Source of the DNA: Amylibacter sp.
GTDB lineage: Bacteria; Pseudomonadota; Alphaproteobacteria; Rhodobacterales; Rhodobacteraceae
Direction of reading: 5' to 3'
Assembly (NCBI GenBank): GCA_021775355.1
Contig: JAJFHZ010000010.1
Coordinates: 62,001 to 126,000 of the forward strand
DNA length: 64,000 bases
Shown one piece after another: positions 1 to 64,000 of the stretch; position 1 is the stretch's first letter; every line of letters starts with the position of its first letter. The notes under the pieces were generated by a model that saw nothing but the letters and a program-made list of their open reading frames with translations, did not search any database and was not told the origin of the DNA. The translations under genes and the position numbers were made by a program.

Positions 1-941
1 GCAATCAGGCAGGCAACAGTCATCACCGGCAAGAACGCAACCAACGGTGCGGCACAAAATAACAGCCCGCTACCCAAAAAACCAAATCTAACCGCGTAAC
101 GCACGGATCGGTTTTGCATCCAACGCAACATAAACGGTGTCAGGAAAAGTGCGGCATTGCTGATTGAAAGCACAATGCCGCCCAGCTGATCCCCAAGGCC
201 GTTTTCTATCGCAAAAATCGGAAGATAAACGACATAGACCCACCATCCACAAGACCGAATAACGGCGAACAACCATCCTGCGATCAGGCGCGGTTGTGCT
301 ATAAATCTAGGCAGAAATATCGCAGGGTTAAGTGGTTTTTGTGAGCTGCGCATAATAAGTTTACCGTTTCCAAGGCGCATGGAAAGAAAAACAATCAGCA
401 ATATGACGGCAGCACAGGCAGAAATGATAAAGGGCGCGGGGGGCCACCATTTCATCAATATCACACCAACCGCAGGGCCGAATGTCCATCCGGCAGCACT
501 ATAGAACATGCGTGACGTTTCACATTTACCAAGTTCAATTTTGCCAATGTAGTCCAATATATATGCGTTAAAGCAGACGAAGGTTGTCACCGTTGCGATT
601 GTATTCAGGAACAACCCCAGAATGATGGCAAGCGGGCTACCGGTCATTGCCAAAGATGACCCCAGTATAAAAAACACCGTGCCGATGGAATACATCCAGC
701 GCCTTGGTATGAATGTAATAAGCCACGGTACTACAAGGCCGAAAAGAAGTGATATGATGCCTACGAAAAAGTATACCTCAGAGACAATTTTAGCATCCTG
801 CAAAGCCTGATACATCGCCAGCGGATATGCAGAAATCAGAATACCCCGTATGACAGCCTCAATCGCTGCAAGAACCGAAAATCCGCGAATACTGGGCGCA
901 GGTGCATGGCGAAGCCACTCAGGTATACGACGTTGAAGCAT
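1..941 (-). CDS. MFS transporter, 3' end outside the window
   Basis: The minus strand is open from an ATG at 941 to the window edge, giving about 313 residues with no stop. The translation is strongly hydrophobic, with repeated membrane segments separated by short Arg/Lys-rich loops (for example FIPRRWMYS and LPRFIAQPRLIAGW), the pattern of a major facilitator superfamily permease that would normally run to about 400 residues. The N-terminus (MLQRRIPEWLRHAP) is cytoplasmic and basic. No substrate can be assigned. The gene stands alone, with a 124-bp gap to the esterase gene upstream on the same strand. Confidence 0.7.
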   Translation of the reverse strand, partial: MLQRRIPEWLRHAPAPSIRGFSVLAAIEAVIRGILISAYPLAMYQALQDAKIVSEVYFFVGIISLLFGLVVPWLITFIPRRWMYSIGTVFFILGSSLAMTGSPLAIILGLFLNTIATVTTFVCFNAYILDYIGKIELGKCETSRMFYSAAGWTFGPAVGVILMKWWPPAPFIISACAAVILLIVFLSMRLGNGKLIMRSSQKPLNPAIFLPRFIAQPRLIAGWLFAVIRSCGWWVYVVYLPIFAIENGLGDQLGGIVLSISNAALFLTPFMLRWMQNRSVRYAVRFGFLGSGLLFCAAPLVAFLPVMTVACLI

Positions 942-1065
942 GGGAAACTCTTTTAATAAATTAGTTCCACGCTAGCACCAAAATGATTTAAAACATTTCC
1001 GTTTACGACAAAATTTTTGACGCAAATGCGCAAATATAGTGACATAGTTCAATGCCCGAATATGG

Positions 1066-1884
1066 TCAAAATACCCCTGCATCTTTAAAGGTTTCCCATG
1101 CGAATTTCACATATTTACTGCTGAATTGATGACGGCCCGGGAACAGGCAGAAATCCAAAATATCGCCCTTGGCATTTTTACGATTGAGACAGGACAAATT
1201 ATCGGTTGATTGTTTCCTAGCGCCACCAAACTTGCCATATTTTCGATACATATCCAGCGTTTCCATAACATCACCCTGATGCGTGTTGCGGATTTTTCGC
1301 CCCTTCAATGGAACGGTTCGATCGGTCGTCCCGTGAATATGGATCACATTGGCCACAGGACCTTCGCAGGTTTTGGGGATTTTCAGCCAGAACGTTCCAG
1401 CCATCGGCGCAAATGCCGCAAACTTATTGCTGCGCGCACAGGCCAAGCTCCAAACCATCATGCCGCCTGCAGAAAACCCTGTGGCCATCATGCGTTTGGT
1501 ATCAATCGGGAACCGTGCAGAGGCATCTTTGATCACCGCATCAAAATATTCAAACTCTGCAGAACCGTCAGAGTTGTAATTCATCGGGGAATAAGGCAGG
1601 TCCCAACCGCCACCAACAGATTTCACCGCGATCAGGGCAAGACCTAAGTTTGAAACCGTACGCCGCAGCGTTTTGTTGCGCATAACCCCTGCCGCAGACC
1701 CCTGATAACCATGGGCAAACACAATTGCACCAATAGGAGTTTTGCCATCATGGCCTTTCGGCATGGCAATGCGGTAATGGCGATCACCGATCCGGCAGTG
1801 AGTGTTGGCACCGCATGCCAATGCGGCGGTTGTAGTTACGGCCAAGACAAGGATACTTATGAAGGTCTGTTTCAAATATTTCAT
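1066..1884 (-). CDS. Secreted PHB-depolymerase/LpqC-type esterase
   Basis: A 272-residue alpha/beta hydrolase with an N-terminal signal peptide (about residues 1-23, ending in AALA before CGANTHC), so it is probably periplasmic or secreted. The nucleophile elbow GFSAGG puts the catalytic Ser at 138. Plausible partners are Asp188 in HGTTDRTVP and His252 in GRHQF. Together with the FAHGYQGSA oxyanion region these fit the esterase family that includes polyhydroxybutyrate depolymerases, feruloyl esterases and LpqC. Several Cys residues suggest disulfides. The natural ester is not evident; no PHB genes lie nearby. It appears monocistronic. Confidence 0.75.
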   Translation of the reverse strand: MKYLKQTFISILVLAVTTTAALACGANTHCRIGDRHYRIAMPKGHDGKTPIGAIVFAHGYQGSAAGVMRNKTLRRTVSNLGLALIAVKSVGGGWDLPYSPMNYNSDGSAEFEYFDAVIKDASARFPIDTKRMMATGFSAGGMMVWSLACARSNKFAAFAPMAGTFWLKIPKTCEGPVANVIHIHGTTDRTVPLKGRKIRNTHQGDVMETLDMYRKYGKFGGARKQSTDNLSCLNRKNAKGDILDFCLFPGRHQFSSKYVKFAWETFKDAGVF

Positions 1885-2087
1885 ATTGGTTCCGTTTCAG
1901 ATTGCCTGTGCCAGTGATGCAATTATTCATCAAAACCCACAAATCACAAACTTGTGGGTCTTTGGTAAAGCAAATTACCGCCTGATGTTGCTATGCGTTG
2001 GTCCAATTATGTTTCCTATATCATATCGGGTACATAGATTGTTAGAATAACCGAAAACAGACCACCGTTCTATGTTCAGGAAAACAA

Positions 2088-3413
2088 ATGGCAGATATTT
2101 CAATCTCTGAAAAGCTTGTTGCATTTTCGTTAAGCCCAGCACGAGATATTCCCGACACTGCGATGGAAATCGTATCGCTCTCACTTTTTGATTGGGCGGC
2201 GGTTGGTCTTGCCGGAATTGATGAACCTGTGTCCCGAAAACTGCGCCAATATGCCAAAGATGCGGGGGGAAAGTCTGAAGCGAGTTTGTTTGGGGATCAT
2301 CAAAAAACCAGCCTCAGAATGGCCGCTTTGGTAAATGGAACAACCAGCCATGCGCTGGATTACGACGACACGCATTTTGCCTATATCGGGCACCCGAGCA
2401 CAGTAATTTTCCCCACACTTTTGGCACTTTCAGAACGGGGTGATATACCAATGTCCACCTTTTTAGAGGCCGCTGCCATCGGGTTTGAAACCGCCTGCCG
2501 CATTGGTATTTGGTTGGGACGCGGGCATTATCAGATCGGGTATCATCAAACCGGCACGGCAGGGGCAATCGGGGCCACATTAGCCGCCGCGCGATTGATT
2601 GGTTTAAACACATCAGAAACCCGTCATGCTTTGGGTTTAATCTCATCACGGGCGTCAGGGTTGAAATCACAATTCGGGACAATGGGTAAACCAATGAATG
2701 CGGGGCTTGCCGCCGCAAATGCCGTTGAAACTGTGATGCTGGCAAAGAATGGGGTGACATCCAATCCAAATGCACTGACCGGGCAAAACGGATTTGCCGA
2801 AACCCATCACGGTGAACAGGATACGAACACGGCACTTACTGACCTTGGGTCGATATACATTCTGGAAAATGTAAGCCACAAATATCACGCCTGCTGTCAC
2901 GGGCTTCACGCGGCTTTGGAAACTTTGCGCACGGTCGCACTAAAGCATTCCCTTCATGCAGCACAGATTAAGCATGTCAACATTCGCACCCATCCGCGCT
3001 GGATGACTGTGTGCAACATTGTAAAACCATCAACCGCTTTGGAAACCAAGTTCAGTTATGGCCACACGGCTGCGTTGCTGCTGGCCGGTTATGACACGGG
3101 CAAGTTGGAAACCTATACGGATGCGCTTGCACAAGATAAAAACATTCAGGCCATACGGGATCGGGTTAAAGTGACCGCTGATGCCGCCATAGACGAAATG
3201 GCATCCGCGGTCAGTATCACACTGACGGATGGCACAATATATCAAGGCACTTATGATCTGGCACAACCTGCAAGCCGCGAAGACATTGGAAGCAGATTGT
3301 CATTAAAGGCAACCGCCCTTCTAGGCGCCGATAAAGCCGCTGATCTTTGGCAAAACACGCGCCCTGAAAACGGGTCAATCATAAATCTGGGGCGTTTAAT
3401 GCGGGGTCAATGA
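2088..3413 (+). CDS. MmgE/PrpD family protein
   Basis: A 441-residue protein with the family pattern of 2-methylcitrate dehydratase PrpD, MmgE and cis-aconitate decarboxylase. Family landmarks are the LSLFDWAAVGLAG segment near the N-terminus, the helical region with TSHALDYDDTHF (family DDT/H motif) around residues 86-97, GTAGAIGATLAAARLIGL, and the C-terminal SYGHTAALLL region. Members dehydrate or decarboxylate small tricarboxylic acids, but there is no prpB/prpC neighbour, so the substrate is open. It stands alone on the plus strand and converges on the cytochrome c gene. Confidence 0.8.
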   Translation: MADISISEKLVAFSLSPARDIPDTAMEIVSLSLFDWAAVGLAGIDEPVSRKLRQYAKDAGGKSEASLFGDHQKTSLRMAALVNGTTSHALDYDDTHFAYIGHPSTVIFPTLLALSERGDIPMSTFLEAAAIGFETACRIGIWLGRGHYQIGYHQTGTAGAIGATLAAARLIGLNTSETRHALGLISSRASGLKSQFGTMGKPMNAGLAAANAVETVMLAKNGVTSNPNALTGQNGFAETHHGEQDTNTALTDLGSIYILENVSHKYHACCHGLHAALETLRTVALKHSLHAAQIKHVNIRTHPRWMTVCNIVKPSTALETKFSYGHTAALLLAGYDTGKLETYTDALAQDKNIQAIRDRVKVTADAAIDEMASAVSITLTDGTIYQGTYDLAQPASREDIGSRLSLKATALLGADKAADLWQNTRPENGSIINLGRLMRGQ

Positions 3414-3433
3414 ACAATCAGTTTCGGATACCC

Positions 3434-3453
3434 CCCTACCGCTGTAGGGTTTT
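3434..3453 (+). terminator. Short stem-loop between converging genes
   Basis: CCCTAC-CGCT-GTAGGG followed by TTTT lies 21 bp after the MmgE/PrpD stop. The six-pair stem with a four-T tail is a weak intrinsic terminator for the plus strand. The stop codon of the converging cytochrome gene (3436-3438) lies inside the stem. Confidence 0.45.
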
Positions 3454-3834
3454 CAGCCAAGTTAAAAGATCATCAATCGGTTGGCTGGTCAGGACAGGTT
3501 GCCCAGCATCTGTTTGAAGCATCACTTCCTGACCTTCAAAGAAATAACCGTAAACCGGCATCGGACTGCCATGGGAAACCAATCCTTCGCGCCCGTCAAT
3601 GCGTTTGATGATATCCACCATGGGGAAGACACCATCATTTTCACTTGATAATTGGGTCAGGTCTTTAGGCTTTATCATCAAGGCAGGCACCATAGGCCCG
3701 TCACCTTGTGCCGTGATACCGTGGCACACCGCGCAGTGATCCATATACATTTCCTGACCACTTAGAATATCCCCTGCAAATACCGGAGATGTGCACAACG
3801 CAGTAAATATTGTGATGATACTGGCTTTAATCAT
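3436..3834 (-). CDS. Small periplasmic c-type cytochrome
   Basis: 132 residues with a signal peptide (about 1-20, cleaved after SPVFA) and one haem-binding CxxCH (C34-A-V-C37-H38). It resembles single-haem class I cytochromes; Met in the SHGSPMPVYGY stretch is a candidate sixth ligand. An in-frame TTG lies five codons upstream, but the ATG at 3834 has a GGAAG ribosome site at good distance, so that start is preferred. It is divergent from the ArsR gene and may share the regulatory region at 3935-3984. The redox partner is unknown. Confidence 0.75.
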   Translation of the reverse strand: MIKASIITIFTALCTSPVFAGDILSGQEMYMDHCAVCHGITAQGDGPMVPALMIKPKDLTQLSSENDGVFPMVDIIKRIDGREGLVSHGSPMPVYGYFFEGQEVMLQTDAGQPVLTSQPIDDLLTWLKTLQR

Positions 3835-3934
3835 AGGTCTTCCTTTCAATAATTCAGGACAGTTTAGGTTATAGTAGGATGATATTGATACTTACACTTT
3901 GATTTTGATCAATAAAGGCTGGATTTTGCCTATA

Positions 3935-3984
3935 TTTCTATAATCATCGAAATAACTCTTGCTATATTTCGATATTTATAGAAA
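3935..3984. promoter_or_regulatory. Long nested inverted repeat, probable ArsR operator
   Basis: The left arm TTTCTATAATCATCGAAATA (3935-3954) pairs with TATTTCGATATTTATAGAAA (3965-3984), 18 of 20 positions, around a 10-bp centre. It ends 9 bp before the ArsR start codon. ArsR/SmtB repressors bind AT-rich imperfect dyads of this kind over their own promoters, so autoregulation is the natural reading. The site also lies 101 bp upstream of the divergent cytochrome gene. Confidence 0.7.
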
Positions 3985-3993
3985 CATAGAAGT

Positions 3994-4338
3994 ATGAAAA
4001 GATTCGACGATACATCCCTATCCCTTGAACAGGCCGCCATGGCCTTTGCCGCTTTGGGGTCCGAGCAACGCTTAAGTGTTCTGCAATCCCTTGTGCGTGC
4101 CGGGCCTGACGGCCTATCGATGGGTGAATTGGGAACGCGCACGGGTGTGACAGGATCAACCCTGACGCACCATCTGAAATTTCTGACCGCGGCAGGGCTG
4201 GTTGTGCAGGCCAAACAGGGCCGCTCGATCATTTGTGCAGCGGTCGCTTACGATATGACCGAAGCCCTATCGAAATTCCTGCTGCAGAACTGTTGTGCAG
4301 ATACGGATAACAAACATGAAGGACATGACGATGGCTGA
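3994..4338 (+). CDS. ArsR/SmtB-family transcriptional repressor
   Basis: 114 residues with a winged-helix fold: FAALGSEQRLSVLQSLV (about 20-36), recognition-helix region TGVTGSTLTHHLKFLTAAGLV (about 50-70) and wing KQGRSIICAAV. The usual ELCVCD metal site is absent. Possible thiol ligands are Cys in SIICA and the C-terminal NCCAD pair, followed by a His/Asp tail (NKHEGHDDG). The gene overlaps the following permease start, so the two are translationally coupled. It probably represses both in response to a metalloid or soft metal; the inducer is inferred only. Confidence 0.85.
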   Translation: MKRFDDTSLSLEQAAMAFAALGSEQRLSVLQSLVRAGPDGLSMGELGTRTGVTGSTLTHHLKFLTAAGLVVQAKQGRSIICAAVAYDMTEALSKFLLQNCCADTDNKHEGHDDG

Positions 4339-5362
4339 TATAACCTCACACACACACGATAAAAGCAAAGGGTGGAAGTTTGATAAGGTTTGGTTATCAA
4401 TGGTGGCTATCGCAGTGCTTGTTGCGATATTTGCACCGAGTGACCTGATCCCTACCCTTCGGTTTACCGCTGAAAGTATTTTAACCACCGGTGTTTTTAT
4501 CACTTTTGCGGTTTTAACTGTGGCCTACTTGCGTGCAACAGGGGCTGAAACCATTGTATCCGAAGCCTTTAAGGGCAATGAGATACGGATGATCGTTATG
4601 GCATCCATGGTGGGCGGCTTGCTGCCGTTTTGTTCGTGCGAGGTTATTCCGTTTGTCGCCGCATTGCTGGCTTTGGGCACGCCGCTGTCTGCCGTCATGG
4701 CGTTCTGGCTGGCCTCACCCATTATGGACCCGCCGATGTTTTTGATCACGTCCGGCACATTGGGATTTGAATTTGCGATTGCTAAAACCATCGCCGCTGT
4801 CGGGTTTGGTTTGTTGGGCGGGTTTACCGTGAAAATGTTCAGCAACACGGTCGTATTTACCGACCCGCTAAAGGTTGTGAGCGGCTCAAGCTGCAACAGT
4901 TGCGGCAACGATCCATTGTCGGGCAAACCGATGTGGAAATTCTGGGGGGAAACCGCACGTGTCAAAACATTCCGCGAAGTCGTGGTTGAAAACGGCTTGT
5001 TCCTGCTGAAATGGCTAAGTCTGGCCTATATGCTGGAAAGTCTGATGATCCGTTTTGTCCCTGCGGACTGGATTGCGGGATTTCTGGGCGGTGACGGCAT
5101 CGGCACGATTGTTCTGGGCGCATTGGTCGGCGCACCTGCGTACCTGAACGGTTACGCCGCTGCCCCCTTGGTACAAGGGCTGATTGAACAAGGCATGTCG
5201 CAAGGTGCCGCGATGAGCTTTATGATGGCAGGTGGTGTCAGCTGTATCCCTGCGGCCATCGCAGTCTGGGCCTTGGTGAAACCACGGGTGTTTATCGCCT
5301 ACATTGCTATCGGGATTGTGGGATCGGTGATCGCAGGGCTGGCTTGGGCGGCTTATGTGTAG
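4331..5362 (+). CDS. Permease of the UPF0718 (DUF318/YraQ-ArsP) family
   Basis: 343 residues from the ATG at 4331, which has AAGGA seven bases upstream and overlaps the ArsR stop by 8 bp; in-frame ATGs further upstream (4316, 4325) are possible. The protein has about eight membrane helices, the PFCSCEVIPF motif typical of this family, a second Cys cluster SCNSCGNDP in a loop, and the repeated GAPAYLNGYAAAPL / MAGGVSCIPAAIAVW elements. ArsP members export trivalent organoarsenicals, but most YraQ-type relatives are uncharacterised. Its pairing with an ArsR gene suggests an efflux or thiol-reactive substrate. Confidence 0.8.
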   Translation: MADITSHTHDKSKGWKFDKVWLSMVAIAVLVAIFAPSDLIPTLRFTAESILTTGVFITFAVLTVAYLRATGAETIVSEAFKGNEIRMIVMASMVGGLLPFCSCEVIPFVAALLALGTPLSAVMAFWLASPIMDPPMFLITSGTLGFEFAIAKTIAAVGFGLLGGFTVKMFSNTVVFTDPLKVVSGSSCNSCGNDPLSGKPMWKFWGETARVKTFREVVVENGLFLLKWLSLAYMLESLMIRFVPADWIAGFLGGDGIGTIVLGALVGAPAYLNGYAAAPLVQGLIEQGMSQGAAMSFMMAGGVSCIPAAIAVWALVKPRVFIAYIAIGIVGSVIAGLAWAAYV

Positions 5363-5380
5363 GGTGGGCGAACACCCACT
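5360..5380. repeat. Short palindrome of the TAGGGTGGGC type, left copy
   Basis: TAGGGTGGGCGAACACCCAC forms a GTGGG/CCCAC hairpin directly at the permease stop codon. A related element starting TAAGGTGGGC lies at 5763-5788, on the other side of the small membrane gene. It could act as a terminator for the permease transcript, although no T tract follows. Confidence 0.5.
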
Positions 5381-5413
5381 TTACACTTGTTAATTTTACT
5401 TGAGGAATTGCAT

Positions 5414-5725
5414 ATGAATTTTATGGAAAAATTTCTAAGATATTACGATTCCAAACCATTTTTATTTTTCGTTTATACAGCTATAATCACATCACTCGGC
5501 CTATATGTCAGCGCGTATTTAATCTATTTAGCTTTGCCAATAAACAATATGTTTCTTACTATAATAGCCATCAGTTTTTCTATTCCGTTTATACTATTAT
5601 TTATCATAGTATCTACTTTGATGCTAGAAACTTGGATGGGATTGTTTGGGCTGAGTATTTTTGGATCTGAAAAAGGTATAGCAAGGCGTTTTTTTGGAGA
5701 AATCGCTAAAATAATAGATAAATGA
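5414..5725 (+). CDS. Small AT-rich membrane protein of unknown function
   Basis: 103 residues starting at the ATG at 5414, preceded by GAGGA. Two to three hydrophobic segments are visible (FLFFVYTAIITSLGLYVSAYLIYLALPI, then FLTIIAISFSIPFILLFIIVSTLML) with a basic C-terminus (ARRFFGEIAKIIDK). No family is recognised. The base composition is clearly more AT-rich than the genes on either side, and similar short palindromes bracket it, so it may be a recent insertion. It converges on the Mrp-like operon. Confidence 0.6.
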   Translation: MNFMEKFLRYYDSKPFLFFVYTAIITSLGLYVSAYLIYLALPINNMFLTIIAISFSIPFILLFIIVSTLMLETWMGLFGLSIFGSEKGIARRFFGEIAKIIDK

Positions 5726-5762
5726 GTTTAATAATATTTTGGCTAATAAATTTAAAGCAAGC

Positions 5763-5788
5763 GTAAGGTGGGCTGAAGCCTACCCTAC
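5763..5788. repeat. Short palindrome of the TAGGGTGGGC type, right copy / terminator
   Basis: GTAAGGTGGGCT-GA-AGCCTACCCTAC is a 12-pair hairpin with one mismatch and one wobble pair. It lies between the converging small membrane gene and the Mrp-like operon, abutting that operon's last stop codon. It may terminate either transcript and shares its left arm with the element at 5360-5380. Confidence 0.55.
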
Positions 5789-7489
5789 CTAAACCAAAAA
5801 GTTCACCAACAATGTCGCGCCCAACAGCACCGCTATTGCCAGTACCATTGCCCCCGTGGGCCAGTTGCGGGCCATGCGGCCCTCTGGCCCGTGGGAATTG
5901 TACAGGCGTTTTATGGTGCGGCTTGTGGTATTGACCAGCAGGCCGACAATCCAATTGTAAATCGAACTTATCACCCATGACAGCCAGTAGATCACGGCGG
6001 GGCCGGCTTTGCGGTATGTCCAGTCGGTATCGATATTGACCGCGCGGATTTCAGGCGGGTGGATGCCTTTGCGATAAAGAAATGCGAAGGCCAACAACGC
6101 AAACAGCAGCAGTTGCAGTTGCCCCACAACATGGCCCATTGTGTAGGGGTGCGCATCGTGCAGTTCATAGGGCAGAATGGCATAAAGCGGGGCGGGATAC
6201 ACGCCGATTGCGATACACAAAAATGCAGTGATCCCCATTGCCCATAACATATGGGTCGGGGCCTCTTTCGGGCGCAGACCGCTATCGTGGGCGAAGAAAG
6301 CAAAGAACGGGATTTTGATGCCGGAGTGTGACAAAACACCTGCGGAAGCAAAGACAAGGCACAGCCAGATGATTGTGCGATGTTCTTCGGCCACGGCCGT
6401 AAGCGTCAGTGATTTGGTAACGAAGCCCGAAAACAACGGAAAGGCTGAAATGGATGCGGCACCCACCAGACAGAAAATCGCGGTTTTGGGCATGGTGCGA
6501 TATAGCCCGCCAAGTTCAGAAGCTTTTGATGTGCCTGTGCGATATAAAACGGCACCGACAGACATGAACAACAGCGCTTTATACAGGATGTGGGCAAACG
6601 CGTGCGATGCCGTGCCGTTCAGGGCCAGCTCAGTACCGACACCAATGCCGACAACCATAAACCCAAGCTGGTTGTTCAAAGAATAGGCCAGCACGCGGCG
6701 CAAATCGTTTTCAATCTCGGCAAAGAAAATCGGGAATAGTGTCATGACCGTGCCGATGTAAATTAAAATCTCGGTGCCGGCAAAGCCGCGCGCAAGGGCA
6801 TAAACCGCCAGCTTGGTGGTAAAGGCGGATAGGATCACGGTGCCTGTAACCGTGGCGGCAGGATAGCTGTCTTGCAACCAGTTGTGCAGTAGCGGGAACG
6901 CGCATTTGATGCCGAAAGCAATGAAAATAAGCCATGTTCCAGGGCTGCCAAGGGTCATGCGGTCAAACGCGATTGTGCCTGTTTCACGGTAAAACAGGGC
7001 AACACCCGCGATCAGGATCACACCCGATGCGACCTGCATGATTAGGTAGCGCATGCCCGTGTGATAGGCGCCTTCCGTGCCACGCGCCCAGATCAGAAAG
7101 ACAGATGCGATGGCCGTGCCTTCCCAATAGAAAAACAGGGTTATCATATCACCCGATAGGGTCGCACCAATAGCGGAACCTGCGTATAGAAGTGCCGCGA
7201 TCTGTTGAACCGTATCGCGCACATGCCATGCGTATAGATTACCAAGGAAAGCCGCGAGGCAGAACACCAGTGTGAAGATGCGGCTTAACCCGTCGATACG
7301 CATCAATTCCAGCTCAAATCCGAAAAAGCCTATTTGTGCAAAACTCCCGAAGCCTGCGTTCCAGACTTGCATGGCGGCAATGATCGGGATGATCAGCAAC
7401 AACAGGCCACGCAGATTACCTTTGGGCAAAGTCAACAGAATTGCGGCAGCGACAAAGAAGATAAAGGCGGTTGGGATCACGTCAAACAT
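5789..7489 (-). CDS. Mrp-like antiporter large subunit (third D-type subunit)
   Basis: 566 residues with about 14-16 membrane helices, in the proton-conducting family of MrpA/MrpD and NuoL/M/N. The conserved TM5 Glu lies in FFYWEGTAIASVFLIW and the TM7 Lys in GIKCAFPLLHNWLQDSYPAA. It is too short for a full MrpA (about 800 residues), and the C-terminal 130 residues diverge from MrpD. It is the last gene of the operon and overlaps the preceding small gene by 8 bp. Whether it replaces the N-terminal part of MrpA is an inference from its position in a set otherwise lacking MrpA. Confidence 0.85.
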   Translation of the reverse strand: MFDVIPTAFIFFVAAAILLTLPKGNLRGLLLLIIPIIAAMQVWNAGFGSFAQIGFFGFELELMRIDGLSRIFTLVFCLAAFLGNLYAWHVRDTVQQIAALLYAGSAIGATLSGDMITLFFYWEGTAIASVFLIWARGTEGAYHTGMRYLIMQVASGVILIAGVALFYRETGTIAFDRMTLGSPGTWLIFIAFGIKCAFPLLHNWLQDSYPAATVTGTVILSAFTTKLAVYALARGFAGTEILIYIGTVMTLFPIFFAEIENDLRRVLAYSLNNQLGFMVVGIGVGTELALNGTASHAFAHILYKALLFMSVGAVLYRTGTSKASELGGLYRTMPKTAIFCLVGAASISAFPLFSGFVTKSLTLTAVAEEHRTIIWLCLVFASAGVLSHSGIKIPFFAFFAHDSGLRPKEAPTHMLWAMGITAFLCIAIGVYPAPLYAILPYELHDAHPYTMGHVVGQLQLLLFALLAFAFLYRKGIHPPEIRAVNIDTDWTYRKAGPAVIYWLSWVISSIYNWIVGLLVNTTSRTIKRLYNSHGPEGRMARNWPTGAMVLAIAVLLGATLLVNFLV

Positions 7490-7832
7490 CCGTGTTCCCC
7501 CGTATGTCCAGTTGGTCTTTTGGATATTCTTCGGTGTCTATGGCTTTATCACCGTAATAATCCTCGGGCCGTTTGATGAAAAACCGCAGGGCTTTGGCAA
7601 CCAATATCAGGCCTGTGAACATCACGAAACCATAGAAGGCGTAGAAGCCGCGCACATATTCAACTTGGAAATGTCCGTATTTATCGTAGGTGAAATCCAG
7701 CAGGAATACGATGACGCAAGCAATGCCCAAAGCCCAAACGATTTTTTTGTCTGATCCCTTTTTGTCAACCCAAGTCAGCATACGCCCCAAAGCGGGGTAT
7801 GTGGCGGGATCGTCTTTTGGTTTTTGAGCCAT
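7482..7832 (-). CDS. Small operon-embedded membrane protein, unknown
   Basis: 116 residues from the ATG at 7832, which has GGAGG at good distance; a longer frame to 7859 would overlap the upstream gene. Two hydrophobic segments (WALGIACVIVFLLDFTY and FYAFYGFVMFTGLILVA) are followed by a charged C-terminal tail (FIKRPEDYYGDKAIDTEEYPKD). No Mrp subunit matches it. Its position between two antiporter-like subunits suggests an accessory or assembly subunit. The charged tail is probably cytoplasmic. Confidence 0.7.
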   Translation of the reverse strand: MAQKPKDDPATYPALGRMLTWVDKKGSDKKIVWALGIACVIVFLLDFTYDKYGHFQVEYVRGFYAFYGFVMFTGLILVAKALRFFIKRPEDYYGDKAIDTEEYPKDQLDIRGNTDV

Positions 7833-7845
7833 GATGTGAACCCTC

Positions 7846-9309
7846 CTAATTGCTGACAATGGGTAGAAGGAAGTTTTGGATACTTCCCGCGTAGAAAAAT
7901 AAAACGATACAGCCTACAGCAGTGATCGCGGGCGGAAGCCAGACCAATAGCGGGGCTTCGGCGAATGTCTTGGGTAGTTTACTGTCTGTAGCGGGGCGAA
8001 AGAAACCGCGCCCGACAACGGGTAAAAGATAGGCGATGTTCAGAAGCGAACTGACCATCAGCACGCCAATGATGATCAAATGGCCCGCGTCGGCAGCCCC
8101 CAACATCAACAGGAATTTCGGCCATGAACCGCCCAAGGGGGGCAATCCGATGATCGACAGGGCACCGATCAGGAACGCACCAAATGTTATCGGCATAATC
8201 CGGCCCAGACCCTGCATCTGGCTAATCTCGGTTTTGTGGTAAGCAACGTAAATCGAACCCGCGCACATGAACAGGGTAATTTTACCCATTGCGTGCATGG
8301 CTATGTGCATGCCACCACCCAGCGCACCCATAGAAGTGGCTAACGCCATGCCAAGCGTGATGTAGGACAGTTGCGATACTGTGGAATAAGCTAATCGTGC
8401 TTTCAGGTTATCCTTGGTCATGGCAACTACAGAGGCGGCAATGATGCTATAAGCGGCCAGCCACATCAGCCATTCTGATGCACCCGTAGAGGCTAGAAAA
8501 TCGATACCAAAGATATAAATACCAACCTTGAGCATGGTGAATACACCCGCTTTCACAACAGCCACCGCGTGCAGCAAGGCAGAAACGGGTGTGGGGGCAA
8601 CCATTGCGGCGGGCAGCCAGCGATGGAACGGCATCAATGCCGCCTTACCGATACCGAAAGCATACAGGCCCAAAAGGACAGGCAGTAATGTGGGGGTAAT
8701 TTTGCCTTCTAGAATACCGCCCTTCGTAAAGTCCAATGTCCCTGCAATGGTGAAAGTCCAGATCACCCCTGTCAGTAATAACGCGATTGAGGTGCCGATC
8801 AGGATGCCCAAGTAAGTACGTGCACCTTTAACCGCTTCAGGCGTGCCTTTGTGGGCAACCAGCGGATAGGTCGATAGCGTCAAGATTTCGTAGAACACAA
8901 ACAGCGTGAACATGTTCGACGCGAATGCAATGCCCATGACGGCAGCGATGGCGATAGAAAAACAGGCAAAAAACCGTGCGTGGTGTTGCTCGTTATTCCC
9001 GCGCATGTAACCGACGCCGTAAATGTGGGTGATGATCCACAGGCCCGAACCGATCAGGGCGAACATCAGACCAAGGGGTTCGACGTGGAAAGCGATGCTT
9101 AGGCCGGAAACGACCTCGAACAGTCGTAATTCAGCTGTAGTACCGTTGCCAACGTTGCATAAGATCACCAGAACATAGGCAAAGGTTAGAACGGCACATA
9201 GGAATGTAATGCCGTCGCGCAGGTTTTCGCGGTCGGCAAATACCATATTTCCGGCCATCGCAACGGTCGGGATCAGCATTGTCAGATATAGGGCTGTTGA
9301 TGTATCCAT
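7846..9309 (-). CDS. Mrp-like antiporter large subunit (second D-type, NuoM/N-like)
   Basis: 487 residues, about 14 membrane helices, proton-conducting antiporter-like family. The conserved Glu is in FVFYEILTLSTYPLVAHKGT and the Lys in GIGKAALMPFHRWLPAAMVAPTPVSALLHAVAVVKAGVF, a signature shared by MrpD and NuoM. It is the middle one of three large subunits in this operon, 11 bp after the preceding D subunit. It probably forms a second ion channel in the membrane complex; the ion carried (Na+ or K+ against H+) cannot be read from the sequence. Confidence 0.88.
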   Translation of the reverse strand: MDTSTALYLTMLIPTVAMAGNMVFADRENLRDGITFLCAVLTFAYVLVILCNVGNGTTAELRLFEVVSGLSIAFHVEPLGLMFALIGSGLWIITHIYGVGYMRGNNEQHHARFFACFSIAIAAVMGIAFASNMFTLFVFYEILTLSTYPLVAHKGTPEAVKGARTYLGILIGTSIALLLTGVIWTFTIAGTLDFTKGGILEGKITPTLLPVLLGLYAFGIGKAALMPFHRWLPAAMVAPTPVSALLHAVAVVKAGVFTMLKVGIYIFGIDFLASTGASEWLMWLAAYSIIAASVVAMTKDNLKARLAYSTVSQLSYITLGMALATSMGALGGGMHIAMHAMGKITLFMCAGSIYVAYHKTEISQMQGLGRIMPITFGAFLIGALSIIGLPPLGGSWPKFLLMLGAADAGHLIIIGVLMVSSLLNIAYLLPVVGRGFFRPATDSKLPKTFAEAPLLVWLPPAITAVGCIVLFFYAGSIQNFLLPIVSN

Positions 9310-9320
9310 GTCCCTGCCCC

Positions 9321-10850
9321 CTAATGCGCCATACCGGCAGAACCCGCCAGCAGACCTTCGGCGGCAACGCGTGCAGAACCGAGTGTTAATTCAGTGTCAA
9401 AGCCGAACCAGATACAGGCAAAAGCCAGGATCAGCATCGGGATCAGCATGGGCAGTGGTGGATCTGTCGCCGTGCAATCCTCAGCCGGTGCGGTAAGGTA
9501 AAGCACCTCGAACATACGCCAGACATAGATAACCGCCAGAAGCGATGACAACATGATGGCGATAGCGATAATCCACCAACCATTTTCAAATGCAGCTTGT
9601 ACCAACACCCATTTCGATATGAAACCGGCGGTGCCCGGCACACCGATCAGGCTGAGGCCCGCGGCAACCATTGCAGCCCCTGTAAACGGCATTTTGCGCC
9701 CAAGGCCATTCAGGTTGTCAAAGAATGCACTGCCTGAATAAAGCACCATCGCACCGACGCCCATGAATAATGCGGCTTTGGTCATACCGTGGTTCACCAG
9801 ATGTACGATTGATGCCGACAGGCCTGTGGCGTTCAGCATGGCAATGCCCAGCAACATGTATCCGATTTGCGCAATAGACGAAAACGCCAACATACGTTTG
9901 AGGTTGGTTTGAAAGACCGCCACAAAGGATGCCGCGAACATGGCCAACAAAGAAAACGGAATGAAGATCAGATAAAGTGTCCAGTCTTCGAAATGAAACC
10001 CGGGGCTAAAGACCGAAAACATAAAGCGCAACAACACATAAATTGCAGCTTTGGTCGCAGTGGCACCCAGAAATGTCGTGACCGCAGAGGGCGCATAAGT
10101 GTAAGCGTTTGGCAGCCAGTGGTGCAGCGGATACATCGCCGCTTTCAAGCCCATCCCCACCACGATAAAGGTGAACGCAGCTTGCACCGTGCGATTGGCC
10201 CCTTGGTTGGCAATACGGTCTGCAAGGTCGGCTATATTCAGGGTGCCAGTGGTCATATAAAGCAGACCCAGACCGATCACAAAGAAAGTGGCGCCGATTG
10301 TTCCCATAATTAGATAATCGTAAGCCGCAGTTAGGGCGCGGGTATCCTTGCCTGCCCCCATTGCGACAAGGACATATGTGGATAGCGATGAGATTTCCAA
10401 AAACACAAAGACATTGAAAGCATCACCTGTTGCCACCATGCCTAAAAGCCCAGTCAGGCACAGTAAGAATAACGCATAAAATAGTGTATGTAAGCGTTTC
10501 GGAATTTCCGATTTCACGCTTGTGTAAGCATAAGGCAGAACGATCGTAGCTATACCGGATATCAACATCAGAACAAAGGCACTGAGCGCATCGATACGAT
10601 ATTCTATGCCCAAAGGCGGGGCCCAACCGCCGATGTGATAAGAAATAAAGCTGCCGTCCTTGACTTGTGCCAACATCAGGCAGGCGATGACAAACGCCGC
10701 GGCACTGGCAATCATGGCAATGATCCATGCCAGCTTGCGGTTGCCGATAAAGATAATCAAAGGGGCCGAAATCAGCGGGATGACAACCTGCAAAATCGGC
10801 AGGTGATCCATAAACGTTTTTGCAACGTAATGCGGGTCTGCAGCTGACAT
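9321..10850 (-). CDS. mnhD: Mrp antiporter subunit D
   Basis: 509 residues with about 14 membrane helices and the best overall match to MrpD. The TM5 Glu lies in FVFLEISSLSTYVLVAMG and the TM7 Lys in GLKAAMYPLHHWLPNAYTYAPSAVTTFLG. It directly follows subunit C with a TAATG stop/start overlap, as in standard Mrp operons. It is expected to carry out proton uptake in the cation/proton antiport complex of the inner membrane. Confidence 0.9.
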   Translation of the reverse strand: MSAADPHYVAKTFMDHLPILQVVIPLISAPLIIFIGNRKLAWIIAMIASAAAFVIACLMLAQVKDGSFISYHIGGWAPPLGIEYRIDALSAFVLMLISGIATIVLPYAYTSVKSEIPKRLHTLFYALFLLCLTGLLGMVATGDAFNVFVFLEISSLSTYVLVAMGAGKDTRALTAAYDYLIMGTIGATFFVIGLGLLYMTTGTLNIADLADRIANQGANRTVQAAFTFIVVGMGLKAAMYPLHHWLPNAYTYAPSAVTTFLGATATKAAIYVLLRFMFSVFSPGFHFEDWTLYLIFIPFSLLAMFAASFVAVFQTNLKRMLAFSSIAQIGYMLLGIAMLNATGLSASIVHLVNHGMTKAALFMGVGAMVLYSGSAFFDNLNGLGRKMPFTGAAMVAAGLSLIGVPGTAGFISKWVLVQAAFENGWWIIAIAIMLSSLLAVIYVWRMFEVLYLTAPAEDCTATDPPLPMLIPMLILAFACIWFGFDTELTLGSARVAAEGLLAGSAGMAH

Positions 10851-11290
10851 TATGCGCGTCCGCCCATTGCAGGCCCGTGGGTTTTATTATCCGCAGCACT
10901 TAGTTTTCGTTCTATTTCCAAAATGTCTTCTTCTTCGATTGTATCGTAAACTTCGCGGATGCGAATGATCAGCGCCAAAGCCAGTGAAGTGGTTGCAATA
11001 CCCACAACAATCGCGGTCAAGATCAGCACGTGCGGTAGTGGGTTCGAGTAGATAATCGACGGATCAACCTGCATATGGCCTTGGTTATCCACAGGGTAAA
11101 TCGGGGCAGTACCACCGGTGACTTTACCGATTGAAATATAAAGCATGAAAACCGCAGTCTGAAAGATATTCAGGCCGACGATTTTTTTCACCAGATTGCC
11201 GCGCGCCACAACAATATAAAGGCCTGTCATCATCAAAACGATAAACAGCCAGTAGTTCAGATGGCCGATAATGAAATCCAAATATATCAT
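10850..11290 (-). CDS. mnhC: Mrp antiporter subunit C (NuoK-like)
   Basis: 146 residues from the ATG at 11290, which overlaps the subunit B stop as TAATG; a TTG six bases upstream is less likely. Three membrane helices are typical of MrpC/NuoK: YWLFIVLMMTGLYIVVARGN, KIVGLNIFQTAVFMLYISIG and PHVLILTAIVVGIATTSLALALIIRI. The C-terminal tail is acidic (YDTIEEEDILEIERK). Homologues pack against the antiporter-like subunits and form part of the proton path. Confidence 0.9.
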   Translation of the reverse strand: MIYLDFIIGHLNYWLFIVLMMTGLYIVVARGNLVKKIVGLNIFQTAVFMLYISIGKVTGGTAPIYPVDNQGHMQVDPSIIYSNPLPHVLILTAIVVGIATTSLALALIIRIREVYDTIEEEDILEIERKLSAADNKTHGPAMGGRA

Positions 11291-11730
11291 TACCAATCCT
11301 CATCTTTCATCGGTGGCGGGCGGTTCGCGAAAGCATAATAAATTGCAACCATAACACCTGTCACGGTAACGCCCACACCAAGTTCTACCGCCAAAATACC
11401 CCAATGTTGGCCGTGGCTGGGGTGCTGCGGATTGAATGCACCGTAATCAAGGTAATTGTAGCCCAACAACATGCTTGCAACGCCTGTGCCTGCATAAATC
11501 AACACACCCAACGCAACCAATTTATGTACCAACCAAGAGGGAAAGACCTGTTCAGCTTTATTCAAGCCGAAAACAATACCGTAAAGGATAAAGGCGACAG
11601 CCATGATAACACCTGCCTGAAAGCCGCCACCCGGTGAAAAATCACCGTGAAATTGTACATAAAAAGCGAATAGGATGATGGCGCCGACCAGCATTTTTGT
11701 GACCACGCGCAAGATAAGGTGGTGATGCAT
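11290..11730 (-). CDS. mnhB: Mrp antiporter subunit B (MnhB domain)
   Basis: 146 residues with four hydrophobic segments and the MnhB-domain signature: LILRVVTKMLVGAIILFAFYVQFHGDFSPGGGFQAGVIMAVAFILYGI. The HGDFSPGGGFQAG stretch is highly characteristic. It is coupled to subunit C downstream and to the DUF4040 gene upstream by overlaps of a base or a few. It is a small membrane subunit of the cation/proton antiporter. Confidence 0.92.
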   Translation of the reverse strand: MHHHLILRVVTKMLVGAIILFAFYVQFHGDFSPGGGFQAGVIMAVAFILYGIVFGLNKAEQVFPSWLVHKLVALGVLIYAGTGVASMLLGYNYLDYGAFNPQHPSHGQHWGILAVELGVGVTVTGVMVAIYYAFANRPPPMKDEDW

Positions 11731-12287
11731 TACACGTCCTCTTCTTCATCTTCGCGACGTCTACGGGTCAGCCCGCTGAGCAATGCCAAAACCCCGATAC
11801 CGGCAGTAAAGACAACGGCGGTTTCACCCAACGTATCGTAGCCACGGTAGCTGGCCAAAATGGATGTGACCACGTTTGGGACATCAATATCTTTTATGCT
11901 ACCGATCATATACTCAGGGGCCACGTGCAAACTGGCAGGCGCATTCGGGTCACCAAAGCCGGGCATATCCAAAGTGCCATAGACCAAAACGGCCCCTGTA
12001 ACGACCACAACGATAAAAGGCACCATACCTGATCGGGTGGATTTCTTTTGGGTTCTTGCAGTCAAAGCAATCGTACCCAACATCAGAACAGTTGAAATGC
12101 CGGCCCCCACGGCGGCCTCGGTAAATGCCACATCGACCGCATCAAGTGTTACAAACAACAGGGCCGACAACAGACTGAACACACCCGACAGCATGACCAC
12201 CGCAAACAGCTGATTGATCCGCACAACGGCCAACGCCGTTAAAACAAGCATCGCAAAAAGAACAATATTGATAAGGGTTTCAATCAT
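11730..12287 (-). CDS. DUF4040/MbhD-type subunit (MrpA C-terminal part)
   Basis: 185 residues from the ATG at 12287, one base after the MnhG stop; a longer frame to 12329 overlaps mnhG and is unlikely. The N-terminal half (NIVLFAMLVLTALAVVRINQLFAVVMLSGVFSL and VDVAFTEAAVGAGISTVLML) is the MbhD/DUF4040 fold that in classical Mrp systems is fused to the C-terminus of MrpA. The second half (LASYRGYDTLGETAVVFTAGIGVLALL) resembles the MbhE part. So the C-terminal portion of MrpA is encoded here as a separate gene. It has about five membrane helices. Confidence 0.85.
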   Translation of the reverse strand: MIETLINIVLFAMLVLTALAVVRINQLFAVVMLSGVFSLLSALLFVTLDAVDVAFTEAAVGAGISTVLMLGTIALTARTQKKSTRSGMVPFIVVVVTGAVLVYGTLDMPGFGDPNAPASLHVAPEYMIGSIKDIDVPNVVTSILASYRGYDTLGETAVVFTAGIGVLALLSGLTRRRREDEEEDV

Positions 12288-12288
12288 T

Positions 12289-12630
12289 TCAGGATGTACC
12301 CTTTTGTTTTTTACGCGCATCTTCGTCACTGTCAGGTCTGGCGCCAGATGTATGGGCCGCGTTGGCCACCGCGTGGGTAGATGTGGGGCCGGTAATGAAT
12401 ATAAATGTGCCGATAATCAGCAGCTTCACGGTTAACAACGAGATACCGCCCTGTAGACACATGCCTGAAATCAACAGGATCATACCCGCACTTTCACTAA
12501 TTGATGCCGCATGAAGACGCGACCAGAAATTAGGAAACCGCAGGGTTCCAATAGCCCCGATCAGGGTAAATGCGCTACCTGATAAAATGAAAAGCCAACT
12601 TAATATCTCGATAACCAAAGCCCAACCCAT
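12289..12630 (-). CDS. mnhG: Mrp antiporter subunit G
   Basis: 113 residues with three membrane helices and the MnhG/PhaG pattern: ILSWLFILSGSAFTLIGAIGTLRFPNFWSRLHAASISESAGMILLISGM, where TLRFPDFxxRLHAAS is the family hallmark. The C-terminal tail is polar and basic (DEDARKKQKGTS). The start codon abuts the mnhF stop. It is a small structural subunit of the cation/proton antiporter. Confidence 0.92.
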   Translation of the reverse strand: MGWALVIEILSWLFILSGSAFTLIGAIGTLRFPNFWSRLHAASISESAGMILLISGMCLQGGISLLTVKLLIIGTFIFITGPTSTHAVANAAHTSGARPDSDEDARKKQKGTS

Positions 12631-12920
12631 TATTTACGCCCCGCATTATCTGGCATTTGCGACACATCGCCCAAGGCGCGGTAACGAAAGAATTTCAGAA
12701 TCGCGATGGTTCCGACGAAATTGATCAATGCATAAAGCAGCGCAATATCCAGAAAATCCGGGCGCCCGTTCAAAAAGCCTAGCACCGCAATGAAAAGCAC
12801 GGTCAGCGTGCCAAAGCTGTTCACAGCCAGGACACGGTCATAAAGTGTCGGGCCTGCGTAAAGGCGCACCAATACCAATGCCATTGAGATAAACAATGCG
12901 ATTGCCGCTGCTAAAAACAT
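12630..12920 (-). CDS. mnhF: Mrp antiporter subunit F
   Basis: 96 residues, three membrane helices, typical MnhF length. The family pattern is LYAGPTLYDRVLAVNSFGTLTVLFIAVLGF followed by FLDIALLYALINFVGTIAILKFF. It overlaps mnhE upstream and mnhG downstream by a single base each, so translation is coupled. MrpF homologues form part of the cation-translocating side of the complex. Confidence 0.92.
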   Translation of the reverse strand: MFLAAAIALFISMALVLVRLYAGPTLYDRVLAVNSFGTLTVLFIAVLGFLNGRPDFLDIALLYALINFVGTIAILKFFRYRALGDVSQMPDNAGRK

Positions 12921-13408
12921 TATGCCACCACACTTTCAATTGCGCTAACTTCTGCATCCATTTCGGCAAGAGCATCCTTGGTATCGCTTGCATAGGAAAC
13001 CGCATGCACCCAAAAGGTTCCGTCTTCGACCTCGACCGAGATTGTGCCGGGGGTAAGTGTAATCGAATTCGCAAATACGGCTTGCCCAAGATCGGTTTTT
13101 TGTGTGTAGGGCACCTTAAACAAGTGGCGGTTCATTTGCATATTGGGCGATAATATAATCTTGGTCACCATCCAGTTAGACTTGGCGATTTCAATCATAA
13201 GCCAAGCCCAATAGCGGATGGTCGCTATCGGTTTAAGATAGATTTGCATCCTTTGGGCATCAGCGGCATTATCCATGCGGCGCATCGTAATGACGGCAAT
13301 GATAGATGATGCAATCCCAAGCCCTATAATAAGCGGGCTATAGATACCGGACATCAACAACCAAAGCGCGAAAAGTGTCAGTGCTGTTAATAACGTTCGA
13401 AGCATCAT
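12920..13408 (-). CDS. mnhE: Mrp antiporter subunit E
   Basis: 162 residues and first gene of the operon. The N-terminus carries two or three hydrophobic segments; the MnhE-domain landmarks are YWAWLMIEIAKSNWMVTKIILSP and the C-terminal NSITLTPGTISVEVEDGTFWVHAVS, which is highly diagnostic. Its promoter should lie in the 355-bp region shared with the divergent KpsT-like gene. MrpE is needed for full activity or assembly in characterised Mrp systems. Confidence 0.92.
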   Translation of the reverse strand: MMLRTLLTALTLFALWLLMSGIYSPLIIGLGIASSIIAVITMRRMDNAADAQRMQIYLKPIATIRYWAWLMIEIAKSNWMVTKIILSPNMQMNRHLFKVPYTQKTDLGQAVFANSITLTPGTISVEVEDGTFWVHAVSYASDTKDALAEMDAEVSAIESVVA

Positions 13409-13763
13409 CCCCCCAGTTTCATATCGAAGTCATTACGTAACATGACTGCCCCAGATATATAACAACATTAAGATTACATTTTAACCCCCAAAAACCTTAA
13501 AGATCGCTGTTTTTAGTTTAAGGTTGAACTATCGTGTGAATTGCGGTGATTTGCACTTTTCTGCCATAATTACCCCTGATATTTTACACAATTCGGCATA
13601 TATGGTGCATTATAAGCATTTCCATCGGTATGAAAGACAAATTTATTGCAATTTTCCCCTTATCCAGATCATATAGTGCCAATAATAATCTCTTCATATT
13701 CGAAGGGTATAAAAGGCCACATTGAAAGTGGACGAGGGCAAAACGGGTTGAGGCATCTTTTCG
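13409..13763. promoter_or_regulatory. Divergent intergenic region with 9-bp inverted repeat
   Basis: 355 bp between the divergent mnhE and KpsT-like genes, AT-rich and without a supported gene. AACCTTAAA (13493-13501) and TTTAAGGTT (13517-13525) form a perfect inverted repeat with a 15-bp spacer, about 85 bp upstream of mnhE, possibly an operator. Promoters for both directions must lie here, but no clear -35/-10 pair could be chosen. Confidence 0.4.
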
Positions 13764-14417
13764 GTGATTGAATTCAGAAATGTGAGTAAGTCCTTTTGGA
13801 CAGGACAGCAACGCAAGGTCATTTTGGATCAGGCATCTTTTCGTGTGGAAATTGGAAAAAGCATTGGCATTCTTGCCCCGAATGGTACCGGCAAGACCAC
13901 ACTGATCAATATGATGTGTGGTCTGGAAAAACCCGATGAAGGTGAGATTGTCCGGTCTTCCAAAATTTCATTTCCTTTGGGGTTTATGGGCGGATTGAAC
14001 AACAAGCATACAGCGGTTGAAAACAGCCGCTATATTGCGCGCCTCTACGGATTAGAACCTGATTATGTGGAATCTTTTTGCCGTTATCTGTGCAATCTTG
14101 AAGAATACTTTGAAATGCCTATTGCCACCTACTCTTCTGGTATGAAAGCACGGTTCATGCTGTCTTTATTGCTTGCATTAGAATTTGATATTTACCTTAT
14201 CGATGAAGGTATGCCACAATCAACGGATGCAAGTTTTAATAGAAAAGCAGGATCCGTTCTGCGCGACAGACTTAAAAATTCAACAGTCATTATCGTCTCA
14301 CATCAGGCCGATATTTTAGAAGCATTTTGTGATTCAGCTGCAGTACTACAGAACGGAAAACTTCTGTTATTCGATACTTTGGAAGAGGCAAAACAGGTTT
14401 ATAATTATGCCCAATAA
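13764..14417 (+). CDS. KpsT-like polysaccharide ABC exporter ATPase
   Basis: 217 residues, the normal KpsT length, starting at a GTG. Walker A is APNGTGKTT (38-46), the signature is YSSGMKAR (123-130, in place of LSGGQ, as usual for capsule and O-antigen exporters), and Walker B is FDIYLIDEG (141-149). The switch His lies in IIVSHQ. It should energise export of a lipid-linked capsule or exopolysaccharide with a KpsM permease, but no KpsM gene is adjacent. The KpsE-like gene follows with an 11-bp overlap. Confidence 0.88.
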   Translation: MIEFRNVSKSFWTGQQRKVILDQASFRVEIGKSIGILAPNGTGKTTLINMMCGLEKPDEGEIVRSSKISFPLGFMGGLNNKHTAVENSRYIARLYGLEPDYVESFCRYLCNLEEYFEMPIATYSSGMKARFMLSLLLALEFDIYLIDEGMPQSTDASFNRKAGSVLRDRLKNSTVIIVSHQADILEAFCDSAAVLQNGKLLLFDTLEEAKQVYNYAQ

Positions 14418-15972
14418 TGAAAGAAAACAACACGCGGTGCATCAGGATGAGGCTGCTTTCCAAACTCAACGCAAGGTGCCAAACATTCCTACGCAACCTA
14501 TCGATACGCAGACTGAACTTCCTTCTGATTTAAATACCGCGCAGGAAACGTCGCCACGCGACGAAATTGAACTTATCAAAAAAGAGAACCTGACAGGGCG
14601 CCAACTGCGCATAGCACGACGTATCGCCCAAAAACACGGACTTCAGACAACATCGGATTTGGACGCCGTCAGACTGTTGCGCGGCAAAGGGATCGATCCG
14701 TTTCAAGCATCCAACAACATGCTTAAAACAGCTGCCCAAAATCCTTTATCGGGCACACCTTCCAATTTGCCTGCCACTGTCCGAAGTTCCGAAGTGGCGA
14801 AAGCCGAGCCAATTGACCACGCACAAAGGCAGCTTGATGTTCATCAAATCCAAAAAGGTTTGGTAAAACGCAGGCGCAGGCGTATTGCCGCTTTGATCAC
14901 GAAGTTGATATGCTTTATCGTAATCCCCACATTTCTGGCGGGATATTATTTTTACCGGGTTGCAACCCCGATGTATGCTTCTTTCACAGAATTCGTGATC
15001 CAAAAATCAGATGCCCCGTCCGCAGCAGGCGCGAGCAGTCTTTTAAAGGGTTCATTACTTGCAACTGCACAAGATTCCATATCGGTACAGGGTTATTTAT
15101 CATCGCGTGATGCAATGGCCAGACTGGATCAAGAACTGGACTTCAAGCAAGCCTTTCAAGATGATAAGGTAGATATTTTGCAACGTTTGGACCCAGATGT
15201 CACAAACGAAGCAACCTACAGAGCATATAAAAAACGTGTGCAAATCGGGTTCGATCCGACTGAGGGCATTATCAAGATGGAGGTGGTGGCACCTTCGCCG
15301 GAACTGGCTTATAATTTTTCAAAAGCACTTATCAGCTATGCAGAGCAAAATGTTGATCATTTAACGCAACGCTTGCGCAAAGATCAAATGCAAGGCGCAA
15401 GTACCGCTTACGAAAAAGCGGAAAACAATTTTGCTAACGCTCAGGATAAGATCGTTCAGTTGCAAGAACAATTAGGGGTTTTAAGCCCTGAAGGCGAAAT
15501 TGCAGCGCAAATGAGTTTAATCCAGCAAATTGAAACGGATATACAATTAAGACAGCTTGAGCTGATCGAGTTAATCGACAATCCCAGACCAAACCAGACC
15601 AAAGTATCGGTCTTGGAAAGATCAATTAAAAACCGCAAAGATCTGGTCAAAAGATTGCGCCTTGAAATGACGACGGGTGCACAGGGTGAATCATCCTTGG
15701 CCAAAATCACGGCCGAATTGCAAGCCGCGCAAGCACAACTGGTTTTGCGTCAAGAACTTCTTGGGGTTTCCTTATTGCAGCTTGAAACGGCACGTGTAGA
15801 GGCAAACCGGCAGACCCGCTATCTATCTTTGTCCGTTCCCCCGGTTACACCCGATGAGGCCAGTTATCCAAAGGCGTTTGAAAACACGGCTTTGGCCGCT
15901 TTGGTCTTTGCCGGCCTGTTTCTGATGGCTTCATTGACAGCATCCATTTTACGCGAACAGGTAACGGGTTAA
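14407..15972 (+). CDS. KpsE/Wzz-type capsule export inner-membrane protein
   Basis: 521 residues from the ATG at 14407 inside the kpsT-like stop region. Residues 1 to about 155 form a polar, low-complexity cytoplasmic extension, ending in an Arg-rich stretch (LVKRRRRRIAA) before a membrane helix (LICFIVIPTFLAGYYFYRVATPMYASF). A long periplasmic coiled coil follows (about 330-470, Gln/Glu/Leu-rich) and a second membrane helix near the C-terminus (LAALVFAGLFLMASLTASI). This is the topology of polysaccharide co-polymerase/KpsE proteins, which link the inner-membrane exporter to the outer-membrane pore. The N-terminal extension is longer than in E. coli KpsE. Confidence 0.85.
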   Translation: MPNNERKQHAVHQDEAAFQTQRKVPNIPTQPIDTQTELPSDLNTAQETSPRDEIELIKKENLTGRQLRIARRIAQKHGLQTTSDLDAVRLLRGKGIDPFQASNNMLKTAAQNPLSGTPSNLPATVRSSEVAKAEPIDHAQRQLDVHQIQKGLVKRRRRRIAALITKLICFIVIPTFLAGYYFYRVATPMYASFTEFVIQKSDAPSAAGASSLLKGSLLATAQDSISVQGYLSSRDAMARLDQELDFKQAFQDDKVDILQRLDPDVTNEATYRAYKKRVQIGFDPTEGIIKMEVVAPSPELAYNFSKALISYAEQNVDHLTQRLRKDQMQGASTAYEKAENNFANAQDKIVQLQEQLGVLSPEGEIAAQMSLIQQIETDIQLRQLELIELIDNPRPNQTKVSVLERSIKNRKDLVKRLRLEMTTGAQGESSLAKITAELQAAQAQLVLRQELLGVSLLQLETARVEANRQTRYLSLSVPPVTPDEASYPKAFENTALAALVFAGLFLMASLTASILREQVTG

Positions 15973-16119
15973 CGACAGCTATAAAATGACTAAAGCACCC
16001 GTACAAAACGGACACTTTATATCTGATTTTAATCTTTCAGCGCTATATTCGTTCGCAAAAACAACTGCCCAAACACAATAAACCAAACGGTTTAGTCGTG
16101 ATCAAACAAGGAATAACCA

Positions 16120-17616
16120 ATGCAGACACCATTCAATAAAAGCACCCCGAATACATGGTCTTTTCTGCGCGACGCAATGATAACACCCACCGGATTTCGG
16201 GAATATGATGCGCGTTGGAAATACCCTGACGACATAAACCTGCCCGGCATCACAGCCCTTGGTTTAGGGCTTGGAACGCAAATGTATGAAAACGGAATTG
16301 AGCCTGTGATCGCTGTCGGCAACGATTACCGCGATTATTCCCTGACTATCAAGAACGCCCTGATGCTGGGGCTGATGCAGGCGGGCATTCACGTTAAAGA
16401 TATCGGCCCTGCCCTGTCGCCCATGGCATATTTCAGCCAATTCTTTCTGGACGCCCCTGCGGTGGCTATGGTTACGGCATCGCATAATCCAAATGGCTGG
16501 ACAGGTGTAAAGATGGGGTTTGAGCGCCCCCTGACCCACGGCCCCGTTGAAATGGGTCGTCTGCGCGATATTGTTCTGGGTGGTGAGGGCATTGCACGTG
16601 AAGGTGGCAAATACGAATTTGTTGGCGGTGTGAAAGAAGCTTATATCGACGATCTATGCAGTGATTTCAAAATGAGCCGTAAACTGCGTGTGGTCTGTGC
16701 CACGGGCAATGGTACGGCTTCGGCCTTTGCGCCGGAAGTTCTGGAACGCATCGGCGTCGAGGTAATCCCGTCGCACAACACACTGGATTACACGTTTCCC
16801 CATTACAACCCGAACCCTGAAGCAATGGAAATGCTGCATGATATGGCCGCATCCGTAAAAGAAAGCGGGGCAGACCTTGCCCTTGGCTTTGACGGCGATG
16901 GTGATCGCTGCGGCGTGGTTGACAATGATGGCGAAGAGATTTTTGCCGATAAGGTCGGCGTGATCATGGCTCGTGATCTGTCAAAGATATATCCGAATTC
17001 AACCTTTGTGGCAGATGTAAAATCGACAGGCCTTTTTGCCAGCGATCCTGAGTTGCAGAAATATGGCGCAAAGGCCGATTACTGGAAAACTGGTCACAGC
17101 CACATGAAACGCCGCGTCAAAGAACTCGGGGCATTGGCGGGGTTTGAAAAATCCGGTCACTATTTTTTAGCCGAACCCATTGGGCGCGGCTATGATTGCG
17201 GTATGCGCGTGGCAGTCGAGATGTGTAAGCTTCTGGATCGTAATCCAGATATGTCGATGGCCGATTTGCGCCGCGCCCTGCCCGTTACCTACGCCACCCC
17301 CACCATGTCACCGTTCTGCCCAGATCTGGAAAAATACGATGTACTGGAACGCTTGGTGGAACGGTTGGTTACTTTGCACAAATCAGGTGGTACCATTGCA
17401 GGGCGCACGATAGCGCAAGTGGTTACGGTTAACGGCGCGCGCGTCATTCTGGACAATGGTGCATGGGGACTGGTGCGGGCCTCATCCAACACGCCCAATC
17501 TGGTTGTGGTGTGCGAAAGCCCAGAGTCCGATGCCGAAATGCGGGCGATTTTTGCGGATATCGACGCGGTTGTACGCACGGAACCGTCTGTCGGGGAATA
17601 TGATCAGACGATTTAG
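16120..17616 (+). CDS. Phosphomannomutase/phosphoglucomutase
   Basis: 498 residues, alpha-D-phosphohexomutase family. The phosphoserine loop VTASHNPNG places the catalytic Ser at 121, the Mg2+ loop GFDGDGDRCG gives Asp258/260/262, and the sugar-specificity region includes GFEKSGHYF. The C-terminal phosphate-binding loop region is around VRASSNTPN. It interconverts mannose or glucose 6- and 1-phosphates and so supplies sugar nucleotides. Its place after capsule-export genes fits a role in surface polysaccharide synthesis, although a 147-bp gap suggests its own promoter. Confidence 0.9.
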   Translation: MQTPFNKSTPNTWSFLRDAMITPTGFREYDARWKYPDDINLPGITALGLGLGTQMYENGIEPVIAVGNDYRDYSLTIKNALMLGLMQAGIHVKDIGPALSPMAYFSQFFLDAPAVAMVTASHNPNGWTGVKMGFERPLTHGPVEMGRLRDIVLGGEGIAREGGKYEFVGGVKEAYIDDLCSDFKMSRKLRVVCATGNGTASAFAPEVLERIGVEVIPSHNTLDYTFPHYNPNPEAMEMLHDMAASVKESGADLALGFDGDGDRCGVVDNDGEEIFADKVGVIMARDLSKIYPNSTFVADVKSTGLFASDPELQKYGAKADYWKTGHSHMKRRVKELGALAGFEKSGHYFLAEPIGRGYDCGMRVAVEMCKLLDRNPDMSMADLRRALPVTYATPTMSPFCPDLEKYDVLERLVERLVTLHKSGGTIAGRTIAQVVTVNGARVILDNGAWGLVRASSNTPNLVVVCESPESDAEMRAIFADIDAVVRTEPSVGEYDQTI

Positions 17617-17798
17617 TGTGGGTCTTGTGAGGCTATGTCATGTAAGGTTGGGTGGTCTAAAAGAGCGTATTTGATCAAAAATTGTTGGATGCGGGATAGA
17701 GATAGAGATAGAGCCCAAAGCGGACGATTGATCCTATAGTTAAAGAGCCAAAATCAACTTTGGGTAGTAAAACTGAAAGCGTCAAATAAAGCATTACA

Positions 17799-19403
17799 TT
17801 ACTTAGTCCACAATGCGTTCGACAAACCAAAATCAACTGACAAACGCGAATTAAGTTCTATTACCCCCACCTTTTCAATCAATGTTTTTTGATCAGATAG
17901 TAAAGATGTTCCAAGACCTGCCGACTTCGCGTCAGTTTCCAACCACCCAACCCAATCCAGAAGGGTTGGGAAGATATCAATCATACTTCCCGACTTGGAT
18001 ATTTCTATAGGCCCGTCATCAGAAAGTAAAAGCACAGTATTTCGACGTTCATTATTGTTGAGAATTTCATATGCATTATTCTTATGTGCAAGATGATCAC
18101 TGACAACAATAATCTTTGTGTTTGTGCCTTTAGTGACATCTGTAATCTGGTTTACAAATTTCTCTGCCAGTCTTGATGTGCAATCAATAGCATCAGAAAT
18201 ATCATCTGTAATAACGGCATCACCTTCTTTGAGGCAGGGTTTGCCGCGTGCGGCCTTTGGTCCATGAGTATCCATTGTAGCGACACTGAGAATGAATGGT
18301 TTGGCAGTTTTAACCAAACCGGAAATTTCCGCCAATGCAGCTTCAAAGACAACATCGTCTCTAAAGCCCCAATCCCACTCCCAATCCTTTTCCACAATGC
18401 CTTTCCCATGTATTTTTGCCATCGTGGATCTGTCGATAAATTCGCTGCCACCATGAGCGTTGAAAAAATTGTAAAAGCCATACAAAGATTGCTGTTCCCC
18501 GACAATCTCTGTGCCGGAAATATATATATTCCGATAACCTAGATCCTTTGTTAGATCAGTTAAACAAGTTACACTTGGAACAATAGGTGATTTATTATCA
18601 ATATGGCCGAATAGATTGCCTGCATCCACTACCAACGGAACACCGCATTGCGTTGCGACAATACCTGCCAAACTCCATCCAGTTGCTGTAATTTGATGAA
18701 CTTGGGTGAATTCAATGGCCTGTTCGGAAAGGTTTTTGATAGGCTTGTAAGCTTCTGGAAATACACCTTGATTACCATACGTACGTTCCAACCCTTCCAA
18801 GTATACAATTATTATATTTGGGCGATTGGTTGAAGTGATATGTTTTACAGTTTTTAGATAAGAGCTCAGGCTCTTCATTTCAGCAAACCCGCGTTTAGCA
18901 ATAACATCATGAAAAATAGGATTAAGCGCAAGAATAACCGTTCCTGTAATTACATAAAAGAAAGGAATTCTCCGCAGGTATCTATCCATCCTGTATACGC
19001 ACGCAATTATGGTAAACCAAAATACGAAGGCAGTCACAATATACGGTATAAACATTCCCCAAGGAGTGCCAGTAGTTCCAAATGCTAAGTGGAATATAAA
19101 AGAGGCACGATCAAGATGCCCAAAAATCAAGACAATCACAGTGAATGGCAAAAACAAAATGATAGGTATCGTTAAACACAGTAAATCGCTAAGTTTTCGA
19201 ACAAATTTAACATTGTTTGATGGTGGAGTTCTTATGAACAATAGTGTCAGTAAAAATACAATAAATACGCCAGAAGCATACCTTATATCACTGGTATTCC
19301 CGTCAATAAAAGCTCTTAATATTAGAAAAAGAGAGGTTAAACCCGGAAAAATCATTGCAAATATGCGAATGAAAAATTCGGAATTTCTTATCATTTTGTA
19401 CAA
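17799..19403 (-). CDS. OpgB/MdoB-like phosphoglycerol transferase
   Basis: 534 residues: about four or five N-terminal membrane helices (to about residue 170), then a large periplasmic alkaline-phosphatase/sulfatase-type domain. The segments IIIVYLEGLERTYGN, ITATGWSLAGIVATQCGVPL and DWGFRDDVVFEAAL closely follow E. coli phosphoglycerol transferase I (OpgB/MdoB), where the Thr of the TxxTIAG-like segment is the nucleophile. VSDHLAHKN would be a metal-binding segment. The enzyme would transfer phosphoglycerol from phosphatidylglycerol to a glycan. Acceptor unknown; the nearby polysaccharide genes make a surface glycan possible. The gene is AT-richer than its neighbours. Confidence 0.8.
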   Translation of the reverse strand: MYKMIRNSEFFIRIFAMIFPGLTSLFLILRAFIDGNTSDIRYASGVFIVFLLTLLFIRTPPSNNVKFVRKLSDLLCLTIPIILFLPFTVIVLIFGHLDRASFIFHLAFGTTGTPWGMFIPYIVTAFVFWFTIIACVYRMDRYLRRIPFFYVITGTVILALNPIFHDVIAKRGFAEMKSLSSYLKTVKHITSTNRPNIIIVYLEGLERTYGNQGVFPEAYKPIKNLSEQAIEFTQVHQITATGWSLAGIVATQCGVPLVVDAGNLFGHIDNKSPIVPSVTCLTDLTKDLGYRNIYISGTEIVGEQQSLYGFYNFFNAHGGSEFIDRSTMAKIHGKGIVEKDWEWDWGFRDDVVFEAALAEISGLVKTAKPFILSVATMDTHGPKAARGKPCLKEGDAVITDDISDAIDCTSRLAEKFVNQITDVTKGTNTKIIVVSDHLAHKNNAYEILNNNERRNTVLLLSDDGPIEISKSGSMIDIFPTLLDWVGWLETDAKSAGLGTSLLSDQKTLIEKVGVIELNSRLSVDFGLSNALWTK

Positions 19404-19584
19404 TATTTTATTTTGGTTTAGATCGCAAATGGTTCATTAAAGTGAGTTTCAGTCAAGCTTTTAATTTTAGTGCATCGACAGAAAGATATGCATGTATGAG
19501 CGCCTGATTTCATGGTGGTTCTGTTTCAATTGTTTAACTAATGTCTACATTGTACTGCGACTTCAAATTATTGACACCCCACAC

Positions 19585-20760
19585 CTAAACCACTTGCCCC
19601 GCAGCCCAGCCCGATGACCAGGCCCATTGGAAATTATAGCCGCCCAGCCAGCCGGTGACGTCGACGACCTCGCCGATAAAATACAGGCCCTGTACGGATT
19701 TCGTTTCCATCGTCTTGGCGTTCAATTCATCCGTATCAACCCCGCCCAAAGTAACCTCAGCGGTGCGATACCCTTCCGTCCCCACGGGTTTGATCTGCCA
19801 CTTGTGGATGGCCCGATCCAGAACTTGCAAATCCTTATCGGTTTGATCCGCTAGATTTCCCTGCAAGCCCGCATTCGACACGATGAAACCGGCCAGTATT
19901 TTCGGCAAATGTTCGGCTAAAGCCGTATGTATCGCAATACGCCCGTATTCTGCGCGCTTTTCTTGCAAAGCTTTTATAATCGGCTGACCGAAAGCCAGAT
20001 CGATAGACAGGGGATCACCCGCTTTCCAATAAGACGATATTTGCAATATGGATGGGCCGGACAAACCGCGATGGGTAAATAACAGGCCTTCGTCAAAGCT
20101 GATTTTATCATGGGTGACGGACGCGAAAACAGAAGTACCTGACATGGCGGCAATCGGCGCCAGATCCTGTTCGGCAAATGTCAGGGGCACCAATCCGGGG
20201 CAGGTTTCCACAATGCCCAAATCAAAGTGCTTGGCGATTTCATACCCCAACCCTGTCGCCCCCATTTTTGGGATCGACTTGCCCCCGCAAGCCACAACAA
20301 AAGAGTCGCAGGATACAGTTCCTCCCGTTAGTTTAACTTCGAATAGGTCATTTTTTTGGATGTCCAGAAATTCCGTTTCCAAAGCAATATCGACACCTGC
20401 ATCCATCATATGCTCATGCAGCATTTCAATAATCTGTATCGATTTTCCATCGCAAAAAAGCTGACCCAGCGTTTTTTCGTGATACGCGATACCTGCATCC
20501 GCCACCATCTGGATAAAATCCCATTGAGTGTAGCGCGCCAGGGCAGACAGGGCGAAATGCGGGTTTTGCGACAGAAATTTTTCGCGATTGATATTCAGGT
20601 TGGTGAAATTACACCGCCCGCCACCCGATATGCGAATCTTTTCGCCTACAGATTTCGCGTGATCAACCAAAAGTACGGACCGCCCACGATGGCCCGCTTC
20701 AATCGCGCACATCATACCTGCAGCACCGGCACCAATAATCAATACATCATAGTGTTTCAT
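19585..20760 (-). CDS. BaiN/HI0933-type flavoprotein oxidoreductase
   Basis: 391 residues. The N-terminal dinucleotide site DVLIIGAGAAGMMCAIEAGHRG is followed by the family motif RISGGGRCNFTN. The middle contains ACGGKSIPKMGATGLGYEIAKHFDLGIV, and the C-terminus has GLYFIGEVVDVTGWLGGYNFQWAWSSGWAAG, all hallmarks of the HI0933/YhiN group of NAD(P)/FAD-dependent enzymes. The cellular role of most members is unknown; BaiN acts on bile acids in gut bacteria. It is monocistronic. Confidence 0.9.
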   Translation of the reverse strand: MKHYDVLIIGAGAAGMMCAIEAGHRGRSVLLVDHAKSVGEKIRISGGGRCNFTNLNINREKFLSQNPHFALSALARYTQWDFIQMVADAGIAYHEKTLGQLFCDGKSIQIIEMLHEHMMDAGVDIALETEFLDIQKNDLFEVKLTGGTVSCDSFVVACGGKSIPKMGATGLGYEIAKHFDLGIVETCPGLVPLTFAEQDLAPIAAMSGTSVFASVTHDKISFDEGLLFTHRGLSGPSILQISSYWKAGDPLSIDLAFGQPIIKALQEKRAEYGRIAIHTALAEHLPKILAGFIVSNAGLQGNLADQTDKDLQVLDRAIHKWQIKPVGTEGYRTAEVTLGGVDTDELNAKTMETKSVQGLYFIGEVVDVTGWLGGYNFQWAWSSGWAAGQVV

Positions 20761-20859
20761 AGCCTTCGCTTAGTCTGAAAGCGGTTTTAGTACAAGCAAT
20801 GCATTGGTGTGATTTTTAACTTGCGAACCCAGACTTCTCGGCGTAAATAACCCCGAGTT

Positions 20860-20934
20860 TGGGACGTGGCCTAATGGTAGGGCATCGCTTTTTGGTAGCG
20901 CAGATTGTAGGTTCGAGTCCTACCGTCCCAGCCA
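20860..20934 (+). tRNA. tRNA-Gln (anticodon TTG), CCA encoded
   Basis: The acceptor strand TGGGACG pairs with CGTCCCA (discriminator G, encoded CCA). The D arm is GCC...GGC, the anticodon loop TTTTGGT reads TTG at positions 34-36, and the T arm is GTAGG-TTCGAGT-CCTAC. One weak pair is at the top of the anticodon stem (T:C). It reads CAA codons. A degenerate copy of the 3' half lies about 330 bp downstream. Confidence 0.93.
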
Positions 20935-21476
20935 GTAAATCTTTGTTATTAATACATAAAATAACAAATTGGCTATTATCCCCAAGTATCAAACCCTTAC
21001 GTTAGACAACTCGCACAGGAGACTCGTCTCTCCCCAAAAATACCACTTTGTAATATTGAAAGTCTCTGTTGGCTGAAACCATCATCCGTTTTCCATATTT
21101 GCAGCGTATTCGCCAACTTGATTACAGAATAGTAAACGCAGTAATCAAAGAGGATTTATTGCAGATCAAAGCATATTTATGGTTTTCTATGTTTTCCTCA
21201 CTTTTAAACCGTAAAATTCAATATGGATGAAGAGATTGCGGGTTCGTGACCTACTTGCCCAGCCAGCATTCATAACATTTTGATATTACTACATATTTAC
21301 CACAATACGTCCGTGTTTTCGGGATGTTACGAGATACGGTTTCACCCCAGACTGGAAACACACCGCCATTCAGCCGGAATCGACGAAAAGTCTGGAAGGC
21401 GCATTTGCACGCTTGGAGTTTACAGGTCATTTGATGGTGTAATTATTGAGGGCCGTTCTTTAAGTAAGCTGACCGT
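20935..21476. other. Intergenic region with degenerate tRNA-Gln 3' half
   Basis: 542 bp between the tRNA and the recombinase, without a convincing gene. Positions 21233-21266 match tRNA-Gln positions 20902-20935 at 27 of 34 bases, including AGATTG, GGTTCG and the terminal CCCAGCCAG. This looks like an old attachment-site duplication or displaced tRNA end left by an integrated element. The rest is AT-rich with no feature I can name. Confidence 0.55.
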
Positions 21477-23141
21477 TCACAGTGGGCGGAACAAGTCTCT
21501 TTGATCCTGCCATGTAGCCGGAAACGCATGGCGTAATAACCACTCGGTTGTCAGACCCAACGGTTGGTTGCCTTCATTTACATCCCGGATGATGTCGGGT
21601 GCCAGAAAGGCCAGTTCAATCAGTTTCTGGATCCGGCTTTTGGAAACACCTTCGCCATCGGCAATGTCGGCAAAGCTCTGACCCGCCCGTATCTTTGCAA
21701 AATAGAGATGCGCCCGCGCGATATTTTTTAACAAAACCTCATCACGGTGTGCAATCGTATTGGCCAGTATGAGTTTGGTTTCAACACCGCGTTTACGATG
21801 GCGGAACTCTGAACTGACAAACATAATATCGCTGTTGATACGTTCAGGGACCACACCCAAGAACCCTGCAACGGCACTCTCACAAAGTGCAATCGTTATC
21901 CTGCCCGGTGTGATCTCGACACGCTCTATCAGCGTAAATACTTCAGGTGACGTTACATTGGTATCTGGATCCAGTTTTGAAAGGTATTCACCAAATTTAA
22001 CAAGTTCCACGGTTGACGCATCCGGTACGATGCTTGTCATAATTTCAGGCGTGTTGAGATGCCCGGGAACAAGGTTTGCGACCACAGCTTCAAGCTCCGG
22101 CGCAGGCAATCGCCAGCCCGCAGGATCTTTCTTCCCCGGCTTCTGGATCAGACGGCGGGAGACATAGTAACGAAGCCTGTGGCCCTTTTTTGTTTTGGAA
22201 TGGCTGGGTGTCAGACGGTCACCGGATTCATCAAACACTTTGCCGATGAGCAAGGACGCCTGCTTTTTACCATTCCCACAGTTTTGCCCTTTCCCCCTGC
22301 GCGGAATAGTTGCCCTTGCGGTCAAGCGTTCCTGCATCAGATCCCAGACGTCAGGTTCAATGATTGCCTCATGTAGCCCGGGATACACTGCTGTCTTGTG
22401 GCGGATACGGCCTGCATAGATCGGGTTGGTCAGGATGTGATAGACGTGGCCAAAACTAAATTGCGTGCCACCCTTGGTCTTGCCGGAAGACAACGTTCGT
22501 ACCGCTGTTCTCAGGCCCAGTTTATCGACCTTGTCTTTGGTCGCCCGAAGATTGCCGCAACGGTCATAAAGGTCATAGATGGTCCGGATAGTCTGTGCGT
22601 CCGGTTCCTTAATCTTCAATGTTCTGCCATCGGGCTCATAGCCCAACGGGGCATTACCCCCCATCCACATGCCTTTCTTTTTTGAAGCCGCGATCTTGTC
22701 GCGAATACGCTCGGCTGTAACCTCGCGTTCAAACTGGGCAAATGACAGGAGCATATTCAGCGTCAGGCGCCCCATGCTGGTAGCCGTGTTGAACGATTGC
22801 GTGACCGACACAAATGTGGCGCCCACATCATCAAGAATATCAACGATCTTGGCAAAATCCGCGAGAGACCGGGTCAGACGGTCTATCTTATAGATAATAA
22901 CCTGATCGACCTTGCCAGAACGAATATCAGTCAACAGGCGTTGCAAACCGGGCCTCTCCAGTGTTCCACCCGACAGGCCACCATCATCGTATAGTTCAGG
23001 CACCAGAACCCACCCCTCGATCTTCTGACTGGTTATATAGGCAGCACAGGCTTCTCTCTGGGCATCAAGCGAATTGAACTCCTGTTCCAAACCGTCCTCT
23101 GATGACTTGCGGGTATATATGGCGCAGCGGATCTTCTTCAT
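21477..23141 (-). CDS. Large serine recombinase
   Basis: 554 residues. The N-terminal resolvase domain (1 to about 150) has the catalytic region AIYTRKSSEDGLEQEFNSL and YKIDRLTRSLADF. A Recombinase (PF07508-like) domain spans about 160-280 (MWMGGNAPLGYEPDGRTL, LTNPIYAGRIRHK). The C-terminal part probably binds DNA. There is no obvious zinc-ribbon CxxC pair. The start overlaps the DUF2924 stop by 4 bp. DUF3489-DUF2924-recombinase trios recur in alphaproteobacteria as mobile modules; target and function are unclear. A broken paralogue lies at 43640-44839. Confidence 0.9.
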   Translation of the reverse strand: MKKIRCAIYTRKSSEDGLEQEFNSLDAQREACAAYITSQKIEGWVLVPELYDDGGLSGGTLERPGLQRLLTDIRSGKVDQVIIYKIDRLTRSLADFAKIVDILDDVGATFVSVTQSFNTATSMGRLTLNMLLSFAQFEREVTAERIRDKIAASKKKGMWMGGNAPLGYEPDGRTLKIKEPDAQTIRTIYDLYDRCGNLRATKDKVDKLGLRTAVRTLSSGKTKGGTQFSFGHVYHILTNPIYAGRIRHKTAVYPGLHEAIIEPDVWDLMQERLTARATIPRRGKGQNCGNGKKQASLLIGKVFDESGDRLTPSHSKTKKGHRLRYYVSRRLIQKPGKKDPAGWRLPAPELEAVVANLVPGHLNTPEIMTSIVPDASTVELVKFGEYLSKLDPDTNVTSPEVFTLIERVEITPGRITIALCESAVAGFLGVVPERINSDIMFVSSEFRHRKRGVETKLILANTIAHRDEVLLKNIARAHLYFAKIRAGQSFADIADGEGVSKSRIQKLIELAFLAPDIIRDVNEGNQPLGLTTEWLLRHAFPATWQDQRDLFRPL

Positions 23142-23581
23142 GGGCTGACCCCCCTTCGGCCAGTCAGCCCAAAGAAACGGGGTCCTGACCAGCTGGTGCC
23201 TGTAATATGAAGCGCGATAGCAGACAGTGATTTATAATGCTGGCCCGCATGAAGATAACCGTCCTCTTTGACTTCCACCTGATAACGCTTGCCATTCCAT
23301 TCCCGGACCAGCTGTGTTCCCGGGCTAATAATTATTGCAGACGATACCCCAGATGCCGCCCGACCATCAGCGGCAGCTTTCAATGCCCTCTTCAGAGAAG
23401 GGGAAAGTGCACCAAAGCAACGGCACTGTTCATCCCAGATCAGTGCCTTACGCATGAACATCATCGACATATGATGCGGTGGTGCTTTTCCGAATGCATC
23501 AATCCAGGCGACACGGAGGCCGGAACGATCCAGATCGTTCAACGCAGACATCCGCGCCTGAATGTTATTATCACCTGCCAT
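23138..23581 (-). CDS. DUF2924 family protein
   Basis: 147 residues with the DUF2924 C-terminal signature: PGTQLVREWNGKRYQVEVKEDGYLHAGQHYKSLSAIALHITGTSWSGPRFFGL. The N-terminal half (LDRSGLRVAWIDAFGKAPPHHMSMMFMRKAL) is also typical. Function unknown; it is nearly always found between DUF3489 and a serine recombinase, as here, with 4-bp and 1-bp overlaps. The small SH3-like C-terminal region may bind DNA, but this is a guess. Confidence 0.85.
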   Translation of the reverse strand: MAGDNNIQARMSALNDLDRSGLRVAWIDAFGKAPPHHMSMMFMRKALIWDEQCRCFGALSPSLKRALKAAADGRAASGVSSAIIISPGTQLVREWNGKRYQVEVKEDGYLHAGQHYKSLSAIALHITGTSWSGPRFFGLTGRRGVSP

Positions 23582-23886
23582 CAGGCACCCTGCTCTGCAG
23601 GAAGGCTTGTAATTCGGTAGCGTCTGAGTTTGCTGTTCCCCGGCTTTGCAGACGTAATCACATAGCCTGATTTGCGCAACCCGCTAAGCGCTGCACGGGT
23701 TGTATGCGGCAACCATCCCAACCTCTTGCTGAGACTGCCAATATCGGCTCCGCTATCTTTATTCAGAAGGTTGATCAGCCTAGCCTTCTTGGTTAGTCTG
23801 GGGCGGCGCGGCATCCGTGCTTTTTTACCTTTCTTGTCTGGTGCTATGGCCTCTCCTGGTATTTTTTTGATTGATTTATTCGTCAT
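23581..23886 (-). CDS. DUF3489 family winged-helix protein
   Basis: 101 residues from the ATG at 23886, preceded by AGAAGGA; the 30 extra upstream codons of the open frame have no such support. After a Lys/Arg-rich N-terminus (PDKKGKKARMPRRPRL) comes a helix-turn-helix-like segment: ARLINLLNKDSGADIGSLSKRLGWLPHTTRAALSGLRKSGYVI, the DUF3489 pattern. It probably binds DNA and may control the recombinase. It is the first gene of the three-gene module. Confidence 0.8.
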   Translation of the reverse strand: MTNKSIKKIPGEAIAPDKKGKKARMPRRPRLTKKARLINLLNKDSGADIGSLSKRLGWLPHTTRAALSGLRKSGYVITSAKPGNSKLRRYRITSLPAEQGA

Positions 23887-24071
23887 GTTTTTTCCTTCTG
23901 TATCAGGCAAAGCTACTCCAGCTCTGCTACTGATCAAAGCCCGGGGGTTCGGGCGAAGGATGCAACACATTTCCAAGTGTGTCGGTAGTGACAGTACCGC
24001 TCTGTTAGTCGCTAAAGTCCAGTGGAATATAGCTTTAAAATAGCGGTTTCCGGCAGATTGTTGAGGAAACG

Positions 24072-24367
24072 GGTGTTGTCAGACAAACTTGACGGTTTCG
24101 CGGCTGATCCCTATTTTTGGTAAATGACAATACGTTCTCCCTTCAAATATTTCAACCCAAAACCGAACCGTTTCATGGCAAATATCGATAACCCGGTCAT
24201 GTAAAATATCCTCAACTTGGCGAAAGCTTAGTGGATAGCGCACATAATACATCACTGCCAAACGGATGATTTCGGGGCTGGTTTTAAAATACTTAAAGAT
24301 GTTCTTGGCTGTCATTTTGCAAGATTGCCCCAACCGACTGATTCAAGCAAGTTCCTCTGACAAGACC
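24072..24367 (-). mobile_element. Chimeric IS6-type remnant with two outer ends
   Basis: The left edge, GGTGTTGTCAGACAAACTTG, is identical to the gene-start-side end of the intact element at 44992-45793 and continues to the start ATGACA on the plus strand. After about 24135 the strand switches: 24150-24315 encodes the transposase N-terminus on the minus strand (MTAKNIFKYFKTSPEIIRLAVMYY). The right edge, read inward on the minus strand, is GGTCTTGTCAGAGGAACTTG, a diverged version of the same end. The remnant therefore has two copies of one IS end around an inverted junction, and no intact transposase. Confidence 0.7.
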
Positions 24368-24374
24368 AATTGCT

Positions 24375-25721
24375 CTATAGTTCGGGTCCGATTTCCAGAG
24401 TGCTTCCGTTAGAGAATCGCGAGAACCTGAAGCGGTTGAGATCAAATCCCGCGTCACTTCCGGTTATCAGTTTTGCCAGAATCTCGCCGTAGCCGGGGCC
24501 GATGCCGAAGCCGTGTGCACTCATGCCCGTCGCGATGATCAGCCCATCATAATCAGGCACGTGGTCAACGATGGGAACAACGTCCGGCATGGCGTCGATC
24601 ATGCCAGCCCAGGCGGTTGTGATCGTTGGTTCGCCAAAGCCCGGAAAACGGGCTTTAAAGCGATCAGCCATTTTCGCGACCTGTCGGCAGCTGGGTTTCG
24701 GTTCAAGGACACGTATACGCTCAAACGGGGTCATGTCATCTTCCGACCAGCGACGTGGCGTCGTCCATCCGTCGGGAAAGCCGCCCGGTTGTGACGGCCA
24801 GAATTCGAGATTTCGCCAGGCTGATTTCAGTAAGGGCAGATATACCCAGGCATGCCGGAATGAATCCGGGCCGATGAACATGCTGTGCCGATCCGCAAGC
24901 GCCAGTGTGTAGCCGCCATCTTCCCGCCGTCGCATGCCCAGTTTTTCATCACACGCAGCACCGTTGAAAAGCTGTGGCATCGGTGCCGTCCGGGCAACGG
25001 TGCCACGTAGCGTCAGCTGGGGAAACCTGATGTCATGGCGGCGTGCAAAGAGGGATGACCAAGCGCCCGCGGCGAGGATAACCTGCTCACTCCTGACCCG
25101 CCCGGATTCTGTGACGACGCCGGTGATGCGTCCCGCCTCGATATCGAGGGCACGTACCGCGCAGTTCTCGCGGATGATCGCGCCGGCGTGCTGCGCCAGT
25201 CTGGTCACCGCCGGCACGGCATTCCAGGGTTCGGCTCGCGCGTCTGATGGTGTGATCAGTCCGCTTTTCCAGCGTCGTGTTGCCTGGCGGGCAAAATGAT
25301 CATTCACCTCTGCTGCCGTCATAAGGTGGCTCTTCAGACCGTACTCGGCGGCAGTCTTCACCCAATCGGCGTTATCATGCTCTGCTGCTGCGGTACTGGC
25401 CATGAAACAGGTGCCCCCGGTGCGCAGGCCGCAAGCACCACCGGTTTCGGCGTTGACTTCATGCCACAATTCCAAGGCACGCATCATTATCGGCAATTCC
25501 GCCCGGTCGCGACCTTGCTGGCGGATCCAACCCCAGTTTCGCGAAGACTGCTCGCCTGCAATTCTGCCTTTTTCACACAGCAGCACCCGCTTACCTGCAC
25601 GCGCCAGATAGAGAGCTGCAAATACACCGATCACGCCACCGCCGATGATGGTAACATCGACAGCCTCGGGCAACGGGTCTTGAAACTCGATTGGTGTCTG
25701 GATTGTGATGCGTTCATCCAT
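24375..25721 (-). CDS. DAO-family FAD-dependent oxidoreductase
   Basis: 448 residues. The FAD site is DVTIIGGGVIGVFAALYLARAGKRVLLCEKG (about 23-53), followed by GEQSSRNWGWIRQQGRD, a motif common in D-amino-acid and N-methyl amino-acid oxidase relatives. The C-terminus has the second flavin contact GLIIATGMSAHGFGIGPGYGEILAKLI. The substrate is expected to be a secondary or D-amine. It lies 6 bp after the sulfatase gene, so the two form an operon. It is not closely alike to the other four DAO-family proteins in the window. Confidence 0.85.
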   Translation of the reverse strand: MDERITIQTPIEFQDPLPEAVDVTIIGGGVIGVFAALYLARAGKRVLLCEKGRIAGEQSSRNWGWIRQQGRDRAELPIMMRALELWHEVNAETGGACGLRTGGTCFMASTAAAEHDNADWVKTAAEYGLKSHLMTAAEVNDHFARQATRRWKSGLITPSDARAEPWNAVPAVTRLAQHAGAIIRENCAVRALDIEAGRITGVVTESGRVRSEQVILAAGAWSSLFARRHDIRFPQLTLRGTVARTAPMPQLFNGAACDEKLGMRRREDGGYTLALADRHSMFIGPDSFRHAWVYLPLLKSAWRNLEFWPSQPGGFPDGWTTPRRWSEDDMTPFERIRVLEPKPSCRQVAKMADRFKARFPGFGEPTITTAWAGMIDAMPDVVPIVDHVPDYDGLIIATGMSAHGFGIGPGYGEILAKLITGSDAGFDLNRFRFSRFSNGSTLEIGPEL

Positions 25722-25727
25722 TGCCGC

Positions 25728-27206
25728 TCAGCCCTTATTACCGTCCATGTCCTGCCAGCGCACGCCCGGAGGCGGGGAATAGGAAAATCCACCCATCTTC
25801 CGCAGAACTGCGTCCTTACCGCCATGGGTCTGGATGAGAGCTGCCTGATCTGCCTTTGCCTGCGCATCTACAGCCACCGGATCGACCCGTGCTTTAAGCT
25901 CTGTCATCATATCGGTAAGAAGATCGGCATATGCCGGGTCTTCCGCCAGATTAACCGCTTCTTCCGGATCAGTTGCAAGGTCAAACAGCTGCAGCGGCAT
26001 GCCGATGAAGTGGATAAGCTTATGATGCCCCCGCCGCAGCACATATCCTCCCGCGGATGTGCCTGTCCCATGGTATTCCGCAAAAACCGGCCCGCGATCT
26101 GCTTTGCTGCCTGAAAGAATAGACCAGAGGCTTCTTGCCAACAGGTCATTTTCACCAGCTTCCGGAGAGATGCGACAGGCCTCAAGCAAGGTTGGATACA
26201 GGTCCGTATGCGATACCGGGGCCTGGATACTTTGGCCCTGAGGGATGCCCGGGCCTGCCATTATCAACGGAACTCTGAGGGATTCCTCATACATATTGAA
26301 CAGACCGAAAATATAATGATCCCCCAGAGAAAACCCATGGTCCGAGGTGTAGACAATTATGGTATTCTGCGCCTGTCCCGAAGCCTCCAATGCATCGAGC
26401 ACCCGACCAATTAGCGCGTCGAGATAGGTGACTGTCGCATAATAGGCCGCGCGTAATTCTTGAACCTGTTCAAGGGAGAGATCGTCCTCATGAGGCACAA
26501 TCTGTCGCAGATGCGTGACGGACGGGTGGTCAGGGCGCTCGGTCTTGGTAAACTGGATCGGCGGAGGGATATCCTTTGGGTCGTAAAGGTCAAAAAACTC
26601 ACGTGGTGTGACAAAGGGTGCATGTGCCGAAATAAAGTGAACCGACAGTGACCATGGGTCAGTATCCGGTGCAGAGGCCAGCCAGTTTTCAGCCTCAGTG
26701 GCAATCCGTTCATCATACTGTCTATAGGGGTTGTCATCGCCCGCGCCATAGCGAGAAGTCCATATATCCCACAACCCCTTGTAGCTGGGTTCCGTGCCCT
26801 CATGGCGCAATGCGCTAACCAGATCACCGATGCCCTCAGCAATCTGCATGGTTTCAGCGGAGCTGGAAAACCCGACATCGTCGCCATCGGAGCGGAAGTG
26901 CATCTTGCCAATGCCGGTTGTCAGAAACCCATTGTCGCGTAGGCGTCGCATCCAGCTCGGCACGCCGCCGTCATAGGCCATCGAACTGTCCCAGAACCCA
27001 TTCTCATGCGGAAACCGTCCGGTAGCCAAAGCTGCGCGGGCCGGAACGCATAGCGGGCTGGCGCAATACGCATTTTCGAAAGTTGTTCCCTTCCCGATAA
27101 GCCGGTCTAAATTCGGGGTCAGTATGACTGGGTGCCCAGCGGCAGCCAAAAGGTCTGGCGCATGGCTTTCGCCCAAAATAAAAAGGACATTCGGTTGTTG
27201 CGTCAT
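25728..27206 (-). CDS. Type I sulfatase family hydrolase
   Basis: 492 residues from the ATG at 27206, preceded by AAGGAAAT. The formylglycine motif CVPAR (Cys53) followed by AALATGRFPHENG marks a type I sulfatase or phosphonate monoester hydrolase relative. The metal-binding segment TSDHGFSLGDH is present. The N-terminal metal loop reads LGESHAPD rather than the usual DD/DQ, which is unusual. No signal peptide, so it is probably cytoplasmic. The nearest recognisable relatives are choline-sulfatase-like enzymes, but the substrate is open. Co-transcription with an amine oxidase suggests a sulfated amine. Confidence 0.85.
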   Translation of the reverse strand: MTQQPNVLFILGESHAPDLLAAAGHPVILTPNLDRLIGKGTTFENAYCASPLCVPARAALATGRFPHENGFWDSSMAYDGGVPSWMRRLRDNGFLTTGIGKMHFRSDGDDVGFSSSAETMQIAEGIGDLVSALRHEGTEPSYKGLWDIWTSRYGAGDDNPYRQYDERIATEAENWLASAPDTDPWSLSVHFISAHAPFVTPREFFDLYDPKDIPPPIQFTKTERPDHPSVTHLRQIVPHEDDLSLEQVQELRAAYYATVTYLDALIGRVLDALEASGQAQNTIIVYTSDHGFSLGDHYIFGLFNMYEESLRVPLIMAGPGIPQGQSIQAPVSHTDLYPTLLEACRISPEAGENDLLARSLWSILSGSKADRGPVFAEYHGTGTSAGGYVLRRGHHKLIHFIGMPLQLFDLATDPEEAVNLAEDPAYADLLTDMMTELKARVDPVAVDAQAKADQAALIQTHGGKDAVLRKMGGFSYSPPPGVRWQDMDGNKG

Positions 27207-27447
27207 TTTGATTTCCTTAATGGTTGCTTCCAGATATTTTTGATAATTTCCATGTACTGATCCAAATCTTACGGCGATAAGGATCAAATGTCTGCTGCCA
27301 AAATGGACCGATGTTGCATTTATATTTTAATTAGTGACCTTTAGAGACCGCCCTCGCTTGTAGCGATGTCAGTTTTACGCACGTCCTGCCTGTTTTGATC
27401 CGGCACAGCATTTGGCGTTGTTGCAACCGATCAGGCCCTTGTCGCAC

Positions 27448-27573
27448 TTAATACATCACCGCTAAGCGGATGACCTCAGGCACGTCTTTAAATATTTAAA
27501 GGTGGGTTTGCTCTGTCATAACCAAAATTTAGACAAGTCAAAATTTTCCATTAAGTTCCTCTGGCAATATCCA
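27448..27573 (-). pseudogene. Decayed IS6 transposase N-terminal remnant
   Basis: On the minus strand from 27519 the translation is MTEQTHL-stop-IFKDVPEVIRLAVMY, matching the start of the IS6 transposase at 45043-45741 (MTAQNIFKYFKTSPEIICLAVMYY) with an internal stop. An end-like sequence, AAGTTCCTCTGGCAA, lies at 27554-27568, similar to the right edge of the remnant at 24072-24367. It occupies the 392-bp gap between the sulfatase and racemase genes; nothing else is seen there. Confidence 0.6.
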
Positions 27574-27598
27574 CATAAAAATGATTGCAGCACACATA

Positions 27599-28387
27599 TT
27601 AACACAAACGTAAGCTCTTCCTCGCCTTCATTAGCATTTCCTGCGCTGGCGGCCGAAATGTCAAGCAGGTGCTTTTAACAATTCCCAGTTGCAAAGAAAT
27701 ATCTGTCATGGCTTCCAAGTATTTAATAGCCACGCTCGTTGTGTCCAAAACTGGCACGCCCGTACCTGGAATCTCAGTATACCCGGCAGCGCGTAGTAGA
27801 GGCCCATAGTAGGCACACCCCACAAGGATGATTTCGGCACCATCCTGGATGCACTTGATGGCGACCTCTTCAAAATGTGGGATAAAATCCTTAGCTGGGT
27901 CGTCGATCGCCCCAAGTAAAAGTGCTGCATCCGATGGCGGTTCGATTGTCCGAACCGGTCGCGTGATCGCCCTGGATTGCAATCCATAGCGTATCAGGTC
28001 GTTTTCAATTGCAACGGTTGTTTTGCTGGAAACAGTGACCACAGCAAACCGGTTCGCCATACAAAGAGAAGCCAGCATTGATTGTTCGCTAACCGATGCG
28101 ACCGGTATGCCCAACACTTCGCGCGCCTCCCACAGCGGATCATTCCAGCAGCCTAGAAAAACACCATCAAACCCGTCACGTTCCGCCTCCAGTGCCGCCT
28201 CGACCATGTGCACCGAGTTAAGATGTTCTGCATAAAGTGAACGGGTGAAGTTCCCGCTCTTTTTAAGAAAACGGAATTCGATTTGCACATCTGGTCGTAG
28301 AACCGGGCGTATCGTGTTTTCCAAGTGCGACCAGAGTGGCGCTAAGTGCGGGATTTTTGTTGTCGGGTGTATCCAGCAGAGTTTCAT
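27599..28387 (-). CDS. Asp/Glu/hydantoin racemase family protein
   Basis: 262 residues from the ATG at 28387, which has AGGTG upstream; the longer frame would run into the SDR gene. Two active-site Cys motifs are visible: VFLGCWNDPLWEAREVLGIPVASVSEQS and IILVGCAYYGPLL, as in HyuE-type hydantoin racemases and other Asp/Glu racemase-superfamily members. It probably racemises or isomerises an amino acid or its derivative. It is the third gene after an FAD oxidase and an SDR, 34 bp behind the SDR, and under the same putative GntR control. Confidence 0.8.
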   Translation of the reverse strand: MKLCWIHPTTKIPHLAPLWSHLENTIRPVLRPDVQIEFRFLKKSGNFTRSLYAEHLNSVHMVEAALEAERDGFDGVFLGCWNDPLWEAREVLGIPVASVSEQSMLASLCMANRFAVVTVSSKTTVAIENDLIRYGLQSRAITRPVRTIEPPSDAALLLGAIDDPAKDFIPHFEEVAIKCIQDGAEIILVGCAYYGPLLRAAGYTEIPGTGVPVLDTTSVAIKYLEAMTDISLQLGIVKSTCLTFRPPAQEMLMKARKSLRLC

Positions 28388-28421
28388 TTTAGGCACCTGT
28401 TTTTGGTTTTTCGGGGGTAAC

Positions 28422-29168
28422 TTACATGCCTTTGTAGCGTACGCCGCCAATCACATGTTCGGTGGCCATGACTTCCAGTTGCGCAACACATAAGTGCGGG
28501 GGCTGGTTCAACGCCCAGACGATACCTTCTGCGGCTTCGGCAGGGCTCATGGTTGTTACTGGATCATAGAGACGACGCTTGGCTTTTGCATGATCGCCGT
28601 CGAACATTTCCGCGTGCATCCCTGACCGAACTCGGCCTGGGCGGTATTCTGTAACCCGCAGATTATGCGGATATGCCTCCATACGTAGATTGCAGGCCAT
28701 TGAATGTACTGCAGCTTTTGTTGCCGAATAAATCGGTTGTCCGAGACTTGGATAGAGCGCGACCGACCCCAAAAAAAGGATATGCCCGTCGTCTCGCAAA
28801 ATCATTCCGGGCACGACCGCTTGCAAGCAGTTTTGGATACCCAGTATATTGACGTCCACTAGACGTTGGGCAGTATCGGCTGGTTGATCAAATAAAGTTC
28901 CCGTCTGGCCAAGTGCACCTGCTGCTACAACCAGAATATCACATTTGCGTGGTTCTAAGGCTTGCATCACGGCCGCGCGATCCGTCACATCCAGATAAAT
29001 GCATTCAGCGCCCGTTTTAGAAGTCAGTGACTTACGTTTGTCTTTGCTGTCAATTGATATCGACAAAACATTACAGCCTGCACCGGTTAGCAGGTGCACC
29101 ACCTCGGACCCAATACCGCCAGTTCCGCCGGTGACGATGACTTGTTTGTACTCTAGGTAATTTTTCAT
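28422..29168 (-). CDS. Short-chain dehydrogenase/reductase
   Basis: 248 residues. The cofactor motif is TGGTGGIG (about 13-20), the catalytic Tyr-Lys pair is in YSATKAAVHSMA, and the upstream Ser in LFLGSVALY. The fold is complete. The substrate is unknown; it may reduce or oxidise a carbonyl intermediate produced by the neighbouring oxidase. It starts 53 bp downstream of the oxidase stop and precedes the racemase. Confidence 0.87.
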   Translation of the reverse strand: MKNYLEYKQVIVTGGTGGIGSEVVHLLTGAGCNVLSISIDSKDKRKSLTSKTGAECIYLDVTDRAAVMQALEPRKCDILVVAAGALGQTGTLFDQPADTAQRLVDVNILGIQNCLQAVVPGMILRDDGHILFLGSVALYPSLGQPIYSATKAAVHSMACNLRMEAYPHNLRVTEYRPGRVRSGMHAEMFDGDHAKAKRRLYDPVTTMSPAEAAEGIVWALNQPPHLCVAQLEVMATEHVIGGVRYKGM

Positions 29169-29221
29169 GCCATCTACCCGTTCTTCCTACATTTCGGTAG
29201 TATCGTTAGCTCTATATTCAG

Positions 29222-30529
29222 TTACGTTAACCCAAGCGCGTCACGGGCCTGAAAGACCGGAAAAGCTAGTCCGCCCAACAACTGTTTCGTACCTTGCATG
29301 AAAATACGTTCTACCGGGCAGACCCGCACCGGCATCTCATCCGCGGTTTTCTTCTCAGCCAGAAACAGCGCCATTTCGCGGCCCAGGGTTTGGGTGAGTG
29401 CAACACCACGGGTCGAAAACCCGACGACCGAATAGACGTTGTGGTCCAGTTGCTGAATTGCCGGCAGAAAGGCATCGGTTAGCGCACAATAGCCTTCCCA
29501 ATAATGCTCGATCTCAATACCTTTTAACTGCGGGAAGATTTCAGCAATGCGGGCCTGGGCGTGGTGCTTGCCGTATGCCGGTTGGTTACCCGCGTTAAAT
29601 ACCGCACCGCCTGAGACAACGCGGTTTTCCACGTCAAGGCGGATAAAGCCGCCTGATTTTCTAAGATCGGTAAACGGGATGCGGCTGGGCATGGTCACGC
29701 CGCGTTCATTGTCCAAAAGCGGGCGCGTCATGACATGATAAAGGCGCAACGGGATCACCGATTGTTGCAGGCCGGGATATAGCGCGGGCGTGTAACCATT
29801 CGTTGTAATGGCCACTTTTTGGGCCTTGTACTCGCCTGCCTCTGATGTGACTATCTGCGCAGCCCCATCCCGCCGAATACTGGTAACGGCAGCACCTTCA
29901 CGGATATGCACACCTTGATCCGAAACAACCCGGGCAAGTCCTAACGCCAAGGCATAGGGGTTCACCGTACCACCGGTGCTGCGGTACCAGCCGCCCACAT
30001 AACCCGACGCGCCGGTTCGCTCATGTAGGGCGGCGGCATTCAACCATTCCACGTCAACCCCACGGTTACGCCAGGAGTTGTATGCTTTTTTCACTCTTTT
30101 CAGCGATTTAGTTGAATGCGCCGGTTGAATCCAACCCGGCTGCTCCGGGTCGCATTTAATATCATGTTCCCGGATCAGGTCAAAAACATACGACGGCCCA
30201 CCCGCTATTAGTGCGGCCAGCCGTTCAGCGCGCGCTTTGCCAAACGGCTTGATAAGATCGTCCGCCGTTAGCCCGCCTGGAAAATGCGGGACAACAAAGC
30301 CGCCGCTTCGCCCCGAAGCACCGCAACCAACTGTACCTGCCTCTAACAGGGCAACGGACAAACCTTGTTTTGCGGCCTGAAGGGCAACTGATAACCCGCA
30401 ATAACCGGCACCTATGACGATAAGATCATATTCGGCCTTCGGACTTGCGCCCTTATCAATGTAGACGGGTTCTTTGTTGGTTTCTATCCAGCGAACACCG
30501 CCCATTGTTGGTTCAATTCTGTGTACCAT
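29222..30529 (-). CDS. DAO-family FAD oxidase, PuuB-like
   Basis: 435 residues. The FAD motif DLIVIGAGYCGLSVALQAAKQGLSVALLEAG begins around residue 35, preceded by a WIETN segment. GCGASGRSGGFVVPHFPGG is the loop usual in gamma-glutamylputrescine oxidase-like proteins. The C-terminal VVGFSTRGVALTQTLGREMA binds flavin. It should oxidise an amine or amino acid to an imine or keto product with release of H2O2 or transfer to a carrier. It heads a three-gene set with the operator-like palindrome 40 bp upstream. Confidence 0.87.
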   Translation of the reverse strand: MVHRIEPTMGGVRWIETNKEPVYIDKGASPKAEYDLIVIGAGYCGLSVALQAAKQGLSVALLEAGTVGCGASGRSGGFVVPHFPGGLTADDLIKPFGKARAERLAALIAGGPSYVFDLIREHDIKCDPEQPGWIQPAHSTKSLKRVKKAYNSWRNRGVDVEWLNAAALHERTGASGYVGGWYRSTGGTVNPYALALGLARVVSDQGVHIREGAAVTSIRRDGAAQIVTSEAGEYKAQKVAITTNGYTPALYPGLQQSVIPLRLYHVMTRPLLDNERGVTMPSRIPFTDLRKSGGFIRLDVENRVVSGGAVFNAGNQPAYGKHHAQARIAEIFPQLKGIEIEHYWEGYCALTDAFLPAIQQLDHNVYSVVGFSTRGVALTQTLGREMALFLAEKKTADEMPVRVCPVERIFMQGTKQLLGGLAFPVFQARDALGLT

Positions 30530-30567
30530 ATTTATTCGTTCCCATTTTCTGAGCTATGTGTGACATG

Positions 30568-30587
30568 TATCGTTATATGATATAACA
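30568..30587. promoter_or_regulatory. Putative GntR operator, oxidase promoter
   Basis: TATCGTTATATGATATAACA contains the perfect palindrome GTTATAT-G-ATATAAC. It differs at two positions from 35791-35810. It sits between the GntR gene and the oxidase start, 38 bp from the start codon. Confidence 0.65.
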
Positions 30588-30630
30588 CAAATTCACTGAC
30601 AATACCCCGACGTCTAGTAAGTCCTGCCGA

Positions 30631-31332
30631 TCAGTGCCGCTTATATAAGTCCTCGTGTTGAATGGCACTAAGAAGCGCATCCGCCGCAAGATTGATGTCC
30701 ATGTTAAGCGCACTGGCCAACCGCTCACCATCTCTTTTCTGAAGTGCGCGCACGATTTGAAGGTGGTTACTGATGCCGTCGCTTACCTCACCGTATTTCG
30801 GGTAAATGACATTCAGGTAAGAGCCGCTCATCATCCAGCAGCCTTCAATCATGCGGACAAGTTGCTGCATGCCACTGGCCTGATAGATCCCGAAATGGAA
30901 CTGCCAGTTAAGCGAGAACAGCTTGGAATATTCCCCTTTCGCATCCGCCTTGACAATCTCATTATTCAACGCAGCGATACGCGTGATCTCGGCGTCTGAA
31001 ATTTTATCAACCGCCTCTCGTGATGCCAAGCCTTCCAATGCCACGCGGATCTTGGTTAGTTCAATCACACGCTCTTCGGTTACCTCAGGCACATAGACCG
31101 ATCCGTCAGGACGCAGTTCCAATACACGTTCGGAAGCAAGATTGTACAATGCTTCTCTTGTCGGTGTCAGGCTGACATTCAATGCACTGGCAACACCGCG
31201 TATCGTCAGCTTTTCGCCCGGGCTGAACCTTCCGGCCATGACCGCTTCCTTCAATTGGGACCTAACCATTTGGGCCAAGGTTTCACTGCGCCCAATCGGG
31301 GTGAGGCCTTCCAGTGCTGTTGCCATTCTCAT
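30631..31332 (-). CDS. GntR-family regulator, FCD subfamily
   Basis: 233 residues from the ATG at 31332, with AGAAAGG upstream. The N-terminal winged helix is MVRSQLKEAVMAGRFSPGEKLTIRGVASALNVSLTPTREALYNLASERVLEL. The C-terminal all-helical FCD ligand domain includes RVALEGLASREA, FHFGIYQASG and DGISNHLQIVRALQKRD with candidate metal-binding residues. It lies between aapP and the oxidase gene on the same strand. Three related palindromes nearby (30568, 35616, 35801) make it the likely local regulator, with a substrate or breakdown product of the pathway as effector. Confidence 0.87.
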   Translation of the reverse strand: MRMATALEGLTPIGRSETLAQMVRSQLKEAVMAGRFSPGEKLTIRGVASALNVSLTPTREALYNLASERVLELRPDGSVYVPEVTEERVIELTKIRVALEGLASREAVDKISDAEITRIAALNNEIVKADAKGEYSKLFSLNWQFHFGIYQASGMQQLVRMIEGCWMMSGSYLNVIYPKYGEVSDGISNHLQIVRALQKRDGERLASALNMDINLAADALLSAIQHEDLYKRH

Positions 31333-31397
31333 TGCCTTTCTGATGCTCCTTTTCCTAGAATAGATCGGTTTTCCAACAAGCACAAACGCCCTTACGT

Positions 31398-32138
31398 TTA
31401 ATGCGATAAAATCTGGTTCAGGAAATTTTGCGTCCGCTCGTTTTTTGGCGCACCAAAGAATTCTTCAGGTGCTGCCTGTTCAACAATTTCACCTTGATCC
31501 ATGAATATAACACGATCCGCAACCTGTCGGGCGAACCCCATTTCATGGGTCACGCACAACATTGTCATACCATCCTTAGCCAGTGACACCATGACCTCCA
31601 GAACTTCACTGATCATTTCAGGGTCAAGAGCCGAAGTTGGCTCGTCAAACAACAAAACCTCAGGTTTCATACATAATGCACGCGCGATGGCGACCCGCTG
31701 TTGTTGGCCACCTGACAATTCGCCCGGAAATTTTTCGGCCTGCTCCGGTATTCTGACACGCTCAAGGTATGTCATCGCCATATTTTCAGCTTCATCTTGT
31801 GGCATTTTTCGCGCCAACATCGGCGACAAGGTACAGTTCTCCAATACTGTCAGATGCGGGAATAAATTGAAGTGTTGGAAAACCATACCGACCTCACGCC
31901 TGATCTGGTCAATATTCCCGACATTATCGTCAAGTTCGGTTCCAAGCACATTTATTGATCCTTGCTGGTGCTCTTCCAATTTGTTAATGCAGCGGATCAG
32001 CGTTGATTTGCCTGATCCGGAGGGGCCGCAGATAACGATCCGTTCCCCTTTTTGCACTGTCAGGTTGATGTTTTTAAGTGCGTGAAAAGAACCGTAGTAC
32101 TTGTTCATGCCTGAGATGGTAACTGCAGCGTTGCTCAT
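31398..32138 (-). CDS. aapP: General L-amino-acid ABC transporter ATPase AapP
   Basis: 246 residues from the ATG at 32138 with GGAG upstream. Walker A is GPSGSGKST, the signature LSGGQQQR, Walker [15 protein letters not shown], and the switch His is in VTHEMGF, all as in polar amino-acid transporter ATPases (GlnQ/AapP). It follows the two permease genes by 22 bp and energises uptake. The complete order J-Q-M-P matches the Rhizobium aap system. Confidence 0.92.
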
Positions 32139-32160
32139 ATTGGTAACTCCAAAGTTGGGA

Positions 32161-33249
32161 TTAATGTTGCCCAACCCGCAGGTGACGCTCAAGATAAGCA
32201 CCATAACGGGACAGGCTGAATACAAAGACGAAATAAATCATGGCGACGAAGCAGTAGACCTCGACCCAGGCGTGGGACCATTCGCCAGATCCGAAGGCGG
32301 CGTTGCCCGAGGCCAAGACTTCGAAGAAACCAATGATGACGATCAGTGATGTTTCCTTGAAGGTAATGACGAACTGATTGATTGTCGGTGGCAGGGCATT
32401 GCGAAACGCTTGTGGCAGAATAATGCGATTGATCCGCTGCCAATAGGTTAGGCCAAGGGCTTTTGCAGCCTCTTCCTGTCCCGATGGTAGTGCCTGGATG
32501 CCACTGCGGATGATTTCGGCCTGATAGGCTGCGAAAAACAGTGCAAAACCAATAATGACCCGCCAAATTTTATCGCCAACAAGGAAGCCAGGCAACACGA
32601 ATGGCAGTATCAAGGCCGCAGTGAACAGGATCGACACCAGAGGCAACGAACGCACGGCGTCAATAATCGCACCGGTTGTCTTGGCGATGACCGGTAGTTC
32701 TGAGCGGCGCAACAATGCCAATGCGATCGCTGTCGGCATGCCGATCAAGACACCAGCGGCATAGACGAACACGGTTAGCGTCAGGCCACCCCAATCGGCC
32801 GGGCCGACATAAGACAGGCCGAAAACACCACCTGCCATCAGCGTATAGAAGATTGCAAAACCGACAACCCAAAGGGGCCCAAGCCGCATTGGCTTCCAGA
32901 AAAACGGGACACATGACATGATCGCAACCATCACAATGACAATACAGGCAAACGTAGAGCGCCATTGTTCTTCAAAGGGGAACAAGCCGAAAATAATCAA
33001 ACGCCAGCGCACGTCAATCACGGCCCAACAGGCCCCTTCAATGCCGTGGCAGACTTTGGATGTGCCATCTGGTGACGCCCAAACCGCGTTCAGGATCGCC
33101 CAGTTGAAAACGTTCCACACAGCCCAAGCCAAAAACAGGCCAACGATAATTGTGATAACCGAATTCATGGCGGAAGAGAAAAATCGTTTACGCAGCCTTT
33201 GGGCTATATTGCTGTGTGGCGGAATGAATACTGCTATCTGATCGGTCAT
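32161..33249 (-). CDS. aapM: General L-amino-acid ABC permease AapM
   Basis: 362 residues, with a long N-terminal section of membrane segments typical of AapM and the core HisM-type permease domain in the C-terminal 200 residues. The EAA-like loop reads [33 protein letters not shown]. It pairs with AapQ in the inner membrane. It begins 10 bp after aapQ ends. Confidence 0.9.
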
Positions 33250-33259
33250 GGCTTTATCC

Positions 33260-34429
33260 TTACGTGCGTAGCTGCGTGCCCTTCAGAGCGATCGCTTTAT
33301 TCACACGATTGAGCACGAAGGAAATGGTGTTGTTCATAACAAGGAAGCCCAGCATCAGAATGCCGATCAGTTCCAGCGTTTGGCCGGCCTGATTAATCGA
33401 GACCGAAATAACCATAAAGAAGTCAGTGAAGCCCACGACGATACCAAGCGTTGTCGCTTTGAACAGCCATACATACTGGTTGATAAGTGTTGGAAGAACC
33501 GCGCGGAAAGCCAGCGGAAGATGTACGCGCGAAAATACGTACCACGGCGACAAGCCCAGTGAACGGGCCGCCTCGACCTGGCCTTTGCCCACAGACAAAA
33601 AGCCGGCACGCATGATCTCGGCCAGAAAGGCGCCGCCATAAATACCCATGGCGATACCAAGCGCGCCAAGTTCGGGTGAAATGCGGATACCTTCGCGGAT
33701 ATTGAATCCCTTGAGTACAGGCACTGACACAAGTGGGGTTTCAGGAATGCGGCCAATGACCAGCGCTATGCAACCGATAAGAAACGCAATACCGAAGATA
33801 CTCATGCGTATGCGGGATTTTGTGGTTTTTGGAATTTTATTGAAACGGCGCGCAATTGAGAACCAGATCATAATAATCAGCCCAATGGCAAGCGCCAGGA
33901 AGAACAACGATGCAGCACCACCAGTCACGTTGAGACCCGGGAAGTAAAGACCGCGGGCAGAAAAATAGATAGAATCCAAAATGTTGACAGCTTGTTTTGG
34001 ATGCGGCAGGTGGGTCAGTACCGCGTACCAGAAAAACGCCTGCAATATCAGCGGGATGTTGCGGAAAGTTTCGATATATAATGTGCCAATGGCGTTCAGG
34101 ATACCGTTATTCGAGATACGGAACAAAGCTATGATAAGACCAATGATGTTAGCCAGCGCAATTCCCAAAATACCAAGAAACATGGTGTTAAGAAGTCCGA
34201 CTACGATCATCTTGCCAAATGTATCGTAAGGCCCAAATTCGATCAAAGAGAACCCGACATCAAAACCTGTGGCGCGCTCCAGAAAAGCAAAACCCATTGT
34301 GATGCCTTGGCTTTCCAGATTGTGCTTACCGATGACAATTGCCGCAATCAGCAGAAAAAGAAAGAAACCAAGATATCCGGCCTGTAATGCCGTGTTACGG
34401 AATTTCCGGCTCTGTAGAAGGGCTGTCAT
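33260..34429 (-). CDS. aapQ: General L-amino-acid ABC permease AapQ
   Basis: 389 residues with about eight membrane segments. The EAA loop is GKGQVEAARSLGLSPWYVFSRVHLPLAFRAVLPTLINQYVWLFKATTLG. The large insertion between the first membrane helices and the core is characteristic of AapQ compared with shorter HisQ proteins. It lies downstream of aapJ, separated by a stem-loop that should reduce expression of the membrane part relative to the binding protein. Confidence 0.9.
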   Translation of the reverse strand: MTALLQSRKFRNTALQAGYLGFFLFLLIAAIVIGKHNLESQGITMGFAFLERATGFDVGFSLIEFGPYDTFGKMIVVGLLNTMFLGILGIALANIIGLIIALFRISNNGILNAIGTLYIETFRNIPLILQAFFWYAVLTHLPHPKQAVNILDSIYFSARGLYFPGLNVTGGAASLFFLALAIGLIIMIWFSIARRFNKIPKTTKSRIRMSIFGIAFLIGCIALVIGRIPETPLVSVPVLKGFNIREGIRISPELGALGIAMGIYGGAFLAEIMRAGFLSVGKGQVEAARSLGLSPWYVFSRVHLPLAFRAVLPTLINQYVWLFKATTLGIVVGFTDFFMVISVSINQAGQTLELIGILMLGFLVMNNTISFVLNRVNKAIALKGTQLRT

Positions 34430-34452
34430 GGTCTGGCTCCGTATTGATCATT

Positions 34453-34492
34453 TGTAAGAAAAAATCCTGCTGACCGGTCAAACCGGCCAGCA
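34453..34492 (-). terminator. Stem-loop with T tract between aapJ and aapQ
   Basis: On the minus strand TGCTGGCCGGT-TTG-ACCGGTCAGCA forms an 11-pair stem with one wobble, followed by GGATTTTTTC. It is a convincing intrinsic terminator or attenuator directly after aapJ. Such partial terminators commonly let the binding protein be made in excess over permease subunits. Confidence 0.8.
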
Positions 34493-34511
34493 AGAAGTTT
34501 GGGAGGTAAAA

Positions 34512-35549
34512 TCAATCCAAAACCAGCGAGTGAAGAATACCGCCGTCCCGGATCAAACCGTTCACGCCACGTTCAAGCTTGTATGCTGAACCCTGACCCA
34601 TATTGCGTTCCCAGATCTCGTTGTAGTTTCCGAGCTGCTTGATGACATTGTAAGCCCAGTCATCCGATAGCCCGATACGTGTACCAACACCCGGGGTTAC
34701 ACCCAGCATGGTCCCGACAGCAGGGGTTGGTGGATTGGCCTTCATTTCGTCAACATTTTCACTGGTCACACCAGCTTCGTCAGCCAGTAGGAGAATTGAC
34801 ATCAACCAGTTGGAAACATCGACCCATTGATCGTCACCCTGACGCATAACAAAACCAAGTGGTTCAGCCGATAGAACATCGGGCAGGATCTTGATACTTT
34901 CCGGATCATCAACCGCGGTTGCACGCATAACGGCAAGCTGTAGGTCCCAGTCCATATAGGCGTCGCAACGGCCTGACAGGAACGCGGCCTTCGACGCCTC
35001 TGTGGTTTCGAACGGAACCACTTCCATTGTGTAGTCATTGGCCTGCGCATGCTCCACAGCATAACGTTCGTAAGTGGTACCAGCCTGCACGCACATAGTG
35101 CCGCCATCAAGATCGGCAACTTTTACGGAACCGTTATCAGCATGTGTTGCATAGTTGATACCCGCCATCATGTAGGGCCGGGAAAACTGCAATGAAGTGT
35201 CAGTATCGCGAGACATAGTCCAACCCGAGGACTTGATGACAATGTCCAATTCGCCCGATTGCAAACTTGGCCAGCGTTGTGCCCAACTTGTCGGTTGAAT
35301 TGTCAGGTGACCTTCAAAGGCACCGAATATTGCTGTTGCCAGCGCTCTGCACAAATCGATGTCAAATCCTATCCAGCTACCCTTGTCGTCCACTTCGGCC
35401 ATGCCGGGGAATGACCCATTATGGCCAGTACATGACAAAGACCCGCGATCCTGAATTGTCTTCAGTGTAGCACCGAATTCGGCATGTGCGGCCGGCGCCA
35501 GCATAAGTGCAGCAGTAGCCCCGATGGCCAGAGGTTTCATAAATTTCAT
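34512..35549 (-). CDS. aapJ: General L-amino-acid ABC binding protein AapJ
   Basis: 345 residues with a signal peptide (MKFMKPLAIGATAALMLAPAAHA). The mature part follows the family-3 solute-binding pattern: TLKTIQDRGSLSCTGHNGSFPGMAEVDDKGSWIGFDIDLCRALATAIFG, and the C-terminal NEIWERNMG. Periplasmic; it delivers amino acids to AapQM. A palindrome (TGTTATAACA, 35616-35625) lies 67 bp before the start codon. Confidence 0.92.
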   Translation of the reverse strand: MKFMKPLAIGATAALMLAPAAHAEFGATLKTIQDRGSLSCTGHNGSFPGMAEVDDKGSWIGFDIDLCRALATAIFGAFEGHLTIQPTSWAQRWPSLQSGELDIVIKSSGWTMSRDTDTSLQFSRPYMMAGINYATHADNGSVKVADLDGGTMCVQAGTTYERYAVEHAQANDYTMEVVPFETTEASKAAFLSGRCDAYMDWDLQLAVMRATAVDDPESIKILPDVLSAEPLGFVMRQGDDQWVDVSNWLMSILLLADEAGVTSENVDEMKANPPTPAVGTMLGVTPGVGTRIGLSDDWAYNVIKQLGNYNEIWERNMGQGSAYKLERGVNGLIRDGGILHSLVLD

Positions 35550-35615
35550 TTAGCTCTCTCCCTATGAGTTGCATCGTTAGATGCGTAAAATTGTTCACGA
35601 TCCATTCGTGATATA

Positions 35616-35625
35616 TGTTATAACA
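35616..35625. promoter_or_regulatory. Putative GntR operator, aapJ promoter
   Basis: The perfect palindrome TGTTATAACA lies in the context TGATATATGTTATAACA. The same ten bases occur at 35801-35810, before the divergent E1 alpha gene, and a close variant before the oxidase at 30568. Confidence 0.6.
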
Positions 35626-35790
35626 CTCTTTAAAATTCTTTCTGTCCAGTAATTTTTTGCATTTGGTTGCATAAGCCTTACAGATTGACGCTAATACACT
35701 GTAATTTAACAATACTTTATACCAATAGTAACCGTATTCGAAGTTTTGGGTGATTTTTACAAATAAAAATATCTCTTGCAGTTCCGTATT

Positions 35791-35810
35791 TATCGTTACA
35801 TGTTATAACA
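35791..35810. promoter_or_regulatory. Putative GntR operator, dehydrogenase promoter
   Basis: TATCGTTACATGTTATAACA matches 30568-30587 at 18 of 20 bases and contains the palindrome TGTTATAACA. It lies 23 bp before the E1 alpha start codon, where a bound repressor would block transcription or early elongation. Confidence 0.65.
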
Positions 35811-35833
35811 GATAAATTTTAGGACTCACAAAG

Positions 35834-36808
35834 ATGAAAAACGCGCCATCTATCGAAGAACAAAAAGAAATTCACTATAAAATGGTGCTGACTCGTCGGT
35901 TAGAAGAGACGCTTGGTGATCTCGTTAAAGCAGGAAAAACGCGTGGCCCGCTGCACCGTTGTGACGGCCAAGAAGCCGTTGGAGTCGCCGCTTGTGCCGC
36001 CCTAACCATAAAGGATTACGCCTGCACAACCCACCGCGGTCACCATGTTTATATTGGCAAGGGGATGGATCCGCGACGAATCATTGCCGAAATCATGGGG
36101 CGCGAAACCGGCTATTGTAAGGGCCGTGGTGGACACATGCTGCTGGGTGATGTTTCAACCGGCATGCTAGGTGGCAATGCAATAGTTGGTGCTGGTATCC
36201 CTGCCGCAACCGGCATGGCCATGTCAATCCAGCTTTTGAAACAGGATCGTGTAGCAATGGCGGTTTTTGGTGACGGTGCCGCACAAACGGGCATCTGCCA
36301 CGAATCAATGAATATCGCAGGCCTATGGAAATTGCCTGTGATATTTCTTCTGGAAAACAATCAATACGGCCTGACTGTCCGCCAAGAGGTTCAGTCACCG
36401 ATCCCCGATCTTTACACGCGTGCAGCTGGCTACGGTATGCCGGGTGAGGTCGTGGATGGCAATGATGCGGTTGCTGTCTACCGTGTCGTGGCCAAAGCCG
36501 CAGAGCGAGCGCGACGTGGCGAGGGCCCGACACTGATTGAGGCCAAAACCTATCGCATGGCGGGATTCTCAACCTCGGATATGGGTGGGTATCAGACCGA
36601 AGAAGAGATGAAGCCGTGGCTAAAGCGTGATCCGATCAAGCTTTCTGCAGCGGTTCTGGCCAAGCTTATTGGTAAAGATGAGATAACTGAAATAGACAAG
36701 GCCGCCACCGAAGAAATGAAACAGGCATTTGAGGTGGCACTTGCCGATCCACTGCCAAAATTCGAAATCCATGCGCCCAGCAGTGCCTATTCGGAGGCAA
36801 CACAATGA
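35834..36808 (+). CDS. 2-oxoacid dehydrogenase E1 alpha (AcoA/PdhA-like)
   Basis: 324 residues. The thiamine diphosphate/Mg motif is FGDGAAQTGICHESMNIAGLWKLPVIFLLENNQYG. GRETGYCKGRGGHMLLGD and CTTHRGHHVYIGKGMD are typical of acetoin and pyruvate dehydrogenase E1 alpha. It decarboxylates a 2-oxoacid with E1 beta and passes the acyl group to E2. The next gene overlaps by 4 bp. The real substrate may be a branched or amino-acid-derived keto acid, since the operon sits with amino-acid uptake and oxidase genes. Confidence 0.88.
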   Translation: MKNAPSIEEQKEIHYKMVLTRRLEETLGDLVKAGKTRGPLHRCDGQEAVGVAACAALTIKDYACTTHRGHHVYIGKGMDPRRIIAEIMGRETGYCKGRGGHMLLGDVSTGMLGGNAIVGAGIPAATGMAMSIQLLKQDRVAMAVFGDGAAQTGICHESMNIAGLWKLPVIFLLENNQYGLTVRQEVQSPIPDLYTRAAGYGMPGEVVDGNDAVAVYRVVAKAAERARRGEGPTLIEAKTYRMAGFSTSDMGGYQTEEEMKPWLKRDPIKLSAAVLAKLIGKDEITEIDKAATEEMKQAFEVALADPLPKFEIHAPSSAYSEATQ

Positions 36809-37782
36809 CAATGATGCGGTATGCCGAGGCGCTGAACGCAGCACTTCGCGAAGAAATGCAGCGTGATCCTGCGGTTTTCATGTTCGGTGAGGATATCGGT
36901 CGTTACGGTGGTGTGTTCAAAGTCTCGAAGGGTTTGATGGATGAATTCGGCGAAGAACGCATACGCGACACGCCTATTTCCGAACAATCCATGACCGCTA
37001 TGGCCGTGTCGGCGGCAATGACAGGCACTAGGCCGATCCTTGAAATCATGTTCGCTGACTTTATGCCATTGACGCTTGACGCACTGGTTAATCAGGCATC
37101 GGTTTTCAGCTATCTCTGGGAAGATCAGGTGGAAATTCCGTTTGTGTTGCGTACGCAGGGCGGTGGCGGTGCCGGAACCGGTGCCCAGCACGCCAAAACG
37201 CTGGACGCACTTGTTGCCCATGTTCCGGGTATAAAAGTCGTGGCACCTGTAACCCCGGCCGATGCCAAGGGCCTGTTGAAATCCGCGATCCGGGATTCGC
37301 AGCCGGTCGTTATACTAGAACACAAGCTTCTTTATAACATGCGCGGAGAAGTGCCCGATGGCGTCGATGAACTGGTGCCGATCGGCAAAGCGAAAATTGT
37401 GAAACCAGGCAATGACATCACAATACTGGCCACCTCGAAAATGGTACTCGAGGCCGAGGCTGCTGCCAAACAGCTGGAAAAGGACGGGATTGACGCCGAG
37501 GTGATCGACCTGCGCAGCCTTCGCCCACTGGATATTGGTGCAATCAAAACATCAGTAGCCAAAACGAACCACGCCGTCGTTGTGAATGAGGGCTGGACCT
37601 TTGGTGGTTACTCGGCCGAACTGTCGGCGACAATCATGGATCACTGCTTTGATGACCTTGATGCGCCAGTTGAACGTGTCGCTATGCCTGACATGGCGGT
37701 GCCCTATTCGGAACCTCTGGAACTTGCGGTTCTGCCAAACGCCGAAAAAATTGCAGCGGCTGCCCGCAGAGCTTTGGTTTAA
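36805..37782 (+). CDS. 2-oxoacid dehydrogenase E1 beta
   Basis: 325 residues. Landmarks are MFGEDIGRYGGVFKVSKGL, RDTPISEQSMTAMAVSAAMTGTRPILEIMFADF and RTQGGGGAGTGAQHAKTLDALVAHVPGIKVV, the transketolase-type Pyr domain, then the C-terminal transketolase domain (DAEVIDLRSLRPLD). It completes the E1 heterotetramer with the preceding gene. The following E2 starts 8 bp downstream after a GGAGAG site. Confidence 0.9.
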   Translation: MTMMRYAEALNAALREEMQRDPAVFMFGEDIGRYGGVFKVSKGLMDEFGEERIRDTPISEQSMTAMAVSAAMTGTRPILEIMFADFMPLTLDALVNQASVFSYLWEDQVEIPFVLRTQGGGGAGTGAQHAKTLDALVAHVPGIKVVAPVTPADAKGLLKSAIRDSQPVVILEHKLLYNMRGEVPDGVDELVPIGKAKIVKPGNDITILATSKMVLEAEAAAKQLEKDGIDAEVIDLRSLRPLDIGAIKTSVAKTNHAVVVNEGWTFGGYSAELSATIMDHCFDDLDAPVERVAMPDMAVPYSEPLELAVLPNAEKIAAAARRALV

Positions 37783-37790
37783 GGAGAGAC

Positions 37791-39176
37791 ATGATGGCGA
37801 CACAAATAACCATCGGATCCGCCGGCGGCGAATATATGGAAGCTGTGGTAGTCCTTGAATGGGCGGCCAGTATCGGGGATATCGTCAATGAAGGCGACCT
37901 TATAGTCACGGTTGAAACCGCCAAGGCGGCAACAGAGGTTGAGGCCCCATGCGATGGTGTGCTGAGCGCCGTTTTCGCGGAAGTCGGAACGGAAGTGCCG
38001 GTTTCCGAAGTGCTTGGCCTGATCGGCGAGGATGAAAACGATACTGATGGCGCCAATATAGATCAGGGCGAGGATGAAACCAATGCCGCCCCTGCCCCGA
38101 GCACACCAGAGATAGAGGAGCAAATCAACGCCGTCAATTCTGCCCCTGATACACGGGTTATTGCAAGCCCGGCTGCCCGGCTTGCCGCGGCGAAGGCGGG
38201 TATTGATCTTCGCAGTATCGCGATAACCAGCCCCACTGGGCGGATCAAATTGCGTGATCTTGGCGGTGTCACGGGTGACGTTGTTACCCGGTCATCGCCG
38301 CTTGCACGCCGTATTGCCCAAGATGCAGAATTGGATATCGCATCTATCGCCGGAACCGGCACGCGAGGCCGCGTCGTCAAGGCAGACGTTGAACTGGCAC
38401 TCACCAAAGCCGTAATTCCTGCGCCTGCCACAAGCCACGATAGCACATCTATGATGTTCGAAGACGGAAGCTATGAGGTTATTCCGGCGGACGGCATGCG
38501 AAAAACCGTTGCCGCACGGCTGACCGAAGCCAAGCGCGATGTTCCGCATTTCTACCTGACGGCCGATGTCAAGCTTAACGCAATGCTCAAAGCCCGTGCT
38601 GGCATCAATGCCATTGCCCCTATGGATACCGAGGGTAAGCCCACTTACAAAATATCGGTCAACGACTTTATCATCAAGGCCTGGGCACTTGCGCTTCAGC
38701 AGGTGCCACAGGCGAATGCTACTTGGGCGGGGGATGCGATTTTTCTGCACAGGCATTCGGACGTGGCCGTGGCCGTGGCTATCCCCGGCGGATTGTTCAC
38801 ACCGATCGTACGCAAAGCAGAAACCAAAAGCCTGCGGCAAATCTCTGCCGAGGTTAAGGATTTTGCAGCAAGGGCACGCGCACGCAAACTGTCACCGAAT
38901 GAATACATAGGCGGTAGTTCGTCTGTGTCAAATTTGGGCATGTACGGCGTCAAACACTTTACCTCGATTATCAACCCACCACACGGTACGATCATATCAA
39001 TCGGTGCTGGTGAGGAACGGCTTTATCCCGAAAACGGCGAAGTGAAATTCGGCACTTTCATGACGATCTCGGTCAGTTGCGACCACCGTTCCGTCGACGG
39101 TGCACTTGGTGCACAACTGATGGCTGTGTTCAAAATGTTGATTGAACAGCCCTTATTGATGCTGGCCAGAGGTTGA
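37791..39176 (+). CDS. 2-oxoacid dehydrogenase E2 with two subunit-binding domains
   Basis: 461 residues (ATG at 37791 or 37794). The lipoyl domain (1 to about 80) has its Lys45 in VETAKAATEV. After an acidic linker come two separate peripheral subunit-binding domains: ASPAARLAAAKAGIDL... (about 124-157) and SSPLARRIAQDAELDI... (about 168-204). The catalytic acyltransferase domain ends with ISVSCDHRSVDGALGAQL (catalytic His). Two subunit-binding domains are unusual for a Gram-negative E2. No E3 (lipoamide dehydrogenase) gene follows, so E3 must come from elsewhere. Confidence 0.88.
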   Translation: MMATQITIGSAGGEYMEAVVVLEWAASIGDIVNEGDLIVTVETAKAATEVEAPCDGVLSAVFAEVGTEVPVSEVLGLIGEDENDTDGANIDQGEDETNAAPAPSTPEIEEQINAVNSAPDTRVIASPAARLAAAKAGIDLRSIAITSPTGRIKLRDLGGVTGDVVTRSSPLARRIAQDAELDIASIAGTGTRGRVVKADVELALTKAVIPAPATSHDSTSMMFEDGSYEVIPADGMRKTVAARLTEAKRDVPHFYLTADVKLNAMLKARAGINAIAPMDTEGKPTYKISVNDFIIKAWALALQQVPQANATWAGDAIFLHRHSDVAVAVAIPGGLFTPIVRKAETKSLRQISAEVKDFAARARARKLSPNEYIGGSSSVSNLGMYGVKHFTSIINPPHGTIISIGAGEERLYPENGEVKFGTFMTISVSCDHRSVDGALGAQLMAVFKMLIEQPLLMLARG

Positions 39177-39288
39177 TATGCGAGGGGCGATGTTTCCATA
39201 CAATGACCTTGCTTTCACAACATGTAATAGGGCTAGCATGGTACAAACCGCTGCCCTGTCGGCAATATTGCATTTCTAGAGGAGATAT

Positions 39289-40104
39289 ATGATGCATTCG
39301 ATCATACTCATTGGTTGCGGGAATATGGGTTACGCTATGCTGGCCGGTTGGCTGAAGCAGGACCCTAGACTGGATGCCCATGTGGTAGAGCCATTCGCGG
39401 ATTTTCGTATACGGGCCGAAGCGGCGGGCGCAACGGCCTATGCAAGCCTTGGCGATCTACCGGCCGATCTGAAACCCGGTCTTGTTATTCTTGCAGTCAA
39501 GCCTGGCATGATTTCATCTGTGCTTGGCGATTGCGGCGCTCTGGCACAAACCGGCGCGACGTTTGTATCGGTTGCTGCCGGAATTACCATTGGCCAGATG
39601 GTAGCTGCACTGCCCGTCGGTACGCCGGTTATCCGCTGTATGCCCAATACACCAGCTGCTATCGGCGAAGGTATGATGGCACTTTGTGCGGGTGATACAG
39701 TATCAGGTGAAGCGCGCACAGTAACCGAAAAACTGCTATCGGCCTCAGGCGCTGTTGCCTGGATCGAAGAGGAAATACTTATGGATGCGGTTACTGCGAT
39801 TTCGGGATCCGGACCGGCCTATGTTTTCCACTTTATCGAAGCATTGACGGCTGCAGGTATCACGCTTGGTTTGCCGGAAAAAACCGCATTGCTGCTGGCC
39901 ACGCAAACTGTTGCTGGCGCGGGCCGGATGGTGCTTAATTCTGACACGGCACCGGCGACACTACGCAAACAGGTGACAAGCCCCGGCGGCACAACCGCAG
40001 CAGCATTGGACGTGTTCATGAACGATGCACACCTTACAGACCTGGTGATCAAGGCGACCACAGCCGCCCGCGACCGAGGTATTGAACTGGGCCAAGGCAA
40101 ATGA
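39289..40104 (+). CDS. proC: Pyrroline-5-carboxylate reductase family protein
   Basis: 271 residues. The NAD(P) motif is IILIGCGNMGYAMLAGWL. The family signature VTAISGSGPAYVFHFIEALTAAGITLGL and the C-terminal LRKQVTSPGGTTAAALDVF are fully present. The family reduces pyrroline-5-carboxylate to proline; given its place in a catabolic operon it may instead act on another cyclic imine, possibly made by the linked oxidase. It has a GAGGAG ribosome site and follows E2 by 112 bp. Confidence 0.85.
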   Translation: MMHSIILIGCGNMGYAMLAGWLKQDPRLDAHVVEPFADFRIRAEAAGATAYASLGDLPADLKPGLVILAVKPGMISSVLGDCGALAQTGATFVSVAAGITIGQMVAALPVGTPVIRCMPNTPAAIGEGMMALCAGDTVSGEARTVTEKLLSASGAVAWIEEEILMDAVTAISGSGPAYVFHFIEALTAAGITLGLPEKTALLLATQTVAGAGRMVLNSDTAPATLRKQVTSPGGTTAAALDVFMNDAHLTDLVIKATTAARDRGIELGQGK

Positions 40105-40129
40105 CACATAACTCAGGGGAGGAACAATC

Positions 40130-40879
40130 ATGATCACTTTAATCACCGGGGCCGGACAGGGCATCGGATTTGCCATCGCAAAGACATTAAAAGCGCGTGG
40201 CGATAAATTATGCCTGATGGACAGGCACGGGGCCAAAGAGGCGGCAGAAGCACTGGGCGGCGAAGACATCATTGCCGTCGCTGGCGATGTTACCGACGAG
40301 TCGGACGTGGATAGCGCGGTTGCAAAAACCGTCGAGGCTTTCGGCAGTATCGATACGGTTGTAACCGCAGCCGGGATCGTATCAGTTGCACCGGCCGTCG
40401 ACTTTGATGCAGCAGAGTTCAACCGCACGCTTGCCGTCAATGTTACCGGTTCCTTCCTGCCCGCCCGCGCCGCCGCAAAGGTAATGGAAAAGAACGGCGG
40501 TGGCAGTATTGTTTTCATCGGGTCGGTCTATGGGATGGGCGGCGCACCGATGCGGACCGCTTATTGTGCTTCAAAAGGTGCGGTGCACAACATGACCCGT
40601 TCATTGGCCGTGGAATGGGGGCCACTTGGCATCCGCGTGAATGCGGTTGCACCTACTGGAGCCCGCACGCCGATGGTGCAAGATTTGATTGACCGTGGTA
40701 TCTATGACCTTGCCGGCGTCGAGGGCCGAACACCGCTTGGCCGCATTGCCGAACCCGGGGAGGTTGCCACGGCAGCAGAATTTCTAACTTCCCCCAATGC
40801 GACTATGATCAACGGCGTAATCTTACCGGTTGATGGCGGCTGGACCGCAAATGGCTTTGTATTGAAGAGGGCGGAATGA
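40130..40879 (+). CDS. Short-chain dehydrogenase/reductase
   Basis: 249 residues. The cofactor motif is ITGAGQGIGFAIA (about 5-17), the Ser is in VFIGSVYGMGG, the Tyr-Lys pair in AYCASKGAVHNMTRSLAVEWG, and the C-terminus is MINGVILPVDGGW, a classical SDR of the FabG type. It starts 25 bp after proC and overlaps the following gene by 4 bp. Substrate unknown. Confidence 0.88.
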   Translation: MITLITGAGQGIGFAIAKTLKARGDKLCLMDRHGAKEAAEALGGEDIIAVAGDVTDESDVDSAVAKTVEAFGSIDTVVTAAGIVSVAPAVDFDAAEFNRTLAVNVTGSFLPARAAAKVMEKNGGGSIVFIGSVYGMGGAPMRTAYCASKGAVHNMTRSLAVEWGPLGIRVNAVAPTGARTPMVQDLIDRGIYDLAGVEGRTPLGRIAEPGEVATAAEFLTSPNATMINGVILPVDGGWTANGFVLKRAE

Positions 40880-41760
40880 ACGAAACCTTAATCTTTTCCT
40901 GCGAAGGTCAGGACCACGAAATTGACCTGTTAGACGCGCCAGACTCTGAAACACTGCGCCAGTTGAAAGCATGGTTACCCGCCGAGATCACCATTCACTG
41001 CGCCAAGATTGCAGGCTGCCACATCTATTGGCCAAGCCCGATCCTTGCTGCATTGGAGAGTGCTACGGATATTCACAAACTGCCACCTGGTTCATTCCTA
41101 TACTACCCTGACCGGCAATACCTTGAAATCGTCTATGATACGCTGCAGGCCGAAACCGCAGCGGTAACCTATCTGGGTCAGCTTCAGGGCACAGTCGGTT
41201 GGCTTAAAGAATACGCCACACGCCAGCGAAAAGAGGCGGGATCGAAAATGTTCACCGCCACGCTGCGCCTGAAACATGCCGCCCCAACGGAACCCGAACC
41301 GCTTTTGCAAGGCGACAACGCTTGGGTTCGGATCCAGCGTGCGCGGCGCGCGGTGTGGCAGGCTGAACCGGATGAGGTTACCCGCCTACTTGCCAACAAG
41401 GGTCACAACATTCCCTTTGGTCCGATGGCCACGGCAGACGGCTATTACCGCTGTGTTCAGGAAAGCCTCTGGCAGCTTTGGATCAAGCCCGACCGTTTCG
41501 GCGATCAGGCCCGCCGCGCTGCCGCAATCAATGCAATGGAGTTGGGGATTTCACGGATCGGGCATTACTGCCACCTAAATGACAGTGAAAGCTTTTTGCT
41601 CGATGCCATCGCCTGTGTTGAAGCGGGCGAGGTTCCACTACAGGATCTGTTCGCCGAAGTGATTCTCTATTGCAGCCGGATGTCGAATTGGATCGACACC
41701 CACATCCCCTGGTTTCCCGCGAATGAGTTGACCAAGAAGACACTTGGCGTAGAAGACTGA
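40876..41760 (+). CDS. Unrecognised protein; N-terminus perhaps cyclophilin-like
   Basis: 294 residues, soluble, no signal peptide or membrane helix. Residues 1 to about 105 (IHCAKIAGCHIYWPSPILAAL and LPPGSFLYYPDRQYLEIVYD) faintly recall the cyclophilin-like DUF3830 fold, which often accompanies amine catabolic genes; this is pattern memory, not a proven match. The rest is helical, with many Trp and Arg residues (AWVRIQRARRAVWQAEPDEV, YYRCVQESLWQLWIKPDRFGDQARRAAAINAMELGISRIGHYCH). It is translationally coupled to the SDR and followed by a RidA paralogue, so it probably acts in the same pathway. Confidence 0.7.
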   Translation: MNETLIFSCEGQDHEIDLLDAPDSETLRQLKAWLPAEITIHCAKIAGCHIYWPSPILAALESATDIHKLPPGSFLYYPDRQYLEIVYDTLQAETAAVTYLGQLQGTVGWLKEYATRQRKEAGSKMFTATLRLKHAAPTEPEPLLQGDNAWVRIQRARRAVWQAEPDEVTRLLANKGHNIPFGPMATADGYYRCVQESLWQLWIKPDRFGDQARRAAAINAMELGISRIGHYCHLNDSESFLLDAIACVEAGEVPLQDLFAEVILYCSRMSNWIDTHIPWFPANELTKKTLGVED

Positions 41761-41777
41761 TAAAGGACAAATATACC

Positions 41778-42167
41778 ATGACCAAACGCATTAACATATC
41801 CTCTGGGTCAAGCTTTGAAAAAGACTTTGGCTACAGCCGTGCCGTGAAAGTGGGCGGAACTGTCTATATCTCGGGCACTGTTGGCTTTAACTATGAAACC
41901 GGTTCGTGTGACCCTGATCCGATTGTCCAGCTGCACCAGATCATCCACAACATCGAACCCGCTTTGCATGAGGCTGGCGCGACGTTAAAAGACGTGGTGC
42001 AGATCACAACCTACGTCACCTCGGCCGAAGTTTTTGCCACCATCGGCCCGGTTCTGGGCGAGATCTTTGGCGACATCCTTCCGGCCAACGCAGCCATCGT
42101 GGTGCAGTTCCCGGTACCTAACGTGAAAGTAGAAATTTCCGCAACCGCTGTCATTGGGTGTGGCTAG
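41778..42167 (+). CDS. RidA-family protein lacking the catalytic Arg
   Basis: 129 residues, full YjgF/YER057c/UK114 length, with SRAVKVGGTVYISGTVGFN and VVQITTYVTSAEVF. Aligned by eye with E. coli RidA (FPARSCVEV...KIEIEA), this protein reads LPANAAIVVQFPVPNVKVEISA, so Asn104 stands where Arg105 binds the substrate carboxylate. Enamine/imine deaminase activity on amino-acid-derived substrates is therefore doubtful; it may use another substrate. It is in the dehydrogenase operon, 17 bp after the unrecognised gene. Confidence 0.85.
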   Translation: MTKRINISSGSSFEKDFGYSRAVKVGGTVYISGTVGFNYETGSCDPDPIVQLHQIIHNIEPALHEAGATLKDVVQITTYVTSAEVFATIGPVLGEIFGDILPANAAIVVQFPVPNVKVEISATAVIGCG

Positions 42168-42182
42168 TTCAATGGCTTTGGG

Positions 42183-42581
42183 ATGAACCAATCACCCCCC
42201 TGTTTCACGGAAATTGATCGCAACAAGATTGCGCGACTATGCCGAGATCTGGAAAGGCGGAATGCCCAATGGCATATCCACGCGTTACACCCTGGCTGCT
42301 GTTACAATCCAAATCCGGCCGATTACTGCTTTGTCGTCGAAGATACCGACGCGAAAAAGGCGTGGCGTTGTTTTTCGAACAAATTGTTCACGGATGAGTG
42401 CCGGGAACTGGTGCAGTTGCTGCACGGGACCTCTATCCTTGACGACAAAGCTCGCGATCCGGACTTTACACCTCCGAAATTTTTGCAGTCCGTCCGTGAG
42501 TGTGTAAGTAAAGGCGAAAAATGGCATCACCACATCATGAAGCCTGACTGCGTATTTAGGGTGTTGTCAGACGAATTCTAA
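42183..42581 (+). CDS. Cys/His-rich unknown protein truncated by an IS end
   Basis: 132 codons are open, but the last seven (ending VLSDEF) are read from the IS6-type end GGTGTTGTCAGACGAATTCT at 42560. The original C-terminus is therefore missing. The remaining about 125 residues carry several Cys and His (HIHALHPGCCYNP, CRDLERR, KWHHHIMKPDC). I do not recognise the family. It starts 15 bp after the RidA stop and was probably the last gene of the dehydrogenase operon before the insertion. Confidence 0.6.
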   Translation: MNQSPPCFTEIDRNKIARLCRDLERRNAQWHIHALHPGCCYNPNPADYCFVVEDTDAKKAWRCFSNKLFTDECRELVQLLHGTSILDDKARDPDFTPPKFLQSVRECVSKGEKWHHHIMKPDCVFRVLSDEF

Positions 42582-42652
42582 CTCACCTCAAAATACCATA
42601 ATTAAGCAATCTTATGAGGCGCAGATTTGGAACCACTCAGTCAGAGCCGCTC
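42560..42652 (-). mobile_element. IS6-type end fragment with transposase C-terminus
   Basis: GGTGTTGTCAGACGAATTCT (42560-42579) followed by CTCAAAATACCATAATTA and the coding end for TEWFQICAS on the minus strand parallels the left end of the element at 44992-45793. About 90 bp remain; the rest is lost. It closes the truncated gene on its left and borders the Lrp-type fragment on its right. Confidence 0.65.
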
Positions 42653-42658
42653 AAAACA

Positions 42659-42940
42659 TCATCCACTTACATCAGGAAAAACATGGGTGCGTTTGACGAC
42701 GCCGTAAACAAAACTGGTATCAATTGAGCTGATAGCACCGATTGGATGAAGGCGTTTTCGCACAAACCGCTCATAGTCTTCAAGATCGCTGACAACAAAC
42801 CGAAGCAAATAGTCCGACAGGCCGGTCATGACAAAACACTCTAGTATCTCAGGAATTGCCTTCATCTGAGCTTCAAAATGACTGACAGTATCCTCGTTAG
42901 GCTTTGTCACGTTAACCCAGATGAACCAAATAGGCCGCCT
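42659..42940 (-). pseudogene. Lrp/AsnC-family regulator, N-terminus lost
   Basis: About 90 codons of the Lrp/AsnC ligand-binding (RAM) domain remain: IWFIWVNVTKPNEDTVSHFEAQMKAIPEILECFVMTGLSDYLLRFVVSDLEDYERFV. The DNA-binding helix-turn-helix half that should precede it is missing. The open frame continues a few codons into the IS6 element on its upstream side (giving MNGVKLWQPN), which shows the insertion point. Lrp-type regulators often control single amino-acid pathways, so it may once have governed a neighbouring operon. It should no longer bind DNA. Confidence 0.7.
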
Positions 42941-42950
42941 CGATCCGAGA

Positions 42951-43643
42951 TTAGGCTGCCACAATTTCACGCCATTCAACGAATGCTGTGGCGCGGGTTT
43001 GACGAAGAGTTCGGCGAGAGATTAGATGACGTTGCAAATTGAAATGGTTGTAGATGGTGTCGTGGACGGACAGAAACCGTTGCATCGATCCGGGCGACTT
43101 AAACCGACCCATTCGGCGTTCTCGTCGGCGCGTCGGTTGATGTGAAACTTCGGCCCGATTGTTCAATCGACCACCTGTGACATGAAGATGAGCCAAACCA
43201 AGTTCTCGAAGCGCTGCGGAATATGAACCCAGCTTGTCGGTGACAATCTCATCCGGAGTGTATCCCTGTTTTTTCAGGAGTTTTCGCATAAATTTAAGGG
43301 CTGCATGCTTGTTTCGGCGAGATTGGGCCAGGACTTCAAGAACTTCTCCTTCATCGTCTACGGCACGCCACAGATAAGTCCGCTTGCCACCAATGCGGAC
43401 AAAAACTTCATCAAGATGCCAGGTTCCTGAAGGTTGAGCTCTGCGGGATCGGACGTTGGCCGCAATCGCCGGACCGAATTTCAAAATCCATCTGCGGATC
43501 GTTTCATAGCTAACATCTATCCCGCGTTCCGCCAACATTTCCTCGACGTCCCGAAAGCTTAGCGGAAAGCGAAAGTAGAGCCAGACTGCTCGTCGGATTA
43601 TTGACGGTGGAAATCGGTGGCGTGCATAGGACATTTTGCTCAT
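42951..43643 (-). CDS. IS6-family transposase (second type)
   Basis: 230 residues, normal IS6 length, with the DDE catalytic core: WHLDEVFVRIGGKRTYLWRAVDDEGEVL (first Asp), IVTDKLGSYSAALRELG (second Asp) and the late Glu near NNRAEVSHQPTRRRERRM. The N-terminus is FPPSIIRRAVWLYFRFPLSFRDVEEMLAERGIDVSYETI. It is clearly different from the transposase at 45043-45741. The start could be 43643 or 43634. It sits exactly at the break of the second recombinase gene. I could not define its terminal repeats. Confidence 0.88.
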   Translation of the reverse strand: MSKMSYARHRFPPSIIRRAVWLYFRFPLSFRDVEEMLAERGIDVSYETIRRWILKFGPAIAANVRSRRAQPSGTWHLDEVFVRIGGKRTYLWRAVDDEGEVLEVLAQSRRNKHAALKFMRKLLKKQGYTPDEIVTDKLGSYSAALRELGLAHLHVTGGRLNNRAEVSHQPTRRRERRMGRFKSPGSMQRFLSVHDTIYNHFNLQRHLISRRTLRQTRATAFVEWREIVAA

Positions 43644-44839
43644 TCAACAACAATTACCCGTCGTTGGACCGATCGTCGAGTTAATGTGACAATGCCATTT
43701 ATAACTATCACGGCATTACTGATGGTCACGGCATCCGGATCGATGAGCAGTTCCGCCGTCACATTTTCCCTGATATGGTTTATCACCGCATATGATATCT
43801 GGTCCTCGAGAGGCTTGGCCGGCAGGCGCCAGCCAGCAATATCTTTTTCACCGGATTGCTTGGATAATCGATACGAGATGTAATACCGCAGACGCTTGCC
43901 GTTCTTCTTGCTGTGGCTCGGGGTTAAACGGTCCCCTGTTTCGTCAAAGAGCTTACCGATAAGAAGTGAAGACTGGGTGGCCTGTGCTTGCTGGCCCCTG
44001 ATATAAGGCGCTTTTTGCTTCAGTAATGTTTGAACCTTGTCCCACACATCCGGATCAATGATTGCAGCGTGTAGTCCTTCATATATTTCCGCTTTATGCC
44101 GAATGCGCCCGGCATAAAGCGGGTTACTCAGCATATGGTGGATTTGGCCCCGGTCAAAGAGCCTGCCACCACTGGTTATACCTTTTGAACTTGTTCGGCG
44201 CTTTGAACGTAAACCCAGTCTGATTGCTTCCTCTTTCACCAGACGAATAAGCTCATGTTTGAGAAAAAGGTCATAAAGTGTTTTGATCGTCTCAGCTTCG
44301 TCTGTGTTGATCTTCAATGTGCGCCCGTCTGCATCATATCCAAGTGGGACATAGCCGCCCATCCAAAGTCCTTTCTTTTTGGAGGCGGCTATTTTATCGC
44401 GGATACGCTCGGCTGTAACTTCACGTTCAAACTGGGCAAAGGACAAAAGCACATTCAGCGTAAGACGTCCCATGCTTGTCGCTGTGTTAAAGGATTGTGT
44501 GACGGATACGAAGGAGGCTTCTTTTGCATCCAGCCTGTCCACCAGCTTTGCAAAGTCAGGCAGGGATCTGGTCAGGCGGTCTATTTTGTAAACAACAATC
44601 TGGTCTACATCTCCATCGTCGATATGCACCATCAACCTTTGCAAGGCTGGGCGATCCAGCGTGCCACCTGATATACCGCCGTCATCATAGTACGCGGGCA
44701 ACAGCACCCATCCTTCATGCTTCTGACTGGCAATATAGGCTTCGCAGGCTTCCCGTTGTGCATCAAGAGAATTGAACTCTTGTTCCAGACCCTCTTCGGA
44801 AGATTTGCGGGTATAGATGGCACAGCGGATTTTACGCAT
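43640..44839 (-). pseudogene. Large serine recombinase truncated by IS6
   Basis: The open frame gives 399 residues, against 554 in the paralogue at 21477-23141. The resolvase domain (IYTRKSSEEGLEQEFNSLDAQREAC) and the Recombinase domain (LSNPLYAGRIRHK) are intact. The paralogue-like sequence fades near DPDAVTISNAVIVINGIVTL and ends at VVE, where the IS6 transposase begins (4-bp overlap). About 155 C-terminal residues are missing, so it is probably inactive. The two copies are similar but far from identical, so this is not a recent duplication. Confidence 0.8.
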
Positions 44840-44991
44840 GTTTTACACCCCGCTTGCCTGTAAGCCCAAAGAACCGTGGGCCTGACCACTTGGCACCCGT
44901 TATCTTTTTGGCAATCGCTGTGAGGGACGTGTAATCCTTACCATCCATCCGGTAGCCATGTTCCAGCACACTGACCTGATAGGTCCGGCCG
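44832..44991 (-). pseudogene. DUF2924 C-terminal fragment
   Basis: About 53 codons remain on the minus strand: GRTYQVSVLEHGYRMDGKDY, then SLTAIAKKITGAKWSGPRFF, ending in GLTGKRGVKHA. This matches the C-terminus of the DUF2924 protein at 23138-23581. The upstream part, and the expected DUF3489 gene, were replaced by the IS6 element starting at 44992. Its stop overlaps the recombinase start codon, as in the intact module. Confidence 0.75.
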
Positions 44992-45793
44992 GTGCTGTCA
45001 GACTAATTCGAACTCGTCTCAAAATACCATAATTACGAGCATCTAGGAAGCACAGATTTGGAACCACTCGACCAGAGCGGCACTGCGTTTCTGTTTGTAA
45101 GTCTGCCTGGTTTCGAGATGCCTTTCATGATTGAAATGGTTGTAAATTTGGCTGTGATAGCTGACAAATTTTTGGAGAGTTGTGACCGTTTTGAAACGCT
45201 GCATCGCTCGCTCTCGTCGTCGAAATGGCAGGTGTGAATTTTCGCAACGGTTGTTGGATCGGCCACCGCAAAGCTGTCGATCTGCAACGCCAATCTCACG
45301 AAAAGCGGCTCTATATGACGGGAACTTGTCAGTCGTGATAACACTTGGAGAGCCGTGTTTCTTCATTGTTTTTATAAGAAATTTCTTCGCTGCAGCTTTG
45401 TCCCGCCGCTTCGTAACAAAAGATTCAAGCACTTCACCTTCATGATCAACCGCCCGCCACAAATAAAAACGCTCACCATTGATTTTTACGAAAACTTCGT
45501 CCAAATGCCATTGCCAGTTTGAGTGGTACCCCACCCTCTTCTTTCGAATTTCCTTAGCAAATTTCGCCCCAAACCTGTTTCCCCAAAACCGTACTGTTTC
45601 GTGACAGATATCGATTCCACGCTCATGCAGAATGTCCTCTACTTGGCGAAAGCTGAGCGGATAGCGTACGTAATACATCACCGCCAAGCAGATGATTTCC
45701 GGGGAGGTTTTAAAGTATTTGAAGATATTCTGTGCTGTCATTCACCAAAATTAGGGATCAGCCGTGGAACCGTCAAGTTTGTCTGACAACACC
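44992..45793 (-). mobile_element. Complete IS6-family element, about 802 bp
   Basis: The ends are GGTGCTGTCAGACTAATTCG (44992) and, read inward from 45793, GGTGTTGTCAGACAAACTTG; the first 13 bases agree except one. It contains one intact transposase gene. Flanking octamers (GTCCGGCC and CACCCAAC) do not match, so there is no target duplication, as expected after a later deletion or recombination between copies. At least four related fragments lie elsewhere in the window. Confidence 0.8.
45043..45741 (-). CDS. IS6-family transposase (first type)
   Basis: 232 residues, complete. The catalytic core is WHLDEVFVKINGERFYLWRAVDHEGEVLESF, VITTDKFPSYRAAFREIG and NNRCENSHLPFRRRERAMQRFKT (final Glu). 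The N-terminus, MTAQNIFKYFKTSPEIICLAVMYYVRYPLSFRQVEDILHERGIDICHETVRFW, recurs in decayed form at 24150-24315 and 27448-27519. It could still be active. Confidence 0.9.
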   Translation of the reverse strand: MTAQNIFKYFKTSPEIICLAVMYYVRYPLSFRQVEDILHERGIDICHETVRFWGNRFGAKFAKEIRKKRVGYHSNWQWHLDEVFVKINGERFYLWRAVDHEGEVLESFVTKRRDKAAAKKFLIKTMKKHGSPSVITTDKFPSYRAAFREIGVADRQLCGGRSNNRCENSHLPFRRRERAMQRFKTVTTLQKFVSYHSQIYNHFNHERHLETRQTYKQKRSAALVEWFQICAS

Positions 45794-45900
45794 CACCCAA
45801 CATCTTTCAGGTGGTGACGCATTAGCCCCTCTGCTCCTAGGACAACCTGCCGCTTTTCAGGCCGCATAGGTTTGGCATCCTATTCGGATCGCCACAGGCT

Positions 45901-46257
45901 TTAGTGATCGCCTACAGCCGCGACGACGATGATTTCAACTTTGTATTCCGGCGTTGCAAGTGCGGCCTCACCACAAGCGCGCGTTGGCGGGTTTGCCGGA
46001 TCTATCCAAGCATCATAAACGGCGTTCATTTCGGCAAAATCCGCCATATCTGCTAGCCAGATTGTTGCTTGTAAAATACATGATTTTGTTGCGCCGTTTT
46101 CTGACAGTAGAGCATCCACACTGGCCAGCATATCATGGGTTTGATCAGCGACAGAGACACCGGGTGTGCCAACTTGCCCCGCCAGCCAGATTATACCGTT
46201 GTGAATAACCGCCTGGCTCATACGCGGGCCAGGGTTAATGCGTTGAATATCACTCAT
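45901..46257 (-). CDS. RidA-family protein
   Basis: 118 residues. GIIWLAGQVG, SCILQATIWLADMADFAEMNAVYDAW and PPTRACGEAAL...YKVEIIVVAAV follow the YjgF/RidA family. Arg93 sits at the catalytic position (PTRACGE), unlike the paralogue at 41778-42167, so imine/enamine deaminase activity is plausible. It would remove reactive imines made by the FAD oxidase encoded immediately upstream, 1 bp away. It is the last gene of the thirteen-gene leftward operon. Confidence 0.85.
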   Translation of the reverse strand: MSDIQRINPGPRMSQAVIHNGIIWLAGQVGTPGVSVADQTHDMLASVDALLSENGATKSCILQATIWLADMADFAEMNAVYDAWIDPANPPTRACGEAALATPEYKVEIIVVAAVGDH

Positions 46258-46258
46258 T

Positions 46259-47368
46259 CTATTTTCCTTTCAAGAATCGATCAGGCGTGAGGGCTGAAAC
46301 CGTCTGCTCAGCCAAATCAGGTGGTGTTTGGGTTATCAGGTTCATGGCTAGCCTTGATAAGGCAGGGGCAGTTTGAATGCCATACCCGCCTTGTCCGGCA
46401 AGCCAGAAAAACCCTGTTTTTCGGGGATCAAACCCGACAATGGGTGTGCGATCCACGGCAAAGGTTCGCAATCCGGCCCAGCTATGTAAAACGCGGGTGA
46501 CAGGTACGTTTACCGCCTGTTCAAATCGGTGCAAACCTTCGGCCAGAACCATGTCATCGGCCCATACATCATGGGGATCAACAGGATCTTCATCCGCAGG
46601 CGACACCATCAAAGCACCGGCATCGGGCTTGGCGTAAAAATCTTCAGAGGCTGAGCCAAATAGTGGCCATTTACTGATGTCATATCCTTCGGGCGTCGGA
46701 ATAATAGCGGCCGAGCGGCGAAAACAAACAAGACCCAATGGCGCTAGCCCGGCCATCCGCGCAATATCATCTGCCCATGCACCGGCTGCATTTACTACAA
46801 TGGGGGCTTCAAAACTACCATGGGTCGTCTCCACGCTCCAAGTGCTGTCGTTTCGCAATAAGCTTGTGACTGTTGCATCTTTGACGATTTGTGCTCCCCG
46901 TGATGTTGCTAGCCGTGCGTAACCTTGCAGCAGCCGGTCGACATCGATCTCTTGTGCGCCACTTTCAAACGCGGCACCTGCAAGCCGGTGTGTGTTCAGT
47001 ATTGGTACGAGCTCACCCGCCTGTTCTGGTGTCAGACGTTCCATATTTTCAGCATCGTCCAAATAGGCGTCAAGGGCGGTCATTTCCTGACCAGTTGCAA
47101 TCAACAGTTCACCGCGTGGCGATAATAGTGAGCGATCTGACACGCCATCGGGTTGCATAAGTTCTGGTTCGGAAGCAGCATTCAGAATGCGTAGTGTTGT
47201 ATTGCCGTAGTTTCGGATAAAAATTGCCGCTGAACGGCCGGTCGAATGATAGCCAAGTGCGGCCTCACCTTCCAATACGGTGACATTGGCGGTTTTTGCC
47301 AGACGGGCAGCAGCACCTATTCCGGCGATGCCGCCACCAACAATCAGGACATCGGTTTGTTGTGTCAT
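46259..47368 (-). CDS. DAO-family FAD-dependent oxidoreductase
   Basis: 369 residues. The FAD motif is DVLIVGGGIAGIGAAARLAKTANVTVLEGE (about 6-35), the next conserved block GYHSTGRSAAIFIRNYG, and the C-terminal flavin contact FFWLAGQGGYGIQTAPALSRLA. The size and GYHSTGRSA motif are typical of small glycine/D-amino-acid oxidase relatives that work as dehydrogenases. It overlaps the deacetylase gene by 4 bp. In this operon it probably oxidises a free amino acid or amine released by deacetylation. Confidence 0.87.
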   Translation of the reverse strand: MTQQTDVLIVGGGIAGIGAAARLAKTANVTVLEGEAALGYHSTGRSAAIFIRNYGNTTLRILNAASEPELMQPDGVSDRSLLSPRGELLIATGQEMTALDAYLDDAENMERLTPEQAGELVPILNTHRLAGAAFESGAQEIDVDRLLQGYARLATSRGAQIVKDATVTSLLRNDSTWSVETTHGSFEAPIVVNAAGAWADDIARMAGLAPLGLVCFRRSAAIIPTPEGYDISKWPLFGSASEDFYAKPDAGALMVSPADEDPVDPHDVWADDMVLAEGLHRFEQAVNVPVTRVLHSWAGLRTFAVDRTPIVGFDPRKTGFFWLAGQGGYGIQTAPALSRLAMNLITQTPPDLAEQTVSALTPDRFLKGK

Positions 47369-48390
47369 TTCCTCTGTACCCCGCGCAGAAAACTGGTCAA
47401 ATTATCGCCAAGCGCTGGTTGCAGATAACCGCCTTCCTGCACATGCAGTGCTGGCAGCCCAAGGGCTGTAATGGCGGCTCCGATTCTGGCAAAGCCTGGT
47501 GTGGTCACTTTGAAAGCCTCAAACGGGTCGTCTTCATGGGGATCAAGCCCGACTGAGACTACCAGCACATTACTGCCATTGGTTTTGATCCGGTGCAAGG
47601 CTGTTTCAAGCGCAATCAAAAATGCGGCATCATCAGTGCCAAACGGTAGTGGAATATTCAAATTGTAACCCAAACCACGCCCTGTGCCGCGTTCGGCAGC
47701 GTGCCCCCAGAAGAAGGGATAAAAATTCGCCGGATCACCATGAATAGACACGGTCAAAATATCATCACGGTCATAGAAAATACCTTGAGTTCCATTGCCG
47801 TGATGCACGTCGATATCCATAATGGCAGGCCTAAACCCTGCCATTAGAAAATGCTGCGCTGCAATTGCCGCATTGTTCAAATAGCAAAACCCGCCTGCCA
47901 AATCGCCAAAGGCATGGTGTCCGGGCGGGCGGCACAGGGCATAGGCCGCATCAGCACCATCCATCACCAGATCAGCCGCACTTAGCGCAGTTTGCGCAGA
48001 CCAATAGGCCGCATCCCATGTGCCTGCTGCAATCGGGCAGGCGGTGTCTGCTTGGTGGTAGCCAGCTTGACCCACAGGGCCGGTTGGATAGGAACAGCTA
48101 CGATTTGCGGGATGAATATTGGGGATCACTTCGTTCGAAGCATCTTTAAGGCGTGACCATCGTTGGTGGATTGTTTCAAGAAAGGCCAGATATTCAGGGC
48201 TGTGAATGGCGGCAAGTGGTGCGCGGCCATGATCCCTTGGGGGGCTGAATTCACAACCAGCCGCCACGGCAGCTTTGTGTAGCACATCAATACGCTCAGG
48301 TTGCTCACGGCACTGGATCACCTTGCCGCTCAGCAAAGCGTGTTTAGGGTCATGCACAGATTGACGTGCATCCAGCACAGCTTTCATCAT
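47365..48390 (-). CDS. HDAC-like polyamine deacetylase family protein
   Basis: 341 residues from the ATG at 48390, overlapping the thiolase stop as ATGA. The deacetylase signature is [25 protein letters not shown] (catalytic His148-149), with zinc ligands in [13 protein letters not shown] (Asp184, His186) and Asp in [18 protein letters not shown]. The last motif and the length resemble bacterial acetylpolyamine amidohydrolases more than histone-type enzymes. It is expected to release acetate from an N-acetylated amine. The neighbouring polyamine-type transporter supports that. Confidence 0.87.
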
Positions 48391-49571
48391 AGCACTTCGA
48401 ACAATCCGGCAGAGCCTTGTCCACCGCCAACACACATGGAAACAACTACATATTTTGCCCCGCGTCTGCGGCCTTCGATCAGGGCGTGTCCTGCCATGCG
48501 TGCACCGCTCATGCCATAAGGGTGGCCGATGGAAATTGCGCCGCCGTTGACATTCAATAGCTCGTTTGGGATGCCCAGCCGGTCACGACAGTAAAGTAGC
48601 TGACTGGCGAATGCCTCGTTGATCTCCCACAAGCCAATATCATCCATTTTTAGCCCGTGACGCTCTAGCAATCGCGGGATGGCAAAAACCGGGCCGATAC
48701 CCATTTCATCGGGCTCACACCCCACTGAAACCATACCAAGATATGCCCCCAGAGGATCCAGTCCGCGTTTTTCAGCATCGTGCGCTTCCATCAGAACAGA
48801 GGCACTGGCCCCGTCCGACAACTGGCTGGCATTTCCGGCCGTAATACAACCATCTTCACCCATAACAGGCCTGAGGTTTGCCAGTTGCTCCAGCGTTGTG
48901 CCGGGGCGATTGCATTCATCACCTTCCAACCGGACAGCTTGGGTGCTGACCTTACCTGTTTCACGATCAGTGATGGTTTTCACCGTTTCCATAGGCACGA
49001 TTTCATCGGTGAAATAACCTGCTTCTTGCGCTACAGCCGTGCGAATTTGCGATGATAATGCATACTCATCCTGCGCCTCACGGCTAATGTTATAGCGCGC
49101 GGCAACTGTTTCAGCGGTCTTGATCATCGTATGGTAATATTCTGGCTTCACCTTGGCCACATGGGTATCTTTGGCGCGGTGCATATTCCATTTGTCGTTT
49201 TGCACAAGTGATATCTGGTCAAAACCACCACCAATGGCAACGGACAGACCGTCCACTACAATTTGCCGCGCTGCGTTTGCAATTGCGGACAGGCCCGAGG
49301 CGCATTGCCTGTCAATCGTAGACCCAGCCACACTGACCGGTAAATTAGCTGCCATTACGACGTGCCGCGCTACATTGATCCCGCTTGAACCTTGGGTCAA
49401 CGCACAACCCAGCGTCATATCTTCGACCTCGCCCGCATCAATTTCCGCGCGGCTTATCGCATTGCGCACCGCATGTGCTGCCATAGTCGGGGCATCCAAA
49501 TCATTGAAAGCACCACGATAGGCTTTGGCAATCGGGGTGCGAGCGGTGGATACGATGACGGCTTGGCGCAT
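48387..49571 (-). CDS. Acetyl-CoA acyltransferase (thiolase)
   Basis: 394 residues. The nucleophile is Cys90 in [10 protein letters not shown]. The C-terminal catalytic His is in [20 protein letters not shown] and the second Cys in [17 protein letters not shown]. It is complete. It cleaves 3-oxoacyl-CoA to acetyl-CoA plus a shortened acyl-CoA (or the reverse). With the CoA transferase subunits encoded just upstream, the likely job is to split a 3-oxoacyl-CoA formed at the end of the pathway. Confidence 0.9.
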
Positions 49572-49583
49572 TTTGGTGACCTT

Positions 49584-50876
49584 TCAGGTTTTTTCCAACC
49601 CACACCAGTTGGCGATGAACAGGGCGGTTGTTTGGGTGATGCGACGAACGGATTCCATATCGACCCGTTCGTTAAATCCGTGGATGGCTTCAGCTTTGGG
49701 GCCGTATACTAGCGCAGGCGTGTCAGCATAAAGTCCGAAAAACCGCGCATCTGTGGTGGCGGTGATGGCAAGACGGTTCAAATCTGTTCCGGTGATATTC
49801 TGATGCGCCATTTCCAACGCGTCAATCGCTTGAGTTGCGATCGCGCTGTTGTCATCCGCCAACGCATAGCCTTCGGCGTTGAACCCGTGATAGATGACCT
49901 CGGGTTGATTATTCCGCAGAAAATCGTTTTCCTGAGCGGCCTTTCGCAACACCTCTTCGATCTCGCATTTTGCATCATTCAAATCCTGCCCCGGAAACAG
50001 CCCCATACGCACATCGAAAACGCACCATGCAGGCACCGAACTTGTCCAGTCGCCGCCTTCTATTTTGCCAATATTAAGGTTCAGTGCATGGTTGTGATCG
50101 TGATATTCATGATGGCGGCAGCTGGGCAAATTCCAGCGGCCTTCCATTTCATGAAGTGCTGCTATCAACGGAATTGCTGCTTCGATTGCGTTTGAACCGC
50201 TGCCAGCATAGGCCACATGTACTGGGATGCCCTTCAGGTGGACCTGAAACCAAAGCACCCCAAGCTGCGCAAAAACCAGTTCTTCGGCGAAGGGTTCCGG
50301 TATCAACGCCGCATCTGCCCGATAACCCCTTTGCAGGCAGGCCAGTGCGCCGTTGCCGGTGCATTCTTCTTCAACCACCGACTGAAAATACACATCCGCC
50401 GCAGGCGCAAACCCGACAGCATGCAAAGCGTCAAGCGCAAACAAATTACTTACCAACCCCGCCTTCATGTCACCTGCCCCGCGGCCATACATCCAGCCAT
50501 CGTCAATGCGTGGCTCAAAGGGCGGCGTGTCCCACATATCCAGCGGCCCTTCAGGAACTACGTCGATATGGCCGTTAAGGATTAGCGAACGGCCCTTTTG
50601 GGTGCGGCTTTCATGCGTGCCAACCACGTTCACCGCATTCTCGTAATTACCTATTACCGGCGAAAACCCTGGCAGGTGGGAAATATCAGCCACATCTATC
50701 TGCCAGCGGTCCACATACATATCGCGTTCGGTTAGTGCAGTTGCCATAAAGCCCTGCGCTGACTGTTCATTGCCCCGTGTTGAGGGATGCGCAGTAAGTT
50801 CAGCCAGAAACTCTGCTTCATGGTCAAAACGGGCGTCCACCGCTTGCATGATCTTGGTTTTTAACGTGTCATCCAT
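49584..50876 (-). CDS. M20-family (ArgE/DapE) amidohydrolase
   Basis: 430 residues. The metal site is LILNGHIDVVPEG (His103, Asp105), GRGAGDMKAG (Asp136) and VVEEECTGNGAL (catalytic Glu169 and Glu170). The dimerisation domain lies in the middle and FGLYADTPALVYGP near the C-terminus. M20 members remove acyl groups from amino acids or cleave peptides. With the HDAC-like enzyme, the operon thus has two potential deacylases. It starts 11 bp after the CoA-transferase B gene. Confidence 0.88.
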   Translation of the reverse strand: MDDTLKTKIMQAVDARFDHEAEFLAELTAHPSTRGNEQSAQGFMATALTERDMYVDRWQIDVADISHLPGFSPVIGNYENAVNVVGTHESRTQKGRSLILNGHIDVVPEGPLDMWDTPPFEPRIDDGWMYGRGAGDMKAGLVSNLFALDALHAVGFAPAADVYFQSVVEEECTGNGALACLQRGYRADAALIPEPFAEELVFAQLGVLWFQVHLKGIPVHVAYAGSGSNAIEAAIPLIAALHEMEGRWNLPSCRHHEYHDHNHALNLNIGKIEGGDWTSSVPAWCVFDVRMGLFPGQDLNDAKCEIEEVLRKAAQENDFLRNNQPEVIYHGFNAEGYALADDNSAIATQAIDALEMAHQNITGTDLNRLAITATTDARFFGLYADTPALVYGPKAEAIHGFNERVDMESVRRITQTTALFIANWCGLEKT

Positions 50877-50887
50877 GTGGCAACCTT

Positions 50888-51547
50888 TTAGAATCTTGGT
50901 AGAGTTTCATCGGGTATAATCAGGTTTGCACCAGTTGCTGCCTGCACCGTTGTCGTGCTCAGACCTTCGGCAACTTCACGCAGAACCAGCCCGGTATCAG
51001 TTACGTCAATCACAGCCATATCAGTGAATATCCGGTTTACACAGGCTTTCGCTGTCAGCGGCAGGGTACAGCGTTGCATTATTTTGGGCGCGCCCTTGCG
51101 ATCAGTATGAGTGGTCATTACCACCACACGGCGCGCCTTTTGTGCCAACTCCATACCACCGCCCGCGCCGGGGGAAAACTTGCCAGGAATTTTCCAGTTC
51201 GCAAGATCACCGTTTTCAGCGATTTGAAACGCGCCCAGCATGGTCAAGTCCAGCCGTCCGCCACGCACCAGCGCAAACGAAACGGCGCTATCAAAAAATG
51301 CAGTGCCCGGCAGGGGGGAAACATAGGCACCACCTGCATCAATCAAATTTCGGTCGGCTTGTTCATAAGTCAGGCTTGGGCCAATTCCGGTGATGCCATT
51401 TTCAGAATGTAGGCAGACTTGCATGTCGTGCGGCAAATGTTCAACCACCTGTGTTGGCAGGCCAATACCAAGATTGACGGTCATACCTGGTTGAATATCA
51501 CGTGCCGCACGGGCGACCATGCGTTTTCTAGCGTCGGACAACCGCAT
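50888..51547 (-). CDS. 3-oxoacid CoA-transferase subunit B
   Basis: 219 residues, normal AtoA/ScoB length. The catalytic Glu49 is in HSENGITGIGPSL; VNLGIGLPTQV, PGAGGGMELAQKARRVVVMTTHTDRKGAPKI and CVNRIFTDMAVIDV are family blocks. It works with subunit A to move CoA from succinyl-CoA or acetyl-CoA to an acetoacetate-like acid. The start overlaps subunit A by 20 bp. Confidence 0.92.
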   Translation of the reverse strand: MRLSDARKRMVARAARDIQPGMTVNLGIGLPTQVVEHLPHDMQVCLHSENGITGIGPSLTYEQADRNLIDAGGAYVSPLPGTAFFDSAVSFALVRGGRLDLTMLGAFQIAENGDLANWKIPGKFSPGAGGGMELAQKARRVVVMTTHTDRKGAPKIMQRCTLPLTAKACVNRIFTDMAVIDVTDTGLVLREVAEGLSTTTVQAATGANLIIPDETLPRF

Positions 51548-52220
51548 ACTCCTTTGTCAGTTCAGCCAATTCTACTACATGGTCAACAAACGGGCCGGGA
51601 GTATGAATTGTGTCAGGGGCTAATTGACCCATTGGAACAAGTGCCTCTGTTTCGGCGATCACGGTGCTTGCAGCCATTGCCATTAACGGGTTGAAGTTGC
51701 GCGCCGTCGCCACATAGGCCAAATTGCCGAACGTATCGGCTTGGTCAGCGTGGATCAGTGCAAAATCAGCCTTTAGGGCAGTTTCAACAATTTGAGGGCT
51801 GCCATTCACCGTAATCTGCTGTTTGCCATCCCCAAGTTCGGTATCAATGCCAATGTCAGTGAGTATTCCTGCCAGCCCCGCACCGCCCGCGCGGATGCGC
51901 TCTGCCAAAATGCCCTGTGCACAGAACTCGACGGTAATCACACCTTCATTCATCATTGCAATCGCACGTGCATTCAGGCCGATATGGGTGGTAATCAACC
52001 GTGTTACCTGACCGTTCTTCAGTAGATGATCAATGCCCATGTCGGTTTCATTTGCGTCATTCTTGATGATGGTCAGGTTTTTAGGCCCTTGGCGTACCAA
52101 TTCATCAATCAGGCAAAAGGGTGTACCGGGGATACCAAAGCCGCCAACCATAATACTGGCACCGTCACTGATTTTATCGATAGCATCGCTTATGGCGGTT
52201 GTTTTATCGGAAAGTTTCAT
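51528..52220 (-). CDS. 3-oxoacid CoA-transferase subunit A
   Basis: 230 residues. The family motif is IMVGGFGIPGTPFCLIDELVRQGPKNLTIIKND, followed by FCAQGILAERIRAGGAGLAGILTDIG and the C-terminal NFNPLMAMAASTVIAE. It is the AtoD/ScoA type. Its start overlaps the GNAT gene stop by 4 bp. Together with the thiolase it indicates a 3-oxoacid as an intermediate. Confidence 0.92.
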   Translation of the reverse strand: MKLSDKTTAISDAIDKISDGASIMVGGFGIPGTPFCLIDELVRQGPKNLTIIKNDANETDMGIDHLLKNGQVTRLITTHIGLNARAIAMMNEGVITVEFCAQGILAERIRAGGAGLAGILTDIGIDTELGDGKQQITVNGSPQIVETALKADFALIHADQADTFGNLAYVATARNFNPLMAMAASTVIAETEALVPMGQLAPDTIHTPGPFVDHVVELAELTKEYAVVRR

Positions 52221-52705
52221 GCCGCACCCAGTAAAGCTTTAAAGGCATCATTTTCTGTCATCATCGGGGTTTCGTTCGCATTCGCAAAGAAGCCCAACCG
52301 TGAATAGAAACGTTTTGCGCCAGCGTTATCAGTATGAACCGTAAGCTTCATATAGGCCGCATCCCATTTGTTTGCGGCGTTTGTGGCAACGGCGGCTAGC
52401 AATTTCTGACCTATATCAGCCCCGCGTGTGGCGGGGTCAACCCAAAGATCTTGCACATAGACCCCGGGCTTGCCTTTTGTCGTCGAAAAATGCGCAAAAT
52501 ATAATGCAATCCCGACGGCCTCACCTTCAGATTCCGCTATGACGACATCAAACATTGCCGCTTGGCCAAACCCGTGACGCAGAATGATTTCGCTATTGCT
52601 GGAAAATACATCACCATCACCTAAATCATCGGCCAGTCGGTGCAGCATATTGGCAATAACCGGGGCATCTGCTGCTTTGGCCGATCGGATGGTTGTCGTA
52701 TTCAT
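52217..52705 (-). CDS. GNAT-family N-acetyltransferase
   Basis: 162 residues from the ATG at 52705, overlapping the aminotransferase stop as ATGA. The acetyl-CoA binding region is YVQDLWVDPATRGADIGQKLLAAVATNAANKWDAAYMKLTVHTDNAGAKRFYSRLGF, resembling the diamine/spermidine N-acetyltransferase type. It may acetylate the imported amine or an intermediate, to be removed later by one of the two deacylases. The assignment to a particular amine is inference. Confidence 0.83.
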   Translation of the reverse strand: MNTTTIRSAKAADAPVIANMLHRLADDLGDGDVFSSNSEIILRHGFGQAAMFDVVIAESEGEAVGIALYFAHFSTTKGKPGVYVQDLWVDPATRGADIGQKLLAAVATNAANKWDAAYMKLTVHTDNAGAKRFYSRLGFFANANETPMMTENDAFKALLGAA

Positions 52706-54048
52706 GCAACACTGCCCCACTCAAGTCCGGCCTCTGTGGCAAACTGGTCAAGGGCTGTGGTTAGGCCTGTCATGATCTCGTCAATGCCCTCTTGGGTAAT
52801 AATCATCGGTGGGCAGACCAGAAAATGATCACCCTCATATCCACCACGGGTGCGCCGGGAATAAATGATAAGCCCTTTGTCATAGGCGATATCTACCAGC
52901 CGGTTATAGGCGTTCAGCCCTTTGGGCAATGGTGCCATGCTTGTTCTGTCGCTGACCAGTTCGAACGCCAGAAGCAATCCCTTACCGCGTACGTCACCAA
53001 TAAACGGATAACGTGCCATTAATCCAGACATGCGAGATTTCAGCACCTCACCCATGCGGGCAGCATTGCCGGTTAGGTCGTGGCGTTCAATCTCATCGAT
53101 CACTGCCAATCCTGCAGCACAAGCCAATGGATTGCCGGCATAAGTAAACCCGTGCACAAACCCACCCTTATCAAGCACAGCTTCAACCATGTCATCCCGT
53201 GCGATCATTGCGCCCAAGGGCACATAGCCGCCGCCGAAGCCTTTGGAAATTGTAATGATGTCAGGTACTGCTTGCCAGTGATCGCCACCAAAGAAGCGTC
53301 CTGTGCGCCCGCCGCCAGTCATCACCTCGTCATGGATCAGAAGCACGCCGTATTGATCGCAAATTTGTCGGATACGCTCCATATAACCAACCGGTGGCAC
53401 CAAAGCTCCGGTCGAGGCTCCGCCCACGGGCTCAACGATGAACGCCAACACCGTTTCGGGGCCTTCACGCAGGATTTGTTCTTCCAACATATCGGCATAG
53501 TGCCGCCCCGTTACCGGATCATTCGGATCAAGCCCGTCAAGATAGGCGCGCGGCGTCGGGATTTTCGGCATGGGTTGCATCATCGGATCGAAAGGGGCAG
53601 TCATAGGTGCATAACCTGTCAGGGCAAGAGCACCAAGTGTGCAGCCGTGATAGCTGGGAAATCGCGAAATTATCTTCCAGCGTTGTGCTTCGTTTTGTGT
53701 CAGCGCGTATTGGCGTGCAAGTTTGATGGCGCTTTCGACTGCTTCGGATCCGCCTGATACAAAGAACACCTTATCCAACACGGCCGGGGCAAGGTTTGCA
53801 GTTTTTTCAGCCAATACCTCTGCTGATGCGGCCTGAAAATGCAACCGATAACCAAAGGTGGATTTGTCCATTTGGGCACGCATTGCCGCCAGCACTGCCG
53901 GGTTTGAATGGCCAATATTGCTGACCATCGCGCCCGATGAGCCATCCAGATAGCGTTTGCCGGATGTGTCCCACAGATAAATCCCCTCAGCGCGGTCCAA
54001 TTCCGGACGCTTCAGACGGGTCTGATAGAAAAGGTTACTGTTTGTCAT
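52702..54048 (-). CDS. Class III aminotransferase (omega type)
   Basis: 448 residues. The PLP Lys is in PDIITISKGFGGGYVPLGAMIA; VFFVSGGSEAVESAIKLARQY, VLLIHDEVMTGGGRTGRFF and HGFTYAGNPLACAAGLAVI are class III blocks. These enzymes act on terminal amino groups of beta- or gamma-amino acids, diamines or related compounds. It starts 4 bp after potA, so transport and metabolism are one unit. The sequence does not fix the substrate. Confidence 0.9.
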   Translation of the reverse strand: MTNSNLFYQTRLKRPELDRAEGIYLWDTSGKRYLDGSSGAMVSNIGHSNPAVLAAMRAQMDKSTFGYRLHFQAASAEVLAEKTANLAPAVLDKVFFVSGGSEAVESAIKLARQYALTQNEAQRWKIISRFPSYHGCTLGALALTGYAPMTAPFDPMMQPMPKIPTPRAYLDGLDPNDPVTGRHYADMLEEQILREGPETVLAFIVEPVGGASTGALVPPVGYMERIRQICDQYGVLLIHDEVMTGGGRTGRFFGGDHWQAVPDIITISKGFGGGYVPLGAMIARDDMVEAVLDKGGFVHGFTYAGNPLACAAGLAVIDEIERHDLTGNAARMGEVLKSRMSGLMARYPFIGDVRGKGLLLAFELVSDRTSMAPLPKGLNAYNRLVDIAYDKGLIIYSRRTRGGYEGDHFLVCPPMIITQEGIDEIMTGLTTALDQFATEAGLEWGSVA

Positions 54049-54052
54049 AATG

Positions 54053-55132
54053 TCAGGCCCCAGCGGGAAGGAGTGCGCAGTCGGCAGTTTTCAGAACAAC
54101 TGATACCTCGGCCCCGATTGCGAACGGGCGACTTTCGATCATATTCAGCGCTTGCAATTGGATATCGCCTACGCGGACGAAATAGCGCGCGATCTGGCCT
54201 TGATAATCCACCGCTTCAACCACGCCATTTGCGCTGACAGTGTTTGTGTCGCCCGGTTTATCGGCCAAGCGCAGTTTTTCCGCTCTGATCACCAGTTTGC
54301 CGCTAGGGGCGTCCCCCATGCGCTGTGCTTGCGCAAGTGGTACTGGAATTTTACCAAAATGTGGTGCATCCAGCACAATGTTTTTGGCATCTTTGCTTAT
54401 AACCTTTGCTTCCAGAATATTCGAAGCACCCAGAAAGCTTGCCACAAATTCGCTGGCTGGATTGTTATACACCTCTTCGGGTGCACCAACCTGTTCAACA
54501 CGACCTGCACTCATCACAATAATTTTATCGGACATTGCCAACGCTTCGGATTGGTCGTGGGTCACGAAAATCGAAGTTACACCGATGCGGTGCTGAATCG
54601 CCTTCAACTCCACACGCATATCTTCGCGCAGGTTGGCATCAAGCGCGGAAAGTGGTTCATCAAGCAGCAAAACATCTGGCTCAATGACAATGGCACGCGC
54701 CAGTGCGATGCGCTGTTGTTGCCCGCCCGAAAGCTGGGTAGGATAGCGATCTTCAACACCGGGAAGGCGTACAATATCAAGGGCTTCGGTCACTTTTGTT
54801 GCGGTATCGGATTTTGATACACCGCGATACTTCAGCCCGAAGGCGATATTTTCGCCTATGGTGCGATGTGGAAACAGGGCGTAGTTCTGGAACACCAGTC
54901 CCAGATTGCGCTTGTGGATCGGGACATCATTCACGCGTTTTCCACCGACTAAAATATCGCCACTTGTGGGGGTTTCCAGCCCTGAAATCATTCGTAAAAG
55001 TGTCGTTTTACCACAGCCCGATGGGCCAAGCAGGGTCGTGAAAGATCCCTCTTCAAAGGTCACATCAGCCTGTTTAACAGCCTGAACTGCGCCATATGAT
55101 TTTTTGATGTTTTTAAGGTCAACGCGCGCCAT
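54053..55132 (-). CDS. potA: Polyamine-type ABC transporter ATPase
   Basis: 359 residues from the ATG at 55132 (MARVDLKNIKKSYG). Walker A is GPSGCGKTT, the signature LSGGQQQR, Walker B VLLLDEPLSALD, and the switch His is in VTHDQSEAL. A C-terminal TOBE-type domain (from about 280) is as usual for PotA/spermidine-type importers. It is the fourth transporter gene, after the binding protein. Confidence 0.88.
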   Translation of the reverse strand: MARVDLKNIKKSYGAVQAVKQADVTFEEGSFTTLLGPSGCGKTTLLRMISGLETPTSGDILVGGKRVNDVPIHKRNLGLVFQNYALFPHRTIGENIAFGLKYRGVSKSDTATKVTEALDIVRLPGVEDRYPTQLSGGQQQRIALARAIVIEPDVLLLDEPLSALDANLREDMRVELKAIQHRIGVTSIFVTHDQSEALAMSDKIIVMSAGRVEQVGAPEEVYNNPASEFVASFLGASNILEAKVISKDAKNIVLDAPHFGKIPVPLAQAQRMGDAPSGKLVIRAEKLRLADKPGDTNTVSANGVVEAVDYQGQIARYFVRVGDIQLQALNMIESRPFAIGAEVSVVLKTADCALLPAGA

Positions 55133-55166
55133 GCTGTGCAACTTCCATGTAAAAATATAACTGGGG

Positions 55167-55195
55167 TGAGCGGGGTGCAAGCCACACCCCGCTCA
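55167..55195 (-). promoter_or_regulatory. Strong stem-loop between potD- and potA-like genes
   Basis: On the minus strand TGAGCGGGGTG-TGGCTTG-CACCCCGCTCA forms an 11-pair perfect stem right after the binding-protein stop. There is no immediate T tract, so it may protect the upstream mRNA or act as a weak terminator, favouring excess binding protein. The stem-loop after aapJ plays a similar role. Confidence 0.6.
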
Positions 55196-55210
55196 AGTTT
55201 TGATAATGGA

Positions 55211-56377
55211 TCAGCCGCCTTTTGAGACGCGGTTCCATTGTTTGGTCTGCTCTTTTTCAACTGGATTCCATTTGGTCGGATCCCTAAATACCAGTGTGCT
55301 GAGTGTCCCTGTGGCATCAAACGCAGGTAGCGCTTTAACCGCATCGGACATTTCGACTTTGTTTGGGTCAAGTGAGGATGGGTATTTCTGTCCTTCCGCC
55401 ACAGCCAATGCCGTTTCTGGATCAAGCATGAAGTTCAAAAGCTCTTCGGCCTCTGCCATAGGCGAACCTTTCAATACGAACATGCTTTCCATCCATGCCA
55501 AACCGTTGGGTGGGTCCATATAGGCGATCGGATGACCTTGCGCCTGAAGAGCGGCTACACGGCCGGACCAGGCTTCGGTCACATATATTTCTTCCTTGGC
55601 CAATAGATCCATCAATTCGGCGCCTGAACTCCAGTACTTCAACACCAGATCGCGGTGTTCACGTGCTTTTTCCCAGACAGCATCCCAATCCTGAATGTCG
55701 TTCGGATTCTGGTTCGATTGCAAGGCACCATACCACGCACGGTTGGCCCAATCGCCACCCCAGCCACCGATTTTACCTTTCAGCTCTTTCTTCAAAAGCA
55801 GGTTTGCACCCAGTGCTTCGGCCTCTTCTTTGCTGACATATTTTGTATTATAGGCGATACCGGTTGTGCCATAGTCATAAGGCACGGCCGACAAACTGTC
55901 AGGGGTAATTTTGCGGAATGGGTCGATAATGGCCGTCATCACGTTGGCCATATTTGGAATGTTGGCCTCATTCAAAGCAACACCATACCCGTTTTCTACC
56001 CAGCGTTGGTACCATGAAACGCCTGAAGAATGCAGGATATTGTGACCGTCGGTATTGCCCGCCGCTTTGATTTTGGTCAGAACTTCGGCTTCTCCGCCAA
56101 AGGTTGCATCAACCACAGTATTGCCTGTTGCCGCCTCATAAGGGGCAAAAGCGTTGGCGCGCAGAGCTTCGGAAACTACGCCGCCCCAGCCTTCAAAATT
56201 AAGCGAAGTGCCTGCGGCACGGGCCTGTGTTGCCATCATGGTCATCGCGCCACCGGTCAATCCGGCAGTAATCCCTGCCGCACCTAAAAGACTAAAGAAC
56301 GAACGCCGGTCGACATCGCCGTTGCCCATCCTTTCGGTAAGCTGCTCATAGCGTTTTGTGCTGTCTATCTTTTTCAT
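55211..56377 (-). CDS. potD: Polyamine-type ABC binding protein, Tat-exported
   Basis: 388 residues from the ATG at 56377, preceded by AGGAG. A twin-arginine signal (DRRSFFSLLGAAGITAGL, Arg24-25, cut near ATQARA) points to Tat export. The mature part follows PotD: LNFEGWGGVVSEALRANAFAPYEAATGN, SGVSWYQRWVENGYG and VPYDYGTTGIAYNTKYV. Polyamine or related cation specificity is likely but not proven; PotD relatives also bind other organic amines and sugars. The twin-arginine signal is unusual for a PotD, which normally uses Sec. Confidence 0.87.
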   Translation of the reverse strand: MKKIDSTKRYEQLTERMGNGDVDRRSFFSLLGAAGITAGLTGGAMTMMATQARAAGTSLNFEGWGGVVSEALRANAFAPYEAATGNTVVDATFGGEAEVLTKIKAAGNTDGHNILHSSGVSWYQRWVENGYGVALNEANIPNMANVMTAIIDPFRKITPDSLSAVPYDYGTTGIAYNTKYVSKEEAEALGANLLLKKELKGKIGGWGGDWANRAWYGALQSNQNPNDIQDWDAVWEKAREHRDLVLKYWSSGAELMDLLAKEEIYVTEAWSGRVAALQAQGHPIAYMDPPNGLAWMESMFVLKGSPMAEAEELLNFMLDPETALAVAEGQKYPSSLDPNKVEMSDAVKALPAFDATGTLSTLVFRDPTKWNPVEKEQTKQWNRVSKGG

Positions 56378-56402
56378 GTGTATTCTCCTAGTTGAGGTTG
56401 TT

Positions 56403-57188
56403 TCAAGTTTTCTTGCGGGAAAAGTAGCGTGCAAGGCCGCCGGCCATAACAGGCACACCTACCGTTATGACGATCATCACAAACCCCAGAGCATTGATTT
56501 CTGGACTGATCGAGTTGCGCAGCATCCCGAATATCTGTGTCGGCACGGTCTCCATGCCCGCAGGGCGCCAGAAGATGGTGGCGGTGATGTTGTCAAACGA
56601 TATGGTAAAGGCAAATAAGGCACCGGCGAAAACAGCCGGCATCAATAAAGGCAGGGTAATTTGAAAAAACGTCTGCACTGGGTTGGCACCAAGTGAGCGC
56701 GCAGCTTCTTCATATTCCCTTTTGATCCCCACCAGCCGGGCCTGAACCACCAAAACCACAAAGGGTAGCGCAATGATCGAATGCCCGACAAGCAGCAACA
56801 AGAACGAGCGTGGCATCGACAACCAGCGCAAAAAGATCAGCACACCAACCGCCAGCACGGTTTCGGGAACCAAAACTGGCGAAATCAGGAATGTTGTGAT
56901 GAAATCCTTGCCGCGAAACTGGTAACGTACCAGCGCCAATGAGGCCAGAACCCCGATTGTTGTTGAAATCAGTGCGGTTAACACCCCCAGTGACATTGAG
57001 GTGCGAAAGGCGCGGATGATAGCCTCGTTTTCGTAAAGTTTGACAAACCAGCGCAGGCTGAAGCCTTCTATCGGAAAGCCACCGAACTGAGAATTGTTGA
57101 AAGCCAGTAACAACACAACGGCAATCGGGGCAAACATGAAAGTATAAACGAGGAAACTGTAAACTTTCAGTAGAGTCCAGACACGCAT
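56403..57188 (-). CDS. potC: Polyamine-type ABC permease PotC
   Basis: 261 residues, six membrane helices, with the inner-membrane ABC permease EAA loop EYEEAARSLGANPVQTFFQITLPLLMPAVFAGALFAFTISFDNI. The FDN residues after the loop are typical of PotC. It is 11 bp after the potB gene. Confidence 0.9.
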   Translation of the reverse strand: MRVWTLLKVYSFLVYTFMFAPIAVVLLLAFNNSQFGGFPIEGFSLRWFVKLYENEAIIRAFRTSMSLGVLTALISTTIGVLASLALVRYQFRGKDFITTFLISPVLVPETVLAVGVLIFLRWLSMPRSFLLLLVGHSIIALPFVVLVVQARLVGIKREYEEAARSLGANPVQTFFQITLPLLMPAVFAGALFAFTISFDNITATIFWRPAGMETVPTQIFGMLRNSISPEINALGFVMIVITVGVPVMAGGLARYFSRKKT

Positions 57189-57199
57189 GATTTCCCCCT

Positions 57200-58069
57200 T
57201 TAACCGAATGCTTTGGAAAGCTGGTTCATACCCATCAGGCGGCTATATAGCGCAACCACCAAGCCCAGTAGAACAAGAAGCGTAAAGGACAATGTTGCAC
57301 CCATCGGCCAATTCAGTTCTACCACAACAGCATCGTAAATCAGATTGCCAAACAGGAAATCCCCAGGGCCACCAAGAATAAGTGGTGTCACGTAACTACC
57401 GCCGGTCAGCACGAATACCAGCAGGCTGCCCGCGGCCAGACCGGGTAGTGACAGCGGCAAGGTTACTTCTCGGAAGGCCTGCCAAGGGGTCGCACCGAGT
57501 GTACGCGCGGCAGGCTCAAGATTTTCATCAATACCCTCTAGGCTGACATAAATGTTTAAGATCATATAAGGTAGAAAAACGTGAATAAACCCGACGATCA
57601 CCGCAAATTCGTTGAACATCATACTGACCGGGGTATCTGTCAGGCCGAGCCACATCAAAATGCCGTTTATTGCACCCTGATTGCCCATGATGTGAATCCA
57701 GCTTAACGTACGGATGATAAAGCTGACCCAGAACGGCAGTATCAAGAGTAGCAAAAGTAGCCATTTATGCCGGTATTTTGTCATGGCAATAAAATAGGCT
57801 GGGATATAACCCAGAACCGCTGCCAAAACCGTGACGATTATCGACAAGCGCAGGGTTTTCCAAATCGCCGTGTGATAATAACTATCGGTTAGCAGTTCCT
57901 GCCAATTGCCGAATTGAAATGCTACCCTATCAATAGCCAAATCGATGTTTTCATAAAACGAATAAACAAGAATAAAAGACATCGGGATCACCACAAGTGC
58001 AATGATAGCCAGCATTGATGGTGCCAATAGATACCATGGGCGTGGATCAAATTCCTTTGATTCTGCCAT
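57200..58069 (-). CDS. potB: Polyamine-type ABC permease PotB
   Basis: 289 residues, six membrane helices. The EAA loop is NLEPAARTLGATPWQAFREVTLPLSLPGLAAGSLLVFVLTGGSYVTPLILGG. It is the first gene of the operon, 110 bp from the divergent LysR gene. The gene order B-C-D-A differs from the A-B-C-D order of E. coli. Confidence 0.9.
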   Translation of the reverse strand: MAESKEFDPRPWYLLAPSMLAIIALVVIPMSFILVYSFYENIDLAIDRVAFQFGNWQELLTDSYYHTAIWKTLRLSIIVTVLAAVLGYIPAYFIAMTKYRHKWLLLLLLILPFWVSFIIRTLSWIHIMGNQGAINGILMWLGLTDTPVSMMFNEFAVIVGFIHVFLPYMILNIYVSLEGIDENLEPAARTLGATPWQAFREVTLPLSLPGLAAGSLLVFVLTGGSYVTPLILGGPGDFLFGNLIYDAVVVELNWPMGATLSFTLLVLLGLVVALYSRLMGMNQLSKAFG

Positions 58070-58135
58070 TTTGCGATGCCCCCGCTTTTGGAACCGGAAT
58101 GATTCCTGTACGAAAAGATTTGCACAAACCAGTAA

Positions 58136-58150
58136 ATTGACCTAATCAAT
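58136..58150. promoter_or_regulatory. ATTGA-N5-TCAAT dyad, possible LysR site
   Basis: ATTGA-CCTAA-TCAAT is a perfect 15-bp dyad containing T-N11-A, the usual LysR-type contact. It lies between potB and the divergent LysR gene, 30 bp before the LysR start. A TTGACC at its centre could also be a -35 element. Confidence 0.5.
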
Positions 58151-58179
58151 AGTTGCAATAAATAGCATTAACGAAATCA

Positions 58180-59154
58180 ATGGAACATATATATACAAAC
58201 CGCTTTGCCAACGACCTTGACTGGAATTTGTTACGCACCTTTATGGTGATCGCCGATGAAGGTAGCATCACGCGCGCCGCCAATCAGCTTTTACGTGGAC
58301 AGCCCGCAGTAAGCTTAGCCCTAAAAAGGTTGGAGGAAAGTTTGGGCAGCCGCCTTGTCGAGCGTGGCCGTGGCGACTTTCGATTGACGGCAGCTGGCCT
58401 AAGCTTGCACCGAGAATGTGTTGATCTTTATGGCGGTGTTGCCCGTCTCAAGGATGTTACAAACCTTGCATCACAGAAAATATCGGGTGAAGTTTCAATC
58501 CATCTGGCAAGCCATGTGATAACACCACTGCTTGACAACCTGCTGTCTGATACCTATGCGGCCCATCCTGATGTGACCTATGTCATAAAGACCGCCACAA
58601 GTGCATTGGTTGCTCAACAAGTGCAGGAAAAAAATGCCAGTTTTGGACTATGCCTTGTAAACCGACGCCTGCCAGAGCTGGATTATCAGGTTATATACCG
58701 CGAGTTTTTCGGGCTTTTTTGCGGCCCCCGACACCCGTTGTTCGGGCATAAAAACTTACGTATGGATGATCTACGGGGGCTGGATGCCGTCTCTTTTGGG
58801 ACAGATGACTTGAACGATGCATTGCGGCCGGTAGCCTTGTTGCGCCGTCAATATGAGCTGGATCAGAGAATTATTGGTCAATCCAGCCATCTGGAAGAAG
58901 TCAGACGTATGATCCTATGTGGCCTTGGTATTGGGCCATTGCCAGTACATGCCGTAGAAAAAGATGTAAAAGATGGCCTGCTTTGGCGTTTACCACCCTA
59001 CAAAAAACCACCGGCGGTTGATATCTATCTGGTGACAAATCCGAAAAAACGCCTCAACCGCGCCGAGGTCTTGATTATTAAAAGCTTAAAGGCCAGCATC
59101 AAAGAAATACCTATGGAACAACGCACATACCAAGGTGAACCTGTCGCATTTTAG
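58180..59154 (+). CDS. LysR-family transcriptional regulator
   Basis: 324 residues. The N-terminal helix-turn-helix is LDWNLLRTFMVIADEGSITRAANQLLRGQPAVSLALKRLEESLGSRLVERG (about 13-63), followed by a periplasmic-binding-fold effector domain (HLASHVITPLLDNLL, GLFCGPRHPLFGH). It is divergent from potB and probably controls the thirteen-gene operon, with the imported compound or a breakdown product as inducer. Confidence 0.87.
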   Translation: MEHIYTNRFANDLDWNLLRTFMVIADEGSITRAANQLLRGQPAVSLALKRLEESLGSRLVERGRGDFRLTAAGLSLHRECVDLYGGVARLKDVTNLASQKISGEVSIHLASHVITPLLDNLLSDTYAAHPDVTYVIKTATSALVAQQVQEKNASFGLCLVNRRLPELDYQVIYREFFGLFCGPRHPLFGHKNLRMDDLRGLDAVSFGTDDLNDALRPVALLRRQYELDQRIIGQSSHLEEVRRMILCGLGIGPLPVHAVEKDVKDGLLWRLPPYKKPPAVDIYLVTNPKKRLNRAEVLIIKSLKASIKEIPMEQRTYQGEPVAF

Positions 59155-59387
59155 TGCCCATGAAAAGTCGCGAAACAAGCTCGTCTCGTGGCGTGATCAG
59201 CCATGCTTGGGAAGGATGTTGTCAGACAAACTCTGACCAGCGCTGGAAAAACCACTATGCCGAACCTGTTAGTTACAAAGCATTTCGAAAACTGGGTGTG
59301 TTCGGTCATGAAATGAACGGGCGGGATTGCCCCAGAAAACCTTCGCTATCGGTTCCGTTCCTTCTGCCACTACCCAGGTTTTCCAAA
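59155..59387. other. Gap with a trace of an IS6-type end
   Basis: 233 bp between the LysR gene and the converging oxidase gene, with no supported gene. TGTTGTCAGACAAACT (59218-59233) repeats sixteen bases of the IS6 end seen at 24072 and 45793, but the flanks do not continue the match. It is probably an old IS scar. Nothing else is seen. Confidence 0.4.
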
Positions 59388-60683
59388 TCAAACACCAAAA
59401 CGATCCATCATGGAATGCCAGCGTAAGATTGCGGGCAGGAACCACGGTTTGCCTGTGTAAAGTGGCCGTGTCGGAAATTCCAATCCATCAAGTTCGGTTT
59501 TACCATCTTTTGACCCCAGCATTTTCAAGGCGGCTTTACGGCCGAAGTAGGTAGATCGGCCAACCCCGGAGCCGCAATATCCCATGGCGTAATGCAGACC
59601 GTCGTGGGTTCCCAGATGCGGTGTATGATCGAATGTATATGCAACTGTTCCTGACCATGCGTGGGTGATTGCCGTGTCGTTTAGTTGTGGAAAGATGCGG
59701 GTCATAAGGCGTTTTAAATCCGGGGCGTAACGGTTCGGTCTGTCGACCATATCTAATGTGCGCCCACCGAAAACCATGCGCTTTCTGTCCGGGGACGGGC
59801 GAAAATATAACACCACACGCGACATTTCGTTAAATGACCGGCCTTTGGGGCTAAGCTCATTCATTATGGCGGCCGGTAGTGGTTCTGTTGCGATCATTGC
59901 CGAGCGGATGGGTATTACCCGCTTTTGAAAGAATGGCAGTTCCGGGCCCGAATACCCGTTGGTTGCAATCAAAACCTGATCCGCCCGTACCCGCTGCCCG
60001 CCAACATCAACCTCAAAACCTTTGCCGTCCCTTTTTACGCCGGTCATACGCGCAGGTGCAAACATACGAACGCCCTCTGCCAGAACGCGTTCAGCCAAGC
60101 CAGCCAGATAACGCCCCGGGTGAAGATGCCCGTCGTTGGGATAGACGATGCCGCCATGGTAACGGTCTGACCCGATTTCGTTTCGCTGGTCGGCTTGCGA
60201 TACCATTTCGAATTCCAGACCGACAGCTTTGTTCAACAGCTCTGCTTCACGTGCCGACGCCTCATATTTCTTGGGATTGGGTGCGCCGCTGAATTTTCCG
60301 TTTAGATGCAGCCCGCAATCAATATTTTCAGTAGCTATCAGGTTTTTTAAATGATGCAGGGTGTTCATGCTCTCGTGCAGTAATGCATGGGCTTTGGCAG
60401 TGCCAAAGGCATTGGTTAAGCCAGCCATTCCAAGCTTATGAAATGATGGCCCGATATTGCCGCCATTGCGTGCCGAACACCCAAATCCGATAGCTTGTGC
60501 ATCAATGACAACCACTTCACGGCCCGCTCTTGCAAGCGTCAGTGCGGCTGACAGGCCGCTGTATCCGGCACCTACAACAAGCGTGCCGACTTTAGCGGGC
60601 AGTTGTTCGGCGGGTTCAGCACGCTGAGCAGCTTTATAGGCTGCATCATCCCACCAATACGGGTGTTTTTTTATCCGTTGCAT
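59388..60683 (-). CDS. DAO-family FAD oxidase, PuuB-like
   Basis: 431 residues. The N-terminus WWDDAAYKAAQRAEPAEQLPAKVGTLVVGAGYSGLSAALTLARAGREVVVIDAQ holds the FAD site, then GCSARNGGNIGPSF, and the C-terminus is DGLHYAMGYCGSGVGRSTYFGRKAALKML. It is similar in layout to gamma-glutamylputrescine oxidases and to the oxidase at 29222-30529. It stands alone on the minus strand with the small HTH gene divergent from it. Substrate unknown. Confidence 0.87.
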   Translation of the reverse strand: MQRIKKHPYWWDDAAYKAAQRAEPAEQLPAKVGTLVVGAGYSGLSAALTLARAGREVVVIDAQAIGFGCSARNGGNIGPSFHKLGMAGLTNAFGTAKAHALLHESMNTLHHLKNLIATENIDCGLHLNGKFSGAPNPKKYEASAREAELLNKAVGLEFEMVSQADQRNEIGSDRYHGGIVYPNDGHLHPGRYLAGLAERVLAEGVRMFAPARMTGVKRDGKGFEVDVGGQRVRADQVLIATNGYSGPELPFFQKRVIPIRSAMIATEPLPAAIMNELSPKGRSFNEMSRVVLYFRPSPDRKRMVFGGRTLDMVDRPNRYAPDLKRLMTRIFPQLNDTAITHAWSGTVAYTFDHTPHLGTHDGLHYAMGYCGSGVGRSTYFGRKAALKMLGSKDGKTELDGLEFPTRPLYTGKPWFLPAILRWHSMMDRFGV

Positions 60684-60780
60684 TTCTTATGTGGCCTTAT
60701 TTTGGCGGTTTATCCAGCTAACCTAACAGTGTTTGTACAAGTCGTGAATTAGGATTATCCAAATCGCCTACGATGTCAAA

Positions 60781-61023
60781 GTGATGTTTCCCATCGTCAA
60801 GATACAGATCGATTTTCGGCACCAGAAGGACTTAACAGTAGCTGAATTGGCCAAGTTAACAGGCCTGTCCATAGGTATGTTATCTAAAATTGAAACCGGC
60901 AATACGTTCTCTTTCCTGACGACACTGCAGGCTCTGGCAAAGGCACTAAGCGTGCCGCTGACAACTTTTTTGCGTCGAATTGAGGAAACCCGAGTAGCTG
61001 TTCACACCCCGATTAAGCGGTAA
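60781..61023 (+). pseudogene. Truncated XRE-type regulator (HTH only)
   Basis: 80 residues with a complete helix-turn-helix: LTVAELAKLTGLSIGMLSKIETGNTFSFLTTLQALAKALSVPLTTFLRR. This matches the N-terminal half of PuuR-like XRE-cupin regulators, but the cupin domain that would follow is missing: the stop abuts the stop codon of the converging GcvT-type gene. The start is a GTG-ATG pair; the sequence before it (ATGTCAAAGTGA) is out of step, so the N-terminus may also be damaged. It could be a functional small repressor or a remnant. Confidence 0.6.
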
Positions 61024-63450
61024 TCAGCACAATATTTTCTTGCGGGCAGTATCATAAGCCGCCGATTTTAACAAAGTTGCTTTGCTGTTTCGGCCAAAGG
61101 CGTTCACTTCAAAACTGCCTGCCTTAAGCGCATCAACAGGCAGGTAGCCCAGCACAAGGGATTTTCCAACTGAATAGCCAAAGTTACCACTGGTGGTTTG
61201 TGCCACAACCTTGCCATCTGTCAGTATCGCTTCACCGCCAAAGACATGTAAAGGATCATCAAGTGCCAGACAAACAAGTTTCTGGGTCACACCCTGTTCT
61301 TTGATCTTGGCCAAAGCATCCCTCCCGATAAAGTCGCCCTTATTCCAGTCAATCAGGAACTGCAAGCCAGCCTCAAAAGGGTTGTAATCGGGCGTGATAT
61401 CCAGCCCCCAAGCCAGATAGCGTTTTTCAAGACGCAAGCTGTCAATCGCGCGGTAACCCGCATTGGCTAGACCAAACTCTTTGCCAGCCTCTTGCAGCAA
61501 TTCAAAGGTATAGGCCATGTATTCTGTTGGGATATACAATTCCCACCCCAATTCGCCGATATATGTTACACGGTAAGCCATTGCGGGGGCATAACCGATG
61601 CAAATATCGCGGGTGGACATGAAGGGAAACCCTTCGTGACTAACATCCGCGTCAGTGACTTTTTCCAGTACTTTACGCGCCAAAGGCCCAGCCACATTGA
61701 TCACACCGTAAGCCGAGGTGATGTCTCGAATTTGAACTGCGCCATCGAACTGCGCCATATTGCGATCAATCCAATCACGATCCCGTATCCCTAGGGCAGA
61801 ACCGGTGATCAACCAGTAACAATCATCTGCGCGGCGGATAATCGTGACATCGGCCTCTATGCCGCCGCGTTCATTGCAAAGCTGCGTATAAGTGGCACCG
61901 CCCACGGGTTTATCCACATTGGCCACCGCCATGTATTGCAGGAATGCGCAGGCGTCATTGCCGCTGATCTCAAACTTGGTGAACGATGACATATCGAACA
62001 GCACAGCGCCCTCACGCGCCAACCCATGTTCACGCCCCACGGTTTCGGCCTGACCCGGGCGGTTAAACCCGAACTGATCTTCTTGTGCAATATCGCCATG
62101 CGCAAACCAGTTGGCCCGTTCCCAACCGAATTTTGCACCAAACACAGCACCTTGGCTTTTCAGGGTCTGATAAAGCGGGCTGCGGCGCACGGCACGCGCA
62201 CTTTCCATTTCCTCACCCGGCCAATGGATGGCGTAGTATTGTGCATAGCTTTCTATTGCGCGGTCGTGCAGAAATTTTTGACCCGCATGCAGCGGGCCGA
62301 AGCGACGAATGTCAAAGGCCCACAGATCAAGCCCGGCATCGCCATGTAAAATCCAGTTTGCGGCCGCCTTACCTGCCCCGCCGGATGCAGCAATGCCAGA
62401 TGTAAAGGCGCAGGCGGCAAAGAAATTATCCAAGCCCGGCACCATGCCCATAATCGGCTCACCATCAGGCGAGATCGGGATCGGGCCGTTGACGATAGTG
62501 CGGATACCCAACTCACCCAATATAGGCAGGCGTTCCATCGCAGGTTCCAGAAACTCTTCCAGACGATCCATATCGCCATCAAATAAATGGCGTTCGCATT
62601 CCCACGGGAAGCCCTCTTTCGGGTTGACCTTATTGGTGATTTTTTCCCAACCACCAATCGCTAAAGCCCCCGGTTCAGGCTTGGCATAATAACCACCGTC
62701 AGGATCACGGAATGCGGGCAGATCGTCAGGAATTTCACTGGTTTTCTCGGTCACCAAATACTGGTGTTCAACCACGCCTGCGGGAATTTCAACACCGGCC
62801 ATCCAGCCCACTTGCCGCGCCCAAAGACCAGCTGCATTTACCACCATGCCCGCTTCAATCGTGCCATGATCAGTGACCACATGTGTAATGCGACTGCCTT
62901 TGCGCGCAAGATCCTTGACCATTACCCCTTCAATAATCCGCCCACCATTTTGGCGGATACCTTTGGCATAAGCATAGGTCAGTGAATTAGGGTCGATATG
63001 CCCGTCATCGGGAATAAATGCGGCCCCGATCAGATCATCAACCGCCATCAACGGGTAAATTTCCAGTGCTTCTTTCGGGGTCAGCATATTCATTTCAAAC
63101 CCAACCGCCTGTGCGGCTGAATAAGATTTCAACAGCTCGTCCCAGCGGTCCTGGCTTGATGCAATCCGCATACTGCCAACTTTGCGCCAACTGGGGTTTT
63201 GGCCTGTTTCAGCCTCCAGATTATCGAACAGTTTCACACTGTCGCTCATCAACCTCATCAGGTTTTGTTGCGAACGGAACTGCCCCACCAAACCTGCGGC
63301 GTGCCATGTGGCCCCTTCGGTCAGTTTGGATTTTTCCAGCAGCACCACATCACGTGCGCCCTGTTTTATAAGATGATATGCGATCGAGGTGCCGATAACG
63401 CCGCCACCGATGATGACGATCTGTGCACTTGTAGGAAACGAAGTGGCCAT
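61024..63450 (-). CDS. FAD-GcvT fusion, dimethylglycine/sarcosine dehydrogenase-like
   Basis: 808 residues from the ATG at 63450 (MATSFPTSAQIVIIGGG); the open frame continues upstream into the MttB-type gene and is not used. The N-terminal half is a DAO fold with IVIIGGGVIGTSIAYHLIKQGA and TEGATWHAAGLVGQ, where His50 matches the His that binds FAD covalently in dimethylglycine dehydrogenase. The C-terminal half (from about 420) is an aminomethyltransferase (GcvT) domain (NERGGIEADVTIIRR, AYRVTYIGELGWELYIP). It probably demethylates an N-methylated glycine to feed tetrahydrofolate. It lies 28 bp downstream of the MttB-type gene. Confidence 0.88.
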   Translation of the reverse strand: MATSFPTSAQIVIIGGGVIGTSIAYHLIKQGARDVVLLEKSKLTEGATWHAAGLVGQFRSQQNLMRLMSDSVKLFDNLEAETGQNPSWRKVGSMRIASSQDRWDELLKSYSAAQAVGFEMNMLTPKEALEIYPLMAVDDLIGAAFIPDDGHIDPNSLTYAYAKGIRQNGGRIIEGVMVKDLARKGSRITHVVTDHGTIEAGMVVNAAGLWARQVGWMAGVEIPAGVVEHQYLVTEKTSEIPDDLPAFRDPDGGYYAKPEPGALAIGGWEKITNKVNPKEGFPWECERHLFDGDMDRLEEFLEPAMERLPILGELGIRTIVNGPIPISPDGEPIMGMVPGLDNFFAACAFTSGIAASGGAGKAAANWILHGDAGLDLWAFDIRRFGPLHAGQKFLHDRAIESYAQYYAIHWPGEEMESARAVRRSPLYQTLKSQGAVFGAKFGWERANWFAHGDIAQEDQFGFNRPGQAETVGREHGLAREGAVLFDMSSFTKFEISGNDACAFLQYMAVANVDKPVGGATYTQLCNERGGIEADVTIIRRADDCYWLITGSALGIRDRDWIDRNMAQFDGAVQIRDITSAYGVINVAGPLARKVLEKVTDADVSHEGFPFMSTRDICIGYAPAMAYRVTYIGELGWELYIPTEYMAYTFELLQEAGKEFGLANAGYRAIDSLRLEKRYLAWGLDITPDYNPFEAGLQFLIDWNKGDFIGRDALAKIKEQGVTQKLVCLALDDPLHVFGGEAILTDGKVVAQTTSGNFGYSVGKSLVLGYLPVDALKAGSFEVNAFGRNSKATLLKSAAYDTARKKILC

Positions 63451-63478
63451 TGGGGTATCCAGTCTTGTGTTAGATATA

Positions 63479-64000
63479 TTATAATTGTTGTTGGCGACGG
63501 CGGTTAACACGACGTTCACGCACAGGCGCGCTAGAGCCGATCTCGATACGCTTCCAGCCTTCTTGCGGATGGCTATCACCTGCAACCAACCCTTCAAATT
63601 CACCCCTGATACGGTCATCAATAGATTTATCGAAGGCGACAGAATTCGGTGTTGAAAGGATTTCCAAGGCTTTATTCATCGCCCGTTGATGGATGGTGGA
63701 AGAGCCTTCCAGTTCCCATTTTTCGCGCAAGTTCCTATCTGCCAGTTCCGGCATAAACGTGGCCGAATGCATCCATTCCAGCGTCGACGGGTTATCCGCA
63801 AACATGCCCGCAGGTCCGGTATCTTTGATCTCTTGCAAAGCCACCGCTTCTTTTGAAAAGCCAAAGCCCCCGCGCACGGTTTTCACCATGCCGGCAATTT
63901 CATTGTCGATCAGCAGTTGGCCGAAATCAAACGACATCAAAGCATCCTGCAAACCGCCCATCACGATGAAATCGGCACCGGACAGTGCGCCCATCAGTGG
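63479..64000 (-). CDS. MttB-family methyltransferase, C-terminal part
   Basis: About 172 codons are visible, open to the window edge, so the N-terminal part lies outside. GGLQDALMSFDFGQLLIDNEIAGMVKTVRGG, MFADNPSTLEWMHSATFMPELADR and SIDDRIRGEFEGLVAGD are typical of the C-terminus of COG5598 trimethylamine methyltransferase relatives. No stop-codon readthrough for pyrrolysine is visible in this part. Such non-pyrrolysine members demethylate quaternary amines such as glycine betaine. Coupling with the FAD-GcvT gene suggests stepwise demethylation of a methylated amine. Confidence 0.85.
   Translation of the reverse strand, partial: PLMGALSGADFIVMGGLQDALMSFDFGQLLIDNEIAGMVKTVRGGFGFSKEAVALQEIKDTGPAGMFADNPSTLEWMHSATFMPELADRNLREKWELEGSSTIHQRAMNKALEILSTPNSVAFDKSIDDRIRGEFEGLVAGDSHPQEGWKRIEIGSSAPVRERRVNRRRQQQL

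Follow-up and report, generated by a model that had tools for sequence, protein, structure and literature searches.

The locus analysed here raises the question of what a protein of 294 residues does within an operon that looks like a catabolic gene set. The window, i.e. the whole stretch of 64,000 nucleotides from Amylibacter sp. that was analysed, contains the gene in question (the core gene) and the following neighbours:

30634..31383, minus strand: GntR/FCD regulator (PF00392 + PF07729)
31398..35549, minus strand: amino-acid ABC transporter with an ATPase, two permeases and a binding protein (by Pfam; permeases by eye)
35834..36808, plus strand: E1 alpha, TPP-dependent dehydrogenase (PF00676)
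36805..37782, plus strand: E1 beta (PF02779/PF02780)
37791..39176, plus strand: E2 with lipoyl and 2-oxoacid_dh acyltransferase domains (by Pfam; PF00198)
39289..40104, plus strand: pyrroline-5-carboxylate reductase, ProC family (TIGR00112 above cut-off)
40130..40879, plus strand: SDR oxidoreductase (by Pfam)
40876..41760, plus strand: core gene, ATG start, 294 aa; very probably of McbB/cucumopine-synthase-like fold
41152..41154, plus strand: codon of Glu93 in the core gene, aligned with McbB Glu97
41778..42167, plus strand: RidA-family (imine/enamine deaminase) protein (PF01042)
42183..42581, plus strand: uncharacterised conserved protein with WHxH...C motifs (cluster 22; no Pfam match above cut-off)

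The regulator and the transporter, which is presumably AapPMQJ-like, are divergent to the operon. The coordinates confirm what an earlier note on this DNA had read from the sequence, i.e. a reading frame of 294 residues whose start overlaps the stop codon of the SDR gene by 4 bp and which precedes a RidA paralogue; the gap to the latter is 17 bp. The last protein listed has 132 residues and a short C-terminus in comparison to the 175-183 residues of five of the seven cluster members, and the copy at locus L014 is also short (91 aa). Further downstream, a frame on the minus strand (42659-42979) carries an Lrp/AsnC ligand-binding domain in which no DNA-binding part was recognised; it overlaps the end of an IS-type transposase (42951-43643) and may be what an insertion has left of a regulator. 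Beside the operon there are also a second IS240-type transposase and a resolvase/recombinase gene (43640-45741, minus strand), and the same strand holds a second catabolic-looking set (45901-52220) of RidA, DAO, a histone-deacetylase-family protein and thiolase, followed by M20-peptidase- and CoA-transferase-like ORFs seen by eye.

The core gene is a real coding gene under purifying selection. We regard it as coding because the differences to its relative at L014 (88% protein identity) are distributed over the codon positions as 27/17/82, dN is 0.063 and dS 0.61, and relatives are present at 60 loci. The protein had been called rich in tryptophan and arginine. The first part is borne out, as Trp makes up 3.1% of the residues (9/294) compared with 1.3% for the neighbourhood survey's gene clusters 0-30; the second is not, since Arg, at 5.4% vs 7.3%, is below the level of the same clusters.

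The family to which the protein belongs is real, rare and conserved. With the own genome included in both counts, a match was found in 2 out of 198 genomes of the window's taxonomic family and, with a six-row profile, in 7 out of 385 genomes of the class, in one of which (G301) the match covers the C-part only. A scan of one genome per species, which detects only genomes holding one of two short peptide patterns, gave 89 pattern matches, and among these are the 60 relatives, nearly all from Alphaproteobacteria as judged by record title. One record (L020) is titled Oceanobacillus, a Firmicute, and is a mislabelled or contaminated assembly. Among 41 relatives, most of them from the same genus, nothing beyond the window was matched except for short stretches with E-values of 0.017 or worse, and a profile of the C-terminal domain detected the window and one other only in 398 genomes of the phylum (E<=0.001). 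The alignment used below (A2) has 51 rows, i.e. the core protein (P0001) and the proteins of 50 of the 60 loci. It omits L018 and L071, whose copies carry internal stops, as well as L039, L040, L044, L050, L055, L057, L058 and L067, which looked close to other rows. Of its columns 38 are invariant; 26 lie within residues 1-130 and the other 12 at residue 161 or beyond.

The view that the protein contains no known motif holds at the curated cut-offs of Pfam and NCBIfam: PF18050 (Cyclophil_like2, residues 23-109) scores 19.6 bits, below the cut-off of 22.7, PF12903 (DUF3830) does not reach its cut-off either, and NCBIfam gave 0 families at E<=1. The faint cyclophilin-like or DUF3830 impression mentioned in the earlier note is nevertheless genuine. 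PF18050 is matched by 26 and DUF3830 by 10 of the 51 family members (E<=0.1), the G277 relative exceeds the DUF3830 cut-off, and residues 1-133 of the predicted structure resemble cyclophilin-like barrels.

In the AlphaFold2 model of the core protein (mean pLDDT 93.2, pTM 0.92) a cyclophilin-like barrel, approximately residues 1-135, is joined to a helical bundle, approximately residues 147-294. For the whole model Foldseek places McbB at the top (E 2e-12, TM 0.76/0.72), followed by AF2241, TM1367 and then KslB. VIA-align aligns 278 residues with McbB (residues 1-288, Z 25.7, rmsd 3.1, 18% identity), with KslB at Z 17.7 (residues 1-133) and cyclophilins at about 11. McbB (PDB 3x27), the Pictet-Spengler cyclase of marinacarboline biosynthesis, has the same two domains in the same order as the core protein, although it is a biosynthetic enzyme. 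KslB (PDB 9ns6 and others), a bacterial Pictet-Spenglerase of L-Trp and 2-oxoglutarate, contains both types of domain in the reverse order, the helical part (1-151) first and the barrel (178-317) second. The stand-alone cyclophilin-like proteins TM1367, AF2241 and 3kop, on the other hand, share the fold of the N-terminal domain but have no fused helical domain.

Separate structure prediction of the two parts had been proposed as a check. The C-terminal part folded alone reaches a pLDDT of 95.6, and VIA-align ranks McbB first (Z 14.4, 139 aligned) and KslB second (up to Z 13.0, 137 aligned), these matches spanning 132-139 of its 148 residues, and the next unrelated row is at 10.9 over 97. Foldseek gave no match at E<=0.001 for this domain; its top 16 rows, starting at E 0.08, are all KslB chains, and McbB does not appear in the best 50, so that the check points to McbB and KslB by VIA-align and, weakly, to KslB only by Foldseek. 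Since helical bundles can reach Z 13 by their common arrangement, as the warning of VIA-align says, we give weight to how much of the domain is covered and to the full-length match. McbB was not found when solved structures were searched with the core protein's sequence or with profiles: the single sequence gave 0 matches at E<=10, and the 51-row profile gave AF2241 (E 0.011) and 3kop (E 0.38). The only matches of the six-row profile were esterases at E 0.46 and above, which we take as chance, and viral structures gave no match at E<=0.001. The label "unrecognised" is therefore apt for the sequence families tried and not for the fold. The McbB match comes near to the clear full-length hit to a characterised enzyme that the earlier note had named as speaking against its reading, but it stands at 18% identity and is made with a predicted model.

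The other check proposed, a profile-profile search, links the core protein to the mikimopine-synthase and McbB proteins. The A2 profile matches a set of five fused proteins (the product of a 308-aa gene of pRi1724, two Agrobacterium plasmid proteins, McbB and a Nonomuraea McbB-like protein) over 270 columns with a probability of 95.4 and an E-value of 1.8e-8, and the maxima for 18 control families are 1.94 with the A2 query and 3.94 with half-length queries. N-terminal domains compared with each other give 92.8 (95.9 with G301), and C-terminal domains 54.6 without the bridging G301 sequence and 94.9 with it; by these profiles the whole protein is well linked, its C-terminal domain alone less so. 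In the PDB, McbB carries the molecule name "Cucumopine synthase", and "Cucumopine synthase C-terminal helical bundle domain-containing protein" is used for one KslB entry set. The 308-aa gene is the mikimopine synthase (mis) candidate of pRi1724, and both its product and the two-gene relatives (a DUF3830-like and a Cucumopine_C protein) have the architecture of the core protein. The model PF18631 (Cucumopine_C) matches the C-terminal domain of the mis candidate above cut-off (32.4 bits) and the separate helical genes (84.5 and 89.4 bits), whereas G301, with 24.8 bits, stays under the cut-off of 27 and the core protein has no match at E<=10. Because its C-terminal domain misses this model we do not file the core protein as a member of PF18631; it appears to be a distant sister family outside it. 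Taken together, the core protein very probably has the McbB/cucumopine-synthase fold and is distantly homologous to these enzymes.

How much of the active site is shared can be seen from the alignment. We take the active-site residues of McbB to be Arg72, His87 and Glu97, with Glu97 at chain position 118; the offset of 21 was inferred, because all three residues then fit. Glu97 aligns with Glu93 of the core protein in three MAFFT modes, with a one-residue insertion nearby. Glu93 is glutamate in 51 out of 51 aligned family members, and the column holds Glu in 8 out of 9 other relatives: the mis candidate, McbB, the protein from Nonomuraea and all but one of six further proteins, the exception being the DUF3830 protein of G301, which has Pro. 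His87 corresponds to Tyr82 and Arg72 to Ile66, i.e. only the glutamate of the three is shared, and in the same alignment Arg72 and His87 are not kept in the mikimopine synthase candidate either. Glu97 is given as the catalytic glutamate of McbB in the available excerpt of PMC9366743, and an excerpt of PMC11015028 places the active site of this fold between the two subunits of a homodimer.

The genomic neighbourhood of the family was surveyed at the 60 loci by tblastn, each gene having its own E-value threshold. As many of the loci belong to closely related genomes (Mesorhizobium, Rhizobium), the counts cannot be treated as independent; contig ends cut the upstream flank in L014, L022, L030, L049 and L059. 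Near the family gene we found SDR (56/60), GntR (55/60), E2 (51/60), E1 alpha, E1 beta and a P5CR-like reductase (49/60 each), a 3-hydroxyacyl-CoA/carnitine-dehydrogenase-like protein (40/60), NIPSNAP (39/60), a B12-binding protein, a pipecolate-oxidase-like DAO and an alpha/beta-hydrolase (36/60 each), LivK and FAD_binding_2 (33/60 each), cupin (30/60) and an AspDH-like protein (28/60). RidA (11/60), the cluster 22 protein (8/60), AapJ and AapQ (4/60 each) are less frequent. As a base rate, the window's genome has 3 E1 alpha-like genes in 3.49 Mb, or about 2% per random 20 kb; this figure covers E1 alpha only, and SDR and GntR genes are common. The uptake systems vary by group and are of the Aap-type ABC, Liv-type ABC or TRAP kind, the last represented in seven loci by clusters 23, 25 and 24, which are DctP, DctQ and DctM by Pfam (one member each). 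Six loci with long flanks (L018, L019, L035, L045, L051 and L052) have no E1 genes. The lone family copy of L019 (L019:9998-10870, 60% identical) has no operon genes around it that pass the thresholds; about 6 kb off there is an SDR-like frame, and a polyketide-synthase-like frame (by eye) is on the same contig. The B12-binding protein of the rhizobial operon (e.g. L012:3774-5510, 579 aa) is recognised in its C-terminal B12-binding domain only, and its useful matches among solved structures cover the same part.

The E2 protein shows one difference between the window and its relatives. In 50 out of 60 loci E2 is of the AcoC type known from acetoin dehydrogenase operons (AcoABC), with lipoyl and alpha/beta-hydrolase parts in one stretch (at L022 and L051 the hydrolase is matched but no lipoyl part), and the Neorhizobium E2, the one that was scanned, scores above the cut-off of PRK14875, a model for the E2 of acetoin dehydrogenase. 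The E2 of the window lacks this arrangement and has an acyltransferase domain (PF00198) that is matched in none of the 60 loci; it therefore looks like a replacement. No acetoin operon with the core protein is known to us. Overall, the survey supports the earlier claim of a catabolic operon, and a catabolic role of the core protein is probable. The suggestion that it is made together with SDR and RidA in a fixed ratio may be right for this genome but is no general rule, given that SDR is nearby in 56/60 loci and RidA in 11/60.

Computation thus supports the fold of both domains, a distant homology, an invariant Glu93 and a conserved, catabolic-looking neighbourhood. Our preferred but tentative reading, which we would put somewhat short of an even chance, is that the core protein is an enzyme of McbB/cucumopine-synthase fold working in a catabolic pathway, where it cleaves its substrate by a retro-Pictet-Spengler or retro-Mannich lyase step. 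That it carries out this chemistry is, taken by itself, possible though uncertain. We speculate that an imported, amino-acid-derived ring compound would be cleaved by a reverse Pictet-Spengler (retro-Mannich) step in which Glu93 might shift the proton at the ring carbon. Opening of the C-C bond would leave an iminium, whose hydrolysis would yield an amine and a carbonyl compound. Imine, enamine and ketone products could then be processed by SDR, the P5CR-like reductase and RidA, and conversion of the carbonyl half to acyl-CoA could fall to the E1/E2 complex of acetoin-dehydrogenase type. Whether the family as a whole consists of catabolic retro-Pictet-Spengler lyases that open amino acid-carbonyl adducts and give an alpha-dicarbonyl or acyloin compound to an acetoin-dehydrogenase-type complex is rather doubtful. 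It speaks against the preferred reading that no gene for the breakdown of an aromatic amine half was recognised, that PF18631 is missed, that the C-terminal domain alone is linked less firmly, that Arg72 and His87 of McbB are replaced, and that six loci have no E1 genes. Acetoin or pyruvate as plain substrates were set aside, since neither should need P5CR-like, DAO or RidA genes. To our knowledge no activity has been described for any of the 60 relatives.

The strongest competitor is that the same fold performs another chemistry, as an imine/enamine or beta-keto-acid lyase, an isomerase or a cyclic-imine hydrolase, whose substrate would be an intermediate from the P5CR-like enzyme, SDR or DAO and not a Pictet-Spengler adduct. 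There is a considerable chance of this, even if it falls below one half. It fits the sharing of the glutamate alone among the three active-site residues of McbB, and the P5CR-like (49/60), DAO (36/60) and RidA (11/60) genes point to imine chemistry; moreover, the library describes the DUF3830 model as of unknown function. What speaks for the Pictet-Spengler type instead is that McbB is at the top for the whole model, and that McbB and KslB are at the top for the C-terminal domain alone (VIA-align).

The direction of the reaction is best discussed with the plasmid-borne relatives. In mikimopine and cucumopine, histidine is joined to 2-oxoglutarate in an adduct. On pRi1724 the 308-aa mis candidate lies near the T-DNA end, and a two-gene DUF3830/Cucumopine_C pair, taken as being outside the T-DNA, is found about 1 kb apart from it (L104:9665-12549). 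The two genes of the pair are 54% and 40% identical to the halves of the mis candidate, and an amino-acid transporter and hydantoinase A/B genes are nearby. The position of the 308-aa gene agrees with the location of mis close to the right border of the T-DNA that is described in the retrieved part of PMC5606197. The same pair is followed by hutH, a transporter and hydantoinases on Sodalis pHS1, and in Sinorhizobium medicae there are hydantoinase genes about 8 kb away. On the Agrobacterium plasmids pAvCG412 and pTiLBA1190 a fused, 320-aa relative directly precedes hutH (L107:7935-8897 and L110:7935-8897), with hutC, hutI, formimidoylglutamate deiminase and hydantoinases in the vicinity. Other two-gene relatives are followed by a glutamine-amidotransferase-domain gene (L080, whose helical protein found nothing in the plasmid collection), lie between hydantoinase A and urocanase genes (L101), or occur with an amino-acid transporter on a Paraburkholderia symbiotic plasmid (L108, pair detected by tblastn of the helical gene). 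In Nonomuraea gerenzanensis the McbB-like gene (L109:9509-10450) is followed by a DAO-like oxidoreductase frame, seen by eye.

Because fused relatives directly precede hutH on the Agrobacterium plasmids, the context fits the release of histidine from a histidine-derived opine through its synthesis run backwards, and suggests that the fold can also work in the cleaving direction. This argument concerns distant relatives, and the histidine genes could serve an opine that is cleaved otherwise. For succinamopine, the accessible part of PMC6733357 presents hydantoinases as lactam openers, with amino-acid genes beside the opine-splitting genes. In passages of open-licence PMC texts on mikimopine, cucumopine and catabolism, nothing was found that ties this fold to opine cleavage.

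The forward direction, in which a reactive aldehyde or 2-oxo acid is condensed with an amine in order to trap a toxic carbonyl or to make a product, is unlikely for the core protein. It would agree with the synthetic role of McbB and KslB, as given in the available portions of PMC7024544 and PMC12513458, and with the lone copy of L019 on a contig with a polyketide-synthase-like frame (by eye), but uptake-system and dehydrogenase genes are near the family gene in most loci. Finally, a prolyl isomerase, a chaperone or a non-catalytic subunit that aids assembly of the E1/E2 complex, to which the cyclophilin-like N-terminal domain (cyclophilins at Z of about 11) and the nearby E1 (49/60) and E2 (51/60) genes might point, is very improbable, and the isomerase role was set aside. 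The scores of cyclophilins are far lower than that of McbB and concern a single domain, a ligand site is suggested by the 38 invariant columns, which are spread over the N-part (26) and the C-part (12), and the Shinella loci L035 and L045 have the family gene without E1/E2 in their 10-kb flanks.

For an enzymatic retro-Pictet-Spengler reaction the search of open-licence PMC found only the review PMC7024544, the retrieved part of which mentions a proposed, putative step of this kind by fungi on manzamine alkaloids and names no enzyme; the idea of such a reaction in metabolism is thus not new. Open-licence PMC gave no paper for DUF3830, and nothing for cyclophilin-like with PF18050 or for the gene combination.

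The bacterial enzymes of McbB fold that we found described build alkaloids or opines. If the cleaving reading is true, the family would show, along with the fused and two-gene relatives near opine and histidine genes, that one and the same fold both makes amino acid-carbonyl adducts, as in the opine and alkaloid synthases, and eats them. A catabolic branch would give a protein candidate for ring opening by reversal of synthesis, it could explain the use of histidine opines, and it would give a function to a DUF3830-type domain. The family also points to a catabolic-looking operon whose enzyme set is conserved and which is genetically testable in rhizobia.
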